DNA of 57,929 bases from a virus. The stretch covers positions 1-57,929 of the IMG/VR virus record IMGVR_UViG_3300025009_000123. One strand, given 5' to 3'. Below, piece by piece: positions 1 to 57,929 of the stretch. The notes below the pieces were generated by a model, which was not told where the DNA came from, did not search any database, and saw nothing but the letters and a program-made list of their open reading frames with translations. Within the stretch, counting starts at the first letter, position 1, and every line of letters starts with the position of its first letter. A program made the translations under genes and the position numbers.

Positions 1-109
1 TGTTTCCCCAGGCCACGACATTGCTGTTTTCCCAGGCCTCGACATGGCTGTTTTCCCTGGCCACTACATGGCTGTTTTCCCTGGCCACTACATGGCTGTT
101 TCCCCAGGC
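1..109. repeat. 24-bp tandem repeat, in frame
   Basis: About four and a half copies of a 24-bp unit (forward core CATGGCTGTTTTCCCTGGCC with variants) run into the window edge. The period is a multiple of three and the array encodes the octapeptides of the minus-strand gene. Copies differ by single bases that change W/R, G/E and V/E. Arrays of this kind gain and lose units easily and stop short-read assemblies, which explains why the contig ends here. Confidence 0.85.
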
Positions 110-220
110 CTTATTGATGGTAATTCTTATCGCCACCCTTATTTCTATTCGAGTATATTCCTCGAACATTTCGGGCAGAGCGTCAAACTCCTTTTGCGTT
201 TTAATGATGATTATTTTCAT
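1..220 (-). CDS. Octapeptide-repeat protein, 3' end cut off by the window edge
   Basis: An open frame starts with ATG at 220, overlapping the sbcD stop as ATGA, and is still open at base 1 (73 codons visible). Residues 1-37 form a non-repetitive head with a TQKEFDALPEMFEEY stretch. From residue 38 the protein is made of 8-residue units of the form A-W/R-G/E-N-S-H-V-V/E. Similar eight-residue repeat proteins occur in phages and mobile elements and are thought to form beta-solenoid-like folds; their role is not known to me. The ATGA overlap implies translational coupling to sbcD. In the other version of this locus (right end of the window) the gene after sbcD is a methyltransferase instead. No function is assigned. 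Confidence 0.75.
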   Translation of the reverse strand, partial: MKIIIIKTQKEFDALPEMFEEYTRIEIRVAIRITINKAWGNSHVVARENSHVVARENSHVEAWENSNVVAWGN

Positions 221-1404
221 GCTGCACCCCCTACCGTCCGAATAAGTTCATCCGCCGCCATATCTTCAAGAGAATCCGCCTTCATCAGAATAGACCATTC
301 AACTTCCTCGTCTTTCAGTTCGGCCATTTTCTGTATTTTATCTCGTAGTCGATCTGCTTTGAGTACAGCTTCCGACCTGACATTCTGGCGGGGTACCCGG
401 ACGATACGGATATCGACGTCGAGGGCGCCGGCGGCTTTCATAATTTCCGTGATTGCCTCTTTGTCTATCTTGTCGGCGTCGTCTTGCCAGACTTTGTAAT
501 CCAACCGCGCAAAAGTACCCTTGACGCCATTTATAACATTGGCATCAATCCCTGTGATTTCGCCGACGGTATAGTCAAAGCTGATTCTTGATAGCTTTTT
601 TGCAGGAGTCTCGATAAAGCGCGAGCTGGTTAATTCTTCATCGATAAATTCATGTAGATAAAATCCCTTTGGCTCCATTTCGCCCCAATTCTGATGGTAA
701 AGAGATCCGCTGTAAAACGTATGCGCTCCGAGCTTCTGACTTTTATGAATATGGCCGAGAGCCACCAGATCAGGACGTGCAAGATCAATTTGCTCAAGCG
801 AAACCTCAACATCCATTCCAGTTCTTACCTGCCCGTTTGAAAGCATGGCCCCAGACACGTTAAAATGCCCGACAAGGATATGCGGGCAATCAAAACCCGC
901 CGCCTGAACCCCGAATCCAGAAAACAGCCCCGACATTGCATTACCTATTTCCTGATCGCTGTCAGTAATTCCGGAAGCAGTCTGGAAATACTGTTTTGTC
1001 GGTTGCGGTATCATAGTAATTACAGCTTGCGGCCTGCCATCCTGCATATTGTGATCGCGGAATCCGCCCTCGTAGAGATAAACTTGCTCCGGCATTGAAG
1101 CAACATAAACCGGAAAGACCCCTTTTGCGAATTGCAGGATCTCCGGGGATTTACCGTCGTGACTTGGAGTCCCGATTATAATTGCAACCGGCGCGATATC
1201 TGCCAGCTCGGAAACAACTCTGACTGCGAGCCTTGCAGCTTTTGAGTCCAGCTTGATTTCCTGCGAATCAAAGGTATCTCCGGCGTTAATAATAAGATCA
1301 ACTTTCTCTGATCGCGCCGTTTCAATTAGAAAGTCGAGGCATTTTTCAGCCTCTTCGATATCTTTGTCTTTTAAGTGCCAGTCGGCGGTAGCTAATATTT
1401 CCAT
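217..1404 (-). CDS. sbcD: SbcD/gp47/Mre11-like nuclease subunit (left haplotype)
   Basis: Calcineurin-like metallophosphoesterase, 395 aa. Metal-binding motifs are visible in order: the ADWH near residue 8, GDTFD near 43, SHDG near 85, GHFN and GHIH (about 185-225). It should pair with the SbcC ATPase at 53332-55821 and process double-strand DNA ends, the usual role of SbcCD and T4 gp46/47. The start at 1404 is preferred over an upstream ATG because GGAG sits just before it and the next in-frame residues match the N terminus of the second copy. It overlaps the HNH gene upstream by 13 nt. The copy at 56224-57408 is roughly three-quarters identical in protein sequence. Confidence 0.85.
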   Translation of the reverse strand: MEILATADWHLKDKDIEEAEKCLDFLIETARSEKVDLIINAGDTFDSQEIKLDSKAARLAVRVVSELADIAPVAIIIGTPSHDGKSPEILQFAKGVFPVYVASMPEQVYLYEGGFRDHNMQDGRPQAVITMIPQPTKQYFQTASGITDSDQEIGNAMSGLFSGFGVQAAGFDCPHILVGHFNVSGAMLSNGQVRTGMDVEVSLEQIDLARPDLVALGHIHKSQKLGAHTFYSGSLYHQNWGEMEPKGFYLHEFIDEELTSSRFIETPAKKLSRISFDYTVGEITGIDANVINGVKGTFARLDYKVWQDDADKIDKEAITEIMKAAGALDVDIRIVRVPRQNVRSEAVLKADRLRDKIQKMAELKDEEVEWSILMKADSLEDMAADELIRTVGGAA

Positions 1405-1838
1405 AGGATTGTCTCCGTCTCTTTTTTGCCGTGATATTCTAAGTGATGTTTTCTGCATAGCCATCTAACAGAAAGCGGTTTATAGTAATCGTCATGGTGC
1501 GCCTCAACTTTTTCCTTTCCGCAAATCTCGCACACGCCCTTTACGAGATTTCCGGACTTAATGGCTCGTTCTGCCAACTGGTTTGCAAGATATTTTTCGG
1601 GATTTTTCCTTCTTCTTTTTCTTTGGTACTCACCCGCATTTTGTTTTCTGTCGGGCCTTTGGCATCGCTCTTTTTCATATTCCACATAATGAAGTCTGTT
1701 TTTGTCGTAATTCTCCTGGACATCTTTTTTGTTACACTCCTTGCACTTTCCGACACGGCCATCTTTCATTTGAGAATGTTTATAAAAATCATCCAAAACT
1801 TTTTCTTTTCCGCATTTAAAGCATGTTTTTGTTTCCAT
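1392..1838 (-). CDS. Free-standing HNH endonuclease
   Basis: A 148-aa protein with an N-terminal zinc ribbon (CFKCG then CKEC), a basic middle, and a C-terminal HNH motif with CEICG, AHHDDY and WLCRKHH. This is the layout of phage HNH homing endonucleases. The start at 1838 follows AGGAGG directly; the longer frame to 1877 has no such site. It lies between the annealing-protein gene and sbcD, where the right-end version of the locus has only 21 bp. A strong promoter lies immediately upstream (1868-1896). It is therefore best read as an inserted selfish gene with its own transcription signal. Confidence 0.8.
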   Translation of the reverse strand: METKTCFKCGKEKVLDDFYKHSQMKDGRVGKCKECNKKDVQENYDKNRLHYVEYEKERCQRPDRKQNAGEYQRKRRRKNPEKYLANQLAERAIKSGNLVKGVCEICGKEKVEAHHDDYYKPLSVRWLCRKHHLEYHGKKETETILWKY

Positions 1839-1867
1839 AATCCTCCTACAAGGTAAGGGTTTATGGA

Positions 1868-1896
1868 AACATAGCACGCGTCTAAAATGTTGTCAA
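1868..1896 (-). promoter_or_regulatory. Sigma70-type promoter of the HNH gene
   Basis: On the minus strand TTGACA (1896-1891), a 17-nt spacer, and TATGTT (1873-1868) with a TG extended -10. This is a near-consensus promoter. The predicted start near 1861 leaves a short leader with AGGAGG before the ATG at 1838. It falls inside the sequence present only in this version of the locus. Confidence 0.75.
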
Positions 1897-1908
1897 GAGA
1901 ATACCGTT

Positions 1909-2988
1909 TTAGAAAGGAATCCCATCGTCGTCTTTGGCTTTGTCCTGTAGGTTTAAAAGGCTCTTAAAAAGGTTCACTCTCTGGCCGGGAGTTAATTCGG
2001 GTATGATTTTAATCTTTGATCTTTGCAGGAAAGCCGGAAGATCGTAGCCTTTGCGATCCGCAAGAATTGTGAGTGACTTAGCTTGTTCGTGAACGTCTCC
2101 GTTCTGAAAGTCAAGAATCTGGCTTTCTTCCGGTGTCGGAGGAGGAGGGTCTGGCTTATTGTCGTCCGGGGGATCGGGGGGATCATCCTCTTTTTCAGGA
2201 TTTATAGGCGTGATATCAATTGGCTCTGATTCCTGAACGGCGCCATCCATAACCTGTTTGCCGTAAATCCCGGTCATGCTCTGAATATGAGCCTGAATTA
2301 ACTGCTTCTTGACTTCTTTGTCGTTGTAGTCGGGCCGGAAAACTATTCGAACCATGACAAAGGGTTTCGCTAACTCGGCTTTCGTGTAAGCGTTTTTGAG
2401 TCCTAATATTTCCCTGACAACCCTGTTCATGGCCCCGGCCTCCGCTAATTTCAGTTTATGTTTTCTTTTCTGCAGCATGTCGCGCTTTACGCAGAATTCG
2501 ACATAATCAGCCTTTTCTTTCGCGCTTGCTTCCTTCTTGTATTTTTTGGCTTTGCCCTCGTAGGATTCCCGGAGCTCTTCTTCTACAACTTCAAAATCAA
2601 TGTCGTATTCAGCCCGGAAAAATACCGGCTGCCCGTCGGCTTTTTTTATTCCACCGACCGCTGCGAATGCACAATAGTTACGATCCGATCTGTTATCCAG
2701 CCGTTTTGCCTCCGCAACTGACCAGATAATACCGGCGCAAACAGACAACTTCATAAGCGCCTGTTTTGTCAGCCTGAATTTCTGCTTGTTTTCGTCGTCT
2801 TCTGAGCTATGCGGATAGACATCACCGTCTTTCGGGTCTGAGCTCAAAACAACCTTTTCAATTACCGGCGCATGAAACTCCGATAATCCCGCAATTTGAG
2901 TTGAGGGCATTAAAAGATTTGCCCCTGCTGTTTTTGCGACTTCAAGTTCTTTCAATATTTCTTTTTCTTTAGGTTCTTTTTCAGCCAT
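1909..2988 (-). CDS. Conserved phage recombination-module protein, possible single-strand annealing protein
   Basis: A 359-aa protein with a charged N terminus, a central region (about 70-250) containing LTKQALMKLS and MNRVVREILGLKNAYTK stretches, and a proline/aspartate-rich linker (about 265-285) before a short conserved tail ending in DDDGIPF. I recall similar proteins encoded next to SbcCD pairs in phages, which suggests a single-strand annealing or DNA-binding role like RecT/Erf, but I see no decisive motif. The linker and acidic tail resemble those of single-strand DNA-binding proteins. A second, 5'-truncated copy is at the right edge of the window. The start follows AGGGGGTGCAAC. Confidence 0.5.
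   Translation of the reverse strand: MAEKEPKEKEILKELEVAKTAGANLLMPSTQIAGLSEFHAPVIEKVVLSSDPKDGDVYPHSSEDDENKQKFRLTKQALMKLSVCAGIIWSVAEAKRLDNRSDRNYCAFAAVGGIKKADGQPVFFRAEYDIDFEVVEEELRESYEGKAKKYKKEASAKEKADYVEFCVKRDMLQKRKHKLKLAEAGAMNRVVREILGLKNAYTKAELAKPFVMVRIVFRPDYNDKEVKKQLIQAHIQSMTGIYGKQVMDGAVQESEPIDITPINPEKEDDPPDPPDDNKPDPPPPTPEESQILDFQNGDVHEQAKSLTILADRKGYDLPAFLQRSKIKIIPELTPGQRVNLFKSLLNLQDKAKDDDGIPF
2291..2417. repeat. 127-bp exact match to the right end of the window (copy 1)
   Basis: Every base from 2291 to 2417 equals 57803-57929, and the base before it differs (A here, C at 57802). The length of exactly 127, ending at the contig end, is what a de Bruijn graph of k=127 produces. It lies within the coding region of the annealing-protein candidate and has no repeat character of its own. 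Confidence 0.95.
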
Positions 2989-3005
2989 GTTGCACCCCCT
3001 TGTTG

Positions 3006-3188
3006 TTATTTCTTCTCATTATCAATAATAAAGTTCTCGATTTCTTCCATGTTCTCAATTATTGCCTTCGCTTTTGCCAGGCCGAAACTGAAATAATAAA
3101 CCTCGCCTGTTCTTGAATTCTCTCCACACGGAATTGAGATTGTCTGTTTTCCTTTGTACTCGTCGAATTTAACTTCGTGTTTTGACAT
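3006..3188 (-). CDS. Small hypothetical protein (60 aa)
   Basis: Soluble, charged 60-aa protein with no motif I recognise. AAAGGAT precedes its ATG. It sits 17 bp upstream of the annealing-protein candidate and 2 bp downstream of the HTH protein, so it is cotranscribed in the leftward operon. Function unknown. Confidence 0.65.
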   Translation of the reverse strand: MSKHEVKFDEYKGKQTISIPCGENSRTGEVYYFSFGLAKAKAIIENMEEIENFIIDNEKK

Positions 3189-3190
3189 TG

Positions 3191-3442
3191 TTATCCTTTC
3201 AGTTTGTAAGAAAATAAGCCCTTGTCGATCCTGCTGGCCTCAATATCCATCAGGTAGGGTTTCAGTTTTGCCCGAATATCGGAGATCCTTCCCGTTCCGT
3301 TCAGTATGTTCATCTGTCTGACTATCTCGGAATTTGTAACTTCGCCGGCAAGAAGTCTTTCGTATAGTTGGTAAGACTGAGTTCCCGGCGTGAAAAGTTT
3401 TGCAGGAGCTGGTCGTGGATGGAAAAGAGGTTGTTGAGTCAT
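3191..3442 (-). CDS. Small winged-helix (HTH_39-like) protein
   Basis: An 83-aa protein with a TQSYQLYERLLAGEVTNSEI helix pair followed by NGTGRISDIRAKL. This matches the helix-turn-helix family often found in phage early operons (HTH_39 type). It probably binds DNA, but its target is unknown. The start overlaps the previous gene by ATGA at 3439-3442, indicating coupled translation. Confidence 0.6.
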   Translation of the reverse strand: MTQQPLFHPRPAPAKLFTPGTQSYQLYERLLAGEVTNSEIVRQMNILNGTGRISDIRAKLKPYLMDIEASRIDKGLFSYKLKG

Positions 3443-3738
3443 TCTGCCTCCCTGCGTTGCTCAAAATATTCCCTTACAAGTTTTTTATGCGCTTTATAAA
3501 CTGTCATTCTTTTTGGGCGCACATTCATTCCTTCCATAACAAAAGAAGCATAAGGATGGTTGGCTATCCACACCCGGACGCTTCCGATTGTTGCATTGAA
3601 TTTATCAATTTTAATGAACCTGTCGCACTCCAACAGTCTGTTTAATTCTTTATCCCATTCTGCGCTGTATCTGCCTTGCGAAAGCCAACAAGCAGGATGC
3701 GCCAAAGCAAACAATATTTCTATCAATCTATTCCACAT
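3439..3738 (-). CDS. Hypothetical early protein (99 aa)
   Basis: Starts at ATG 3738 behind GGGGAGGGGATT; an upstream in-frame ATG at 3813 would overlap the preceding small membrane gene and lacks a ribosome site. Residues 1-25 are hydrophobic and aromatic (WNRLIEILFALAHPACW), and the C-terminal half is basic (RPKRMTVYKAHKKLVREYF). No family recognised. Confidence 0.6.
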   Translation of the reverse strand: MWNRLIEILFALAHPACWLSQGRYSAEWDKELNRLLECDRFIKIDKFNATIGSVRVWIANHPYASFVMEGMNVRPKRMTVYKAHKKLVREYFEQRREAE

Positions 3739-3751
3739 AATCCCCTCCCCT

Positions 3752-3886
3752 TTATTTCGGTAAGCAGCACCAGATATAAATGAATACGACAAAAGCGATT
3801 CCGGCGGCGGCAATAGTCAAACCCTTACACGGCGGACCCTGTTCTTCGTCCTGAATGCGGTGATATAATTCATTGGGGTTTTTCAT
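3752..3886 (-). CDS. Small single-pass membrane protein (44 aa)
   Basis: ATG at 3886 follows GAGGAGCGAAGG. The protein has a short charged head and one strongly hydrophobic segment (LTIAAAGIAFVVFIYIW) near the C terminus. It overlaps the stop of the gene before it as ATGA, so the pair is translationally coupled. Together with the next gene it forms two tiny inner-membrane proteins near the start of the PL operon. Function unknown; such early proteins are often host-takeover or exclusion factors. Confidence 0.6.
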   Translation of the reverse strand: MKNPNELYHRIQDEEQGPPCKGLTIAAAGIAFVVFIYIWCCLPK

Positions 3887-4038
3887 CCTTCGCTCCTCGG
3901 CATAATGTAGGTGTATTTTATTACCTGTGATTCGATCTCATGTGCCATCCGCCACGAGTACCCGGTTCCAATTCCAGCCAGAAAAACAATTAAAAACGCT
4001 GTGAAGATTTGAAAGGCCTTCCATAATTTATCTGCCAT
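3883..4038 (-). CDS. Small single-pass membrane protein (51 aa)
   Basis: ATG at 4038 follows AGGAGGCATAA, a strong site. The hydrophobic stretch FQIFTAFLIVFLAGIGTGY (about residues 9-27) spans the membrane once, and a charged C-terminal tail follows. The stop overlaps the start of the next small membrane protein. No homologue recognised. Confidence 0.6.
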   Translation of the reverse strand: MADKLWKAFQIFTAFLIVFLAGIGTGYSWRMAHEIESQVIKYTYIMPRSEG

Positions 4039-4052
4039 TTATGCCTCCTTCT

Positions 4053-4223
4053 TTAAGTATAAAACCATTGTTCGGGATGATTTTTAAGGACTTCAAGCTT
4101 GCAATAACTCGGGATAATTTGTTTGGCTTCTCTTTCGGTTGTTTCATGAATTTCCTGCTCACCTTCGGTTCTGAAGAGATATCTGCCTTTATCTTTGTCA
4201 TATTTAACTGTTAATTCTGGCAT
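4053..4223 (-). CDS. First gene of the leftward operon, hypothetical (56 aa)
   Basis: ATG at 4223 follows GGAGGCTTAAGC. The 56-aa soluble protein (MPELTVKYDKDKG at its start) is rich in charged residues and ends WFYT. It is the first gene after the leftward promoter, about 84 nt downstream of its predicted start site. Its leader carries two GGAGGC stretches (the second used by this gene). Function unknown. Confidence 0.6.
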   Translation of the reverse strand: MPELTVKYDKDKGRYLFRTEGEQEIHETTEREAKQIIPSYCKLEVLKNHPEQWFYT

Positions 4224-4313
4224 GCTTAAGCCTCCTTTTATGCCTCCTTCGGGGTTAGTTTTAGCTGTTTGCTTCTTTCAAATTTTGTGGTTTTGTTTTT
4301 GGCTTTGTGTCAT

Positions 4314-4342
4314 TAATTAATCAATAAGATTATTGATGTCAA
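4314..4342 (-). promoter_or_regulatory. Leftward early promoter PL with operator OL
   Basis: Minus-strand TTGACA (4342-4337), 17-nt spacer, TAATTA (4319-4314). The spacer is filled by the perfect palindrome ATCAATAAGATTATTGAT (4320-4337), with 8-bp arms and a 2-bp centre. A near-identical site lies in the same position within the rightward promoter, so repressor binding would block both. It drives the small early genes and the recombination operon. Confidence 0.8.
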
Positions 4343-4446
4343 GAAAAATAATAATCAAATTGTAATATTTTTTTGCGAGAGGGGCTCTGTAAAGAGATAA
4401 GGCATTAATAATAAAAACGATTATGATGTTGAGATTATTGGGGAGA

Positions 4447-4487
4447 TGAAAAAAGAAAAGCCGCTGCAATCAGGAAGTTGCAACGGC
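4447..4487 (-). terminator. Rho-independent terminator after the repressor-lipoprotein unit
   Basis: On the minus strand an imperfect 10-bp hairpin (GCCGTTGCAA with TTGCAGCGGC, arms at 4478-4487 and 4460-4469) is followed by CTTTTCTTTTTT. It lies 27 bp after the lipoprotein stop and would end the repressor transcript before PL. Confidence 0.7.
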
Positions 4488-4513
4488 CTTGGGGATGTTC
4501 TGAATTATCGGGT

Positions 4514-4834
4514 CTATTTTCTCTTGTCTTCGATTACCACATTCGGGCTTTGCTCCCAGTCTTTTCTTACATAATCGGGATCATCAGGGCTTAGACAGCG
4601 AAACACTATAACGTAATAGCCCCGGCCTGTTGTGTCTTCATTTATTGGCATAATTACCTGGTTTTTTGATTTACAAAACTCATTTGCTCTGTTCAGGAGG
4701 GCCGTTCTGAATTTGGGGGTTGCGCTTGATGTATATGTATCGGGACCAAATGGCGTGATCCCCCTGTAGGGGTCTCGGGCACATGAAAACAGCATAAAGG
4801 CAAAAACCATTGAAACAAGAATTTTAATTTTCAT
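4514..4834 (-). CDS. Lipoprotein in the rex position (lysogenic conversion candidate)
   Basis: A 106-aa protein with a lipoprotein signal peptide: basic MKIKI, hydrophobic VSMVFAFML, lipobox LFSC with Cys18. The mature part is about 88 aa and mostly polar, with two more cysteines that could pair. It is 34 bp downstream of the repressor on the same strand and before a terminator, so it should be made in the lysogen. That is the place of rexAB in lambda. Small lipoproteins expressed by prophages often block superinfection (Llp, Cor, Ltp types). I recognise no sequence match to those, so exclusion is an inference. Confidence 0.75.
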   Translation of the reverse strand: MKIKILVSMVFAFMLFSCARDPYRGITPFGPDTYTSSATPKFRTALLNRANEFCKSKNQVIMPINEDTTGRGYYVIVFRCLSPDDPDYVRKDWEQSPNVVIEDKRK

Positions 4835-4868
4835 TTCAAAAACCCTTCCTTAACATGCTCTGTTTTGC

Positions 4869-5522
4869 TTAAATTTTTACAACAACATCAACAACCTTTC
4901 CAACTACGCGGAAGTCAACCGGGCTGTCTTTACGAATAACTATTTCGGGATATTTATTGTTCATCGGTCGCAATATAATAGCATCTTTTGTATCATAATA
5001 AAATTTAAATGTTGCCTCGCCGTTTAACACCGCCACACACGGGCAACCGTTGTCACAGGCTATTTCGGGGTCATCCACAATAATGTCGCCGGGAAGATAT
5101 CGCGGATACATGCTGTCGCCCTCAACGCGCAGCCCAAATGCGTTTGGCCCTGTTTTTTTGTATGAGTGAACCGGATCTCCCTCGCCGGAAACGCCCGGAG
5201 GCCATTCGTCGGAAGCCTCTGCAAGCAACCCTGCGCTAACCCACGATATCACCGGAAGCGGCCCTGAATATTTTTCCGGCAACTGAACAGACGAGAATTT
5301 ATACATCTCGCTCTCATCAACATTAAGTTTCTCGCAGATAATTTTCAATATTTTGTTTCCGATATTTCGCCGAGCCCCGGTTTCTTTATCGTTTAAAATC
5401 ATTAAAACATACACCTGGTCGCGGTCAATAAGGCGCGCGAGATCGATGGGGCGAAGGCTGCGCTCCTCCATTAAACGCATCAGGTTTTTCCGCTTAATGT
5501 CGTTTAAATTAACATCAATCAT
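4869..5522 (-). CDS. cI: CI/LexA-type prophage repressor (HTH + S24 peptidase)
   Basis: A 217-aa repressor. Residues 10-75 hold an XRE-type helix-turn-helix (RPIDLARLIDRDQVYVLMIL). Residues 88-217 form the S24/LexA domain: autocleavage bond Ala97-Gly98 in WVSAGLL, nucleophile Ser137 in GDSMYP, and general base Lys173 in TFKFYY. RecA-stimulated self-cleavage would induce the prophage. AGGGAA precedes the ATG. Its divergent neighbour is Cro-like, and matching operators lie in both early promoters. A promoter for this gene (PRM) must lie between 5523 and 5590, but I see no clear -35/-10 pair there, as expected if it needs activation. Confidence 0.9.
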   Translation of the reverse strand: MIDVNLNDIKRKNLMRLMEERSLRPIDLARLIDRDQVYVLMILNDKETGARRNIGNKILKIICEKLNVDESEMYKFSSVQLPEKYSGPLPVISWVSAGLLAEASDEWPPGVSGEGDPVHSYKKTGPNAFGLRVEGDSMYPRYLPGDIIVDDPEIACDNGCPCVAVLNGEATFKFYYDTKDAIILRPMNNKYPEIVIRKDSPVDFRVVGKVVDVVVKI

Positions 5523-5560
5523 ATAATTTCCCTACATAATCAAAATGGTGAAAATTTTTC

Positions 5561-5596
5561 TTGACATCAATAATCAATAAGATTATTTATCGACAC
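5561..5596 (+). promoter_or_regulatory. Rightward early promoter PR with operator OR
   Basis: TTGACA (5561-5566), 17-nt spacer, TATTTA (5584-5589). The operator ATCAATAAGATTATTTAT (5573-5590) overlaps the -10 and differs from OL by one base. An extra half site (ATCAATAA without its partner) lies just before it at 5566-5573. The predicted transcription start, about 7 nt after the -10, falls at 5596-5597, which is the ATG of the Cro-like gene. Confidence 0.8.
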
Positions 5597-5800
5597 ATGA
5601 AGCTAAAACAATACCTCAAAAAAAAGGATCGTGCGGCATTTGCCGCGAAAATCGGCACTACGAAAAACTATGTCAACCTGCTGTCCTGCGGATTGCGCCG
5701 GCCCGGTCCGGAACTCGCATTAAAAATTGAAATAGAAACCCAGGGCGATGTTTCGCGGATGGAGCTGCTATATCCAGGCGAGACGCTACCACAAAACTAG
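5597..5800 (+). CDS. cro: Cro/YdaS-like repressor
   Basis: A 67-aa protein with one helix-turn-helix (AAFAAKIGTTKNYVNLLSCG, about residues 13-33) followed by RRPGPELALKIEIETQGDV. This is the pattern of the YdaS/Cro family. The start is set at 5597 because an in-frame upstream ATG at 5561 lies inside the -35 box and cannot be transcribed from PR. There is no Shine-Dalgarno sequence before 5597, and the promoter places the transcript start at the ATG itself, so it is probably translated from a leaderless mRNA. It should compete with the repressor for OL and OR and favour lytic growth. Confidence 0.8.
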   Translation: MKLKQYLKKKDRAAFAAKIGTTKNYVNLLSCGLRRPGPELALKIEIETQGDVSRMELLYPGETLPQN

Positions 5801-5841
5801 TTGCCGAACAACAAAGAAACTTATCAATTGGATTAATTCTC

Positions 5842-6072
5842 ATGAGTCTTCCAAAATTAAGTGAAGAAAAATTACCGGTGTCGGTTACGCTTGAACAATG
5901 GCTGACCGAGATAGCGGATCATGTTTGCAGGGTCGAGGATATCAACAGATCCCAACTCGTCACAAGAGCGTTAAAATATTATTGCTTCAGCCGCATCATA
6001 AAGGCGCGTCCCGGATTCTGGCAGACAATCTACAACGACATTATTGAGGCGTCAAACGATAGAAATGGTTAA
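5842..6072 (+). CDS. Ribbon-helix-helix-like regulator in the cII position
   Basis: A 76-aa protein. The stretch from about residue 35, INRSQLVTRALKYYCFSR, resembles the helix pair of Arc/CopG-type proteins, and an earlier VSVTLEQWL could form the strand. It lies between the Cro-like gene and the replication genes, the place of cII in lambda, so a role in the lysis-lysogeny decision is plausible but not shown. The ribosome site is weak (GGATTAATTCTC). Confidence 0.5.
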   Translation: MSLPKLSEEKLPVSVTLEQWLTEIADHVCRVEDINRSQLVTRALKYYCFSRIIKARPGFWQTIYNDIIEASNDRNG

Positions 6073-6189
6073 AAATTATTTTAATTATAATTCTAAATCA
6101 ACCCTTTCCGGGAAAACTATCGGTGATGGGCGGGATTGAAAGGCAAGTCTTATGAGTTGGACAGAACTCAAAATTCAAACTATTTTCAG
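6073..6189. other. Gap between RHH gene and replication gene, no CDS seen
   Basis: AT-rich spacer after the RHH gene. An open frame on the minus strand (6098-6292) has no ribosome site and overlaps the structured element, so I do not call it. The only notable signal is the hairpin element that follows at 6190. Confidence 0.5.
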
Positions 6190-6259
6190 AAAAAGGTACA
6201 TCAGAAACCGTGCTCCCTGCATGGTCAAGAGGCTGTCCCCTCGTCTGATGTGCCTTTTT
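6190..6259 (+). ncRNA. Branched RNA element or terminator before the replication gene
   Basis: A 16-bp outer stem pairs 6190-6205 (AAAAAGGTACATCAGA) with 6244-6259 (TCTGATGTGCCTTTTT), broken only by one G-U pair. Inside it are two further hairpins: ACCGTGC/GCATGGT (6207-6213 with 6219-6225, one G-U, loop TCCCT) and GAGG/CCTC (6229-6232 with 6239-6242). The result is a three-way junction. The 3' arm ends in five U, so it may act as a terminator like lambda tR1, as an attenuator or antitermination (put-like) site, or as a small RNA. It could also be a small mobile palindrome. Confidence 0.55.
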
Positions 6260-6285
6260 GTGTAAATAAAGGGGGGGCGGCATAA

Positions 6286-6999
6286 ATGCCAAACAGGGTT
6301 ATCAAAGAATCATTATGGACTTCTCCAAATCTCAATAAACTATCCGATCTTGCCGAAAGGCATTTTTATAGAATCTTGTGCCTGCCGGATGATTTCGGTT
6401 GCTGTGAGTTGACGCCGCTTGTCGTCAAAGGTCGGTGCTATCCGCTTAAAGAAAAAATCACAACCAAGCAGATCGAGGGCTGGAATCGGGAGCTTGAGGC
6501 AGAGGATATTCTTAGAATCTGGAATGACAACGGAAGATATTATGCGTATTTTCCAACATTTAATATACATCAAAGGGTAAGATCAAAACATTTAAGAAAG
6601 ACCCCGGAGCCCCCCGAAAGCGTCACTTGTCGTCAAGTGTCGGCAGGCGACGGAGATTGTCACCCTAATCATAATCCTAATCATAATCATAATCATAATC
6701 ATAATCATAATCATAATCCTGTTTCCGACGACACGGAATTTGTTTTGCCTGAATGGATGCCAAAAGAAACCTGGGATGCTTATTTAGAAGTTAGAAATAA
6801 AAAGAGGGCAACAAAAACAGTCTATGCTTTAAATTTAATTATCAAGGAGCTATTAAAAATAAAAGCTGAATATAATCAAAACCCCTTGGACGTCCTTAAT
6901 AAATCAATAAAATCTGGATGGATAGACGTTTTCCCTTTAAAGGAAAACCAACAACTCCGGCCCATTAAAGAAAAATCAGTCCAGGAGCTTATATCATGA
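6286..6999 (+). CDS. Phage replication initiator (lambda O/DnaD-like)
   Basis: A 237-aa protein behind GGGGGGGCGGCATAA. The N-terminal part (about 5-110) has the pattern of phage replisome organisers: LSDLAERHFYRILCLPDDFG, a PLKEKITTKQIEGW stretch and YYAYFPTFNIHQRVRSKHL, a winged-helix DNA-binding domain. A linker of alternating Asn and His (about 127-143) separates it from a C-terminal region (about 153-215, WMPKETWDAYLEVRNKKRATK) found in phage O-like proteins, which likely contacts the helicase. It overlaps dnaB by ATGA. It should bind the origin and load DnaB. Confidence 0.75.
   Translation: MPNRVIKESLWTSPNLNKLSDLAERHFYRILCLPDDFGCCELTPLVVKGRCYPLKEKITTKQIEGWNRELEAEDILRIWNDNGRYYAYFPTFNIHQRVRSKHLRKTPEPPESVTCRQVSAGDGDCHPNHNPNHNHNHNHNHNHNPVSDDTEFVLPEWMPKETWDAYLEVRNKKRATKTVYALNLIIKELLKIKAEYNQNPLDVLNKSIKSGWIDVFPLKENQQLRPIKEKSVQELIS
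6665..6718 (+). repeat. Hexanucleotide repeat (AATCAT)n inside the replication gene
   Basis: About nine units of AATCAT or AATCCT in a row, in frame, coding for the Asn-His linker of the initiator. It is AT-rich and lies in the middle of the gene, the place where lambda keeps its origin iterons within O. It may be a replication origin element or only a linker of simple sequence. Confidence 0.7.
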
Positions 7000-8306
7000 A
7001 CAAACTCCCCCCCCAAAATATCGAAGCCGAACAAAGCCTTTTATGTGCCTGTTTATTGGAAGATCCGTCAGAGGTTTTAGACATTCTCATACCGGAAGAC
7101 TTCTATAAAAAAGCGCATGGCAATATTTTTAGGGCCATTATTAATCTGAAAAGAACAAAACAGCCTATTGACGCGCCCTTTTTATTTACCGAATTAAGAT
7201 TAATGGATTGCCTTGAAGAAAGCGGCGGGCCTGCTTATATCAGCGCCCTCCTGGATATACCCAGGGCAACAAACCTGGTTTATTATGCCAAGCTGATAAA
7301 GGCTGCGGCGGTTGGCCGCCTGATAATCGAAAAAGCCAATAATATTATAAATTCAACCTATGAAACCACGGTCACAAACGAAAACATAGTTGAAATATTA
7401 GACAAGGCACAGGCTGATATTTTAGGGATCAATTTTAACCTGGGGACGGACAACCTGACCTCTTTCCCGGATTTATGTGTAATGCGAATATTACAATATG
7501 AGGAATTATCCACAGGCAAAACATGCGGGATAAAGACGGGATTTCCAAGCCTTGATTTTCTGACGGGAGGTTTTTGGGGATCGAAGCTGATAATAATTTC
7601 AGCTCGACCGAGAACGGGAAAGACCGCGATTATGCTGAACATGTCAAAAAACATGGCGTCAAACGGGCATAGGGTGGGGATCTTTTCTGTCGAAATGGAC
7701 AAAGAAGAACTGATTGACCGACAGATATCAGCAGAAACCGATATCAACTCGATCCGATTATCAACAGGGCAAAACCTTTCAAATGAAGAATGGCGCAAGA
7801 TCCATGAATCGGCCGAGAAAATTTATAGATATTCAATTTATGTGGACGATACCGGAGGCTTAACGATTCAGGAATTAAAAAGACGCGCAAGAAAAATGGT
7901 TAAACAGGGCATCGAGATAATTTTCATCGATCAGTTGAGTAAGATCCGGGGCGGCCAGGGCAAGTCGGAATATGAACAGAGATCGTTTGTTGTCAACGAA
8001 CTCTCGACCTTAAAGAAGGAGCTGCGCATTCCAATTTGTTTATTGGCACAGATAAATAGAAACGCAGATAACCGGCAGGGATGCAAGCCAACTCTTTCAG
8101 ATTTAAAAAGTACCGGCAGCCTGGAAGAAGACGCGGATATTATTTTAATAGGGCATAGACCGTTCCTGTTTTCCAAGCAACCAGAAGACGAGGGGAAAGC
8201 AACCTGGGAACTCGCAAAACACAGACAGGGGCCGACAAGAAACATAGAAATGAGATTCGATGAAAAAACAGTAAGATTTTATGAGGTTACAACAAACTAT
8301 AATTAA
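6996..8306 (+). CDS. dnaB: DnaB-type replicative helicase
   Basis: A 436-aa hexameric helicase. Residues 1-110 form the DnaB N-terminal domain (PQNIEAEQSLLCACL). The RecA-like core has Walker A ARPRTGKT near residue 205 (usual form GRPGMGKT, so two small positions are changed but GKT is kept), Walker B IIFIDQL near 310, and an SLEEDAD stretch near 378. ATG overlaps the initiator gene. No separate helicase loader is seen, so the initiator or the host must load it. Confidence 0.9.
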   Translation: MNKLPPQNIEAEQSLLCACLLEDPSEVLDILIPEDFYKKAHGNIFRAIINLKRTKQPIDAPFLFTELRLMDCLEESGGPAYISALLDIPRATNLVYYAKLIKAAAVGRLIIEKANNIINSTYETTVTNENIVEILDKAQADILGINFNLGTDNLTSFPDLCVMRILQYEELSTGKTCGIKTGFPSLDFLTGGFWGSKLIIISARPRTGKTAIMLNMSKNMASNGHRVGIFSVEMDKEELIDRQISAETDINSIRLSTGQNLSNEEWRKIHESAEKIYRYSIYVDDTGGLTIQELKRRARKMVKQGIEIIFIDQLSKIRGGQGKSEYEQRSFVVNELSTLKKELRIPICLLAQINRNADNRQGCKPTLSDLKSTGSLEEDADIILIGHRPFLFSKQPEDEGKATWELAKHRQGPTRNIEMRFDEKTVRFYEVTTNYN

Positions 8307-8317
8307 AGGAGCCTATT

Positions 8318-8530
8318 ATGGAAATCGCGCTTGAAGACTTGTTTGATCTCGCAGAAAAAATATCAGATGCAATCGGCATCCCGCTTGCTATTAAAAAACT
8401 TCATGATGGGTGGTATGCACATTTTGTGGGGATATCGAAGAGGGATAATGTCTTTTCGGTTTCGACGGGACCACACGATACTATAAAAGAGGCTGTTTTA
8501 GCTGCGCTTAAAGCTGTAAGGCCAGGATAA
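8318..8530 (+). CDS. Small hypothetical protein (70 aa)
   Basis: AAAGGAGCCTATT precedes the ATG. The protein alternates amphipathic helices and strands (IALEDLFDLAEKISDAIG; WYAHFVGISKRDNVFSV) and ends in a helix EAVLAALKAVRPG. No family recognised. It lies 12 bp after dnaB and is cotranscribed. Confidence 0.6.
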   Translation: MEIALEDLFDLAEKISDAIGIPLAIKKLHDGWYAHFVGISKRDNVFSVSTGPHDTIKEAVLAALKAVRPG

Positions 8531-8612
8531 CCGGAAAGATTTTAAAGCTGGTAGGAGTTAAATAATCCGGCAACGGGAAACAGAAAGGAGATCGGTGAAT
8601 AGGTAAATCAAG

Positions 8613-8642
8613 GGCCGGGGTTTCGTGATGGTTTCCCCGGCC
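8613..8642 (+). promoter_or_regulatory. GC-rich hairpin in the 133-bp gap before the HNH gene
   Basis: GGCCGGGG (8613-8620) pairs perfectly with CCCCGGCC (8635-8642) around a 14-nt loop. There is no U-run after it, so it is not a typical terminator; it could be a processing or stabilising hairpin. It ends 22 nt before the HNH start. The rest of 8531-8663 holds no gene. Confidence 0.55.
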
Positions 8643-8663
8643 AAACCAAAGAGGGGAACGACC

Positions 8664-8981
8664 ATGTTTAACCCAGACCCAAAGATAATAGCGATCAGAC
8701 TATCCCCCCATAAGCTCCAAGAGCTTAAAAGAAAGCTGTACCTGGGCCGAGCTGGTGAAAGTTGCGAGACATGCGGTAAACCTCTTCGATGGTCCATAGA
8801 TGGAAAATGGGATCAATTCAAGTGCGCTCATTTATCTCATAATAAGTCAAAGGGAGCTGGCGGATCGGATACAGCGGAAAACTGTAAAATTGAGTGTTGG
8901 GAATGTCATTCAGGGAAACATGGGCCAAGGTGGAATAATGAAATTACAGAGCATGACAAAAGACAACCCGTTTTATTTTAA
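8664..8981 (+). CDS. HNH endonuclease
   Basis: A 105-aa protein. Motif order: CETCG (about 34-38), CAHLSHNKS (about 54-62), GGSDTAENC, CWECHSGKHGPRW. These are the zinc and catalytic positions of the phage HNH family found near replication or terminase genes, where the enzyme helps cut concatemers or acts as a nickase. The start at 8664 follows GAGGGGAACGACC; the longer frame to 8625 would begin inside the hairpin. Confidence 0.75.
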   Translation: MFNPDPKIIAIRLSPHKLQELKRKLYLGRAGESCETCGKPLRWSIDGKWDQFKCAHLSHNKSKGAGGSDTAENCKIECWECHSGKHGPRWNNEITEHDKRQPVLF

Positions 8982-9162
8982 TTACGTATTCGGGCAATAC
9001 GACCTACAAAGAGCAAAAATCAAGTGGTGGCATTATCCGGCCCTATGGTTCAGGCAAACCTACGTTCAGGCAAGCGGCGGATATGTTTATTATTTTAAAC
9101 GAAACGGCAGGGGGCAGATATTTTTAATGAAGGTCGAAAAAATCGATAAGGAGACTAAATAA
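8938..9162 (+). CDS. Hypothetical aromatic-rich protein (74 aa)
   Basis: ATG at 8938 behind AAGGTGGAATA; overlaps the HNH gene by 44 bp in another frame. The protein is rich in Tyr, Trp and Phe (FYFNYVFGQYDLQRAKIKWW, GGYVYYFKRNGRGQIFLMKV) and looks like a small beta-rich domain. No family recognised. Confidence 0.55.
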   Translation: MKLQSMTKDNPFYFNYVFGQYDLQRAKIKWWHYPALWFRQTYVQASGGYVYYFKRNGRGQIFLMKVEKIDKETK

Positions 9163-9461
9163 TGGGCGAGGCAAGAAGACGAGAGGAATTAAGGAAAATA
9201 GGAGCGTTACCACCGCAACAACCAGGACGGGGACAAACCATCAAGGTTGACTTAACACACGCGAAACAAATCCGGTGTAAATGCGGCGGAAAGGTGTTTT
9301 TGCCCGGCGGGGTTACGTTATTTTCGGTATCAGCGATAGTATCTCCAACAGGGCAAGATCTGATCGCCAATAAACCCTGTGCGTATTGCGCCAAGTGTTT
9401 TGAGCCCATGGGGCCGGATACGACAACCATTGACGGGCAGGAAGAGGCGAAAACCCAATAA
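9162..9461 (+). CDS. Small zinc-ribbon-like protein (99 aa)
   Basis: GGAGACTAAATA precedes the ATG, which overlaps the previous stop (TAATG). Two cysteine pairs, CKC (about 39-41) and CAYCAKC (about 73-79), are spaced as in a zinc ribbon. The N terminus is basic and helical. Similar small proteins precede terminase genes in many phages, but I cannot assign a function. Confidence 0.6.
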   Translation: MGEARRREELRKIGALPPQQPGRGQTIKVDLTHAKQIRCKCGGKVFLPGGVTLFSVSAIVSPTGQDLIANKPCAYCAKCFEPMGPDTTTIDGQEEAKTQ

Positions 9462-9505
9462 AAGCTTTATCGAAGCCGGGATCGTCTTTAAACAGGGAGA
9501 TATGG

Positions 9506-9697
9506 ATGGAAAGCAGACTGCTGGTCGGCTCTAAACAAATCTTAGAATATCTACAGATGTCAAAAACCACATTCAAGAAGTTTCTCGATCTGGGGCTGCC
9601 CGCAGTCCTGATAGATAACCGGTGGTATTCCCATAAAGACAACCTGGATGAATTTTTGAGATCCCTGACAAAATCAGCCAAGAAAAAGCAGACGTAA
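9506..9697 (+). CDS. Small AlpA/excisionase-like HTH protein
   Basis: A 63-aa protein with LLVGSKQILEYLQMSKTTFK, a WYSHKDNLDEFLRS tail and a basic end. This is the winged helix-turn-helix type of AlpA and terminase-associated DNA-binding proteins. It follows GGGAGATATGG. It lies just upstream of the 21-bp repeats and the late promoter, so binding there is a reasonable guess. Confidence 0.6.
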   Translation: MESRLLVGSKQILEYLQMSKTTFKKFLDLGLPAVLIDNRWYSHKDNLDEFLRSLTKSAKKKQT

Positions 9698-9724
9698 AAA
9701 AGCGTGTCAAGGTATTTATTAGGC

Positions 9725-9766
9725 ATTTAAAGGTCGATATCGGGTATTTAATGGTCGATATCGGGC
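9725..9766. repeat. Two 21-bp direct repeats with a CGATATCG palindrome
   Basis: Two adjacent units, ATTTAAAGGTCGATATCGGG and ATTTAATGGTCGATATCGGG plus one base each, start at 9725 and 9746. Each carries the palindrome CGATATCG, so binding sites would sit on the same face of the helix two turns apart. They end 5 bp before the -35 of the promoter ahead of the terminase genes. Likely an activator or repressor site, or part of the packaging site. Confidence 0.7.
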
Positions 9767-9771
9767 ATTCT

Positions 9772-9801
9772 TTGAATTTCCCCAAAAATATCCCTTATAA
9801 T
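9772..9801 (+). promoter_or_regulatory. Promoter of the terminase/late operon
   Basis: TTGAAT (9772-9777), 18-nt spacer, TATAAT (9796-9801). The predicted start, 7 nt on, falls at 9808, one base before the ATG at 9809. The 21-bp repeats abut the -35, as for an activator site. Confidence 0.65.
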
Positions 9802-9808
9802 GCGAGCA

Positions 9809-10126
9809 ATGGAAAAAGACCCAGACAACCCCGAAGAAATTAAGATTATAGGCCAATGTTCAGGCTTTAAAACCCTGGCCATGGGCGGGGCAAGATTTTC
9901 AATCGATTTATACGAGGGAAGAGCAAATGATTACGCATTAGCAACAGAGTTAAGCAGGCGCAGGGCGGTGGTTAGTCTTGCTATCGCACCATATACGGAC
10001 ATAAATAAAGACGAAGGACAAGACCCTGAAATCATTACCGAAAAAACCGAAAAGAAAAAGCGGAAAGCAGGTAGTTGCAAAGAATCCTCCTCCATCAAGG
10101 AAGATCACAGCCGACTCCCCGCTTAG
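9809..10126 (+). CDS. Hypothetical protein before the small terminase (leaderless)
   Basis: A 105-aa protein. Two ATGs are possible (9800 and 9809); 9800 lies within the -10 box, so 9809 is chosen. No ribosome site is present before either. The N-terminal two-thirds (MEKDPDNPEEIKIIGQC, SRRRAVVSLAIAPYTD) look folded; the C-terminal 35 residues are Lys/Glu/Ser-rich. It overlaps the small terminase frame by about 100 bp. Function unknown; a regulator or packaging accessory is possible from position. Confidence 0.55.
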   Translation: MEKDPDNPEEIKIIGQCSGFKTLAMGGARFSIDLYEGRANDYALATELSRRRAVVSLAIAPYTDINKDEGQDPEIITEKTEKKKRKAGSCKESSSIKEDHSRLPA

Positions 10127-10619
10127 TCCAAAACAAGCCTTGTTTGTTGAAGAATATCTGAAAGACTTCAACGCACTACAAGCCGCTATAAGAGCGAAAT
10201 ACTCAAAGAGAACGGCCGGGGTTATCGGGTGTAGACTGTTAAAGAAAGTTAATATTGCTGCTCGAATTGCTCAAAAAGCGGCAGAAAGAATGAAAAAAGC
10301 TGATTTATCCGCAGACGACCTCTTGTATCAGATAAAATCAATCTGCTCCAGCGATATTCGCAGTTTTTTAAAGTTTGGGCCTGGATATGTAACCATAATC
10401 GAGTCAGACAGATTAACGCCGGAGCAGGCGGTATGTATCTCCGAGGTGGCGGAAAGCGCGAGCGAAAACAGCAGCCAGGTTAAACTAAAACTCCATGATA
10501 AAGCCAAATTTATTGATATGGGTATGAAATATCTTGGTTTATATGCTCCGGAAAAGCGCGAGTTAAGCGGTAGCCTAATCGTTGAAACGGGGGTGCGGAG
10601 GGTTGGGGATGAAGATTGA
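10026..10619 (+). CDS. terS: Terminase small subunit
   Basis: The conserved N terminus LSPKQALFVEEYLKDFNALQ and the following AIRAKYSKRTAGVIGCRLLK mark the small terminase that recognises phage DNA for packaging. The first usual start codon in frame is TTG at 10140, but this falls inside the conserved motif. The frame is open upstream to a stop at 10002 and reads as a plausible basic N terminus (KKPKRKSGKQVVAK). No ATG or GTG is available there. CTG at 10026 has AAGGA at good spacing and is used here as a provisional start; a +1 frameshift from the preceding gene is the alternative. The end overlaps terL by 11 bp. Confidence 0.8.
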   Translation: MKSLPKKPKRKSGKQVVAKNPPPSRKITADSPLSPKQALFVEEYLKDFNALQAAIRAKYSKRTAGVIGCRLLKKVNIAARIAQKAAERMKKADLSADDLLYQIKSICSSDIRSFLKFGPGYVTIIESDRLTPEQAVCISEVAESASENSSQVKLKLHDKAKFIDMGMKYLGLYAPEKRELSGSLIVETGVRRVGDED

Positions 10620-12150
10620 TACGGGTTATCGCCCACAACCAAAACAAGAGTTGCTGCACCTATGTCAGGCAAACGAAATCCTATATGGCGGTGCTGCCGG
10701 TCCTGGCAAAAGCCATGCCCTAAGGCACGAAGGCCTGGATTGGTGTATGAGAGTCCCCGGGATTCAAGCATACTTGTTTCGCCGGACGTTCCCTGAAATT
10801 GAGAAAAACCACATAATACCATCGCTGGGTGAATTCCCGCGAGAAATCGGTCATTTTAGCAGACAGGCCCGCCGGTGGGAATTTGTAAACGGTTCGATGC
10901 TTCACTTCTGTCATTGTCAGTACGAACAAGACGTATTTAATTACCAAGGAGCAGAGATACACTTATTGCTGATCGACGAGCTCACCACGTTCACGGAATT
11001 CATTTACGACTATCTACGGGGCCGCGTAAGATGCGCCCTGGATGTTCCTGATAAATATAAACACAAAATACCCGGTATAGCCTGTGCGTCTAATCCAGGA
11101 GGCGTGGGCCATGAATTCGCTAAACGTCGATGGGTGGATTATCAAAAGCCATACGAATTAAAGCAAGCCGACTCCAAAGAGGGTGGAATGGTACGGTGTT
11201 ATATTCCGGGCAAGCTGGAGGATAACCCGATACTGATGGAGCGCGATCCAGGATATATTTCCCGACTCGACGGACTGCCCGAACCATATCGAACGGCCTA
11301 TAAAGACGGTCGATGGGATATTTTTATAGGCCAAGCCTTTGATTTTACACCTGAATACCACGTTTGTTCCCCGATGCCAATTCCAAAATATTCTCAAACA
11401 TACTCCACTTTCGATTGGGGATTCGGCGCTCCGTTTTCATGGGGCTGGTGGTGGGTGGACGCAGACGGCCGTGGATACCGTTTCGCAGAGTGGTACGGAT
11501 GGGACGGGCAGACGCCGAACCGGGGTTTGAGGTGGGAAGACTCCAGGGTAGCGGAAGAAATAAAGCGCAGAGAAGGCCTGCTATCGGAACAATATGGCGT
11601 TGATTTTAATAAGACGATCCGCTTGGCTGGCCCAGATTGTTTTCAGAAAAAACCTGATTACAGGGGTGGGGGACAAGGGCCTCCAACCGCTGAGATGTTT
11701 GCGGCTCAAGGTATATATTTATCTCCGGGAGATGCGAGCAGGGATCTGAAAATCAGGCAATTCCGAGAACGCCTGAGGGTGCCACGAGATTCGGAAGGCC
11801 GCCAAACAGGGCTCCCAATGTTGATGGTTTACGATACTTGCGATCAGTTTATCCGCACGATACCACTTCTTCAAACAGATCCAAAGAACGTGGAGTATGT
11901 GTTGGATAAAGGTGAGCTCCATTGTTTTGACGAAGCTTGTCACTTTTGCATGGCGCGCCCGATTATCGCTTTCCCGCCCCAACCGAGAATGACATCCGCC
12001 CAGGCCCACATAGCTATGATCGAGAAACCGATTCGGGAAGGATACGCGGCGGAAGCAATAGCTGAAAAGATAATAGACGAACAGTTTTGGATGCACGAAG
12101 CCAATAAAGAGGACGTCGGAACGACGTATAGTGATGTCGATGGATATTAA
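10609..12150 (+). CDS. terL: Terminase large subunit
   Basis: A 513-aa packaging motor and nuclease. Walker A GGAAGPGKS at residues 27-35, Walker B LLLIDE near 119-124, and an RNase H-like nuclease part starting at YSTFDWGFG near 265. The start at 10609 follows GGAGGGTTGGGG. It cuts concatemeric DNA and drives it into the prohead through the portal. The 13-bp-offset overlap with the small subunit is usual. Confidence 0.92.
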   Translation: MKIDTGYRPQPKQELLHLCQANEILYGGAAGPGKSHALRHEGLDWCMRVPGIQAYLFRRTFPEIEKNHIIPSLGEFPREIGHFSRQARRWEFVNGSMLHFCHCQYEQDVFNYQGAEIHLLLIDELTTFTEFIYDYLRGRVRCALDVPDKYKHKIPGIACASNPGGVGHEFAKRRWVDYQKPYELKQADSKEGGMVRCYIPGKLEDNPILMERDPGYISRLDGLPEPYRTAYKDGRWDIFIGQAFDFTPEYHVCSPMPIPKYSQTYSTFDWGFGAPFSWGWWWVDADGRGYRFAEWYGWDGQTPNRGLRWEDSRVAEEIKRREGLLSEQYGVDFNKTIRLAGPDCFQKKPDYRGGGQGPPTAEMFAAQGIYLSPGDASRDLKIRQFRERLRVPRDSEGRQTGLPMLMVYDTCDQFIRTIPLLQTDPKNVEYVLDKGELHCFDEACHFCMARPIIAFPPQPRMTSAQAHIAMIEKPIREGYAAEAIAEKIIDEQFWMHEANKEDVGTTYSDVDGY

Positions 12151-12358
12151 TAAAATGTATTTTGCCCTGGCCTTACTTAATATCGCTTGCGTATGCCTCG
12201 GTTTTTATCTTGGAAGGATCACCCAGGACAAGGCAGTCGGCCCCGCGTTACCGAGAGTCTTTCCGGAGAAACCTGCGGAAGCCGATCAGGATTTGTATTA
12301 CGGCGCCATGTATGGCGGGGAAGATGAAATCATTCAAACCGTTGAGGCTAAAAAATGA
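12134..12358 (+). CDS. Small membrane protein between terminase and portal
   Basis: About 74 aa, with one hydrophobic segment MYFALALLNIACVCLGFYLG near the N terminus and an acidic C-terminal tail. It overlaps terL by 17 bp; GTG 12131, ATG 12134 and ATG 12140 are all possible starts and no ribosome site decides. It overlaps the next gene by ATGA. Function unknown. Confidence 0.55.
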   Translation: MSMDINKMYFALALLNIACVCLGFYLGRITQDKAVGPALPRVFPEKPAEADQDLYYGAMYGGEDEIIQTVEAKK

Positions 12359-12843
12359 GTGAACTAATAGTCAAATGCGAACTATGCGACGAGATTATCT
12401 CTAAAACAACCGAGGAAGCCCTCTCGTTCCCAATGACAGGCGCCATGTTCCAATCGCCCGACCCGGAACATGGGATTCCGGCCCCGTTCGATCCTATTCT
12501 TTCCTGGGAGGATTTCAGGTGTCCACACGGTAGAACGCATCGACCATTCATAAGCCAAGAGGTAATATCGACAACTACAGGGCCTTACAGAGTGTCAAAA
12601 AATGGCGCACCCGGCGAATTTGTTGACAAAAGACCAGAAATCGACCGCGAATCAGTTATTGACAGGACGATTGTGCCGACAGATGAACAGGCTGCATCGA
12701 CTGTACGGGCCGAACTGAACAAAAACAAGGCGCCCGAAAAGAAACCAAACACCCAGGATCTGATTAAATGTGACGTTTGCGGGAGAAGTTTCCAGCAGCG
12801 AGGGTATTTGTCTCATAGGAATTCACATAAGGATAAAGAATAA
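12355..12843 (+). CDS. Protein with C-terminal C2H2 zinc finger
   Basis: A 162-aa protein. Near the N terminus is a CELCDE pair plus CPHGRTH, likely a zinc site. The last 25 residues form a classical C2H2 finger: CDVCGRSFQQRGYLSHRNSH, with two Cys, hydrophobic F and L, and two His in the eukaryote-like spacing. The middle is polar. It is in the packaging cluster, overlapping its neighbours on both sides. It may bind DNA or the packaging machinery. Confidence 0.65.
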   Translation: MSELIVKCELCDEIISKTTEEALSFPMTGAMFQSPDPEHGIPAPFDPILSWEDFRCPHGRTHRPFISQEVISTTTGPYRVSKNGAPGEFVDKRPEIDRESVIDRTIVPTDEQAASTVRAELNKNKAPEKKPNTQDLIKCDVCGRSFQQRGYLSHRNSHKDKE

Positions 12844-15083
12844 TGCCTGATAAGAATCAAAGCTATGAACTCTTGCCGCCCGAAGGGGATAAGAACGTCG
12901 GTAAAAAGGTTTTCCAACTCCTTGCGGTGATCCTTAACGACAAGGTGCGTCTCGGCCTCCATGAGAAATGGAACAGGAATTATAAGTTGCGTCGGAATAA
13001 ACATTGGAAAACTAAAACGTCGGCGAGCCTTCCCCTGGTGAGTGCCAATATAACCTTTACGCATATCCAAAGGACAACGAACACCCTCACCGACAACAAC
13101 CCGACCTTTAACGTGGCCTCGGTTGGTAAAGTCGAAGAGGACCAGAAGGATGTTTGTCTCGATCTGCAGCGATCCGCCGAACATTGGTGGCTAGACCAGG
13201 AACAGCAGGACAAGCTCGAAAGCTCGGTTTTAAACGGCGAAACATACGGCATTTGTATAGAGAAGGTTGTTTTCAACGAGGATCTTGAAGGCGGCCTGGG
13301 GGATGCTCAAACCGTTATAGTCGATCCGTTCTATTTTGGTTGGTATCCGGTAGCCCTGAAAGATATCAGCGAGTTACAATCGAGCGAGGCCGTAGTCCAC
13401 TTTTATCCGAAAAGCGTTCGAAGGATGCGGGCGAAATACCCCAAGCTGGCCAATAAGATAAAACCCGACAAGGAAGTTTTAAAGGATCTCAACGACGACA
13501 GGCGGGATATCAACGCCCAGGGCGACAAGAAAACGAATAACATGCTTGTCACGATACAGACTATCGTAAAAAGTATCTCGAACTTTATATCAGGTGGCGA
13601 GTCTCTTGACGACGAGGAAACCGTCGTGTGTGAAATGTGGGTTAGGGATAACACCATGGTAAGGGATGAAAAAACCCAGACCGACGGGATAGGGAACGAA
13701 TACCTGATTGAAAAAATGAAATACACCGGCGGGATTCGATATGTCCTCGCTTGTTCCGGCGGCGTCGTCCTGGAAGACAAGGATAACCCGAACATAAATC
13801 CATCCATAGGCGAGGATGAAGCCAGGCAGACATATCTCTATGATAAGTTTCCGTTTTACGGCGCCAACTCGGTAAAGGATACGGCGAGCGCCTGGGGAAT
13901 AAGCGACCTTGAACAGCTCGAAGCCCTGAATATGGAGCTCAATAAAAGCCTGTCTCAAATGGTGCTGGAAAAGGATAAGTCGGCCAGGAGAAAGATAATA
14001 AATCCGAAGAATTCGGGGGTAGAGAATAACGAATTCACTAATTATCCGGGCATAATCAGACCGACAACAGCGGAGACCGGCGCCGGGATCAGATATCTGG
14101 AATTGCCTCAATCGAGTATTGATATCGAGAAATCAATAACCTTATTCAAGGATCTATTCTTCCTGATAGCCGGTACATTCGATCTGGACCAGGCCCAGGT
14201 CGGGAATAATGTTATAGCCTATAAAGCGATCGCGGCTCTTCTTGAACGAGCAGCAACGACAATGAGAGGGAAAATCAGGTCTTACGGGAGGCTTATCAGG
14301 GAAAGAGGCCGGATGTATATATCCCATCTCCATAACTTTTATACGGAAGAGCGCTGGATATCTTATGCCGAGAAAGACGGAGAGCAAACATCCAAGTCAA
14401 TAGTCGGAACCAGACTGATAACACCGGCGAAACTTACGGTTGTTTCCGGATCAACCCTGCCTATTTCGAGAGTGCAGCAGCGCGAAGAAGCCCTCGAGCT
14501 ATTTAAGGGAAATGCCATTGATCGGCAGGAGCTTCTTGAAAAGCTGGATTGGGGGAACAGGGCCGAGGTACTAAAAAGAATGAACGCCGGTCCTCTTGGG
14601 AGCGTTATAAACCAGATGGAACAAGCCGGAATACCGCCTCACATCATGGAATATATCAAGAATATCATCGAGATAGATCCTAAGAAGCTGCAGGCAGCTA
14701 TCGAAAAAGGCCAGTTCCCATCATTCGAACAGTTTATGACCGAATTCATGCAAGAGAAAATGCAGGGCGAACCACAGGGAAAACCCGAAGACGTTGAAAC
14801 AACCAAGGCGCGGGCCGAGGTTAAAAAGCTCGAAGCAGAAGCAGCCCTCACGACGGCACAGATCCAAACAGAAGCCGTAAAACAGGAGGTCGCGCTCGCC
14901 GGTGTTGATTTTGACGAACAGCAAATGAGGATTAAGAGGGCCGAGTCTGTTTCGAAGATGGAGAGCGATATCAAGAGCCACAAAAGGGAAGACGTCAAGA
15001 CAGGTGCGGATATAGTCAGCAAATTAACCAATGATCCCGGTTTCGTAGATCGGGGAACCAAGAGTGATAACAAGGCATTATAA
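12843..15083 (+). CDS. Portal protein
   Basis: A 746-aa protein between terminase and scaffold, a size and place matching P22-type portals (about 725 aa). Features: an N-terminal domain with SANITFTHIQRTTNTLTDN, a long middle with YDKFPFYGANSVKDTASAWG and LEALNMELNKSLSQMV (typical of the portal stem helices), and a coiled-coil C terminus (about 640-700) rich in Lys/Glu/Ala that could form a barrel. It is the DNA gate at one capsid vertex. It starts where the zinc-finger gene ends. Confidence 0.85.
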   Translation: MPDKNQSYELLPPEGDKNVGKKVFQLLAVILNDKVRLGLHEKWNRNYKLRRNKHWKTKTSASLPLVSANITFTHIQRTTNTLTDNNPTFNVASVGKVEEDQKDVCLDLQRSAEHWWLDQEQQDKLESSVLNGETYGICIEKVVFNEDLEGGLGDAQTVIVDPFYFGWYPVALKDISELQSSEAVVHFYPKSVRRMRAKYPKLANKIKPDKEVLKDLNDDRRDINAQGDKKTNNMLVTIQTIVKSISNFISGGESLDDEETVVCEMWVRDNTMVRDEKTQTDGIGNEYLIEKMKYTGGIRYVLACSGGVVLEDKDNPNINPSIGEDEARQTYLYDKFPFYGANSVKDTASAWGISDLEQLEALNMELNKSLSQMVLEKDKSARRKIINPKNSGVENNEFTNYPGIIRPTTAETGAGIRYLELPQSSIDIEKSITLFKDLFFLIAGTFDLDQAQVGNNVIAYKAIAALLERAATTMRGKIRSYGRLIRERGRMYISHLHNFYTEERWISYAEKDGEQTSKSIVGTRLITPAKLTVVSGSTLPISRVQQREEALELFKGNAIDRQELLEKLDWGNRAEVLKRMNAGPLGSVINQMEQAGIPPHIMEYIKNIIEIDPKKLQAAIEKGQFPSFEQFMTEFMQEKMQGEPQGKPEDVETTKARAEVKKLEAEAALTTAQIQTEAVKQEVALAGVDFDEQQMRIKRAESVSKMESDIKSHKREDVKTGADIVSKLTNDPGFVDRGTKSDNKAL

Positions 15084-15095
15084 GAGGAGATTAAA

Positions 15096-15158
15096 ATGGC
15101 AATACCGACACAGAATCCGGGCGCGACAAGCGCTATGCAGGCAAAACTTCAGCAATGA
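15096..15158 (+). CDS. Tiny ORF (20 aa), possibly the 5' part of the next one
   Basis: ATG behind AGAGGAGATTAAA, a strong ribosome site; reads MAIPTQNPGATSAMQAKLQQ and stops. Its stop overlaps the start of the next small frame (CAATGAG). It is either a coupled leader or one half of a single 64-aa protein split by a one-base indel or programmed frameshift. Confidence 0.45.
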   Translation: MAIPTQNPGATSAMQAKLQQ

Positions 15159-15289
15159 GAGGTGGACCGCCAGTACAGGCAGCAGCACCGGCCCAGGAAG
15201 CTCCGCCAGAGGGGAGCCCGATTGACACGGCAAAGATGCACCTGGTAGAAGCCCTCAAAGCACTTAACGCCATGGGAGAGGCACAGTAA
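15155..15289 (+). CDS. Small Ala/Pro-rich protein (44 aa)
   Basis: Reads MRGGPPVQAAAPAQEAPPEG and then a helix IDTAKMHLVEALKALNAMGE. It has no ribosome site of its own and depends on the ATGA overlap with the previous tiny frame. It ends one base before the zinc-ribbon gene. Such small proteins between portal and scaffold are common; function unknown. Confidence 0.5.
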   Translation: MRGGPPVQAAAPAQEAPPEGSPIDTAKMHLVEALKALNAMGEAQ

Positions 15290-15700
15290 ATGCCTATTTA
15301 TGATTACGAATGTAAAAAATGCGGAGTCTTCGAGTCGATAGAGCGAATAAACGACACCTGGACGAGCTGCCCGACATGCGGAAAGAATTCGAAGAGGATC
15401 ATAAGCATGGGCGGGGTTAATATCGTAAATGAGGACGTCCTGCACGTAAGGCAATCGGCGGAAGCCTTGCTCGATAAAGAGTCAGCCGCCAGAGATCCAA
15501 GGCCGCACGCAAGAGATCTGGCGAAGAATCCGACCAGATCAAACCTTAAGAGGTACCTTAAGGCAGAGGGGCTCAGATATGCAGAGAATGAGGGCGGAGC
15601 GCCGCCAAGATACCGAAGACCAGAGGGGCCTGATTCCAAAGCAATCACTAATGATCTGTATAAAAAGCACCGAGAGCGAGAGGCGATAGAAATCAGATAA
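15290..15700 (+). CDS. FmdB-type zinc-ribbon protein
   Basis: A 136-aa protein starting MPIYDYECKKCG and continuing with CPTCGKNSKRIISMGG, the four-cysteine FmdB zinc ribbon (residues 1-45). The rest is charged and without known domain. FmdB-like ribbons occur in many phages near head genes and in bacterial regulators; the partner here is not known. Confidence 0.75.
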   Translation: MPIYDYECKKCGVFESIERINDTWTSCPTCGKNSKRIISMGGVNIVNEDVLHVRQSAEALLDKESAARDPRPHARDLAKNPTRSNLKRYLKAEGLRYAENEGGAPPRYRRPEGPDSKAITNDLYKKHREREAIEIR

Positions 15701-15792
15701 TGAGTGAAGACGCAAAACAAATATGCAGAGTTTTGATAAGAGGTTTTAAGATGATTGTAAAGTTGTTGGAGGAATTGGTGGAACAAAAATAG
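15700..15792 (+). CDS. Possible 30-aa ORF before the scaffold gene
   Basis: ATG overlaps the last base of the zinc-ribbon stop. Reads a Leu/Val-rich amphipathic helix with MIVKLLEELVEQK at its end. The ribosome site is weak. It may be real but is short; kept at low confidence. Confidence 0.3.
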   Translation: MSEDAKQICRVLIRGFKMIVKLLEELVEQK

Positions 15793-15858
15793 CCCATAAA
15801 TAACTGCCCCTATCCCTCGAAAGACGCATAGAGAGGCAAGTCAACCGCGCCACATACC

Positions 15859-15907
15859 AAGGCCCCGTTGAGTCAGAAAACATCTGATTTAACCGGGCCT
15901 TTTTTTA
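15859..15907 (+). terminator. Rho-independent terminator/attenuator before the scaffold gene
   Basis: AAGGCCCCGTT (15859-15869) pairs with AACCGGGCCTT (15891-15901) with one mismatch, and TCAGA/TCTGA pair inside the loop. Seven U follow. It lies inside the late operon, 28 bp before the scaffold ATG, so late transcription must read through it (antitermination) or a new promoter must start after it. Confidence 0.75.
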
Positions 15908-15934
15908 TTCAACCAATAAAGGAGAAAAAAACAA

Positions 15935-16837
15935 ATGTTACCAGAAGAAACGAAAACAGACGACGCTAAAGGAACCCCTGAAACTGCTCCCATAGTGGAC
16001 GCGGACAGGGCCGGAATATCGTCTATTCCGGTTTCGTTGATGTCAAGTCCGGATGCAAGCGCAGCGATTGTATCAACAGTAGATCAATCACCAGTTAAGC
16101 CAGCAGCGGACGCAAAACCGGTCGGGGCGAACGACCCCGAACAAGGCGGAGACGATACCGAAAGGTACGATAAGATCCCCCGCTTTAAAGAAATTATCGG
16201 CGAACGAGACCAAGAGCGAGAGGCCAGGATAAGGGCGGAAGCGAAACTTGAAGCGCTTACGACTAAACCGGCCGTCCCTGCAGGCGAAGCCGAGAAGCCA
16301 TCCACCGAACTCCCGTTCAAGGACATTACTAAAATGTCGGCGGAAGAGTTAAGGGAATGGATGGAGGAAGATCCGGTTGGCTATGAGGCCAACAGGTTTG
16401 CTCAATTTCATTATGAGAGCAAACAACTCTTGGAGCAGGAAGCCATAAAAAAGGCAACCGTTGAGGGAATGGACAAAACTTTCAGCGATTATGAAAAGGC
16501 AAACCCGGATTTCAAAAAGATGTGGGATTCCGGAGAGCTGGAAACATACATGAAAGCTCACCCAGGCCACAACGCGATTTCTGCCCATAAAGAGCTGACG
16601 GAAGCGACAAGGGTAAAGGCGGCCGTAGATGATGCCGTCGCAAAGGCGATTAAAGAAACCGAAGCGAGGATAACTAAAAACTTCCAGGCAAAACGGAATG
16701 CCACGGTCTTAACCGATGGACCCGGTGTTGCTCCTGGGATCACTCCGGACGCTTCATTACAAAACACAAAACAATTCGGGGGTTTTACGCGGATTATGGC
16801 CAACAAGTTGAGCCAGATGCGCCAGAATCCGCAGTAA
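15935..16837 (+). CDS. Capsid scaffolding protein
   Basis: A 300-aa, highly charged protein directly before the major capsid gene. It has a disordered Ala/Pro/Asp-rich N terminus, a coiled-coil part (about 85-115, GERDQEREARIRAEAKLEAL), a middle with MSAEELREWMEEDPVGYEANRFAQF, and a C-terminal part with basic residues. This matches scaffolds that guide prohead assembly and leave before packaging. AAAGGAGAAAAAAACAA precedes the ATG. Confidence 0.8.
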   Translation: MLPEETKTDDAKGTPETAPIVDADRAGISSIPVSLMSSPDASAAIVSTVDQSPVKPAADAKPVGANDPEQGGDDTERYDKIPRFKEIIGERDQEREARIRAEAKLEALTTKPAVPAGEAEKPSTELPFKDITKMSAEELREWMEEDPVGYEANRFAQFHYESKQLLEQEAIKKATVEGMDKTFSDYEKANPDFKKMWDSGELETYMKAHPGHNAISAHKELTEATRVKAAVDDAVAKAIKETEARITKNFQAKRNATVLTDGPGVAPGITPDASLQNTKQFGGFTRIMANKLSQMRQNPQ

Positions 16838-16870
16838 CGGCCTCCATGATTCCAAAAAGGAGATCTTGAA

Positions 16871-17845
16871 ATGGCACTTACTTATACAGAAATGGAAGCA
16901 ATAACCGCTGATTACTTTATTGCTGACAACCGGAAAGCGATCGACATTTATTTTAACGACAGTTTTTTCATGGATCTGTTCATGAACAACAAAAAAGGTC
17001 TATGGGAAAGACCGAACGGCGGGAAGAAGATCCGCGTAAACCTGTCTTACGACGGGCAGGAAGGCGGGTTCTATTCAAAGGCATCAACCCTTTCTTCCGA
17101 CGACAAAGAATCTCTCAACTCCGCGTTTTTTCAATGGAAGCATGTTTACGGCAATGCAACCGTTCACAGGCTTGATGAACTGGAAAACGCCGGGGCCTAT
17201 GCCGAGGTTCAGTTGGTTCAGGCGAAACTCGAAGGAGCACAGAAAACCGCCAGGAAGAAAATCGCACAGCAGATTTACTCGGCCGCTGGTGACGGCGCCC
17301 TCGAAATTACCGGCTTGAGGTCCCTCTGTTATGGGGCAGCGGCCACCGCATACGGCGGAATAGCCGAGAACGACCTTGTTGCTGCAGACGGGACAAAGCC
17401 CTGGTCGGCAGAAAACACAACCACGGTCGAGGCGATAGCCCTTTCGGTTATCCGGACCCTGCGATCCGGCGCAAAGATCAGCGACGGCCCCGGGGGAAAA
17501 CCCGATATCGGCCTCACAACCGAGGCGCTGTTCAATATCGTTTCCGGAATTTTACAGGTCCAGCAGAGATTCACCAAGGACACATCGGTAAAAGCCGGAT
17601 TCACGCACCTTGTATTCGAGGAAATGCTGATCGCTGCAGACGATTATTGCCCGTCAGGATATCTCTTTGTCCTGAATAGCCAGTACATTGGTTGGGCTAT
17701 CCACGAACAGGGATATTTTGCAAGAACACCCTGGGGGGATCTGCTTCCTTCCGGTACACCGGCAAAAACGCTCAAGATCTTTTTCGATGGGAACCTGATC
17801 TGCTCAAACAGAAAGGCTCACAAGTCCCATAGCAATTTGAGCTAA
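16871..17845 (+). CDS. Major capsid protein
   Basis: A 324-aa protein after the scaffold, with the HK97-fold style of phage coats: an N-terminal arm (LTYTEMEAITADYFI), an E-loop region (KIRVNLSYDGQEGGFYSKAS), a long spine-helix region (AEVQLVQAKLEGAQKTARKKI) and a P-domain ending in WGDLLPSGTPAKTLKIFFDGN. A short gap and strong AAAAAGGAGATCTTGA precede it. It builds the icosahedral shell. Confidence 0.8.
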   Translation: MALTYTEMEAITADYFIADNRKAIDIYFNDSFFMDLFMNNKKGLWERPNGGKKIRVNLSYDGQEGGFYSKASTLSSDDKESLNSAFFQWKHVYGNATVHRLDELENAGAYAEVQLVQAKLEGAQKTARKKIAQQIYSAAGDGALEITGLRSLCYGAAATAYGGIAENDLVAADGTKPWSAENTTTVEAIALSVIRTLRSGAKISDGPGGKPDIGLTTEALFNIVSGILQVQQRFTKDTSVKAGFTHLVFEEMLIAADDYCPSGYLFVLNSQYIGWAIHEQGYFARTPWGDLLPSGTPAKTLKIFFDGNLICSNRKAHKSHSNLS

Positions 17846-17875
17846 ACGGTTTTCGTTTTTAATTTTATACACTTA

Positions 17876-17897
17876 TAGCCGGGGCAACTCCCTGGCT
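17876..17897 (+). promoter_or_regulatory. Intergenic hairpin after the capsid gene
   Basis: TAGCC and GGCTA flank a GGG/CCC pair around a 5-nt loop. No U-run follows. It ends 26 nt before the next ATG and resembles mRNA-stabilising or processing hairpins between strongly expressed structural genes. Confidence 0.55.
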
Positions 17898-17923
17898 AAA
17901 CCTTAACATAGGAGAAAAAGACA

Positions 17924-18649
17924 ATGGCTAATCCTTTTAAAACACAGGGCTGGAATCAGGGCCTTTACGAACAATCAGCAACCAAGAAGGAAACTCTTGG
18001 GGCGTTGAGATTTACAGCAGACGGCAGATCTTTCCGGTACGCAAGAGCGAGCGGAGCACTGGCCGCAGGCAAAGCCTGTATTATGGCCCCTGCGATTGCA
18101 AACCATATCAAACAGGCGAATACAGGCTACACGATGTCGGTCGGCGATATGTCGGTCAATGTCCTTATCGGAGCAACAGCCCTCACAGCAAATCAGTATG
18201 ACGACGGATATTTGCAGATATACGACGGCGCTGCTGGCGCGGTCGGCCAGCAGATGATGATCTCGTCTCACGGAGTAAGCGCTGCCGGGTCTGAAGCTGT
18301 ATCTCTGAATCTTGCGGAACCTGTCAGGGCGGCGGTTATAGCGACGGATTCTTTCGCGCTTATTCCGAACCCGTGGAGCGTGGTTTCCAACACAACGGCG
18401 CTTGCAAACGGCTTCGCCGGTATAGCTGTGATTGCCGTAACAACCCTGTATTATTGCTGGCTTCAAACTGGCGGCGTCGGTTGCGTGCTTAACCAGGCCA
18501 ACACTGCTCTGGGATCTAACATCAACCTGTCAGCAACAGCAGGAGCGCTTGAAACATCGGCCGGCTATACCTCGCCGTTCATCGGTAACACGATAGGCTT
18601 TGCGAACGTGTCGGCAAAATACAACCCGATATTCCTGGGTCGTTATTAA
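17924..18649 (+). CDS. Probable capsid decoration or head-associated protein
   Basis: A 241-aa protein, rich in Ala, Gly, Thr and Ser, with many short beta strands and no clear domain (GALRFTADGRSFRYARASGA; GYTSPFIGNTIGFANVSAKY at the C terminus). Its position directly after the coat gene and its composition suit a head decoration protein. GGAGAAAAAGACA precedes the start. Confidence 0.55.
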   Translation: MANPFKTQGWNQGLYEQSATKKETLGALRFTADGRSFRYARASGALAAGKACIMAPAIANHIKQANTGYTMSVGDMSVNVLIGATALTANQYDDGYLQIYDGAAGAVGQQMMISSHGVSAAGSEAVSLNLAEPVRAAVIATDSFALIPNPWSVVSNTTALANGFAGIAVIAVTTLYYCWLQTGGVGCVLNQANTALGSNINLSATAGALETSAGYTSPFIGNTIGFANVSAKYNPIFLGRY

Positions 18650-18669
18650 CCAACAGTCAACACATAAAG

Positions 18670-18689
18670 GGCAGGGGGAAACCCCTGCC
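18670..18689 (+). promoter_or_regulatory. Perfect GNRA-capped hairpin before the 18710 gene
   Basis: GGCAGGGG and CCCCTGCC form an 8-bp stem closed by GAAA, a stable tetraloop. No U-run follows, so it is likely an RNA processing, protecting or translational element, 20 nt before the next start. Confidence 0.6.
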
Positions 18690-18709
18690 TACCTACGGAG
18701 GATATAAAA

Positions 18710-18973
18710 ATGGCTTTTTCAGCAACTAAAACAGGCGAAACCGTATTCGGTGACAAGCGAGCTACCTATGGCACCTGGGACGGTGACGGCGAGACGACCG
18801 GGAATATCAATACCGGGCTTCATCATTGTGAACATATTTCGCTGACCGCAGCGGGCGGCGCAATCGTTGCAGACGCCCCGACCGTTGACGAAACCCTTCC
18901 ATGCGACGGATCGGCGGTAACGATCATAGTTACATCGGATACCGACGGCTATTGGATGGCCTTTGGCGCATAA
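18710..18973 (+). CDS. Small structural protein (87 aa)
   Basis: Thr/Gly/Asp-rich beta protein (TWDGDGETTGNINTGL; VTIIVTSDTDGYWMAFGA). Such small proteins with this composition are encoded near head genes and are likely virion components. ACGGAGGATATAAAA precedes the start. No precise role assigned. Confidence 0.55.
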   Translation: MAFSATKTGETVFGDKRATYGTWDGDGETTGNINTGLHHCEHISLTAAGGAIVADAPTVDETLPCDGSAVTIIVTSDTDGYWMAFGA

Positions 18974-19006
18974 CCATAACGCATAACTAAAAAAAGGCGG
19001 TGTAAG

Positions 19007-20512
19007 ATGGCGCTTACAGTAAACTCTAAAACTTTCTCCGTCGTAGGGGACAAGGCCCTTGTTATTGCGGATATCGCGCTCGACAGCTCCTACCCTTTCG
19101 GCGGGGAAAGTGTAAATACAGATCAGCTTTTCGGGATTCATGCGGTCGAGGCGGTTATTTTAGAAGCCGCTAAGGGCTATTCTTTGCAGTACGATTATAC
19201 AAATAACAAAATCAAGGTCTTTGCTCCCGCGCCCCCGATTGTTTACGAGGAAAAGATCACACCAGCAAGTGATGTTGCGACGTTGAGGTACCCGGCGGCG
19301 TTCATTATGAATATCGCGCGGTCGGAAAACAACAAGAAATTCAGATCTACAGGAATAGCTATCGCGTCTCTCTCCGATGATGAATGTTGCCTTGTCTCGC
19401 AGATGGAAGAAGGCGCCAGGACGCAGATCCGGGTCAAGGACTATGATAGATTGGTCGGGGATGGAGCGTTTACCGGCGGAACAACAAACTGGACGTTTAA
19501 TGCAACGCCCTGGACCTACGGCACAAACAACCTCGAAAAAGACGCTGGCGGAGTAAATGCGCTTACGCACGATAACTTTGCGGCTGTTATTGGGAGAACG
19601 TACAGATTAAGCCTCTCTCTGGCCAAACAGGGCGCAGAGGCAGAGGTTATCGGAACCATCACTCCGACACTCGGAGGCACCGCTGGGGCAGCGACAACGG
19701 CAGACACGACAGGCACATATACCTGGGAGATCGTCGCCACGACGACAGACGGCCTTTCGCTGGTACCTTCCGATACAGGGCGTTTCGTTATCGACGACAT
19801 CAAGATCTATGACATCACAGAGCCGGTTTATGTAACTTATGTTACCCAGGCATGGAAAGAAGTATGGGAAAACCTGGTGCAGGATGAATCGGTCACTCTT
19901 GCAAGCGGAGCAACCTCTTCTCTTGCTAATGCGGCCGTTGCCGTTATGTATGCGGATAGGACCTCGGCGACAGCAAAAACCCTAACGATTATCGATGAAG
20001 ACGATACCGCTGCTTCCGGAGAAGTGGCAATTTACATGAACCAGACATTAACCAACATCAAGGCCACTCATGCCGACGAAAACGCAAAGGTCGCGAAATT
20101 CACCTATATCAAAAAGCCCGCATCCGGTTTTCTGGCTGACAGGGTGTTCGATAATGAGGCAGCAACAAAGGCTGGCGGAGATCCTTACACGAATACATTC
20201 GATTATCCCATTCTAATATGGGGTTATACCGGACAATTACCGGTCAATGGCGGAACAACTCAGGTTCTAATCAATTACGCGGGTACTCCGGCTGCAGGCG
20301 AAGCGGTTATTGATTGGTACAACCCCGGAACAAGAGGCGCGGCAGCCCCGGCAGCAGGAACGGTAATCGGTCTTAAATCAGACCTTACCGGAACAGGGGC
20401 GGGAATATGGGGGGTTGTGTCAGATATTCAGAATCTTCAACCGCTAGAGGTCGCGGACGGCATAGATCTTTCAGGACTCTCTTCGGTCCGCATGATATTG
20501 ATTGGCACATAA
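19007..20512 (+). CDS. Large structural protein with a jelly-roll-like insert
   Basis: A 501-aa beta-rich protein. The outer parts (1-145 and 290-501) look like a virion protein. Residues about 150-270 form an insert starting VGDGAFTGGTTNWTFN and ending FVIDDIKIYDITEP, the pattern of carbohydrate-binding (CBM/discoidin-like) jelly-roll modules that phages place on head or tail proteins. This may help adhere to glycans. AAAGGCGGTGTAAG precedes the ATG. Confidence 0.55.
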   Translation: MALTVNSKTFSVVGDKALVIADIALDSSYPFGGESVNTDQLFGIHAVEAVILEAAKGYSLQYDYTNNKIKVFAPAPPIVYEEKITPASDVATLRYPAAFIMNIARSENNKKFRSTGIAIASLSDDECCLVSQMEEGARTQIRVKDYDRLVGDGAFTGGTTNWTFNATPWTYGTNNLEKDAGGVNALTHDNFAAVIGRTYRLSLSLAKQGAEAEVIGTITPTLGGTAGAATTADTTGTYTWEIVATTTDGLSLVPSDTGRFVIDDIKIYDITEPVYVTYVTQAWKEVWENLVQDESVTLASGATSSLANAAVAVMYADRTSATAKTLTIIDEDDTAASGEVAIYMNQTLTNIKATHADENAKVAKFTYIKKPASGFLADRVFDNEAATKAGGDPYTNTFDYPILIWGYTGQLPVNGGTTQVLINYAGTPAAGEAVIDWYNPGTRGAAAPAAGTVIGLKSDLTGTGAGIWGVVSDIQNLQPLEVADGIDLSGLSSVRMILIGT

Positions 20513-20527
20513 GGAGGTAATATTGCC

Positions 20528-20872
20528 ATGACTCAAATCAGAAAAACAGAATCAATATATAATATCGACAGGGCAACCGGCGCGGCGGCGATCGCCAAGA
20601 CAATAGCCCCTGGGCGTCCCTGGGAGCTTGAAAGTATCCGTGTCCATCTTTCCGCCGCTGGTGGAGCTGGCGATTTGACGGCCATAATCGATAGCGGCGT
20701 CGGTGCTGCTTATGACCATAACTTGCTCACGCAAGACATGACGGCCGTAACCGATCTTACATGGAGCCCGGATACTCCGATGCTGTTTTCGGCGGATGAT
20801 GAACTTGATATCGCCTGGGCTAATGCCGGGACCAAGACCTATGGACTTGAAATAGTCTATAAAACTTTTTAG
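20528..20872 (+). CDS. Hypothetical structural protein (114 aa)
   Basis: A small beta-rich protein with ATGAAAIAKTIAPGRPWELE at its start and a DLTWSPDTPMLFSADDELD stretch, reminiscent of small head-completion or decoration proteins. AAGGAGGTAATATTGCC precedes the ATG. No family recognised. Confidence 0.5.
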   Translation: MTQIRKTESIYNIDRATGAAAIAKTIAPGRPWELESIRVHLSAAGGAGDLTAIIDSGVGAAYDHNLLTQDMTAVTDLTWSPDTPMLFSADDELDIAWANAGTKTYGLEIVYKTF

Positions 20873-20885
20873 GGGAAAACGACCT

Positions 20886-22379
20886 ATGAAAAAGACATTC
20901 ATTATTGTTTTAATTGGGCTGGCTTGCCTTATAATGGCTCCTTCCGCAAACAGCGAGACCATAATTAATGGGGTCAAGGAGGGCGTTTCCGGCTCCGTCT
21001 CCGAATCCGACATCTCTACCATAAACCACGCTGCAACCGAGAAAGCCAACTTGGTCGATGCAGACGAAGTAACCGGGCAGGATTCAGCGGATTCCTTTAA
21101 TCTGATTCGCACTACCTGGACTTCAGTTAAAGCATTTTTGAAAACTTATTTTGATGGCCTTTATGCAACCACCGCCGATGAGACTTTTACAGGCACACAC
21201 ACCTTGCCGGCTATGGCTTTCACGCCGTTAACCGCGGCTCCCGGCTCTCCCGTAGCCGGTACTTGGTACTATGCCGATAATGACACTTGGGACCCGATTA
21301 CCTATGCTGGAACGGCTAACTATTGGGTAATATATGACGGGGCAAGCTACATCGGAATTATAGATGAGGATGGAGTGTGGTTAATAAGTTCGCTGAGTTT
21401 AGGCGGCATCGTCCTTGGTGACACGACCCCTGATGCGATAGGCGAGTTAGGGTATGCTTCCGGCAAGTTCCTGTTCTTTGGCGCTAACTCTGAAGACCTG
21501 TATCTTGAGGTTGGAAGTGCTGCGAATACCGTTGCGGTTGGGTCGAATACGGGCATTGACACCATTGACCTTGGCGCAATCAATCTCCTTACCTCTGGCA
21601 CGATAGGAAGCAAATTCCCAACAGTAGCTGGCGGTGCAGCGGATTTAAGCCTTTCGGTCGCGCAAGTATCAGGGACAAATATATCCAATACGGGGCAGGG
21701 GGTTAATAATAGAAACCACACCCTCCCAGTGGCTGAAGCAGGGCTGGTTTTCATAGGTTCTGTAGGTGAGGCTCAAGGAGCAAGCTATTATAGATTCACA
21801 GCAAATACGACTCCCACGCCTGATGACTTTATGTGTCTTAATGGTACATGCGGAAAGACCTATGTGTCAATCGCTGCCCCTACTCAGGGCGCTCAGGTAA
21901 TGTGTCGAACCGAACAAATTGCATCCACTGGCATTAAAACAGGGGCTGCTCTGGCAATCGGAACGACAAATACGGCAGTTGCAAATGGAGCTTTCACCTT
22001 TGACATCGGCGGTACTGGATACGCAAAGGCCGCAACAGCAGCCGGAACCGCGCCCGGTAATGATGTAATTCCACAAAGCTCTTTTGGGGCGGTCGCTTTC
22101 GATATAGGAGCGGACGGCACAATAGATGCAATCGAAGCTACGGATAACGCAACGGGATACGCCTCTGCTGTTCTTGCGGTTGCTGGTCTTCCTGCGGTTG
22201 CCGCTGCTCACACAAGGATGGGCAATGTGACAGCTTCAAAATCTGACGGAACTTTCACTTTCGGGACTACCGCTCTTGACGCTGCCAGCACAACGGTTGC
22301 ATATACAAGTTCTACGGCTTACACAAAACCATACAATTGGATGTGTAATAGCAGCGTGGGAACATGGGTGACTGATTAA
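20886..22379 (+). CDS. Fibre-like protein with Sec signal peptide
   Basis: A 497-aa protein. Residues 1-23 are a textbook Sec signal peptide (MKKTFIIVLIGLACLIMAPS, cleavage after ANS). The next part has the phage tail-fibre style EVTGQDSADSFNL and TTWTSVKAFLKTYFDGLYA, then repeats of short beta strands rich in Gly/Ala/Thr. Residues 295-497 contain several Cys (MCLNGTCGKT, MCRTEQ, WMCNSSVG), rare in cytoplasmic virion parts. A fibre with a signal peptide would leave the cytoplasm unless the signal is ignored, so it may be a secreted or surface product. First of three such genes. Confidence 0.65.
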   Translation: MKKTFIIVLIGLACLIMAPSANSETIINGVKEGVSGSVSESDISTINHAATEKANLVDADEVTGQDSADSFNLIRTTWTSVKAFLKTYFDGLYATTADETFTGTHTLPAMAFTPLTAAPGSPVAGTWYYADNDTWDPITYAGTANYWVIYDGASYIGIIDEDGVWLISSLSLGGIVLGDTTPDAIGELGYASGKFLFFGANSEDLYLEVGSAANTVAVGSNTGIDTIDLGAINLLTSGTIGSKFPTVAGGAADLSLSVAQVSGTNISNTGQGVNNRNHTLPVAEAGLVFIGSVGEAQGASYYRFTANTTPTPDDFMCLNGTCGKTYVSIAAPTQGAQVMCRTEQIASTGIKTGAALAIGTTNTAVANGAFTFDIGGTGYAKAATAAGTAPGNDVIPQSSFGAVAFDIGADGTIDAIEATDNATGYASAVLAVAGLPAVAAAHTRMGNVTASKSDGTFTFGTTALDAASTTVAYTSSTAYTKPYNWMCNSSVGTWVTD

Positions 22380-22393
22380 TGGGAGGCTACACC

Positions 22394-23014
22394 ATGAAGA
22401 AACTTTATAAACTTAGTATCATATTATTGATTCTCTTATTCCCTGCCTTCGCCTTTGCTGGCGGGGGAGCTACTACGATGATGATGGGGACGAGTGGGGC
22501 GGCGGTGGCCACTTGTGGTGATTTGGCAACTGCAAGAACGGATGGCGATATTTCACAGGCTATAAGTGATGGCACAACAGGTATGGTGTCGTCTGCTATT
22601 ACAGCCACAGCTTCGGGAACAGCTTTGACTGTATACGTAAAGATATCTGATGTTGGAACTCCTCCGGGATATTTGTACGCCTATCTATGCCCTTCTGATG
22701 GCAGTAACCCGGCATCTGGAACTGCCCTTGATGCCTGTGTGCAGTCAACGACTACAAATATCGGGCCTCCGGGAGCGTCATCCGTAGATGTTAAGTATAA
22801 ATTTGCTGGGTATTCAATTACAAACACAAGCGTTTACCATATTGTTTTGAATCCCTCTGTGGCTGGGGATGCAAGCAATTATTATAGATGGCTCTGCAAT
22901 CGAACAGCAACCAATACAGGTGGTATGGATCAAGATGCCGATGGAACTCCGGCATGGACAAGCATTGATACATCCGCCCAATGTAATTTTAGGGTAACTT
23001 CCTGCGATGAATAA
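22394..23014 (+). CDS. Secreted Cys-containing protein (206 aa)
   Basis: Start at 22394 follows GGGAGGCTACACC; an upstream ATG at 22379 lies in that site. Residues 1-22 are a signal peptide ending AFAFA. The mature part holds seven cysteines, TTMMMG near the N terminus, and strands with Thr/Ser/Ala. The C-terminal part NYYRWLCNRTATNTGGM resembles a binding domain. It is the second exported protein in this run and overlaps the third by 8 bp. Function unknown. Confidence 0.6.
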   Translation: MKKLYKLSIILLILLFPAFAFAGGGATTMMMGTSGAAVATCGDLATARTDGDISQAISDGTTGMVSSAITATASGTALTVYVKISDVGTPPGYLYAYLCPSDGSNPASGTALDACVQSTTTNIGPPGASSVDVKYKFAGYSITNTSVYHIVLNPSVAGDASNYYRWLCNRTATNTGGMDQDADGTPAWTSIDTSAQCNFRVTSCDE

Positions 23015-25253
23015 AACACTTATATCATTATTATTGATTATTCTTATGCCCCTTAGTGCGTATGCTGCCTGTACCGACTTGGGCGGGGGAGTCTGGCAAA
23101 CAGACGGCAATGAGGCCGCAGATGTGGCGGAGTGCATTGCGGCTGCAAGTACGGGGAACACCATTAATGTCATTGCTGGTGATGGTGCGACTGCGTGGGC
23201 TGCTCCCGTTTCGGTTACTAAAGCAGTTAAAATAATCGGCCCCGGCAAAACCAATCTAACAATTACATGGTCAGGCGCAAGTGCTTTTAATATCAACACC
23301 GTTGATGCTTGGCGGATAAGCGGATTTAAATTTTCAACAGCGTCATCTCAAACAGCTATTGTTATCAGCAATGGCTCTGGATGGAGGATTGACGCAAATG
23401 ATTACACAAACACACAGTCCAATTCAGGGCTTTTTGCTAATATTGATGTTACCGTATCTGGAGATAACGCATATGGGTTAATTGACAATAACACATTATA
23501 TAACGCAAGAATATTAATGTCGAATGCCAGTCTGTCCTCTGCTGGTATAAATTCACTTTGGGACGATGCCTTGGACTTAGGAACTGCCAATGCAGTGTAT
23601 ATTGAAAACAACACATTTGATGATGATGGTACTTTTACTAAAAACGATGTGGACAGCAACAGGGGTTCAAAATACGTTTATAGATATAATAACAACGCAA
23701 ATGGAATTATGGCTCACGGTCTTTTAACTGGATATAGAGCAAGCAAAACATGGGAAGTATATAACAACGCTTTCAACAGCAAATCAATAAAAACATGGCA
23801 GGCTATATATTTTAGAGGTGGAACTGGCGTAATATTTAGAAACGATTTTACTTCTGAGATTGATTTTAACGGGAGCATTGAATTTGATCTTGAACGTAAA
23901 ACAACCTGCCCTGATGATTATCCCGACTGTACAGACACAACAACTCGGAGAGGGGCATGTGACGGAGACCATGAATGGGATGGCAATACAGGGAGTGGTG
24001 ATACTGCTGGTTATCCTTGCAGAGACCAGATAGGCAGGGGTTTGGATTCATCAAATTGGGCAGATTATTCTACAAGGCCAGTTCCTTCTCAAGATTTAAC
24101 TCCTGCCTATATTTGGGGGAATATCAAGGACGCATCTGCTGTTACAAGCGTGTACGTCCCATCGGCAGGTGGCGATAATTTAATGATCGTAGCTAACCAA
24201 GATTATTATATTAACGGGGCTTCTTTTAACGGAACATCTGGTGTAGGCTCCGGGCTTTTTACCGCGAGACCAGCTACATGCACAACAGGGGTTGGCTATT
24301 GGGGAACTGACACCAACATACTTTATAAATGCACAGCTACGGACACATGGAGCACCTATTACCAGATGTACACCTGCCCTCATCCTCTTGCCGGAGCCGG
24401 AACCTGCTCCTCTGTTGCGGGAAGAGCAGGGTATGAAATTACCGAAGAAGCTGTTTTTTACGATTTGACCATAACTAAGGCGGGGGACGGTTCAGGTACG
24501 GTTACAAGCTCCCCATCTGGTATTAATTGCGGTGTAGGATGTTCTTATTCGTTTGCGTCTGGAACCGAAGTCACTTTAACCGCCACCCCTTCCGGTGATT
24601 ACAACACTTTTGATGGATGGTCTGGCGAAGGCTGTTCTGGAACCGGAACCTGCGTAGTTACGATGTCAGCGGCCAAAAACGTCACAGCTACATTCAGCCA
24701 AACCACTCCAGACCAATTTGCGGTGATTGTAAGTTATGCCGGAACGGGAGAGGGCACGACAAATCCGGCTTCAGGCTCACACGCCTATACGGTTGCGGCA
24801 GAAGTAACCATAACAGCCACAGAAGGGGCTAACGCTTCATTTACCGGATGGTCTGGAACCTGCGGTGCTACAGGAACAGGCAGTGCGGTCTTCAATATGC
24901 CAGCAAACGACTGCACAGCAATAGCGACTTTCGCAGATGACCCGAAATACACTTTAACCGTGACATACCCCGGAGATGGAATAACGGCTGATACCGATGT
25001 TGGCGGTATCCATTGCGGCGAGTACAATTTGGACTGCTCGGCTCAATACTATTCCGGCGCTACCGTAATTGTGACCTCAACATGCTCCACGGCTTCGGTG
25101 TTTTCGGGCGATTGCACAGGGGCGGACTGCTCACTTTCAATGACCGCAGATAAAAATGTGTCGTTAAGTTGCCTTGGGGCAAAATCCACCGCCCAAAATC
25201 AAGCCGGGGGAATGACTGCAATATACCAATCTGGAGGTATGACAGGACAATAA
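23007..25253 (+). CDS. Exported beta-helix protein with bacterial surface repeats
   Basis: A 748-aa protein. Signal peptide at 1-20 (cleavage after AYA). Residues about 25-400 have the repeated N-rich pattern of a right-handed parallel beta-helix (AVKIIGPGKTNLTITW, AVYIENNTFDDDGTF). From about 485 three domains of the divergent InlB B-repeat (Flg_new type) follow, with GSGTVTSSPSGINCGVGCSY, YNTFDGWSGEGC and FTGWSGTCGATGTG. Such domains belong to bacterial cell-surface and secreted proteins. It may be a receptor-modifying or adhesive protein displayed by the host, or an unusual tailspike. Confidence 0.6.
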   Translation: MNKTLISLLLIILMPLSAYAACTDLGGGVWQTDGNEAADVAECIAAASTGNTINVIAGDGATAWAAPVSVTKAVKIIGPGKTNLTITWSGASAFNINTVDAWRISGFKFSTASSQTAIVISNGSGWRIDANDYTNTQSNSGLFANIDVTVSGDNAYGLIDNNTLYNARILMSNASLSSAGINSLWDDALDLGTANAVYIENNTFDDDGTFTKNDVDSNRGSKYVYRYNNNANGIMAHGLLTGYRASKTWEVYNNAFNSKSIKTWQAIYFRGGTGVIFRNDFTSEIDFNGSIEFDLERKTTCPDDYPDCTDTTTRRGACDGDHEWDGNTGSGDTAGYPCRDQIGRGLDSSNWADYSTRPVPSQDLTPAYIWGNIKDASAVTSVYVPSAGGDNLMIVANQDYYINGASFNGTSGVGSGLFTARPATCTTGVGYWGTDTNILYKCTATDTWSTYYQMYTCPHPLAGAGTCSSVAGRAGYEITEEAVFYDLTITKAGDGSGTVTSSPSGINCGVGCSYSFASGTEVTLTATPSGDYNTFDGWSGEGCSGTGTCVVTMSAAKNVTATFSQTTPDQFAVIVSYAGTGEGTTNPASGSHAYTVAAEVTITATEGANASFTGWSGTCGATGTGSAVFNMPANDCTAIATFADDPKYTLTVTYPGDGITADTDVGGIHCGEYNLDCSAQYYSGATVIVTSTCSTASVFSGDCTGADCSLSMTADKNVSLSCLGAKSTAQNQAGGMTAIYQSGGMTGQ

Positions 25254-25279
25254 CAATTAAAATTAGAGGATGCTGACTC

Positions 25280-25567
25280 ATGGAAAAACCTTGGAACAAA
25301 GAAGATCGGAGAATCAACAACAGGCTTCACGAAGACGATATTAAGCTGATTGTTTCAGGTGTTATCAAGTCCCTAGACGGTCACTATTGCAGGTTTCAAA
25401 ACATCAGAACCGAAGATATGGAGGCTGTTATTCCTTTCATGCTTTCTTTCAAGGGTATTACTGAAAAGACCGGGATGCTGATATGGAAATTAATTATCGG
25501 CACTTTCATTGTGGGTATTTTTAGTCTGATAGGGTTAGGGTTCTGGAATAGGGTGGGTGGGAGATGA
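25280..25567 (+). CDS. Holin-like membrane protein
   Basis: A 95-aa protein with a soluble N-terminal half and one hydrophobic segment near the C terminus (GMLIWKLIIGTFIVGIFSLI), ending in basic residues. It precedes the endolysin with an ATGA overlap. This suits a pinholin or holin that times lysis. Single-span, so the class is uncertain. AGAGGATGCTGACTC precedes the ATG. Confidence 0.6.
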   Translation: MEKPWNKEDRRINNRLHEDDIKLIVSGVIKSLDGHYCRFQNIRTEDMEAVIPFMLSFKGITEKTGMLIWKLIIGTFIVGIFSLIGLGFWNRVGGR

Positions 25568-26013
25568 GGCTATCCTACGCAAAAGGCTTTATTCTGATAA
25601 TTGGTCTTGAAGGCAAGGACTCAGACGATCCACAAGACCCCGGTGGCTATACCCGCTTCGGAATTTGTCAGAAATATAACCCCGAAGTTGATGTCAAAAA
25701 TCTGACACTTGAGCAGGCAAAGGATATTTATTACCGGAAATATTGGGAGCCAGCCGGATGCAACGAAGCTCCTTATCCGATGGACATCTGTTTATTTGAT
25801 GGTGCTGTAAATCCGATGCGAGGCGGGAATAAGGAAATACTGAACCAGAACCCCGAAAACTGGCAGGAATTTCTCTTGCTTCGGGCTGTCAGGTACATGG
25901 AACATTCAAAAGATATTTACGTCAAAGGTCATGTGTTCAGGGTCTTGAGATTATTTAAATCCATTAACAGGGATATTCAGTCAATAGAGAAGTTAAAAGA
26001 AACAGGCTATTGA
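25564..26013 (+). CDS. Endolysin (GH108 lysozyme-like)
   Basis: A 149-aa protein with GLEGKDSDDPQDPGGYTRFG near residues 14-33: a catalytic Glu followed by the DPGG-T-G turn of the GH108 peptidoglycan hydrolase family. A helical second half (LTLEQAKDIYYRKYW; PMDICLFDGAVNP) fits the fold. It cuts the cell wall once the holin lets it through. It has no signal peptide, so it depends on the holin. Confidence 0.8.
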   Translation: MRLSYAKGFILIIGLEGKDSDDPQDPGGYTRFGICQKYNPEVDVKNLTLEQAKDIYYRKYWEPAGCNEAPYPMDICLFDGAVNPMRGGNKEILNQNPENWQEFLLLRAVRYMEHSKDIYVKGHVFRVLRLFKSINRDIQSIEKLKETGY

Positions 26014-26052
26014 TCATGTTGCCGACCCCGGCAAAGGCATAAAGGAGGTCAC

Positions 26053-26151
26053 ATGTTAAAGCTGATATTCCTCTTAATTGTAGTGTACGCTTTCTGTCTG
26101 TGCATGTGCAAAATTGCGAGCAAGAACAATTATGATTCCGATAGGGAGTGA
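26053..26151 (+). CDS. Tiny membrane protein in the lysis cassette (32 aa)
   Basis: ATG behind AAGGAGGTCAC, a strong site. Reads a single hydrophobic helix (MLKLIFLLIVVYAFCLCMC) with a short charged tail. Between endolysin and spanin-like genes it could be an antiholin or a small second holin. Confidence 0.5.
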   Translation: MLKLIFLLIVVYAFCLCMCKIASKNNYDSDRE

Positions 26152-26154
26152 CCG

Positions 26155-26463
26155 ATGGATAACCTTCTCAAATGGTCAAACGATTGGTGGACTTATTTAA
26201 TCTCTGTCTATACGATTACCATAGGTCTTATCCTGAGTTTCCTCGTTACCGTCCTGAAATGTATTGCTGTATGGCATCCTGATGAACGGACAAATACCAT
26301 TACCGGATTGTTAAGGGGATGGATAGGTGGATTCCCCGGTGCTTCAAAATGGGACGGGCAGGAAGAAAGGCGCAAGGATATTGCAAGAGCCGAGATAGCC
26401 GTTGACCGGAAGGAAATCAAGATTGATAAACAGGAAATTAAGGAGAATGAGGATAAGATATGA
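26155..26463 (+). CDS. Spanin-like (Rz-type) or antiholin membrane protein
   Basis: A 102-aa protein with one N-terminal membrane segment (YLISVYTITIGLILSFLVTVL, about 14-34) and a C-terminal charged coil (about 68-102, ERRKDIARAEIAVDRKEIKI). This shape fits an inner-membrane spanin, but no outer-membrane partner (Rz1-like lipoprotein) was found within it. It closes the lysis cassette. Confidence 0.5.
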   Translation: MDNLLKWSNDWWTYLISVYTITIGLILSFLVTVLKCIAVWHPDERTNTITGLLRGWIGGFPGASKWDGQEERRKDIARAEIAVDRKEIKIDKQEIKENEDKI

Positions 26464-26509
26464 CACAAGACCAATTCCTAACCGATTTAAAGTGTAAGGA
26501 GAATGATTC

Positions 26510-27919
26510 ATGTCAATAATGGTTTCGGACCTTATAGAAGAAATACAAGACCAGATTCCGGCCGAGAGGTTGCCGGGATTATTTCCGGCGCTTAATCGAG
26601 CAATTAAAACGATTGCCAAAAAGCTGTATATTCTTGAATCGGATCTCCTGCTCGGCGAGCTGTCAGTCCCGATATTCGCGTCTATAGATTACGCGGCTGC
26701 AACAATAGGCCTTTTGAGTGGCGGGAATGAGACCAGCGACACCATCACCGATTCAGCCGATGGATTCGTTACTGCAGGATTTCAAGTGGGGATGCCAATA
26801 GGAATGAACAGCGCCTTGTCTGGAAATTTGGGGCCGCACAGAATTTCGTCATTGGTGGCTGGAACAATAACCCTCGATGCAAGAGAGTCAAGGTTGACCA
26901 CGGAAGCGGAAGGGGTTTATCACGCAGTCTATCCGCCAGCGTACAGCTCAACTTACGTTAAGGCAACGACTTACTTGGCTGGCGACACAGTCCCTCCGGG
27001 AATCGATTTTACGAGCGCCCCGTGGAATGCCACTAATCCGTCTACTTCTTTAACCGGAGCCGCCGGCAATGCGGCGTGGAAGTCGGCTTTTTTCCAAGTT
27101 ACAAATCAATGTTTCCATATAAAACTTTCGGAAGCGGCGGTTATTGCCCGAATTTATTATGAAAATTATCATAGTTCAGGGGCTAATACAAATTACGGTG
27201 TCAAGAATTTTTCCTTCTGGGGATCAAATACCGAGGCTGATTTTCTTGATACAGCCTATGCGAATGATGGAACATGGGTTGAATTAACTGCCGACTTATC
27301 AGCATCCCAGTTCGACGAACACGCCGCAGCCGATGCCGCTGATCCGAAATATATTACGTCTTCAAACGTAACAAACTATCTTTACTATCGCTTTAAAATT
27401 GCCGACAATTGGGGATATGCGGCGAACATGGCGATAAGAAGGCTTGTATTACTGGAAGCGGCCACCATAACCTCTATTGCTGATTTCGGATATATGCCTG
27501 ACGATTTTTGGGGGTTCGTAGGCGAAGAGCCATATATCTATGGCTATAAATGGCCCCTAAAGCCTCTTCCCGACCAGGCGACGGCGCTTTTATACACATC
27601 ACCAGGAACACCGAATTACTATAAACTCAAAAACAACCGGCTTTATGTGTACCCTGGAACCAGCACAGACATAATAATCAAGGGCGATTACTGGAAAAAA
27701 CCCCCTGCTCTTTCGACCATGAACGATTATGTTCCATGGAATGAGCAGTTTGACGATGTGATATCCGAATATCTGTCAAAGGTCCTTATCGCAGGAGTCG
27801 CTTCCAGCGATGCAGCTCTTCATGAATTTCTAAATGAGTCCGTGTCCCTGATAACATCAAAACGAAGCGGGAAAGCTCCTGTAAAAATGCCCGGCGGCAT
27901 CAATTACGATTTATATTAA
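26510..27919 (+). CDS. Head-tail connector (neck) protein with lectin-like insert
   Basis: A 469-aa protein. The ends (1-85 and 320-469; MVSDLIEEIQDQIPAERLPG, WGFVGEEPYIYGYKWPLKP) resemble head-completion or tail-adaptor proteins of podoviruses. Between them, about residues 150-315, lies a beta sandwich with NYGVKNFSFWGSNTEADFLD and YYRFKIADNWG, a discoidin (F5/8 C)-like pattern. It starts after AAGGAGAATGATTC. It likely joins portal and tail, with an added glycan-binding surface domain. Confidence 0.5.
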   Translation: MSIMVSDLIEEIQDQIPAERLPGLFPALNRAIKTIAKKLYILESDLLLGELSVPIFASIDYAAATIGLLSGGNETSDTITDSADGFVTAGFQVGMPIGMNSALSGNLGPHRISSLVAGTITLDARESRLTTEAEGVYHAVYPPAYSSTYVKATTYLAGDTVPPGIDFTSAPWNATNPSTSLTGAAGNAAWKSAFFQVTNQCFHIKLSEAAVIARIYYENYHSSGANTNYGVKNFSFWGSNTEADFLDTAYANDGTWVELTADLSASQFDEHAAADAADPKYITSSNVTNYLYYRFKIADNWGYAANMAIRRLVLLEAATITSIADFGYMPDDFWGFVGEEPYIYGYKWPLKPLPDQATALLYTSPGTPNYYKLKNNRLYVYPGTSTDIIIKGDYWKKPPALSTMNDYVPWNEQFDDVISEYLSKVLIAGVASSDAALHEFLNESVSLITSKRSGKAPVKMPGGINYDLY

Positions 27920-27932
27920 GGGGGGTTACTTA

Positions 27933-28826
27933 ATGGCAGCTCCAACAGCTCCAACCAAAACGACGATAGCGACCGAGGCTTTAACTCGGTTTCTCAATGG
28001 CGCATCCCCTGAAACTGACGAGATCACCAGGGCAGAGGATTATGGCCTTGAAAAGGTTAAACGCGACATTATGAATGTCGGACGCACCTGGCGCCCTCTT
28101 TTAAAAACCGTGTACGACATTACGGTTATCGGTGTCTCTCATTATGCGAACCCGGCTGATTTTGATTCTAATTATTCCGTAGGATACATGAACGGAGATC
28201 ATTCGGGGGTATTGGCAACCGTGACGAGCACCAGCGTTGTTGATCTTGCTGCTGCGGAGGACGTTACAAAGGCACAGGCAGAGGGGAAAAAACTACTTAT
28301 TACATCCGGAACGGGCGTCGATCAGTCCCAGGTTATCGACGATTATAATATTACAACGAAACGGGCAACCATGGCAGCGGCTTATGATACTTTGCCGGTG
28401 ACGGGAGACGGATACATCGTCGTGAACAGCATCCTTCCTTTGAGAGATATGATGTCAATCGCTCTTTATGATCGATATCAGCATCCTGGAATTGCCGGAA
28501 CCCCGAAGCGATTCATCCATATACCGAATACAACGGTCGGAGAACTGGCCCTATATCCGGTCCCCGACGCGGTTGGAGGATTACAGCGAAGGTATTACGC
28601 CGATTTAATGCTGATTGATATCACGTCCGCTTTTTATTCAACCATATTAAGAAGGTGGGCCGGAGTGTTCGAACAGGGGATATATGTTTGGAAGCTCGGA
28701 GAAGACGACGACCGATATCAAGAGCAGAACGGGGTATATCAATCAATGCTGATCGCTATGATGGCTAACGATCTGGACGGAGTTGATAAAGAGGGGCTTA
28801 AAAGCGCTGTATCCGGAGGCAAATAA
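27933..28826 (+). CDS. Tail/neck protein
   Basis: A 297-aa protein with a helical N terminus (RFLNGASPETDEITRAEDYG; KVKRDIMNVGRTWRPLLKTV), a middle beta part (DQSQVIDDYNITTKRATMAA) and a helical C terminus. This is the layout of podovirus tail-adaptor proteins such as P22 gp4 or tubular proteins, though I do not see a diagnostic motif. Overlaps no gene; GGGGGGTTACTTA precedes it. Confidence 0.5.
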   Translation: MAAPTAPTKTTIATEALTRFLNGASPETDEITRAEDYGLEKVKRDIMNVGRTWRPLLKTVYDITVIGVSHYANPADFDSNYSVGYMNGDHSGVLATVTSTSVVDLAAAEDVTKAQAEGKKLLITSGTGVDQSQVIDDYNITTKRATMAAAYDTLPVTGDGYIVVNSILPLRDMMSIALYDRYQHPGIAGTPKRFIHIPNTTVGELALYPVPDAVGGLQRRYYADLMLIDITSAFYSTILRRWAGVFEQGIYVWKLGEDDDRYQEQNGVYQSMLIAMMANDLDGVDKEGLKSAVSGGK

Positions 28827-30389
28827 ATGGCATACAAGGGATCGCATCGGATAGTAAGTTGTGCCGGCGGCGGATTGGTGGGCTGGAATAGCATGACTCA
28901 AAATCTTCCGCCAAACGCCATGGTGCATCCGACGGCCAACATTATTTTTGAAAAAGGCGGCAGAAGGAAACGCGGCGGCACAGCTCACGTTTATAGTTCG
29001 GCCTTTGCCGGAACCCCAAAGATCCTTGGAATATGCGATTGCACTTTCAGCAATCTTACTCAATATATCGTCGTCGCGACAGATGATGGCGATATCTATA
29101 AAAATGATGCCGATAAAATATCTACGGGCCTTGGGACTGCATTCCCCTATTCTTTCGCTTTTGGAGAAGACAAGCTGTTCATTGCGGACGGAGTTAACGA
29201 GCCCCATGTGTGGACCGGGGCAGGCAACACCGCGGAGATTTCAGAACCGGCTGCAGATTGGGCCGCAAGTCCGCCATTTCAAATTATGCTTCATGCTCGA
29301 GGCGCATCAAACAGGATGGCCGCGATTAATAATACAACCCTCTATCTGTCAAAAAGCTATAACGCCGCCGGTGATATGGAGCTTTTTGTCACAAGCGCTG
29401 AATCCTTTTATATGGAAACAGGGGATGGTTACGGCCTGGTCGGGATGGACGAGCTCGGATCTGAACTTATAGTTTTTGGTAAAAAGAAAGCGTACCGGCT
29501 GGACGATTCAGATTTAAGTACGGCAAATTGGGGGTTCTCCCCGGCTCAATGGAGTGGCGGCGTCGCCCATTGGAGATTGAAGATAAAGATACCAACCGGG
29601 GATATAATCTGCATGGTTGACGACGGAGACATATACAGCGTTCAAGCCGCCGCCGAATATGGCGATTATAAAGCAGCATCTCTCATACAAAACAACATGA
29701 TACATCAGTACATAAAAGATAACATAAACCTGGCATATATAAATAATTTCCATTCGGTTTATTACCCTAACATCCGGGCTTGCGTCTTTTTTATGACAAG
29801 TTTTAACAAAACGACAAACGATACGGCCATTCTTTATTATATTGATCGCCCCGTAGATGAAGCCTGGATCGTACACAACAACCTTGTGAATCCTTCCGGA
29901 TATGAGGCTTTTTCAAGCGCGGCGGTCCGCAATAATACAAACGGATCGTTTAGCATATATACGGGAGATTATTCAGGGGAAATATGGAAACTGGACCAGG
30001 CCAACAGGAGCGACAACGGCCTGGCATATTATGGTGGTTTTACGGCGGCGTATGATGCCTTTGATGATCCGCGAAGCGATAAACACATTAACAATGCCCG
30101 CATAACGATAGAGCCGAAGGGGGCGCATGACCTATCGATATATTCAGAAATTGACGGTAAGAATAAGGTTTATGACTCTTTTTCTATATTGCAAAGCGGA
30201 ACGAAGCCTCTTGACGAGTTTGTTCTCGATACGGATGTTCTTGGGGGTGAAAAAATACAAGAAGGAAAAATCAAAATCGGGAAAGTTGGGAAGCGAATAC
30301 AATACGAAATGTTTAACTCCGGCGCAGATCAGGATTTCTTTATAAGCGAATATACAACCGATTTTAAGTTGATGGGAGCAAAACAGTAA
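28827..30389 (+). CDS. Tail nozzle/DNA-stabilising protein (P22 gp10-like)
   Basis: A 520-aa protein starting with SFTNLPP-like MTQNLPPNAMVHPTANI, then repeated strand units with ADGVNEPHVWTGAG, YLSKSYNAAGDMELF and ELIVFGKKKAYRLDD, resembling a beta propeller. Position and style match P22 gp10 and other podovirus nozzle proteins that plug the portal channel. It starts directly after the preceding stop. Confidence 0.6.
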   Translation: MAYKGSHRIVSCAGGGLVGWNSMTQNLPPNAMVHPTANIIFEKGGRRKRGGTAHVYSSAFAGTPKILGICDCTFSNLTQYIVVATDDGDIYKNDADKISTGLGTAFPYSFAFGEDKLFIADGVNEPHVWTGAGNTAEISEPAADWAASPPFQIMLHARGASNRMAAINNTTLYLSKSYNAAGDMELFVTSAESFYMETGDGYGLVGMDELGSELIVFGKKKAYRLDDSDLSTANWGFSPAQWSGGVAHWRLKIKIPTGDIICMVDDGDIYSVQAAAEYGDYKAASLIQNNMIHQYIKDNINLAYINNFHSVYYPNIRACVFFMTSFNKTTNDTAILYYIDRPVDEAWIVHNNLVNPSGYEAFSSAAVRNNTNGSFSIYTGDYSGEIWKLDQANRSDNGLAYYGGFTAAYDAFDDPRSDKHINNARITIEPKGAHDLSIYSEIDGKNKVYDSFSILQSGTKPLDEFVLDTDVLGGEKIQEGKIKIGKVGKRIQYEMFNSGADQDFFISEYTTDFKLMGAKQ

Positions 30390-30402
30390 GGAGAAAACTA
30401 AT

Positions 30403-31371
30403 ATGGGAGCAACCTTTAGTAGAATAAAAACGTGGGTGGCCGAAGTTCTGACGTTTGCCGATTTAAACGCAGAGTTTAATAATATCCTCACGAATTTGAC
30501 GCCTGCAGGAGTTGACGACGCCTCGACCAATGCTGCAGCTATGCAAACAACCGCAGATCCATACCCAGGAGGTGTTGCGTCCCTTCCGACAAGCCTTGAA
30601 GGTGAATTGCAGAGAATACGATATTTACTCGCGCAAATAACCGGAGAAGCGAATTGGTATGTCGATCCGGACATTACCCTGGCCGCTATAGCTGTAGTAT
30701 TCGCAGCAGGATACTTAACCCCAACAACCGGGATAGAGAAAGCCCAGTTTGATGCAAATACGATCTTGGCGGCCAACGCAGACGACACCCCAGCAGCGGT
30801 AACGGTTGCTGAGCAAAGGATAGTTGGCAGAATAACGGGGGGGGATATAGCAGCCCTCACAGCGGCAGAGGTACGAACCTTGCTCGGAACGACCCCGTTT
30901 GTTCTTGGATCTGACGACGCTGACGGAGATATGTTTTATAGGGCATCAGGCCTGCTTGCAAGGCTCGCAAAGGGGGCGGCAAATACAAGTATGTTTATGG
31001 ACGCAGCCGGAGGTATTCCAGAATGGGCCGTCGGTTTAAAAATAGGTTCCTTCACGAGAGACACAGCGGCTGCTTCCGGTGATGTTGCTTATACGGGAGT
31101 GGGGTTTAAGCCGAGTGTCGTTATTTTTATTGCAGGCCACTCAACAACCTCAGCTTCTATTGGGATAAGTGATGGGACCACTCATGGCTCTATATATGCA
31201 CGAACCGCAAATGGTATGGAAACCTATGCATTTTCTCTTTCCGATGCAGCCGGCAGTAATTGGCAACTTGCAATAATAAAATCAATGGATGCAGACGGCT
31301 TTACCTTAACATGGACAAAAGGAGGCAGTCCGTCAGGGACAGATACAATTAATTATTTAGCAATAAGATAA
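30403..31371 (+). CDS. Tail fibre
   Basis: A 322-aa protein. The N-terminal half (FSRIKTWVAEVLTFADLNAE) is the usual tail-attachment part of phage fibres. The C-terminal 100 residues (GSFTRDTAAASGDVAYTGVG, VIFIAGHSTTSASIGISDGT) form the tip domain common in receptor-binding fibres. AAGGAGAAAACTAAT precedes it. It probably determines host range. Confidence 0.7.
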   Translation: MGATFSRIKTWVAEVLTFADLNAEFNNILTNLTPAGVDDASTNAAAMQTTADPYPGGVASLPTSLEGELQRIRYLLAQITGEANWYVDPDITLAAIAVVFAAGYLTPTTGIEKAQFDANTILAANADDTPAAVTVAEQRIVGRITGGDIAALTAAEVRTLLGTTPFVLGSDDADGDMFYRASGLLARLAKGAANTSMFMDAAGGIPEWAVGLKIGSFTRDTAAASGDVAYTGVGFKPSVVIFIAGHSTTSASIGISDGTTHGSIYARTANGMETYAFSLSDAAGSNWQLAIIKSMDADGFTLTWTKGGSPSGTDTINYLAIR

Positions 31372-31383
31372 GGAGTTATTATT

Positions 31384-31689
31384 ATGAGAGTTTGCATCGA
31401 TAAAAAAACCGGGAAACTGATCGAGGCGCAAAGCGGAGGCGACAAGCAGGAGCACCTCAACACGCTTATTAATAACGCAATTTTGCAGGGTTATAAAGCG
31501 GGTGATGTTGAAGCTAAATTCGTAGAAGATTCAGAGTTTAAAACTTTATTAGACGAAGCGACCCAGGAAAAAATTGAGGCGGATCCAATTGAAATCCTTA
31601 TTCAAACAAAACTTCGTGAGATTGCTATTAGCGCCCTGAAAACAGAGGGGAAACTAACAGGGGCGGGGGAAATAAAAACAAAGGGGTAA
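31384..31689 (+). CDS. Small protein after the tail fibre (101 aa)
   Basis: Begins MRVCIDKKTGKLIEAQSGG and is mostly helical and acidic (QEKIEADPIEILIQTKLREI). Small proteins of this type often follow fibre genes and may act as chaperones or tail parts. Function not assigned. Confidence 0.5.
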   Translation: MRVCIDKKTGKLIEAQSGGDKQEHLNTLINNAILQGYKAGDVEAKFVEDSEFKTLLDEATQEKIEADPIEILIQTKLREIAISALKTEGKLTGAGEIKTKG

Positions 31690-31703
31690 GGGGGTGCGCG
31701 GAT

Positions 31704-32255
31704 ATGGAAAAGAACGCTTTTATAAAAATAATCAAACAATATGGTTTTCCGCAAATGGTCCTTACGAGACACATGCGGAGTTTTATAGGGGCCGAGATTT
31801 CCAGCGTCACCAAGGGAACGTATAACCATTTTTGCTGGCTGATAAACGAAAACACCATAGCGAGCCAGGATCTTATTTTTAAAATCGTTTCTCTCGATAC
31901 CTATCTTCAAGGATTGCATATAGTCAAATTTGTTACAGATACCAGGTGGACGCTCGAAGCGAAAGCGAGGATTCTGGAAAAAATAAATACCGAACTGAAA
32001 TATCATTGGTGGAAGCGAAGATATGATCCGCTTGCCATCCTGGGCCAATGGTTAGGCTGGAAATGGCTTCAAGACCCAAAAGCCGATATATGCTCTGATA
32101 AAATAAAGTTCATTAAAGACGAAGACCCGGATTATAACCTGGTATTCCCGAATCCAACAGACGTAAACGAATACCAGAAAATACATCAAGCTACGCCCGA
32201 AAACAATATGCAGGGATACCTGGTTACGGGCCGATGGTTGCCGGAGGATTTATAA
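31704..32255 (+). CDS. Possible permuted papain-like (YiiX/NlpC-P60) protein
   Basis: A 183-aa protein. The stretch MVLTRHMRSFIGAEISSVTK followed by GTYNHFCWLINENTIASQDL resembles the start of YiiX-like permuted papain-fold hydrolases, where the His in YNHF would be catalytic. No clear nucleophilic Cys follows in the right place that I can point to. It may be a virion peptidoglycan hydrolase used at entry. Moderate support only. Confidence 0.4.
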   Translation: MEKNAFIKIIKQYGFPQMVLTRHMRSFIGAEISSVTKGTYNHFCWLINENTIASQDLIFKIVSLDTYLQGLHIVKFVTDTRWTLEAKARILEKINTELKYHWWKRRYDPLAILGQWLGWKWLQDPKADICSDKIKFIKDEDPDYNLVFPNPTDVNEYQKIHQATPENNMQGYLVTGRWLPEDL

Positions 32256-32258
32256 TTA

Positions 32259-32648
32259 ATGCGAGCAGAGCTATACAGAAAACACCTTTATTATAAACTC
32301 TTTCGGGCTCTGCAAGACGAAGGATACGAGGAAAGCCAAATGAGTTTCGAAGAGGATATCTGTTACGTTCTGCCAATAGGCTTTTTCTCTTTCAGGTTTG
32401 AGAATGGCCATCCTTTTCTTGTTCATTTTCTTATATTTAAGGAACACCGGAGCCTTAACAATGCGATTGCGCTTTATCGTGTCTTTAGAAATATAATAGT
32501 TTCCCTGGGCCTGGTGTCTTTTATTGCCCTTGCCAGCCGCGAGAAGTTCTTTGAGACATTTTTTAAGTGGGTTGCGCGAGACAAAAGCCTTGAGCCATAC
32601 ATGACGCATAATAATATAAAATGTTATTACATCACCTGCAGGAGGTAG
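32259..32648 (+). CDS. Hypothetical protein (129 aa)
   Basis: Mixed alpha/beta with aromatic residues (FEEDICYVLPIGFFSFRFE; HPFLVHFLIFKEHRSLNNAI). Between the hydrolase-like gene and the ejection proteins it may be an internal virion protein. No family recognised. Its end overlaps the ribosome site of the next gene. Confidence 0.5.
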   Translation: MRAELYRKHLYYKLFRALQDEGYEESQMSFEEDICYVLPIGFFSFRFENGHPFLVHFLIFKEHRSLNNAIALYRVFRNIIVSLGLVSFIALASREKFFETFFKWVARDKSLEPYMTHNNIKCYYITCRR

Positions 32649-32650
32649 GC

Positions 32651-33697
32651 ATGAAAATTTATAAAAGGGTTGTTTTGAGTATCGAGACGGGGGAGATTAT
32701 CGATGAAGATAGCTTTGAATATTCCGGACAAATAGCTCTTTGCGGAGGCGACACCAAAACCATTGGCTCTACCATATTTGATCCGCTTAATTTGAGCGGT
32801 GTCCGAACGCCGGATACTCCGGATGCCCCAGGGAAGACTTCGGCAGAACAAAAGCTTGACCAACAGCAAATCAACCTCTTGCAAATACAAATTGAGAACA
32901 GCCAAAAACAGCAGAAACTTCAAGAGGAATTCGAGCCTTTTCAGCTTGAAGCAATGGGCTACAAGCGAGACATAAACGGCAAAATCCAGAAGATAGTAAA
33001 AGCGCCCGAACCGCCTACCCCGCAAGATATTTTATTGAACAAGCAGCTTGCCATGGCAGGGTTTTCTCCCACAGGGGAAAAATTAACCGAACAGCAAATG
33101 ATTGACCAAATGAGCGAAAGCGAAAAGGCGGACTATGAATTGACAAATATTTCCCGCCAGCGCCAGAAAGACGCCATTGAGGGCAAGATCCCGATCAGTC
33201 CCGCACTCGAAGAGGAGCTTGCAAGCGAAGAGAAACAGGCAACCGAAATGCTATCCCGCAAACTTGGGCCGAATTGGATGCTGACAACTCCGGGCCAGAA
33301 AGCCATGGTGAGCCTCAAACAAAAAGCCGAACTGCTGAGAGAGGAAGCCAGAAGGGGGCAGATAACTTCCGGCGAGGGGATTCTCGCGTCAAGGACGAAC
33401 CAGGAAAACTTGAAAAGCAATATGCTTTCAGGAATTTCTGGAACCATCGGGCTTGCTGCTGATATAAAAAACAACACCTTGAACCAGAAGACATCTGAGC
33501 TTTCCAGGATGCAAGGCTATGTGAGCTCGCTGGGGGGCGGAAATGCGTTTGACAATTCCCTCAGTCTGTCAAGCAAGTATGCGTCTGAACGGGCCAACAC
33601 TCAAAATCTTGCCATGCAAAAATGGACAACTCAACAGAACCAACAGAGTTCAAATACTTCGGCTGGTATGGCGGCAGCGGCAGCGGCAGCGGCTTAA
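32651..33697 (+). CDS. Probable ejection (internal virion) protein
   Basis: A 348-aa protein; start 32651 is set by GGAGGTAGGC just before it. Residues 1-35 (MKIYKRVVLSIETGEIIDED, YSGQIALCGG) are a recurring phage N terminus. The rest is Gln/Glu-rich helix and coil (LQIQIENSQKQQKLQEEFEP; YASERANTQNLAMQ), ending in a run of Ala. This composition and its place after the tail fibre suit pilot proteins ejected ahead of the DNA in podoviruses. Confidence 0.6.
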   Translation: MKIYKRVVLSIETGEIIDEDSFEYSGQIALCGGDTKTIGSTIFDPLNLSGVRTPDTPDAPGKTSAEQKLDQQQINLLQIQIENSQKQQKLQEEFEPFQLEAMGYKRDINGKIQKIVKAPEPPTPQDILLNKQLAMAGFSPTGEKLTEQQMIDQMSESEKADYELTNISRQRQKDAIEGKIPISPALEEELASEEKQATEMLSRKLGPNWMLTTPGQKAMVSLKQKAELLREEARRGQITSGEGILASRTNQENLKSNMLSGISGTIGLAADIKNNTLNQKTSELSRMQGYVSSLGGGNAFDNSLSLSSKYASERANTQNLAMQKWTTQQNQQSSNTSAGMAAAAAAAA

Positions 33698-33722
33698 TAC
33701 TATAAAGGAAAGGTTTAAATAT

Positions 33723-34589
33723 ATGAAGGACAAGATCGAATCAGCGAAAGAAATTATCAGCATGACGGACAAGAACTATAAAAACCCAATAATCTATACG
33801 GGTTTCGGAAAGGACTCCATCACCGTTTTACACCTATGTCGGGCCATGGGCTATAAGTGGGATGTGATGTTTCATCGAGATCCGCATTTTCCCAGGAAAT
33901 ACAGATACGCCAACAAAATTATTGATATGTGGAACGTGGTATGTCGGGATTATCCGGCGAGGTCCACAAGCATCTTTTACCGGAATGACACCTTTGAAGT
34001 TGTCAGGGAATATGGCATAGGATACGGCGCATTGATCTTATGCGCCCTTCTTTATAAGCCGGATGAATATATCGAGGGTGAATATCTTTGCGGTCTCAAT
34101 GATGTGTATCTGCAGCCCAAGGGGTCTGGCGATTATATTTGGGATGTAGCCCTTGAAGGATTCAGGACGGTTGAATCAAAACCCCATTCCGGAGGCCGGC
34201 CTTGTGGTTTAAGATGGGTTAATAAACAGAATATCGGGAGTGCCGACGTAGTATTTCCGCTTCACAACTGGACCGGCCAGGATGTTTATCAGTACATCAT
34301 AGACAATGGAATCCCGATCAATACGGACGTCTATGATGTAAAAGACGGGGAGCTTGTTCCTAAGATTGATCCAAAAACGGGGAAGATAGACAGCACCTAT
34401 AACCCGGATCGTCGGCCAGCCTGTACCGAGTGTATGCGCCCCGAAAACCCCCAAAGTGTTTTATGCCCTAAAAAAATGATGACAGTTAATAATGTGTGGG
34501 AATATCTCGTAAAAACAATAAGGCCGAATGATTTTCCGGGGTCTCAATGTGACGCGGAAAAGGATTGGTCGGAAAAAGGAGGAAAATAG
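33723..34589 (+). CDS. PAPS reductase/sulfurtransferase-like enzyme
   Basis: A 288-aa protein of the adenine nucleotide alpha-hydrolase fold. The PP-loop TGFGKDSITVL (residues 26-36) is a variant of the usual SGGKDS. A later WTGQDVYQYIIDNGIPIN is the helix typical of CysH-like enzymes, and GGRPCGLRW and PACTECMR carry the Cys residues. AAAGGAAAGG precedes its ATG. Relatives reduce PAPS, add sulfur to nucleic acid (DndC/phosphorothioate type) or have unknown phage roles. Lying between two ejection-type genes it may be packaged, or only be cotranscribed late. Confidence 0.75.
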   Translation: MKDKIESAKEIISMTDKNYKNPIIYTGFGKDSITVLHLCRAMGYKWDVMFHRDPHFPRKYRYANKIIDMWNVVCRDYPARSTSIFYRNDTFEVVREYGIGYGALILCALLYKPDEYIEGEYLCGLNDVYLQPKGSGDYIWDVALEGFRTVESKPHSGGRPCGLRWVNKQNIGSADVVFPLHNWTGQDVYQYIIDNGIPINTDVYDVKDGELVPKIDPKTGKIDSTYNPDRRPACTECMRPENPQSVLCPKKMMTVNNVWEYLVKTIRPNDFPGSQCDAEKDWSEKGGK

Positions 34590-34590
34590 T

Positions 34591-35898
34591 ATGCCATTTC
34601 AAGCGCCGCATTATATTTATCCGACACCAGACACGCCTGATATGACGGGCGCAATAAAATCCGGGCTCGCCATGGGGAGGACAATAAAAGCCGATCGCGT
34701 TCAGCAGGAAGAAAGAAAAAAGAAGGACGCTCTCGAAAAGGAGATAGGCGATATTTACAAAGAGGCCGAATCAAAACTCGCTGAATATGACAAAGAAAGT
34801 CCGCCTGCAGGACAGCGCGATCCGAAACAAGGAGAGCCTGTAGCCGTCCAGGGCGCATCTCCCGAAGCTGTAAAAATGGCCGGTGTAACGCCTGAGCAAC
34901 CAGCCTCAAACCTTCAAGCTGCAGCAGGGGTTACCGAGAAAGCAGCGGCACTTCCTCCTGCCAATAATAACAATAAGCGCCTTGAAATCAACGCGGATAT
35001 GCACAATAAGATTATAGGTGCGTATATCAAGCACGGTGACTATAAAAGCGCCGAAGAATTGAAATTGAAGTATATGTCCAATGTTGAGAAATTAGCCTCC
35101 CTCGACCCCGAAGCCGCTGAAAAAGTCTGGAATAACTCATATCTGAAAAAGGAATTCGGCGGCATTGACTTGAAGAGCCTTAAGAGCGAATGGAAGGTGA
35201 CGATATCAAAAGACGGGAACACAGCCCTGAAAGTCAATTCCAGGACCGGCCAGGTTTTGCCCGTCCCACTACTCAAAGACACAGACCAGGTTAAACAAAT
35301 GAAAGAGGGCGATAGCCTTGTCATGATTAACCCCAAGGACGGCAAAGTATCAGAGATATATAAAAATTCTAAACCGGCCGGCGACCTGGACGCAGAAAAG
35401 ACCTTTATTAAGGCAGAGACAGCAAAAGGAACAGCCCCAGAAGTTGCGGCTAAAAATTGGCGGGGTATTGTTGATGCTGGAAAGGCTAAGGGAAAGACCG
35501 GCGGAGCTGAAAAGAAAACGGCTCTTCAAAAGAATTTTGAGTTTCTTGTAGCCAGGGGAATGACAGACGCGGAAGCTATGTCGATTCTTGAACCTGGGAA
35601 GCTGTCAAAAACTAAATTTGTGGGCGGGGTATATGGAGCTATAGTTAGAAGCGGGGGGACCGCTGCAGAGGCTCAAAAGGCCGCTGACGAAGCCGGAGCA
35701 TATTACGAAACGATGCCCGAAAAATCTTCCGCGCCGTCGAGTGGTGTTGTCACAAAAACAGCAAAAGGAAAGGAACCGTCCGGAAAAGTGGACATTGCTG
35801 CAGAAAGAGCGAAGGCTGACGCCGCAATAAAGATAAGACCGGATCAAGCCGGTAATATCAAAAAGAAATATCAGCAAATAACAGGCCAACCTTATTAA
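34591..35898 (+). CDS. Probable second ejection protein
   Basis: A 435-aa Lys/Glu/Ala-rich protein, start 34591 behind AAAGGAGGAAAATAGT. Residues 1-30 (MPFQAPHYIYPTPDTPDMTG) are followed by a coil, a Pro/Ala linker and two helical domains with AEELKLKYMSNVEKLASLDP and MTDAEAMSILEPGK. Its basic, disordered character and its place before the giant protein match internal virion proteins. No enzymatic motif seen. Confidence 0.55.
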   Translation: MPFQAPHYIYPTPDTPDMTGAIKSGLAMGRTIKADRVQQEERKKKDALEKEIGDIYKEAESKLAEYDKESPPAGQRDPKQGEPVAVQGASPEAVKMAGVTPEQPASNLQAAAGVTEKAAALPPANNNNKRLEINADMHNKIIGAYIKHGDYKSAEELKLKYMSNVEKLASLDPEAAEKVWNNSYLKKEFGGIDLKSLKSEWKVTISKDGNTALKVNSRTGQVLPVPLLKDTDQVKQMKEGDSLVMINPKDGKVSEIYKNSKPAGDLDAEKTFIKAETAKGTAPEVAAKNWRGIVDAGKAKGKTGGAEKKTALQKNFEFLVARGMTDAEAMSILEPGKLSKTKFVGGVYGAIVRSGGTAAEAQKAADEAGAYYETMPEKSSAPSSGVVTKTAKGKEPSGKVDIAAERAKADAAIKIRPDQAGNIKKKYQQITGQPY

Positions 35899-35916
35899 TG
35901 TTTCAATGGAGTTGAC

Positions 35917-38900
35917 ATGCTTATCGATTTTTTGACCGGGCTATTCTCTTCTAAAAAGAAACCTGATTACACTAATCCCGAAGAAAATGAATATCTGCAA
36001 AATATTCCCGACGCTACCGATCCGGAGCAAAACGAATACCTTCAAGATTTACCGGAAGTTGCCACGAAGGAGCCCGAAGTTGTAACCCCAAAAGGCGGAT
36101 ACGACTTAACCGGGAAGGGTGGGAAGCTATTTGTGCAGAGGCAACCCATCGATTATGACATGGGCGCCGAGGCCGCGATCCAGGAGTCCGCCGGATTAAG
36201 CGGAAAAATGAAGGAAATCGCTGACGCCAATAAACCAAGGTGGCAACCAGCCGGGCGCCCGATATCCACCTTGTCCGGCAAAGAAGTTCCGACGTCCGAA
36301 GAAAACTTAGAGACAGGCAATAAGAGGGGCTTGTTAATGATGTCCCTGCCTGCTTATGCGCTCGCCGCATTTACAAGAGGCGTAATCCCAAGAGCATTGG
36401 AAACGAGTGTCGGTAACGTCTATACAAAGACGTTCATGGGAAAAGATTATGTTTCGCCTATTGACGAAGCGTTAAAAGCGTCAGGTAAAAATATACCGGG
36501 TGCCGGACCCGCGATTATTGGCACAGCGGCGCAACTGACCGGCGCTACCGTACCTATCAGACTCGCTTTCAGGGCAGCAAACGAGATAATGGCAGCTATG
36601 GGCCTGCCAACCGACCTTGTTTTAAGCTCCGGATCAGCGGTCGAACAAATAGCTGCACACGCATTGAGGGGCGGAGCCGCAGGCACAATATACGGCGGAA
36701 CAACACAAGGCACACCCGAAGCCATGAAAGACGACGCCCTGTTCTTTGCAGGGTTAGAGGGCGCCCTGGGAGCCACCGGCATAGCCTTACAGAAGATGGT
36801 TGATTCGAATTGGTTCAGGCGTCTTACCGTCAAAGAGCGCGGCCTTGTGGTTCAAAATCTGGACGACATGATAGCAAGGGGATATCCGGTAGATGATTTG
36901 CTGGATAAGGGTTTTTCTCCCGACGACCTGATTAAAAAAGGATTCACCATTGACCAGGTATTTAACAAACAGCCCGAAGGGGCGGCGGCCGCATTTGCCA
37001 AAGCAAACGGAATAAAATGGCCCGTTGAAAAGCCTCTCGTACCAAAACCCTCAATCGGTCCTGGGCTCAGAAGCAATCAGGCGACAAAGAGAGCGGAGAT
37101 ACTAAAGAGAGAGCTTAACCCTGAAACAAACCAGTTATATACCGAGCCTGAAATAGCGGCTATATTAGAGAAAGAATTCGCTCCCGCTGTAGAAACCGTT
37201 CCTGAAACCGCCGCTGCGGCCGATCCCAAGGCCCAGACCAAGCAAATATACGACGCTTTTAAGGAACAGGCCGAGACCGGTGCGGATATCCAGGCTCTTA
37301 TTTCTGGTAAAAATACGATTGTTTCACAGTTCCCGCACCTTGAAGATGAACTCAATAAGATAATAATCGATGCAAAGGCAGCCAAGCCGATAGTTCCTCC
37401 CGTTGAGGTCAAACCGGAAACTCCGGAAGAGCCCGCCATTCCTGAAAAAGAAAGACACTTGATGGGCCGGGATGAATTCATCCAGAACGCCAAAAACAAG
37501 TTAGGAAATAAGTTTCTCCCGGACGGATCGCCGTTTGGAACGGAAGGACAATTTACAATAGCTGCCGGTGCGGCTCATAGGGAATTCGTTAAACAGGCCA
37601 TTGCATCCGGCGAATTAACCCCGAAAGACGCTGTTAAACTTCACAAGCAGGACTATTCAGATATCGAGACCTGGCCGGAGATGAAAGCCCCGGAGAAACC
37701 GATTGCCCCCGAGACCTCGCCAGACTCGACCGCCTCTTTCGAGCCACCAAAACAGGCCCAGGGGCAAGTGCTTTCTGTTCCGATTGAATCCCTAACCGTA
37801 GCACCTGAAAAATTTCAATGGCGCCGGAATCTCGGACAGGGCGGAGTTGATTCATCCCTAAAACACATTAAGGTATGGAATCCGGATCTGGCCGGAGTTG
37901 TTGCTGCCTGGAAAGACCCTGCAGATGGAAAAACATATATTATTAATGGACATCACAGATACGAAAGAGCCGCCGCGCTCGGAGTCAAAAACCTCGATAT
38001 CAAGTACATCAATGCGCCCGACGCAAAAAACGCCAAGATGATCGGCGCATTAATCAATATAGCGGAAGGACACGGAGATCCGGTTGATGCAGCTATCGCC
38101 TTAAGGGAATCCGGAAAGACAGGGAAGCAGCTTGAAGAGGAATACGGCATATCGTTAAAGCGCTCGCTCGCCCAAAAGGGTTTTGCCTTGTCTAAACTTG
38201 ACAGAGGAATTATAACTGCGATTCAAAACGGCGAGATCCCGGAAGAATGGGGCGTAATTATTGGCAATTCGATTGAGAGCGAAGACACCCAATGGCTTAC
38301 TGTAAAATCACTTTTAAGGGAAAAGGCGAAGGGCAGACGGATAACGGATCGTTTTGTCGAGGAATACACCAATGAAATAAACGGCATACCTAAAATCGTT
38401 CACGTTCAGAAGATCCTGTTTGGTGATGAAGTTACCGAGACCCCAATTATTGTAGAAAGAACCGAACTCCGCGAATACGCGGCGAAACAAATAGCCGAGG
38501 ATAAGAGCCTGTTCGGGCTGGTAAGTAAGTCTTCAAAAGCTCAAAGGCTTACCGAAGAGGGAAGCACCGTTGATGTTGACAGGAGCAAGAAAATAGCCGA
38601 AGATGCGAAGACAGCATCCGAGGCCCTTGCAAGATTCGCATCCATAAAAGGAATTATAAACGACCTCTTAAACAAATATGCGGAGGAATTAGCAAATGCA
38701 AAATCAACAGGAACCAGAAACGAAATCAAGCAAAACTTCTATGGAGAACTCCGAGCCGCAATTCCCGACGTTATCGCAGGGCGATTGGGATCAGGTAGCG
38801 GGGGAGTTTCTAAGGATAGTGGACCCGAAGCTGTTAAACCAGCCGAAGAAACCGTAGACAAAGAAGTCCACGACTACAGCAGCGCCCAGGTCAATCTCCC

Positions 38901-41900
38901 CGAACCGAAAGTTGGTTTTGTGAGAGTTTATCGTGGTGAGGAATCGTTAAAAGGCAAGCCCGGTAAATATACAGGGACATCATTTTCCCCAGACATAGAA
39001 TACGCAAAAAGATATGGGCGAGAAGGGAAGGGCGGTGTTTACTATTTAGACATACCGGTCGAGTTAATGACAGACGCTAAATATGCACATTTAAGACGCT
39101 CAGCAGATGGTGTTGTGCATGAGATTGCCGTTCCTAAAAATTTACAATCTCAATATGGTGGGAAAAAGCCGACAACCCCTACAGCCCCAAGCCCTGACAA
39201 GCCTACTCCACCAGATGCCGCCAAACCGGAGATCAAGAATCCGGAGGGTACTGGCAAGCCCGAAAGCCAGCCAGCAAAGCCGACAATGGAAAAGTTTGCC
39301 GAAAAAACGCCGGAGGAAAGAAAAGATGCCGTTGCTCTCGCAAAATCATTCACTCCTGGCGATAAAGTTTCATGGACTGACAGCAAGGGCGAAGCGCATA
39401 CAGGCAAAGTAGCAAAAAGACAAACCGGCTCGATAGGGCAGGATTACCGAGACCAGGGACTTGTGCTCGTATCGACCGACGCAGGAAATAACACCGTATC
39501 CGCCGATCTATTAAAAAAGGAAGTTGAAGCAAGTCCTTCGGATACAACACCATTTGATAAATGGAAATCCGGTCTGAAACTAATTAAAGAACCTATCAAG
39601 GGAAGTCAGGCTACAAAAAATTATTATGAGGATTCCGAAGGAACGAGGATTAGCCTTTCCGACACAGAGTCACAAGAGGGCTTGGATAAGAGGTTGTTAG
39701 ATATTTATAATTTAAAAGAGGAGGCTCCGGCTGATACTACCGGAAAGATTGAAGACTTCGGGGAAAAGATAGGTGGGGCCAGAAAAGATACTGCCGAAAG
39801 CGGCTACACCCTGGTCGGAAAAGAGAAAAAAGAATCATCCGCTCCGGCATGGCGCAAGAAATATGTTGCAATGGAAAAGGTTGATGGAACCGGATGGACT
39901 ATTGGGAAAACAGGTGATCGGCCTGGCATAAGTGCTCGCTCTTCTCAAAAGTTTGCCCCGAAGGAAGAAGCTGAAGCAGCCATTCCTCTTCTTGCCGTTG
40001 CTGATAGCCATAGGGTTTACCAGGGCCGAACCGACACCGGTTATTCGATATTCAAGAAGGTTGGAGAAAAGAAACTCTTCAAAGTTGTTAATCAAGACTT
40101 CCCTTCTCGCGAAGAAGCTATGAAATACATGGCCGAACATGCTGAAGAAATTTTGAATATCAAGACAACTTTTGGCGAAGAAATTCTCCCCGTACCCGAT
40201 AACGCACAGCGCAAAGGGATTGAGCGCAGAACAATAGACGCAACGCCTGAAATGTTTATGGAAACATTCGCGCCGAGAGGCATTGAGTTTGGGAACTGGA
40301 ATAACCAGGAAGAGCGCCAATTAATAATGAACCATGCGTATGATGGCCTCCTCGATCTTGCGGATGCGCTTAATTTACCTCCGAAAGCACTCATGCTAAA
40401 CGGTGAGCTTGCAATAGCATTCGGGGCCAGAGGGCAGGGTCTTTCCGGGGCAAAGGCACATTATGAACCTGATTATGGAGTTATCAATCTGACAAAGATG
40501 AAAGGCGCTGGCTCGCTTGGACATGAGTGGATGCACGCCTTTGACCATTATCTCGCAAGGCTTGATACCAAAGCCTCATCAGAAAAGAAACCGAATGAGC
40601 GCGGGGATATGGTTTATAATAGATCCGCCAACAAAATAGACTTTCAGAGCCATGGAGCCAGTTATAAAACACAGTTAAGACCGGAACTCAAAACCGCTTA
40701 TGATACATTGATTGATTTGATGTATAAAAGGGCGGAGCAATATGTTGAGGACACAAAACAGGCGGACAAGTTTATTGAGACGGCCCGCGAGAACCTTAAA
40801 ACAGCACTGAATGGTATTCGCTCCAATTTGACACAAGACATGACGAATTATCACAAGAGCAAGGGGGGATATAGTAGTAAATCCATTAAATACTTTGAGC
40901 CAGCATCGGCTGAACACCTTGCCGAATTTGACCGACTTGCGAATATTCTTATTGAAGGCGGGGACTTAAAAACAGAATTCAGATACAATAAGCCTGAAGG
41001 CGCAAACACACCAGCTATGCGACCAAAGGGAATGAGCAACGCCGCACATGGAAAATTAATCTCACATCGTTATTCAAACGATACGCTTGATGGTATTAAC
41101 GCCGTTCTGAAAACAGTACGAAACCGACAGGGGTTTAATAAAGAAGGTCATGGCTATCTTGACCGAGTTCGTGCGGCCATGAACACCTATTCCGAAAGAT
41201 TAAAGATGCTTGAGGATGCAAAGGCCGGAACTGAAAAAACAAAGAAAGTATCCACGTCTTATGCGATTGAAGCCAAAAAGATGGATCAGGCGCGCTCCAG
41301 CGATTATTGGAGCGAGCCGCATGAAATGGTTGCAAGGGCTTTTGCCGCTTATGTTGAAGACAAAATAGCAGAGACCGGTGGACAGAGCGATTTTCTTGTT
41401 TATCGTGCTCATGGCGGTATCCTGCTTCCAATGATTGACGGATTCGTAGCAAGGCCATACCCTGAAGGCGCTGAAAGAATAGCGATAAATCAAGCGTTTG
41501 ACGCATTTGTTAAAGAGATCAAAACAAAAGAAACCGATAAAGGTACGGCAATTTACGAACCCGCCACGCCCTATTCCGTGGAAACCGAAATTCCCATATA
41601 TAAAATGTCCGAAAACGGGGACTTGACAAAAGCTCCGAACAATGTCTATATTAATGAAAAGCAGATGGGGTTGTTTGTTCGCAACGAACATCAAGGGAGG
41701 CTTTTCAATGAAAAAATATCCAATGCCGGTAAGCGGCCTAAAAATATGCCAGCCGGTACTGAAGCACCACAAGGACGGGAGATATCCGGAGTTCGTGGAG
41801 ACATGGGATACCGGCCTGAATCCGGAACCCTGCCCGAAATCAGCTCAAAACCCATCGGAAAATGGGAATCATCCCGAAGCAGCATAACCTCCCCTGAAGA

Positions 41901-44900
41901 CGTTGCCGTAATCGCAAGGGATAATATTGGGGACGATGCCCAAGAATCTCTCATTTCCATCGTCACGGACGACTCAGGTAAAATACTTGCCATAAATCAA
42001 CACGCCATAGGCGGTCCCGGAAGATCACAGGTTTTCCCAGCTATTTTATCGGGCCAGATATTAAACATTCCTAAAGGTAAAAACGCCTGGTTAGTCCATA
42101 ACCATCCTGCTGGTGTGTCCGATGTGTCGCCCGAAGATGAGTTTATTTCCACAAATACTTCAAAGATTCTATCTGGTTCTGACATTGTATTGCATCCCAT
42201 AATGGCGATCACGCCGAAAGAATACTCAACTTTCAGATCTCCTGCTATTGCGATTCCGGCAAAAGAAAAAGCCACACACACATTTGATGTCCTCGGGAGA
42301 AAGTTCGATGTCCATCCGGAAGGACTTGCCGCTGTGTCCAGTCCTGATATGATGGCTGAATTCGGTGAAAAATATGTCAAGAACGGCGGAATCATTCTCT
42401 TAAACACGAAACTTCATCCGCTTGCCATTATAGAGGTTTCAGACTATTCCAAATTAAAACCCGATCATCTCAAAATTCTTAAAGAGGCGGAGAAAAGAAA
42501 CGCCTCGGCTTTTATGGTTTACGACAAAAACAGAAAGGTTTCCGAAGAAGGCATGCGGAACCTTTTGAAATTTGAGAAAGCCACGACCTTGCAGTTTATG
42601 GCATTGCACGACAAGACCGGCGAGATGTCGCATTGGATAGACACGGCGCGGATTTCCATTGGGGATAATAACGAGTTTTTTTCTATTAAAGGACAAGGAG
42701 GAAAAACAAATGAAGGACGAAGAGCCGTTGGTGAGAATAAAAACGGAGAACGGGGAGACGTATTACCCGAAGTTCGAGAAGAACACGCGAGACAAGTGGA
42801 CGCCCAAAGACAAGTCTCTGCAAAAAACCCTCAGGCACCGAGCGCGTTCCGAGAAGCCTGTGAAAAAGGGCAGGGGCTAACTCACTATCCGGAAGGATAT
42901 TCTGACCCCGAATTTGCCGAATTGCGCGATATTTCAGAAGGGTATGGACTTGATCTTGTTCCTGTCAAAGATACCAGCGACACCATAAACGCGGTTATCA
43001 GGGACGGGCGCGTTTTCCTGAACATGATGCGAGAGAAAGGCAGCGACACCCTGAAGCATGTCGTACTGCACGAAATCAGCCACGCCAAGGGTAACGAAAC
43101 AACTCAGGAAAAAATAGACACGCAATCCGAGGCATTTAGAAAGTATCGGCATAAATTAAGCTGGTACTACTTCGGTACGCCCTCCCGTTTGCTTTCGACA
43201 AAGCATGTGTTGGAAGAATTTGCCGCCGATTTGGAGAGTGGCATTGATTCGCGGTATGGGATAAAGCTGGCTGACGGATTGAAAAAGGGCGAGACAATTG
43301 CGCCGATAACAATAGATAGGGTAAGCCAGATAGGAAAGGAGACGAGAAAGGCGAGAGGCCCGCCAGAAAATGAACAATATTCCGTCCGGAAAAAAGAAGT
43401 CCCCGGATCTCTATTCCCAGAAGTCAACAAACGGTTAGAAGAATCGAAGGGAATCAAGTATGCCTCATTAACCGACAAAACCAAAGACGCCCTTGTTACA
43501 GGATGGGAGAGTTTTACACGACACTTCCCGCACCTGGACCCGAAGACTGACGGCGAGGTTATTGATATTTTCCGAAGATTCCAGGATGTGCCGGGATGGT
43601 CGAAGCATGAAACGATCCGGAGACTTGAAGAGTTTGTTGGAAAGCTCTCCCCTGGGGATCGTCACGTTTTCACCATGAATATCATTTTGCCTGATATGTT
43701 GAGGGACTTAGACAGCGGGCCTCTTCAAATTGAAGAAGACCAGGAGCTACCCTTTGGTTATAAAAACAAAGAAGAAGTTGAGCAGGACAGGGACAACTTT
43801 AAAGATCTGGCCGATAATAACCCGGCAATAAAAGAGGCTCTTGCAAAACGGAATACCTTTATGAAGTCTCTCACGGATCAACTTGTTGAGCACGATCTCC
43901 TTGACGGGGAAAAAGCGAAAGATCCAGCGTCTTATTTTCATCACCAAGTTTTGGATTACATGAATTACAAGGAAAATCCGAATTGGGGTATCGCTTCTAG
44001 GGATGTCCGCACCCACAGAAAGGGTTGGCAGATAGGCCGTGTCGGATCAACCCTCGACTATAACACCGAATACGTTGAGTCCGAATTCGAGGTTATATCC
44101 CAGGCATTGACACAAATAGAGACGGTAAAAACCCTTAAAAGGATCAAGGACGCCGCAGACATCAAGCCGGAGCTGGAGGCCCAGGCCAAAGATCAGAACA
44201 TGAAGGCCTTTTATAAAAAGGCCATGACTAACCCGCTCGAAGATCCCCTGGCGCCGTATAAGCAACAAATAGCCATAGGATACAGCAAGCTCGGTAAAAT
44301 GGTCGCTGCTGGAACGCTCGAAGCTCCCTCTTCATTTGACGACGTTATTGAGCATATAGCGGACCAGGCAGAGATCCGTAAAGCATCAAAACAGGACGGA
44401 GTGGAATTCAATCCCGAAAGCCATCCGAGAATGTTCGCCCTTTTAAACTATCTTGTGACTCACGGAGGCCCAGGATCGGGACCGGCGACCATGATATTTA
44501 AAGCGATTGTCGATAGAAACGCCTTTATCAAACAGGTTGTCGGGAAAGATTGGGTTACTTATAACGATTTAATTCCAGAAGGATACGAAGCCCATAAACC
44601 AGAGGCGAGGAGCGCTTTCTATTTTGCAAACACTATGACGGATCAGGCTCTTTCCATGGTTGTTTCAGGGAAAAAGGATTTAAACGACGTTATCAAACGC
44701 GAGCTGGTTCGCGGTTATGACGAAATATGGATTGTAAAGAAAGGCATATCAAAAACACTCAACGAATTCAGGCCGGCTATTGAGGGATCGCTCCCGGAAC
44801 GGATCTCGGCAGACATGCTTTCCGTGTGGAAACAATGGGTGCTTATGAATCCATATAGAGTTATCAAATATAATCTTAATAATATGAGCGGTGATCTTGA

Positions 44901-46488
44901 CATCTGCCTTGCTTATGATCCGAAAATAGTTTGGAACTATTTCTGGCCCGCTTTTAAAGATCTGGTTGCGGCATCGAGGGGCAAAGCTACATCTTTCCTC
45001 CTGGATGATCTGTCTGATATGAATAAGCTCGGCGTTATAGGTTCCGGCATGACCAATATAGATATACCAGAATTAAGCGGGGTTGAATCCATCAAGGGTC
45101 TTGTTGATTTCTTTGACGGCAAATCGAAAAACGCCCTGACCAGATGGTATAATATGAATAAGCAGCTCTCAACTCTCCGAGAAAATATCCTCCGACTGGC
45201 TGCATACAGGTATTTTCTGGACAAATTGAACAAGGGTGAGTTGGTTTACGGCGCCTCGAGGAAGACCGAAGTTGATCCGATAGAGGACAAGAGCGAAAAG
45301 GCCGCGAAACTGGCGAGGGAACTTGTTGGGGACTACGGGAATATAAGCCATGCTGGTCAATGGGTTCGCAAAAGATTGATCCCGTTCTGGAGCTGGAGCG
45401 AAATAAACGCGCCCCGGTATGTCCGGTTGATGAAAAACATAAGGTATGAGATGGGCGATGATTTTATCGATATGATTCCGGATGAATCGGGAGAATACGC
45501 TATGAAGAGAGGGGGGGATTGGTCTCGTCGATACCGGAGATATGGCAAAATGGGCTCTGTATTCGCGTGGAAGGGGACGAAGTTGGCGGCTTTCGCCTCT
45601 GCGCTTATGGGCATGGTTATGATGTGGAACGCGGCCATGTTCCCGAAAGAAGAAAGAGAGCTCCAAAGATCGGGCAGGGAACAGCTTCATTTAATCCTTT
45701 ATCGCCGGAAAGATGGATCGATTGTAACGATTAGATTCCAGGGCGCACTTTCGGACGCGCTTGCCTGGTTTGGCATGAGTAACCCGGTGGAACAGATAAA
45801 GGAAGTCTATAAAGGTGAAAAGGGTTCTGGCGAACTGACAAAAGATGTTTTAACCGGAGCGCCCTTGAAGATATTCCAGGGGTTGAGGCCAGAGCCGAAA
45901 ATATTATACGAAGTCCTATCCGGACAGGGGTTCTATCCCGATCCACTGCATCCTCGGCCGATAAGAGATACCACAGAGCACATTTTGAGGACATTCTCTC
46001 TCGATAAACTTTACAATATGGCCGCAGGCAAACCAAGAAAAGGCGGTTCATGGGAAAGCCAACTATTAAGAGACATCGAGGGAATGCTATTGTATGAAGC
46101 GGACCCGGGGGAGCAGGCATATTATACAATCCGTAAAGACGTCTTTGATTGGTTAGAGAAAAACGGTAAAGAAAAGCCGGTAACCATGCCGACCGGCAGG
46201 GCCAACAATCTATATTATTATAAACAAGCCTTGAAATATGGTGACTTTGACGCGGCTCAGAGATACCTCAAAAAATATGAGGAAGCTGGCGGAAAGTGGA
46301 AAAATATCAGGACGAGCATTAAACGTGCTGATCCGCTGGCGTCTTTGGGAGGACGGGACCGCAGAAAGTTCAGAGAAACTCTGACGCCTGAACAGAAACA
46401 GACCCTTCTTATAGCAAGCGAGTGGTATAAGAGGCATTATGTTGATACATATAGAGACCCAAGGGCGAGAAAGGCGGCTACTGAATAA
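35917..46488 (+). CDS. Giant polyvalent ejected protein (3,523 aa)
   Basis: Last and largest late gene. Rough domain order: Ala/Gly-rich amphipathic part (about 130-310); ParB/DdrB-like domain (about 620-800) with NGHHRYERA near 677; ADP-ribosyltransferase-like part (about 1000-1075) with VRVYRGEE and GTSFSPD; SH3-like part near 1145-1205; zincin (LPD1-like) with HEWMH at 1536-1540 and a downstream HE at 1802; RadC/JAB deubiquitinase-like domain (about 1985-2190) with HNHPAG at 2061 and S-x-x-D after it; second zincin HEISH at 2385-2389 with LEEFAAD near 2431; then a 1,100-residue helical C-terminal part with a membrane-like segment near 3222-3241. Multi-domain 'polyvalent' proteins are injected with phage DNA to counter host defences (as DarB of P1). 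Encoded after ejection proteins, so co-ejection is likely. Confidence 0.8.
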   Translation: MLIDFLTGLFSSKKKPDYTNPEENEYLQNIPDATDPEQNEYLQDLPEVATKEPEVVTPKGGYDLTGKGGKLFVQRQPIDYDMGAEAAIQESAGLSGKMKEIADANKPRWQPAGRPISTLSGKEVPTSEENLETGNKRGLLMMSLPAYALAAFTRGVIPRALETSVGNVYTKTFMGKDYVSPIDEALKASGKNIPGAGPAIIGTAAQLTGATVPIRLAFRAANEIMAAMGLPTDLVLSSGSAVEQIAAHALRGGAAGTIYGGTTQGTPEAMKDDALFFAGLEGALGATGIALQKMVDSNWFRRLTVKERGLVVQNLDDMIARGYPVDDLLDKGFSPDDLIKKGFTIDQVFNKQPEGAAAAFAKANGIKWPVEKPLVPKPSIGPGLRSNQATKRAEILKRELNPETNQLYTEPEIAAILEKEFAPAVETVPETAAAADPKAQTKQIYDAFKEQAETGADIQALISGKNTIVSQFPHLEDELNKIIIDAKAAKPIVPPVEVKPETPEEPAIPEKERHLMGRDEFIQNAKNKLGNKFLPDGSPFGTEGQFTIAAGAAHREFVKQAIASGELTPKDAVKLHKQDYSDIETWPEMKAPEKPIAPETSPDSTASFEPPKQAQGQVLSVPIESLTVAPEKFQWRRNLGQGGVDSSLKHIKVWNPDLAGVVAAWKDPADGKTYIINGHHRYERAAALGVKNLDIKYINAPDAKNAKMIGALINIAEGHGDPVDAAIALRESGKTGKQLEEEYGISLKRSLAQKGFALSKLDRGIITAIQNGEIPEEWGVIIGNSIESEDTQWLTVKSLLREKAKGRRITDRFVEEYTNEINGIPKIVHVQKILFGDEVTETPIIVERTELREYAAKQIAEDKSLFGLVSKSSKAQRLTEEGSTVDVDRSKKIAEDAKTASEALARFASIKGIINDLLNKYAEELANAKSTGTRNEIKQNFYGELRAAIPDVIAGRLGSGSGGVSKDSGPEAVKPAEETVDKEVHDYSSAQVNLPEPKVGFVRVYRGEESLKGKPGKYTGTSFSPDIEYAKRYGREGKGGVYYLDIPVELMTDAKYAHLRRSADGVVHEIAVPKNLQSQYGGKKPTTPTAPSPDKPTPPDAAKPEIKNPEGTGKPESQPAKPTMEKFAEKTPEERKDAVALAKSFTPGDKVSWTDSKGEAHTGKVAKRQTGSIGQDYRDQGLVLVSTDAGNNTVSADLLKKEVEASPSDTTPFDKWKSGLKLIKEPIKGSQATKNYYEDSEGTRISLSDTESQEGLDKRLLDIYNLKEEAPADTTGKIEDFGEKIGGARKDTAESGYTLVGKEKKESSAPAWRKKYVAMEKVDGTGWTIGKTGDRPGISARSSQKFAPKEEAEAAIPLLAVADSHRVYQGRTDTGYSIFKKVGEKKLFKVVNQDFPSREEAMKYMAEHAEEILNIKTTFGEEILPVPDNAQRKGIERRTIDATPEMFMETFAPRGIEFGNWNNQEERQLIMNHAYDGLLDLADALNLPPKALMLNGELAIAFGARGQGLSGAKAHYEPDYGVINLTKMKGAGSLGHEWMHAFDHYLARLDTKASSEKKPNERGDMVYNRSANKIDFQSHGASYKTQLRPELKTAYDTLIDLMYKRAEQYVEDTKQADKFIETARENLKTALNGIRSNLTQDMTNYHKSKGGYSSKSIKYFEPASAEHLAEFDRLANILIEGGDLKTEFRYNKPEGANTPAMRPKGMSNAAHGKLISHRYSNDTLDGINAVLKTVRNRQGFNKEGHGYLDRVRAAMNTYSERLKMLEDAKAGTEKTKKVSTSYAIEAKKMDQARSSDYWSEPHEMVARAFAAYVEDKIAETGGQSDFLVYRAHGGILLPMIDGFVARPYPEGAERIAINQAFDAFVKEIKTKETDKGTAIYEPATPYSVETEIPIYKMSENGDLTKAPNNVYINEKQMGLFVRNEHQGRLFNEKISNAGKRPKNMPAGTEAPQGREISGVRGDMGYRPESGTLPEISSKPIGKWESSRSSITSPEDVAVIARDNIGDDAQESLISIVTDDSGKILAINQHAIGGPGRSQVFPAILSGQILNIPKGKNAWLVHNHPAGVSDVSPEDEFISTNTSKILSGSDIVLHPIMAITPKEYSTFRSPAIAIPAKEKATHTFDVLGRKFDVHPEGLAAVSSPDMMAEFGEKYVKNGGIILLNTKLHPLAIIEVSDYSKLKPDHLKILKEAEKRNASAFMVYDKNRKVSEEGMRNLLKFEKATTLQFMALHDKTGEMSHWIDTARISIGDNNEFFSIKGQGGKTNEGRRAVGENKNGERGDVLPEVREEHARQVDAQRQVSAKNPQAPSAFREACEKGQGLTHYPEGYSDPEFAELRDISEGYGLDLVPVKDTSDTINAVIRDGRVFLNMMREKGSDTLKHVVLHEISHAKGNETTQEKIDTQSEAFRKYRHKLSWYYFGTPSRLLSTKHVLEEFAADLESGIDSRYGIKLADGLKKGETIAPITIDRVSQIGKETRKARGPPENEQYSVRKKEVPGSLFPEVNKRLEESKGIKYASLTDKTKDALVTGWESFTRHFPHLDPKTDGEVIDIFRRFQDVPGWSKHETIRRLEEFVGKLSPGDRHVFTMNIILPDMLRDLDSGPLQIEEDQELPFGYKNKEEVEQDRDNFKDLADNNPAIKEALAKRNTFMKSLTDQLVEHDLLDGEKAKDPASYFHHQVLDYMNYKENPNWGIASRDVRTHRKGWQIGRVGSTLDYNTEYVESEFEVISQALTQIETVKTLKRIKDAADIKPELEAQAKDQNMKAFYKKAMTNPLEDPLAPYKQQIAIGYSKLGKMVAAGTLEAPSSFDDVIEHIADQAEIRKASKQDGVEFNPESHPRMFALLNYLVTHGGPGSGPATMIFKAIVDRNAFIKQVVGKDWVTYNDLIPEGYEAHKPEARSAFYFANTMTDQALSMVVSGKKDLNDVIKRELVRGYDEIWIVKKGISKTLNEFRPAIEGSLPERISADMLSVWKQWVLMNPYRVIKYNLNNMSGDLDICLAYDPKIVWNYFWPAFKDLVAASRGKATSFLLDDLSDMNKLGVIGSGMTNIDIPELSGVESIKGLVDFFDGKSKNALTRWYNMNKQLSTLRENILRLAAYRYFLDKLNKGELVYGASRKTEVDPIEDKSEKAAKLARELVGDYGNISHAGQWVRKRLIPFWSWSEINAPRYVRLMKNIRYEMGDDFIDMIPDESGEYAMKRGGDWSRRYRRYGKMGSVFAWKGTKLAAFASALMGMVMMWNAAMFPKEERELQRSGREQLHLILYRRKDGSIVTIRFQGALSDALAWFGMSNPVEQIKEVYKGEKGSGELTKDVLTGAPLKIFQGLRPEPKILYEVLSGQGFYPDPLHPRPIRDTTEHILRTFSLDKLYNMAAGKPRKGGSWESQLLRDIEGMLLYEADPGEQAYYTIRKDVFDWLEKNGKEKPVTMPTGRANNLYYYKQALKYGDFDAAQRYLKKYEEAGGKWKNIRTSIKRADPLASLGGRDRRKFRETLTPEQKQTLLIASEWYKRHYVDTYRDPRARKAATE

Positions 46489-46601
46489 ATTTTATATTGC
46501 CTTTTTCTAAAAAAAAGGGGGGGCGGGTCTTTTGGGAGCCAACGGGAGCCAATATTTGGGGGTTTTCGTAAAATGTGAATAGCTATAAGTATCTGATATT
46601 A
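46489..46601. other. Gap between the late operon and attP
   Basis: Holds a weak hairpin CCTTTTT/AAAAAGG near 46499-46517 that lacks a U-run on the plus strand, a G-run, and the two 9-bp repeats noted separately. No clear terminator for the late operon is visible, so it may end by Rho or read into attP. Confidence 0.5.
46534..46552 (+). promoter_or_regulatory. Direct repeats GGGAGCCAA, candidate integrase arm sites
   Basis: GGGAGCCAA occurs at 46534-46542 and 46544-46552. An inverted copy TTGGCTCCC lies at 46700-46708 on the other side of the tRNA-like core. Two copies on one side and one inverted copy on the other is the layout of arm-type integrase sites flanking attP. Confidence 0.55.
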
Positions 46602-46650
46602 TGGTGGGCCGTGTTGGAATCGAACCAACAACCTACTGATTAAGAGTTAG
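46602..46650 (-). other. attP: attP core: 3' part of a tRNA-Lys(CUU) gene
   Basis: On the minus strand this reads the 3' half of a tRNA: anticodon loop CTCTTAA (anticodon CUU), a TCAGT stem arm, T-arm GTTGG-TTCGATT-CCAAC, acceptor end and encoded CCA at 46602-46604. The D arm and 5' acceptor half are missing and the 5' anticodon stem has a mismatch, so it is not a functional tRNA. It lies 69 bp beyond the integrase stop. Integration would restore the host tRNA-Lys gene. The single uninterrupted copy inside the window means the molecule is in free, circular form. Confidence 0.85.
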
Positions 46651-46671
46651 TGCGCCCTGTTTTATATGTTT

Positions 46672-46686
46672 AATATCATTGATATT
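46672..46686. repeat. Perfect 15-bp inverted repeat next to attP
   Basis: AATATCA-T-TGATATT. It lies between the tRNA core and the inverted arm-type repeat. It could bind an excisionase, IHF-like protein or integrase. Confidence 0.6.
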
Positions 46687-46699
46687 TTATAAGCCTGTT

Positions 46700-46708
46700 T
46701 TGGCTCCC
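46700..46708 (-). promoter_or_regulatory. Inverted GGGAGCCAA copy, candidate arm site
   Basis: TTGGCTCCC on the plus strand, the reverse complement of the repeats at 46534-46552, 11 bp before the integrase stop. Confidence 0.5.
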
Positions 46709-46718
46709 TGGCAACGGC

Positions 46719-47702
46719 TCATCCAAATACCGACCTAATCTGTTGAGAATGTTTTTTAAATGTAGTGTGTAAATATATCTGGGTCGTGCTGATACTCGCA
46801 TGGCCAAGCATGTCCTGAACGCTCTTTAGATCTGTGCCGCCTTCGAGTCCGTGGCTCGCAAAGGCGTGTCTCAGCATGTGCGGCGTAACCCCTTTAACGC
46901 CAGCCCGCTTAAGAGTCGCCTTCCATGCCGTCTTAAACGATCCGATATTGTCCCATACAAACAGGCTGGAAGAGGATGATTCTTGATAGATTAAAAGCGA
47001 TTCTAAAAGCATGGATGATAGTGGGATTATCCTTTCCTTATCGCCCTTGCCGTTTACTCTGAGATATCCTGATTCAAAATTGATATCAGACCATTTTAAA
47101 GAGCGGGCCTCCTGTGATCTTAAGCCGGCATGGTACAGGGCTATAAACAATGAGCGGTGAAATGGGCCTGACGCATGTTCGATTATGCGATATATCGTAT
47201 CCGGATCAGGGATGTCGGGTAATTTTTTCTTATATGGCAGGGGGCTTAACTTCATTGATGGTTCATTACACAGGCCGCGCCCAAATCCCCACTTCAACAT
47301 GGCCTGCAAGCACAGCAATTCCAGATTGACCTGGCGATATATTTTCCTTCCGTCTCCAAGCCTTTTTTGTTTATAGGCATCGACGATTTGCGGTGTTATC
47401 CGGTCCGGCATTAGCGCCCCAAAGTAGGGCAATATCGACGCAAACAGCATGCGCTTTTTTTCTCTTGCCGTCTTGGCCGCCTGGTGCATATCCATCCAGA
47501 CGATATATTTTTCAGCAACAAAAGATATGTTGTAGGCTGACAAATCTTCCCTGCCAAGCTCACGGCGGTATTTTGTTTCAAACGCCAGGGCTTCTATATC
47601 CGATCTCGCCTTAACCCTTTTGCGAAAGCGATATCCCCTGCTGCCCATGGGAATATTAATATCATATACTCCGGTTCTGACTTTTCGGATCGACATAATC
47701 AT
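46719..47702 (-). CDS. int: Tyrosine integrase
   Basis: A 327-aa recombinase. An N-terminal arm-binding part (SIRKVRTGVYDINIPMGSRG) and SAM-like core-binding part precede the catalytic domain with Arg195 (GLRSQEA), HMLRHAF giving His275 and Arg278, LGHAS giving His301, and nucleophile Tyr310 in IYLHTT. The start at 47702 follows GAGGAATATTAAAA; the longer frame to 47807 overlaps the gene before it. Last gene of the leftward operon and adjacent to attP, as in lambda. Confidence 0.92.
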   Translation of the reverse strand: MIMSIRKVRTGVYDINIPMGSRGYRFRKRVKARSDIEALAFETKYRRELGREDLSAYNISFVAEKYIVWMDMHQAAKTAREKKRMLFASILPYFGALMPDRITPQIVDAYKQKRLGDGRKIYRQVNLELLCLQAMLKWGFGRGLCNEPSMKLSPLPYKKKLPDIPDPDTIYRIIEHASGPFHRSLFIALYHAGLRSQEARSLKWSDINFESGYLRVNGKGDKERIIPLSSMLLESLLIYQESSSSSLFVWDNIGSFKTAWKATLKRAGVKGVTPHMLRHAFASHGLEGGTDLKSVQDMLGHASISTTQIYLHTTFKKHSQQIRSVFG

Positions 47703-47850
47703 TTTTAATATTCCTCTTTTTTTGAAACCGCAAGACATCATTTTTAACCTTTTCCTCCATCTGTGCCGGAGACAGGCTGGGGGTCTTGTCCAGTCCGAGG
47801 GCAACAAGTATGAGGTCTAATTTGCGGTTTATGGTTTCAAGGTCGTTCAT
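47662..47850 (-). CDS. Small helical protein before int (62 aa)
   Basis: Reads MNDLETINRKLDLILVALGL then LSPAQMEEKVKNDVLRFQKK. It overlaps the integrase start by 41 bp in another frame and the GIY-YIG gene by ATGA. It looks like an amphipathic helical protein; excisionase cofactor or coupling ORF are possible. No family recognised. Confidence 0.5.
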   Translation of the reverse strand: MNDLETINRKLDLILVALGLDKTPSLSPAQMEEKVKNDVLRFQKKRNIKNDYVDPKSQNRSI

Positions 47851-48356
47851 TTTTTATTTGCGCTTTCCAGATATTCAAGAAAATCTATAAGTTGCCATCC
47901 CGTTATCCTTTTATTAACTTTTTTTCCGTGCTTTGTGATCCTTTCCCCTATTGGCACCCATCCCAGCTCCCCCGACTCCATCCACCGTTTAATTTTGGAG
48001 ATGCCAATAGATAATATCTGAGAAACATCTGAAATCGAATATAGCGGGTTAAACCGCACCATTCTACGCTCAAGATCCTTAATGCTTTCCTCGAGAGCCT
48101 TTCTGTGTTCTTCTGCAGATAGCTTTGCTATATTGTGTAAAGGCTTATTATTAATTATGGCATCCCGCTCAGCCTTCAAAGCCATTTCGCGTGATTCATA
48201 CGGCTCTATGTCTATGCGCGATATATCATTAAACCAAAAAGAGCCTCCTCTGTGCTGAGCAAGGCGGTGAAGATGGTTGAGGGATATGCCAACATAAAGC
48301 AAAACACCATTTTTATCGTAATGTTTGTAAAGAAAAGTGGTATTTATATTGTTCAT
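47847..48356 (-). CDS. GIY-YIG nuclease fused to an excisionase-like HTH
   Basis: A 169-aa protein. Residues 8-70 carry the GIY-YIG pattern: LYKHY, LYVGIS, the Arg in HLHRLAQH, and the Glu in ALKAERDAI. Residues about 105-165 (YSISDVSQILSIGISKIKRW and VNKRITGWQLIDFLEYL) look like an AlpA/excisionase winged HTH. AAGGAACCATAA precedes its ATG. It lies two genes upstream of int in the operon, the place of xis, so it may be an excisionase with an attached nuclease domain, or a homing-type nuclease with a DNA-binding tail. Confidence 0.65.
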   Translation of the reverse strand: MNNINTTFLYKHYDKNGVLLYVGISLNHLHRLAQHRGGSFWFNDISRIDIEPYESREMALKAERDAIINNKPLHNIAKLSAEEHRKALEESIKDLERRMVRFNPLYSISDVSQILSIGISKIKRWMESGELGWVPIGERITKHGKKVNKRITGWQLIDFLEYLESANKK

Positions 48357-48432
48357 TTATGGTTCCTTGTGGCCCGCAATAGCGGCTATGTCGGGTCGGG
48401 ATATTTCCATTACATTAAACCCTCTTTACCCC

Positions 48433-49194
48433 TCACGTTGTTTTGTGCCACGGTAAATCGTTATGGGTGCGTCCGTCCAGCATGCGCCCAGCTTCCTTGC
48501 TGACATGCTTTAGGAAGAACGGCACTCCTGCCTCTTCGCATTCGTTGCGAATCCCTCTCACCCATTGCAAATCCATAAATCTTGCTCCGGGACCGGTTTC
48601 TGCCCCAAGAATTACACCGTCAATTAATCTTAATCCGTCAAGGTGGTTGGTCGTTTCAGGATATGGCTTAGTCGCCATGCCATCCCAAGCAACCATCCAG
48701 CGTAAAGAAATCGGCCCCAAGCACGGCTCAATGCTCAAAAACTTCTTCCCCGGCACCCGCAGGAAGATAGGTATCTTTTCATCTGCCTCCTGCTGGTTAA
48801 CAACCGTTAAACCATGCCAGATATTTTCGGGAAAGGGAACTCCATGTTCGGTGTACCATTCAACAAAGCGGAGCATATTTTGAGGGCGTTTTGTAAGGAT
48901 TAAAAAAGTATGCTGTTCCACCGACCAGATAACCCGGTAAGTCTGCTCCTGAAAACCGTCTTTCACATCCTCATGAAACAAATCATTCCATATCGCATAC
49001 ACTGTCGGCTTCTTGCGCTTCAAAGGTACGCTCAGGCGTTCAGGATGAACTTCAATCTTGCCTTCAACGCCCTTGTGAAATCGCTTCTCCATAGCCAAAG
49101 ACCAACAATGTTCACACCCTGGAGAACAGCGAGTGCAAGAAGACACTAAACTCCACGGCAAGTCCCAATATCTTCCTTTTGAAATATCAATCAT
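48433..49194 (-). CDS. DUF5131 (phage Gp37/Gp68) protein
   Basis: A 253-aa protein with CTRCSPGCEHCW (Cys 18, 21, 25, 28), a cluster recalling the iron-sulfur sites of radical SAM enzymes, then AIWNDLFHEDV, FLILTKRPQNM, WHGLTVVNQQEAD, FLSIEPCLGPISL and GAETGPGARF, all typical of the family. It is common in phages and mobile elements and has no firmly known reaction. It overlaps the ASCH gene by ATGA, so the two proteins are probably made together. Confidence 0.75.
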   Translation of the reverse strand: MIDISKGRYWDLPWSLVSSCTRCSPGCEHCWSLAMEKRFHKGVEGKIEVHPERLSVPLKRKKPTVYAIWNDLFHEDVKDGFQEQTYRVIWSVEQHTFLILTKRPQNMLRFVEWYTEHGVPFPENIWHGLTVVNQQEADEKIPIFLRVPGKKFLSIEPCLGPISLRWMVAWDGMATKPYPETTNHLDGLRLIDGVILGAETGPGARFMDLQWVRGIRNECEEAGVPFFLKHVSKEAGRMLDGRTHNDLPWHKTT

Positions 49195-49601
49195 GCTTTT
49201 ACCTCCTTTAATTCCATATTGTTAGGCACATCAAACAGACCGAGCCTGCCTTTGTACGGAATGAAGTCTATCGGCTTGGGGTTCTCAACCACCCATCCCC
49301 AAGGGCCGAACATCCAAGGGCTATAATCAGCGGAACGCACCATCTTTTTTAGATTTACCATTCCAATTATCCCACCCATCTGGAAATCTTTATAAGCAGG
49401 AATATCATCAAGCCTTAAGGTAAGACGCTCATTACATAAGGCGTTTTCAACAAGCCAGTTATAGCCAGCGTTATCGAATGTTTTTGACGCATGGATTAAA
49501 AGCGGCCCTCGATAGTTTGTAGTCCATGTTCTGTTTTCGATGTTTTTCCCCAAACATATAACAGCATGAGCCCACGGTTGTTTCAACGATAGCGCTTTCA
49601 T
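49191..49601 (-). CDS. ASCH-domain protein
   Basis: A 136-aa protein with the ASCH signature: LSLKQPWAHAVICLGKNIEN, RTW, YRGPLLIHASK (residues 4-40). ASCH domains bind RNA or remove modified bases (the YqfB type hydrolyses N4-acetylcytidine). Coupled to DUF5131 and following VRR-NUC, it suggests a nucleic-acid processing or modification unit. Starts at TAATG overlapping the preceding stop. Confidence 0.75.
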   Translation of the reverse strand: MKALSLKQPWAHAVICLGKNIENRTWTTNYRGPLLIHASKTFDNAGYNWLVENALCNERLTLRLDDIPAYKDFQMGGIIGMVNLKKMVRSADYSPWMFGPWGWVVENPKPIDFIPYKGRLGLFDVPNNMELKEVKA

Positions 49602-49807
49602 TATTTTATGTCCTTATTCTGCCATGCTTTATGCGTCACATTTCTGCCGATCAACCCCGCGATCCTGTGAACCTCTGCTTGACTGATCTCCTCCTTCGGT
49701 ATTTTCCTCTCTGCCAGCAACCGGGAATAATGCAAAAACGATTGCCACGCCGCTTCAACTTTCTTTTCCAAAAGGTCTATTGGTATTTCGTTTTCGTTCA
49801 TGGCCAT
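49601..49807 (-). CDS. Small hypothetical protein (68 aa)
   Basis: A helical, charged protein (IDLLEKKVEAAWQSFLHYSR; EVHRIAGLIGRNVTHKAW). It overlaps both neighbours by one base and is embedded in the VRR-NUC/ASCH/DUF5131 operon. No family recognised. Confidence 0.6.
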   Translation of the reverse strand: MAMNENEIPIDLLEKKVEAAWQSFLHYSRLLAERKIPKEEISQAEVHRIAGLIGRNVTHKAWQNKDIK

Positions 49808-50109
49808 TACTTTCCTTTCACATAAGCTATTATCTGTTCAACGCTCCTGATAACCAGATAATTTCCGCCCCTTGATTCAATCTCTTTCTGGAATACGAGC
49901 TGGTTGTCAGACAGCTTCCCGGTCTCCGTTTTAATCTCGATAAACAATACCTTTCCATCTTTCACGGCAGTTAAATCAGACATTCCGGGATAACAACCTA
50001 ACCCCTGGAAATTGTTAATTACATACCATCTTTCAAATCTGAGAATATTTCTAACGCCGTTTTTAATATTCCCCTCTATGGACTTGGACTTTGGTTTTTT
50101 CGATCTCAT
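49807..50109 (-). CDS. VRR-NUC nuclease
   Basis: A 100-aa stand-alone VRR-NUC domain of the PD-(D/E)XK superfamily. Motifs: GMSDLTAVKDGK with the metal-binding Asp, FIEIKTETGKLSDNQ with E-x-K, and GGNYLVIRSVEQ. Such phage nucleases cleave branched or flapped DNA. CTTGAAAGGAAAAT precedes the ATG. It follows a structured leader (50127-50201). Confidence 0.85.
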   Translation of the reverse strand: MRSKKPKSKSIEGNIKNGVRNILRFERWYVINNFQGLGCYPGMSDLTAVKDGKVLFIEIKTETGKLSDNQLVFQKEIESRGGNYLVIRSVEQIIAYVKGK

Positions 50110-50126
50110 ATTTTCCTTTCAAGTTG

Positions 50127-50201
50127 CCCGGACTACCCGACCATACTCCGGGATTCTACTGGCTGTGCTGTGAGTATCCCCATACTCGTTATCGGGGCCA
50201 G
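50127..50201 (-). promoter_or_regulatory. Structured leader with two hairpins before VRR-NUC
   Basis: On the minus strand the first hairpin is GAGTAT-GGGG-ATACTC (50187-50172), enclosed by CTGGC/GCCAG (50201-50197 with 50163-50159), and the second is CCCGGA with TCCGGG (50152-50147 and 50132-50127) around a 14-nt loop. They are separated by a few bases, and the region has no U-run. It may be a cis-acting RNA that controls the nuclease, or a small RNA. Confidence 0.5.
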
Positions 50202-50208
50202 CGGGGTT

Positions 50209-50628
50209 TTATGATTCAGGCCATTTAATACCGTTGTCTTTAAAGGCTTCCGGCTTATATCTGCTCCAATAGTTTCCGCTTTCTTTAAAAGAAATCATCC
50301 TGCCGATTATTAAATTGGTATCTTTTGACGTGAGATTCAAAACTATCCCAAAATATTCAAAATCAAGTTTTTTATGGAAACCCCATTCATTCGACTGATT
50401 AAAATCCACCACTTCAACAAGAACATATTCCTTGCTATGTTTTTGTGTTGATAATACAACCAGGTCGCCGGGTTTATAGATAGGAAGATTATAAGGAGAT
50501 TGCTTCTTATCTCGCTTTGCCTTTCTTAGTTGGTAATCCCTCATAGCCTTATGCCTGACTTCTGAAAACTTACAGTCGTTGTTAAGGCTTATGCCGAATG
50601 TTTTGTCGGTTGCCGGTGATGTTTGCAA
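50209..50628 (-). CDS. Hypothetical protein with TTG start (139 aa)
   Basis: AGGAGGGCATAA directly precedes TTG at 50628, so this unusual start is preferred over a downstream ATG. The N-terminal third is basic (KAMRDYQLRKAKRDKKQ); the rest is a small beta domain (KPGDLVVLSTQKHSKEYVLV). No family recognised. Confidence 0.55.
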   Translation of the reverse strand: MQTSPATDKTFGISLNNDCKFSEVRHKAMRDYQLRKAKRDKKQSPYNLPIYKPGDLVVLSTQKHSKEYVLVEVVDFNQSNEWGFHKKLDFEYFGIVLNLTSKDTNLIIGRMISFKESGNYWSRYKPEAFKDNGIKWPES

Positions 50629-50643
50629 TTATGCCCTCCTTTT

Positions 50644-52302
50644 TTATGCCACTTTCCAACTGACGTTAATAGGCACCGCTTTTGTCGATACCCTGGGCCT
50701 GCCTGTTCCCCTGATAAAATTCAAAGGGTACGCTGTTTTGATATAAGACAGACAGTTTTCAAGCTCTGGAATGGTCATGTTCTCGCGCTTTTTACCGGCA
50801 AAGTAGGCGTAAACCTCGGCGTTGATTTTCTTCGGATTATGTCTGTTCTGAAAACTGAACGTCCTGATATGGCTTTCGATCTGCGCCCGGAGATCCGCCT
50901 CAATCTCTGAGTTCGTCTTCAGGGCCATATTGTCGGTGCCGGCAAATTGGTGCGCTGGTAATTGAGAATAACCGTTGAGCATTCTTGACGATAAAGGGGT
51001 AATTCTTGGCTCATTTCCAAAAAGCCCACCCTGTTCGCCTGGCAACAATCCGGATTCTTTTCGTGCCTGACGAGACCATTCTACGGCCATGGCTTCGGAC
51101 TGGTCGGCATCTATTCTTGCGGCCAATTCCGTAAACATTCGATCTGCCGGAGCAAAAACATATCCTTTCTGTGTCTCATACGGTCCGGCCATGGGGTCTA
51201 TTCTAACCGCTCGACCGCACATCTGAATTATCCAAGGCTCAGACCTGATATTTGTCAGGCAGGCGATATGGCTTATCGATGGACAGTCAAGCCCCTCGTA
51301 TGCAACTTGGCAGGTTACAAGGACATCAGCTTTTCCGGCTTTGAACTTTTTTATTGATTTAAGCGCTGCTTTATCGTCGTCGCTGGTGGCGATCAGAGCG
51401 TTCAGCCCCTGTCCTTGCAAATATTTCGTGTATTCCTTCGTTACTTTAATATTCGCGGCCACAACAAGCAGCCGTGAGCTTGGATGCGCCTTTCTGTGTC
51501 TCTTCCAGTGCAAAACCGAGGTTTCTAAAAGCTCCTTCGCATAGCCGGTGTGGAGTGCTGTAAACAAAGCGTCTCTTGCTTCCGGCGTTGCCGTTGAAAT
51601 CTTTGATCGTTTTTCTTTTCCGTTTTTCTCCCAGCTCGCCTGTCCATCATGCAATACGAATTCCAGAGGAATTATGCTTTTGTCAGCCAGCGCGTCAGTT
51701 CGGCTATACTCAATAAAATGGGTTTCGCTGTCACCTTCCAAATCGGGTAAGAGGCAATCCCCCGATTGTCGGTATGGGGTAAAGGCAATTTTCTTTTTAT
51801 CGCCACGGCCCAAGGTGCCGGTGAGCAATATTCTGTATCGCGCCGCTTCATACAGAGGCAAAACAGCCTTCATCCATTCACCGTCTTCAGCCTCAAGATG
51901 ATGATATTCATCAATTACAAGAATATATCTCCGGCGCCGAAGCTCATTTAATACAGTGGAATATTTATCAACCGCTATTGCCTGTAGTGTCGTTATAAAA
52001 CCGTCTGTCCCCCGGCATGGATCGATTTCGTTTGTTGATGATCTTATTAAAAGATTGTGGCCGATCATTTCCCTGAAAAAAGGGCTTATGAAGTTTCTTT
52101 CTCCCTGATCCTGAAGAGACGACCGAGGGCATAGCCAGCAAATCTTGTCTGCCAGTCCTGCCGATATCAGTTTTCCGGCCTGCATGGGAATTGCTGACTT
52201 TCCGGCTCCGGGCGTTGCATACACAACGATGTTTCTTGTTTGAGAGCTCGCTATTATCTGGTCAATTATCTGCTGAAATTCCTGCTGATGTTTGCGTAAC
52301 AT
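50644..52302 (-). CDS. SF2 (DEAD/DEAH-like) helicase
   Basis: A 552-aa protein. Walker A ATPGAGKS at 29-36, DEYH box near 133, motif III TGTLG near 162, and the second RecA-like domain with VLVTCQVAYEGLDCP and QMCGRAVRID (motif VI). This is the organisation of phage UvsW/RecG-like or restriction-type translocases. In the recombination operon it may branch-migrate or unwind DNA. It starts right at the end of the preceding HNH gene. Confidence 0.85.
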   Translation of the reverse strand: MLRKHQQEFQQIIDQIIASSQTRNIVVYATPGAGKSAIPMQAGKLISAGLADKICWLCPRSSLQDQGERNFISPFFREMIGHNLLIRSSTNEIDPCRGTDGFITTLQAIAVDKYSTVLNELRRRRYILVIDEYHHLEAEDGEWMKAVLPLYEAARYRILLTGTLGRGDKKKIAFTPYRQSGDCLLPDLEGDSETHFIEYSRTDALADKSIIPLEFVLHDGQASWEKNGKEKRSKISTATPEARDALFTALHTGYAKELLETSVLHWKRHRKAHPSSRLLVVAANIKVTKEYTKYLQGQGLNALIATSDDDKAALKSIKKFKAGKADVLVTCQVAYEGLDCPSISHIACLTNIRSEPWIIQMCGRAVRIDPMAGPYETQKGYVFAPADRMFTELAARIDADQSEAMAVEWSRQARKESGLLPGEQGGLFGNEPRITPLSSRMLNGYSQLPAHQFAGTDNMALKTNSEIEADLRAQIESHIRTFSFQNRHNPKKINAEVYAYFAGKKRENMTIPELENCLSYIKTAYPLNFIRGTGRPRVSTKAVPINVSWKVA

Positions 52303-52908
52303 TTATTGAATGCTCCCCCATAGCTTCCCGCTCTTTATCTGAGAAATTGCATTTTGTGGAACGCCGTATATAGCGCCTATTTCTTTTTGTTTCTTGCCCT
52401 CATTAAGTAGTTTACGGATTTCCCTAACCCTCTCGTCATTAAGTTTTGTTGTCCTTTTGTTCTGATTATTCACCGTACCTGTTACAAAACGGCAGTTGCC
52501 CGGTTCATAATTTCCATCGACAGCTTCCCGGTCTATCTGAAGATCATCGGAATAGCCGTTTGCAAGTGCCCAATCACGAAAGGGAACGAACGCCATCCAC
52601 TCTTCGCAAACCTTAATTCCCCGGCCTCCATAATGTATGAATGATTCTGATTTCGGGTTAAGGCACCGCTCCTTCATCCCCTTCCAAATTCCATAAATCC
52701 TGGTACCAAATCCACTATGAGGTTTTCGAACGCAACCGCACGAAACCGCATGTCCAGACCTTAGGTTTCCGGCTGCAATAATCGCCTCCTTACCGCACTC
52801 GCAGCGGCACACCCACTTATAACTGCCATATCTCGTGTTTTCTTCGTGGCGCCGGATAACAGTTAGCCTGTTCACCCTGGTGCCCGTTAAATTAATTGCC
52901 GCTCCCAT
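52303..52908 (-). CDS. Homing-endonuclease-like HNH protein
   Basis: A 201-aa protein. An N-terminal zinc motif (WVCRCECG, then SCGCVRK) precedes a nuclease stretch with YGIWKGMKERCLNPKS, YGGRGIKVCEEW, IDREAVDGNYEPGNCRFVT and NNQNKRT, the His-Asn-His-like arrangement of phage free-standing endonucleases. The C terminus (REIRKLLNEGKKQKEIGAIY) is an HTH for DNA binding. Start at 52908 follows GGAGG. Inserted between the NinB-like gene and the helicase, it ends in the helicase's ribosome site. Confidence 0.75.
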   Translation of the reverse strand: MGAAINLTGTRVNRLTVIRRHEENTRYGSYKWVCRCECGKEAIIAAGNLRSGHAVSCGCVRKPHSGFGTRIYGIWKGMKERCLNPKSESFIHYGGRGIKVCEEWMAFVPFRDWALANGYSDDLQIDREAVDGNYEPGNCRFVTGTVNNQNKRTTKLNDERVREIRKLLNEGKKQKEIGAIYGVPQNAISQIKSGKLWGSIQ

Positions 52909-52921
52909 ATTTATCCTCCAT

Positions 52922-53341
52922 TTATCTAAAATCCCCATCCTGATAATCAATTTCGTTAGGGTTCGGAATATAACAGCCTAAAAATTCCGCAGCCCACCTT
53001 TGAATCTGTTCATAGTATTCAATAAACCGTTTTGTATCCATCTTGGCCGTGCTCTCGGTAATTGTCAGCCCGGTTTCCGGATCAATTTTACTGGCAAACT
53101 TAACCTTTAAAGCGTCGTGCATTGAGTCCTTGTCAAACCCTGTATGATTGCTTAAAATCTCAATTACAATTCCCCAGTACGCGGCATTCTGCTGTAGGGA
53201 ACGCTTTGATTTCGGCAGTCTTAAAATCAGTTCAATCTTTTTGCCCTCGAGTGCAGCCAGTCTCACAATATATTTATGAGGATTATCGAGTTTCAGCTTG
53301 CCTTTTTCTATTGTGCCGGTGAAGACAGGGTTCATGCCCAT
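52922..53341 (-). CDS. NinB/Orf-like recombination protein
   Basis: A 139-aa protein with SKRSLQQNAAYWGIVIEILS, HDALKVKFASKIDPE and RFIEYYEQIQRWAAEFLG, the pattern of NinB/Orf proteins that help load recombinases in lambda-like phages. It overlaps the SbcC stop and is thus coupled. It supports a recombination-dependent role for the operon. Confidence 0.75.
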   Translation of the reverse strand: MGMNPVFTGTIEKGKLKLDNPHKYIVRLAALEGKKIELILRLPKSKRSLQQNAAYWGIVIEILSNHTGFDKDSMHDALKVKFASKIDPETGLTITESTAKMDTKRFIEYYEQIQRWAAEFLGCYIPNPNEIDYQDGDFR

Positions 53342-55821
53342 GTCGGATTTTCCCCTGCCTCAAACTTTAGAATATGATCAGCAAGGTTCCTGCAAGATGG
53401 CTTATGTGATATAAAATACAGGGTTTTGAATTTCCCTATCTGCATAAAAGCCTGATACATCTTTACGAAGTTTATCGAATTATCGGGATCTAAGGGACCA
53501 TCCATTTCATCGGCAAAAGCCGATTCATACACTCGCCCTGATTTCTCCTGACTTAATAACGTCATGGCCAACCTGAGAGCCATTAAGATCCATACCCTCT
53601 GGCCTCCGGAAAGATTTTCAAGCAAAACCTCGGTTCCATCGTCTGCTATTGTCACTATGTCCAGACATTCTTTGCCATCGTCGTCAAGCGTCCTGAACTT
53701 AACAGAGAATAAAGGCCCGAATGCCTGAGATAATAAATCGTTGGCATAACCAGTGATCAGGGGTGCAGCACCGTCTATTTCCAAAGCCTGTAGCCCGTTC
53801 TTCGAGCAAGCATTCCTCAGGTAAGTCCATTCTGAGGCGTTTCTTACCAGCAGGTCTTTCTGCCCCTGTATTTCCAAGAGTTCCTTTTCGGCATCGAGCA
53901 TACTTGATAAATCATGGTTGGCTTTCGATATCAGGTCCCGGACTTCGGCAATCTTTTTTTCAATTAATGGGAGTTGTTTTTCGGCGTCTTCGATATTTTG
54001 TTTTGCTATTGCGAGTTCGGTTTCGGCGCCGTGATTAATGTCCTTGTCAATTTCAGCCTGCTTAATAACAAGCTCCTGAATCTGCTGCAATTTGGCCTGT
54101 TCTTTCTCTGTCCATGTGGCCCGGAGTGTTTTCCCTGCTGCGGTTATTTCCTCTAATTTGGCTGTGATATCGGCTTTCCGGATAATTGCTATTTCCAGTT
54201 CTGCTTTGCGTTCCGAAAGAGCCTTGACTTCTGCCAGTTTCTTCTGAGAGGTTTGAATATTTCCCTTCGTGATTTTTAGTTGGTCAGAATATTGAAGGTG
54301 GAGATGTTTTACGGCTTTTATTAACCTCTCTATTGTTGTGGCCCCGTCCGATAACGCTGCCTGTTTGGTAATATTTTCTTGCAGTCTGGTATCCGCATCC
54401 TGTTCATTCAGTTTGTTTTTGCCCTTTAAAATATCAATTTCAATCTGTATGTCTGACCGTTCCTTTTCGACCTCGGCTTTTCTTTCCCCACATTCAACCT
54501 CGGCTCCGGGAAGCGCATCACGGGCAGCGAGGGCATCTTTAATATACAGACAGGAATTTTCACCCTCTGGACACCCGGGATCTCTGAAAGCCAGTTTTTT
54601 AATGCTTTCCTTGTGCTGTTTAATCGCGCTTTCAAGCTCGTATAGTTTGCGGTCATTATCCAGATTCCGAAGAGATATCAACTTGCTGTCAATGTCGTTT
54701 TGAGTTTGAAGAATCAACCGGGTAAGCTCGGTGAGTTTTGGATCATTATCCAGATCCCTTACCGACTGTCTTTTAATCAGCAATTCAGATTCAAGCCTGT
54801 GAATTTCAGCCAGACTTTTTGAAATTTCTTCGGTAAGCTGCTCAACAATTTTATTAAGATCCAATACCTGATTATTGAGCCATGCCTCTGTATCACCCGC
54901 CTCGTTTATTGCGTCCTGGATTGATATCACGGCCTCGAATTTTGCCAGTTCTGCAGAAACCTCACGATATTTCACTTTTAAGACTTCGATCTCTGTTTCC
55001 GCCCCTGATTTCTCTGCATCTAACTCTTTCTGCAGCTTGCCAATATTTTCCGCGATATCTGCCCGGCGCTGAATTGCGATTGTGTTTTGTGCCAACTTTT
55101 CTTTGAGCTTTTCAACAAGTTCCCGGTAGGAAATGAGCTCCGCTTTTTTACAGTCAAGATCAGCAACAAAAGAAATATGTTCTCGCTCATGCGTTTCGAT
55201 ATCTTTCCGGGCCTGCTCAATTCCTGACAGCTTTTCTTTGAGTGCCGCGATCCGGATATCAACCTGACTCGCTTTCCCATTAATTACATTCGCGCACTGT
55301 TTCGCGGTGTTCTCGTATTCGACAAGACGGTCTAAGCGCAGGAATTCAGAAAACAACTCCTTGAGCTTACCTGTCGTCAGATCTGATAGTTTTTTTGCGT
55401 TCTGTGAGCAGAATACAGAATTATAAAAAAGCTCCGGAGATCCGAAGAGGTCTTTCATGTATTTTGCGTATGCGGATATTTTCCCGTTTACAACCGGTTC
55501 CCCATCCAGCCAGATATATCCTTCGGACTTTTCAGAATCGCAGTCTATTTTTAATAGAGTTTTGTAATGATGGCCCTGATAGCTGAAAGAGAGTTCTTTC
55601 TCGGAATCCCTCAAATATACATGCCGGAATAAAGCGCCTTCTCTTGAAGCTAACTGATTGTACGGCCCCAAATTCTCAAGGACAGTAGATTTCCCCGCTC
55701 CGTTCATTCCATCAAAAGCGACAAGGCCGGAAATGTTCTTGAAGTCTATTTCTATCTCGTCCAGGCCAAGCCCTTTCTGGATGCCAGTGAAGCCTTTTAA
55801 TCGTAGTTTTTCTATTATCAT
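53332..55821 (-). CDS. sbcC: SbcC/gp46/Rad50-like ATPase
   Basis: An 829-aa SMC-type ATPase. Walker A GMNGAGKST near 37-45, two long coiled-coil arms (about 180-650), a hook between them with CPEGENSC near 417-424 (two Cys five residues apart, a wider spacing than the classical CxxC zinc hook), ABC signature LSGGQRVWI near 735, and Walker B with FADEMDGPLD near 768. With SbcD it should process ends and hairpins. The start at 55821 follows AGGGGG and overlaps the methyltransferase by ATGA; the longer frame to 55848 lies within that gene. Confidence 0.88.
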   Translation of the reverse strand: MIIEKLRLKGFTGIQKGLGLDEIEIDFKNISGLVAFDGMNGAGKSTVLENLGPYNQLASREGALFRHVYLRDSEKELSFSYQGHHYKTLLKIDCDSEKSEGYIWLDGEPVVNGKISAYAKYMKDLFGSPELFYNSVFCSQNAKKLSDLTTGKLKELFSEFLRLDRLVEYENTAKQCANVINGKASQVDIRIAALKEKLSGIEQARKDIETHEREHISFVADLDCKKAELISYRELVEKLKEKLAQNTIAIQRRADIAENIGKLQKELDAEKSGAETEIEVLKVKYREVSAELAKFEAVISIQDAINEAGDTEAWLNNQVLDLNKIVEQLTEEISKSLAEIHRLESELLIKRQSVRDLDNDPKLTELTRLILQTQNDIDSKLISLRNLDNDRKLYELESAIKQHKESIKKLAFRDPGCPEGENSCLYIKDALAARDALPGAEVECGERKAEVEKERSDIQIEIDILKGKNKLNEQDADTRLQENITKQAALSDGATTIERLIKAVKHLHLQYSDQLKITKGNIQTSQKKLAEVKALSERKAELEIAIIRKADITAKLEEITAAGKTLRATWTEKEQAKLQQIQELVIKQAEIDKDINHGAETELAIAKQNIEDAEKQLPLIEKKIAEVRDLISKANHDLSSMLDAEKELLEIQGQKDLLVRNASEWTYLRNACSKNGLQALEIDGAAPLITGYANDLLSQAFGPLFSVKFRTLDDDGKECLDIVTIADDGTEVLLENLSGGQRVWILMALRLAMTLLSQEKSGRVYESAFADEMDGPLDPDNSINFVKMYQAFMQIGKFKTLYFISHKPSCRNLADHILKFEAGENPTWA

Positions 55822-56231
55822 AAAACCCCCTGTTTCCTGAATATGCACAACATTGAAGGACGCATTGCTCCCGCCTTTGAAAACCCGACAAACTTAATAC
55901 GCCCTCTCAAAAATCTCAATTCCGCTTTGCCATAAACGTAATCGTGAAACCATGCCGTATCTGTATTGGCAAACACCAGAAAAACTATGACATCAGCATT
56001 TTTATTGAGTTCCGCCTGAGCCTTAATAAGCCATGCCTTGACTTGAGAATAGGGTGGATTCACAAAGACATTGCCGGTCCAGTCTATTTTCAGGCCATCA
56101 AAATCAGCATGTAGCGGGCAAGGGTCAAAGTTAAAATGAAACTCGGTATCAAGTTGCTTGTACAGATATTCAGGAGTTCCCCAATCATCAGTTATTTTAG
56201 ACCCGAATAATTTTATTGAGTTTTCATCCAT
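55818..56231 (-). CDS. Phage DNA N6-adenine methyltransferase
   Basis: A 137-aa Dam-like phage methyltransferase: DDWGTPE (15-21), FDPCP (35-39) and NPPY (58-61, the catalytic amino-methylase motif). It overlaps sbcC and sbcD by a few bases on each side. It may modify phage DNA to avoid restriction. The length is typical of the short phage family. In the left version of the locus this gene is replaced by the octapeptide-repeat gene. Confidence 0.85.
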   Translation of the reverse strand: MDENSIKLFGSKITDDWGTPEYLYKQLDTEFHFNFDPCPLHADFDGLKIDWTGNVFVNPPYSQVKAWLIKAQAELNKNADVIVFLVFANTDTAWFHDYVYGKAELRFLRGRIKFVGFSKAGAMRPSMLCIFRKQGVL

Positions 56232-57408
56232 TACCTACCGCCTGAATCAGATCATCTGATAACATATCTTCCAGAAGTTCTGCCTTCATCAGAATAGACC
56301 ATTCAACCTCTTCCTCTTTGAGTTCGGCCATTTTCTGTATCTTGTCTCTGAGGGTTTCAGATTTGAGCACCGCTTCTGATCGTACATTCTGGCGGGGAAT
56401 TCTGACGATACGGATATCGACATCGAGGGCGCCGGATGCAAGCAGCTCCTGAGTGATTGCATCTTTGTCTATGGCTCCGGCTTCATCCTGCCAGACCTTG
56501 CAATCCAGCCTGATAAATGAACCGTTAATGTCTCCAATGGAAAAATCAACTGGGCCGGAACCTTCCGTAAAGTCGTGACTGAACCTTGTCATTTTCTTTG
56601 CAGGAGTTTCAATAAAACGTGAAGTGGGACCCAGGGCGTCAATCTCATGGACATAAAACCCCTTGGCTTCCATTTCGCCCCAATTCTGATGGTAAAGAGA
56701 TCCGCTGTAAAAAGCATGAGATCGATGTCCTAACTCCTGGGCTTTATGGATATGGCCGAGACAGATTAAAGCGGGCCGCGCAAACATTATTTGTTCGACG
56801 GAAACCTCAATATCCATCCCTGTCCGGACCTGCCCGTTGGAAAGCATGGCCCCAGACACGTTAAAATGCCCGACAAGGATATGCGGGCAATCAAAACCCT
56901 CCGCCTGAACCCCGAAACCAGAAAAAAGCCCCGACATTGCATTACCTATTTCCTGATCGCTGTCGGCAATACCGGAATTTGTCTGGAAAAATTGTTTATT
57001 TGGCTGCGGTATGAGAGTGATGATCGCGTCGGGTTTCGCTGTGCATCCATCCATATTCTTATAAAAGCCATGCCCGAAAAAGAATATCTGCTCAGGCATT
57101 GAAGCTACATAAACCGGGAACATGCCTTTTGCGAATCGCAGGATTTCCGGAGATTTACCATCATGCGAGCTTGTCCCGATTATAATCGCAACCGGCGCGA
57201 TATCAGCCAGTTCGGAAACAACTCTGACTGCAAGCCTTGCAGCTTTTGAGTCCAGCTTGATTTCCTGCGAATCAAAGGTATCTCCGGCGTTAATAATAAG
57301 ATCAACTTTCTCTGATCGCGCGGTTTCAATCAGAAAGTTAAGGCATTTTTCAGCCTCTTCGATGTCTTTGTCGCGCAAATGGGCATCGGCGTAATGAAGT
57401 ATTTTCAT
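56224..57408 (-). CDS. sbcD: SbcD/gp47/Mre11-like nuclease subunit (right haplotype)
   Basis: A 394-aa protein with the same motifs as the left copy: ADAH near 8, GDTFD near 43, SHDG near 85, GHFN and GHIH. AAAGGATTATACCC precedes the ATG, and 21 bp separate it from the preceding gene, without an HNH insertion. Identity to the left copy alternates between near-identical blocks and clearly diverged ones, as expected for recombining populations. It is coupled to the methyltransferase and sbcC, so this is the version that belongs with the SbcC in this window. Confidence 0.88.
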   Translation of the reverse strand: MKILHYADAHLRDKDIEEAEKCLNFLIETARSEKVDLIINAGDTFDSQEIKLDSKAARLAVRVVSELADIAPVAIIIGTSSHDGKSPEILRFAKGMFPVYVASMPEQIFFFGHGFYKNMDGCTAKPDAIITLIPQPNKQFFQTNSGIADSDQEIGNAMSGLFSGFGVQAEGFDCPHILVGHFNVSGAMLSNGQVRTGMDIEVSVEQIMFARPALICLGHIHKAQELGHRSHAFYSGSLYHQNWGEMEAKGFYVHEIDALGPTSRFIETPAKKMTRFSHDFTEGSGPVDFSIGDINGSFIRLDCKVWQDEAGAIDKDAITQELLASGALDVDIRIVRIPRQNVRSEAVLKSETLRDKIQKMAELKEEEVEWSILMKAELLEDMLSDDLIQAVGNG

Positions 57409-57429
57409 GGGTATAATCCTTTCAGCAAT

Positions 57430-57929
57430 TTAGAAGGGAATGTCGTCGTCTTTGGCTTTATCCTGTAAATTTAAAAGGCTCTTAAAAAGGTTCACTCTCT
57501 GGCCGGCAGTTAATTCGGCCAGGATTTTAATCTTTGATCTTTGCAGGAAAGCCGGAAGATCGTAGCCTTTGCGATCCGCAAGAATTGTGAGCGACTTAGC
57601 TTGTTCGTGAACGTCTCCGTTTTGGAAGTCAAGAATCTGGCTTTCTTCCGGTGTCGGAGGAGGGTCCGGCTTATTGTCGTCCGGAGGATCGGGGGGATCA
57701 TCCTCTTTGTTGTGTATAGGAGTGATATCAATTGGCTCTGATTCCTGAACGGCTCCATCCATAACCTGTTTACCGTAAATACCGGTCATGCTCTGAATAT
57801 GCGCCTGAATTAACTGCTTCTTGACTTCTTTGTCGTTGTAGTCGGGCCGGAAAACTATTCGAACCATGACAAAGGGTTTCGCTAACTCGGCTTTCGTGTA
57901 AGCGTTTTTGAGTCCTAATATTTCCCTGA
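57430..57929 (-). CDS. Annealing-protein candidate, right copy, 5' end cut off
   Basis: The frame is open to the window edge (166 codons). It matches the C-terminal half of the 1909-2988 gene almost base for base, with a few substitutions and small in-frame indels in the Pro/Asp linker and DDD tail. The first 127 bases at the edge are identical. It is best read as the same gene seen in another haplotype, not a separate truncated gene. Confidence 0.8.
   Translation of the reverse strand, partial: REILGLKNAYTKAELAKPFVMVRIVFRPDYNDKEVKKQLIQAHIQSMTGIYGKQVMDGAVQESEPIDITPIHNKEDDPPDPPDDNKPDPPPTPEESQILDFQNGDVHEQAKSLTILADRKGYDLPAFLQRSKIKILAELTAGQRVNLFKSLLNLQDKAKDDDIPF
57803..57929. repeat. 127-bp exact match to 2291-2417 (copy 2)
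   Basis: Identical to the left copy over its full length and ending exactly at the last base of the window. Joining at this overlap closes the molecule as a circle of 55,512 bp (2418-57929). Confidence 0.95.

Follow-up and report, generated by a model that had tools for sequence, protein, structure and literature searches.

A single gene in the window, by which we mean the whole 57,929-base stretch of viral DNA analysed here, encodes a protein that joins the known class of "polyvalent proteins" (Iyer et al. 2017, PMC5512222) as a new member. The product is probably a phage-type polyvalent protein that the virion carries and ejects together with its DNA, and in which constant ends (hydrophobic N-terminal segments with a ParB-like module, and a C-terminal region of ~1,035 residues that we call the chassis) surround an exchangeable payload. 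This reading is supported by the observed open reading frame, by intact active-site residues in a RadC-type JAB domain and in a first zincin, by purifying selection, by the finding of another payload within a near-identical shell, and by reuse of both chassis and payload in other giant proteins. The new elements are the clean natural cassette swap and a chassis not listed before; the object itself is of a known kind and the surprise is moderate.

The giant gene starts with ATG, 5 bases downstream of its ribosome-binding site, and remains open for 3,523 codons without an internal stop. It takes up 18.2% of the record, which bears out the initial annotation of a 3,523-residue product encoded by nearly a fifth of the genome. 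Genes for terminase, portal and capsid start a rightward block of which the giant is the last gene, and the integrase that adjoins it lies on the opposite strand (Table 1). The chain combines biochemically disparate domains (ParB-like, zincin/LPD and RadC), where the class calls for at least two, and is phage-borne beside virion genes, with terminase, portal and capsid upstream and integrase downstream. These same genes fit a temperate phage, as had been proposed, and it is reasonable to read the window as a temperate tailed phage; the short tail that was also proposed is only likely, from gene order. Among annotated phages, the portal (12843-15083) and capsid (16871-17845) are closest to those of the archaeal Methanosarcina virus MetMV, at 26-28% identity, and this virus has a comparably placed giant of 3,002 aa with undetectable similarity to the window chassis. 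An SbcC-like and SbcD-like phage-encoded pair occupies 53332-57408 on the minus strand.

Table 1. Features of the giant gene and its downstream neighbour, in window coordinates (aa, residues of the giant protein).
Feature	Position	Strand	Basis
Polyvalent protein gene, 3,523 residues	35917..46488	+	ORF, GGAG ribosome-binding site
Constant N-terminal part, aa 1-591	35917..37689	+	98% identical in sister, dN/dS 0.10
ParB-like module, aa 610-934; GHHR aa 678-681	37744..38718	+	PHROGs, alignment, weak PDB ParB match; dN/dS 0.05
Exchange site 1, ART-like stretch, aa 981-1086	38858..39172	+	75 unrelated residues instead in sister
Shared bridge, aa 1086-1205	39173..39532	+	91.7% DNA identity to sister
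Exchange site 2, payload cassette, aa ~1206-2250	39533..42666	+	sister: methylase + Strawberry-notch helicase, diverged RadC allele
LPD5, aa 1365-1450	40009..40266	+	Pfam PF18799, 30.8 bits vs cut-off 27
Zincin 1 HEWMH (predicted), aa 1536-1540	40522..40536	+	8-protein phage alignment; NCBIfam CLCA_X partial, below cut-off
LPD1, aa 1789-1871	41281..41529	+	Pfam PF18796 E 1e-20
RadC-type JAB, aa 1990-2107; JAMM E2010, H2061, H2063, S2071, D2074	41884..42237	+	Pfam, profile, fold
Putative zincin 2, HEISH aa 2385-2389 (43069-43083)	42814..43371	+	motif; 97% identical in sister, dN/dS 0.09
C-terminal helical chassis, aa 2488-3523	43378..46485	+	common to 14 loci; helical model; LPD38-like structure-library matches
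Tyrosine integrase, directly downstream of giant	46719..47807	-	phrog_1 E 2e-52

Comparison with a sister phage (IMG/VR contig 3300037048_000031; L002, G001), whose version of the giant has 4,760 residues, revealed the modular construction of the protein. Some 66% of the window can be aligned to the sister, 45% at >90% identity, both outside and inside the giant gene; parts of the genome beyond this gene differ as well, and the cassette is not the sole difference. Residues 1-980 are encoded at 97.3% DNA identity, while the 106-residue stretch at aa 981-1086 is replaced. Beyond the shared bridge, aa 1206-1966, which hold the LPD5-zincin-LPD1 block, give way in the sister to ~1,730 unrelated residues comprising a methylase-like region and a helicase of the Strawberry-notch type, followed by a RadC that is a diverged allele (segment dS 1.9, versus a shell dS of 0.07-0.20). 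At aa ~2252 the identity leaps from ~45% to 93-100%, and from there it is ~95% to the end, interrupted by a short gap (aa 3178-3215) and by a 260-residue insertion that precedes the chassis in the sister. This insertion resembles part of another giant with a marginal ART-PolyVal match. Purifying selection acts on the flanks (dN/dS 0.05-0.16), with 0.30 in the short bridge. The simplest account of these alignments would be that a cassette of ~1,045 residues was exchanged by recombination within flanking homology. The two phages constitute a natural experiment, the same shell with another payload, which makes the action of each cassette per host and delivery by the constant ends testable.

The cassette of the window carries a predicted peptidase. 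The conserved phage block LPD5-zincin-LPD1 was placed at aa 1274-1883 by PHROG and NCBIfam, and H1515, H1536, E1537, H1540, D1543 and E1803 are invariant in an alignment of eight phage proteins. In phage-type polyvalent zincins, a His ends strand 2, an Asp lies three residues past HExxH, and a Glu is contributed by a later or the last helix (PMC5512222); this arrangement is predicted here from H1515, H1536 and H1540 of HEWMH, D1543 and E1803, the last being a candidate third zinc ligand. Because E1803 falls within the LPD1 of Pfam, LPD1 is predicted to form the final helix of this peptidase. The HEWMH protease of the initial annotation is thus borne out as a predicted zincin within a conserved block. 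For the HEISH protease that it also named, the motif is present, and the zincin fold would rest only on this motif and on E2433/E2434 downstream; profile searches with this second putative zincin gave no match, and conservation of HEISH at 2385 was seen only in the sister. Two HExxH motifs occur in the whole protein where 0.1 are expected by chance. Of 12 giants, 6 have an HExxH at most 400 residues ahead of the chassis, where shuffling predicts 0.16. The published first reading of polyvalent zincins is self-processing (PMC5512222), and the HExxH that half of the giants have shortly before the chassis is consistent with zincins that would cut the giant chain into working units; attack on host proteins is possible. 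A repeated junction motif, [FY]S[VIL][RKQ], was considered as a processing site and set aside as unconvincing (2 seen versus 0.5 expected).

The RadC-type JAB domain was recognized by Pfam (E 1e-8), by profile comparison to RadC 2qlc (E 1e-15) and by fold (TM 0.81 to 2qlc). The JAMM motif (E-HxHx7SxxD) fits, and its E, both H and D are invariant across eight sequences; the predicted fold comes with an intact JAMM site. A second, catalytically dead JAB past this domain was also considered, and profile comparison of the two halves gave no support. In the 2017 survey, RadC was reported only in polyvalents of conjugative elements (PMC5512222). We found RadC in the giants of the window, the sister, three further viral contigs and a Candidatus Desulfobacula maris MAG, and in two viral contigs in which the chassis was not detected. 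Judged from sequence, phage-type polyvalents that carry RadC are an exception to the published rule. A tblastn search with the RadC region of the window matched 44 plasmid records and none of 50,697 phage records; a single divergent query can show absence only weakly. These phage cases widen the range of the domain beyond the polyvalents of conjugative elements; the role of RadC is a long-standing question.

Hydropathy revealed hydrophobic segments at aa 139-157 and 274-292 and another at aa 3223. The ParB domain described in the initial annotation was upheld as a ParB-like module by an ADG...GHxR signature invariant across four phage giants, those of the window, a cyanophage, a Ruegeria phage and a fosmid phage. 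Two PHROG ParB profiles matched the region (~602-934) at E 0.0035 and 0.011. The signature is that of DdrB-like ParB, with the active-site Arg (R681) present. A Pfam scan of the module gave no match, and its best PDB match, to a ParB, was weak (E 0.13). The module may be a nucleotide-gated nuclease or NTPase. The region also has a long match to phrog_21 (E 5e-57), whose "portal" label was rejected as a mislabel of the C-terminal part of that profile, since the real portal lies at 12843-15083.

Less can be said for the ADP-ribosyltransferase proposed at aa ~997-1085. Relatives of this stretch are absent from Pfam, PDB, phages and viral contigs, neither profile nor fold matched, and the low-confidence local model (pLDDT ~25-45) leaves the fold open; the identity was rejected as unsupported. 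The only sequence that the stretch shares is the seam VHDYSS(A/T)QVNLPEP at aa ~990-1003 (about 38884-38925), which recurs at aa ~558-571 of a chassis-bearing giant (G005) ahead of different domains, its partner there being the start of a 2H-phosphoesterase. From this recurrence, the seam is a possible module-joining point.

The long helical tail noted earlier was confirmed in the predicted model, where the C-terminus is almost entirely helix. This chassis is present at 14 loci of relatives, on viral contigs and on MAG contigs of Desulfobacula, Nitrospirae, Magnetominusculus, Denitrovibrio, Geobacteraceae, Desulfuromonadaceae and Flavobacteriales; a sample of 395 genomes from the phylum to which the Candidatus Desulfobacula maris MAG belongs added a further partial match. 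The giants that end in it on viral contigs include proteins of 5,581, 6,506, 6,677 and 6,823 aa. The three longest (G006, G004 and G003, in ascending order) are single open frames that amount to 24-37% of their contigs and are very large for phage proteins. The payloads ahead of the chassis differ: methylase-SNF2, 2H/Acb1-like, ART-PolyVal, PBECR2 and PBECR3. In the G005 giant (L024:8994-13499), the 2H phosphoesterase stands just at the cut-off for Acb1 (anti-CBASS; 27.1 versus 27 bits), with ART-PolyVal and a methylase-helicase further along. In-frame stops in the Denitrovibrio relative (L013) were considered as stop-codon recoding; they are a mixture of TAA and TGA, which points to a decaying copy.

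The chassis matched none of 50,697 annotated phage records, and in PDB there were just low-probability matches to long helices. Pfam PF18857 (LPD38) gave no match to it, and no positive control gave a signal either. In a viral structure library, the chassis matched polyvalent/LPD38 proteins with E down to 5e-13, at low TM-scores and from a low-confidence model (mean pLDDT 53). Homology to the giants of Parlo and MetMV, which have the same gene position, was considered and rejected, similarity being undetectable; the positional inference is therefore not one of homology. Giants of 3,263 and 4,344 aa carry the LPD5-zincin-LPD1 block at 55-71% identity, one of them together with RadC; the chassis profile, which works elsewhere, finds nothing in either. 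Together with the presence of the chassis under other payloads, this indicates that module and chassis travel separately. Two giants (G410 in L045 and G409 in L043) carry the peptidase block of the window with MuF-C domains and unrelated C-termini, the former also with RadC.

From the class and from the examples of JC1, P1 and N4, we propose that the giant would be packaged in the phage head and then ejected with the DNA, that the chassis may handle packaging or ejection, and that self-cut parts or the payload would act within the first minutes of infection. More tentatively, and with somewhat less than even chances, the chassis could be a general delivery platform of an undescribed phage group, onto which anti-defence cassettes, including a virion-delivered RadC, are swapped by recombination. 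If true, this would be a natural platform for injection made of one chain, in which up to ~5,800 residues precede the chassis.

Three other explanations were weighed against delivery of an exchangeable payload. The giant might be mainly a structural ejectosome protein in the DNA conduit, comparable to T7 gp16 or to the virion RNA polymerase of N4, with enzymes that are accessory or decaying. The helical C-terminus, the hydrophobic segments at either end (aa 139, 274 and 3223) and the finding that an Autographiviridae (T7-like) cyanophage has the ParB-like module in its own giant of 2,563 aa would all suit such a part, and mosaicism is known for ejection proteins (PMC8954989). We nevertheless consider it unlikely, given that the catalytic residues of RadC and zincin 1 are invariant, that the segments are under purifying selection, and that the size of the payload differs severalfold among giants, unlike a fixed conduit part. 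Expression of the domains from the prophage, mainly for superinfection exclusion or lysogeny rather than delivery, is suggested by the integrase adjoining the giant gene; this is hardly to be expected of a gene that ends the rightward terminase-portal-capsid block with the integrase on the other strand, and whose positional counterpart in JC1 is found in virions (PMC9144972).

The remaining alternative is that of the initial annotation, an arsenal of proteases and a deubiquitinase in which the JAB would strip off the ubiquitin-like tags that Bil or type II CBASS attach. The JAMM site is intact, and the 2H domain at the Acb1 cut-off in a chassis relative makes counter-CBASS a plausible theme of the group. 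Against this, the best structural match is RadC, and the deconjugating JABs are more distant (AfJAMM only at E 0.8, a Bub protein weakly). Because RadC-type JABs are unlikely to have a groove for the ubiquitin tail, nucleic acids or nucleotides have been argued to be their probable substrates (PMC5512222), and the giant protein matched none of the PADLOC defence models. This alternative is accordingly very improbable: the RadC-type assignment stands, while an isopeptidase role of the Cap3/BilD type and the removal of ubiquitin-like conjugates find no support. Nothing was found to favour such conjugates, and the RadC of the window would act on nucleic acid or nucleotides.

Among known systems, the closest are the phage-type polyvalent proteins (PMC5512222), which share with the window giant the union of unrelated enzyme domains in one giant, the HExxH peptidase, LPD1, LPD5, a ParB-like domain and a place downstream of virion genes; the window giant differs in its RadC and its uncatalogued C-terminal chassis. 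Multi-tool proteins acting at entry are the accepted reading of this class (PMC5512222), and the initial description of a toolbox attacking host proteins on entry agrees with it in the entry stage and the multiplicity of tools, while its ubiquitin-deconjugation and ART parts are unsupported. The RadC domain resembles RadC of Chlorobium tepidum (PDB 2qlc) in the fold and JAMM residues of aa 1990-2107, yet is fused within a giant phage protein and followed by ~150 conserved residues without a known fold.

The combination had also been thought unusual for a short-tailed temperate phage, which proved wrong. Giants are routine at the same place in Bcep22-like podophages, among them Parlo, and Stx podophages share the peptidase block. 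In the DarB-like giants of Bcep22-like podophages (JC1 gp69, Parlo), as here, the giant is last in the virion block, follows a ~410-510-aa protein and represents ~20% of the genome. JC1 gp69 (4,515 aa, 22% of the genome) was detected in purified virions by mass spectrometry with 51 unique peptides (PMC9144972); the Parlo giant (3,764 aa) differs in having no sequence similarity to the window chassis. A PAPS-reductase-like gene stands close to the giant in both the window (33543-34589, two genes upstream) and JC1, where the counterpart is similarly placed. The LPD5 giants of Stx podophages (e.g. vB_EcoS_P27) share the LPD5-zincin-LPD1 block at ~39-44% identity, in different surroundings and with no RadC or chassis match found there. 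The methylase plus SF2 helicase that characterizes DarB is absent from the window protein, the helicase being found in the cassette of the sister. Phage P1 DarB and DdrB offer the parallel of virion-packed antirestriction proteins, with the ParB theme of DdrB in the window giant and the DarB theme in the methylase-helicase cassette of the sister; in P1 these functions are distributed among several proteins, and the N-terminal 30 aa of DarB direct capsid targeting (PMC9024508).
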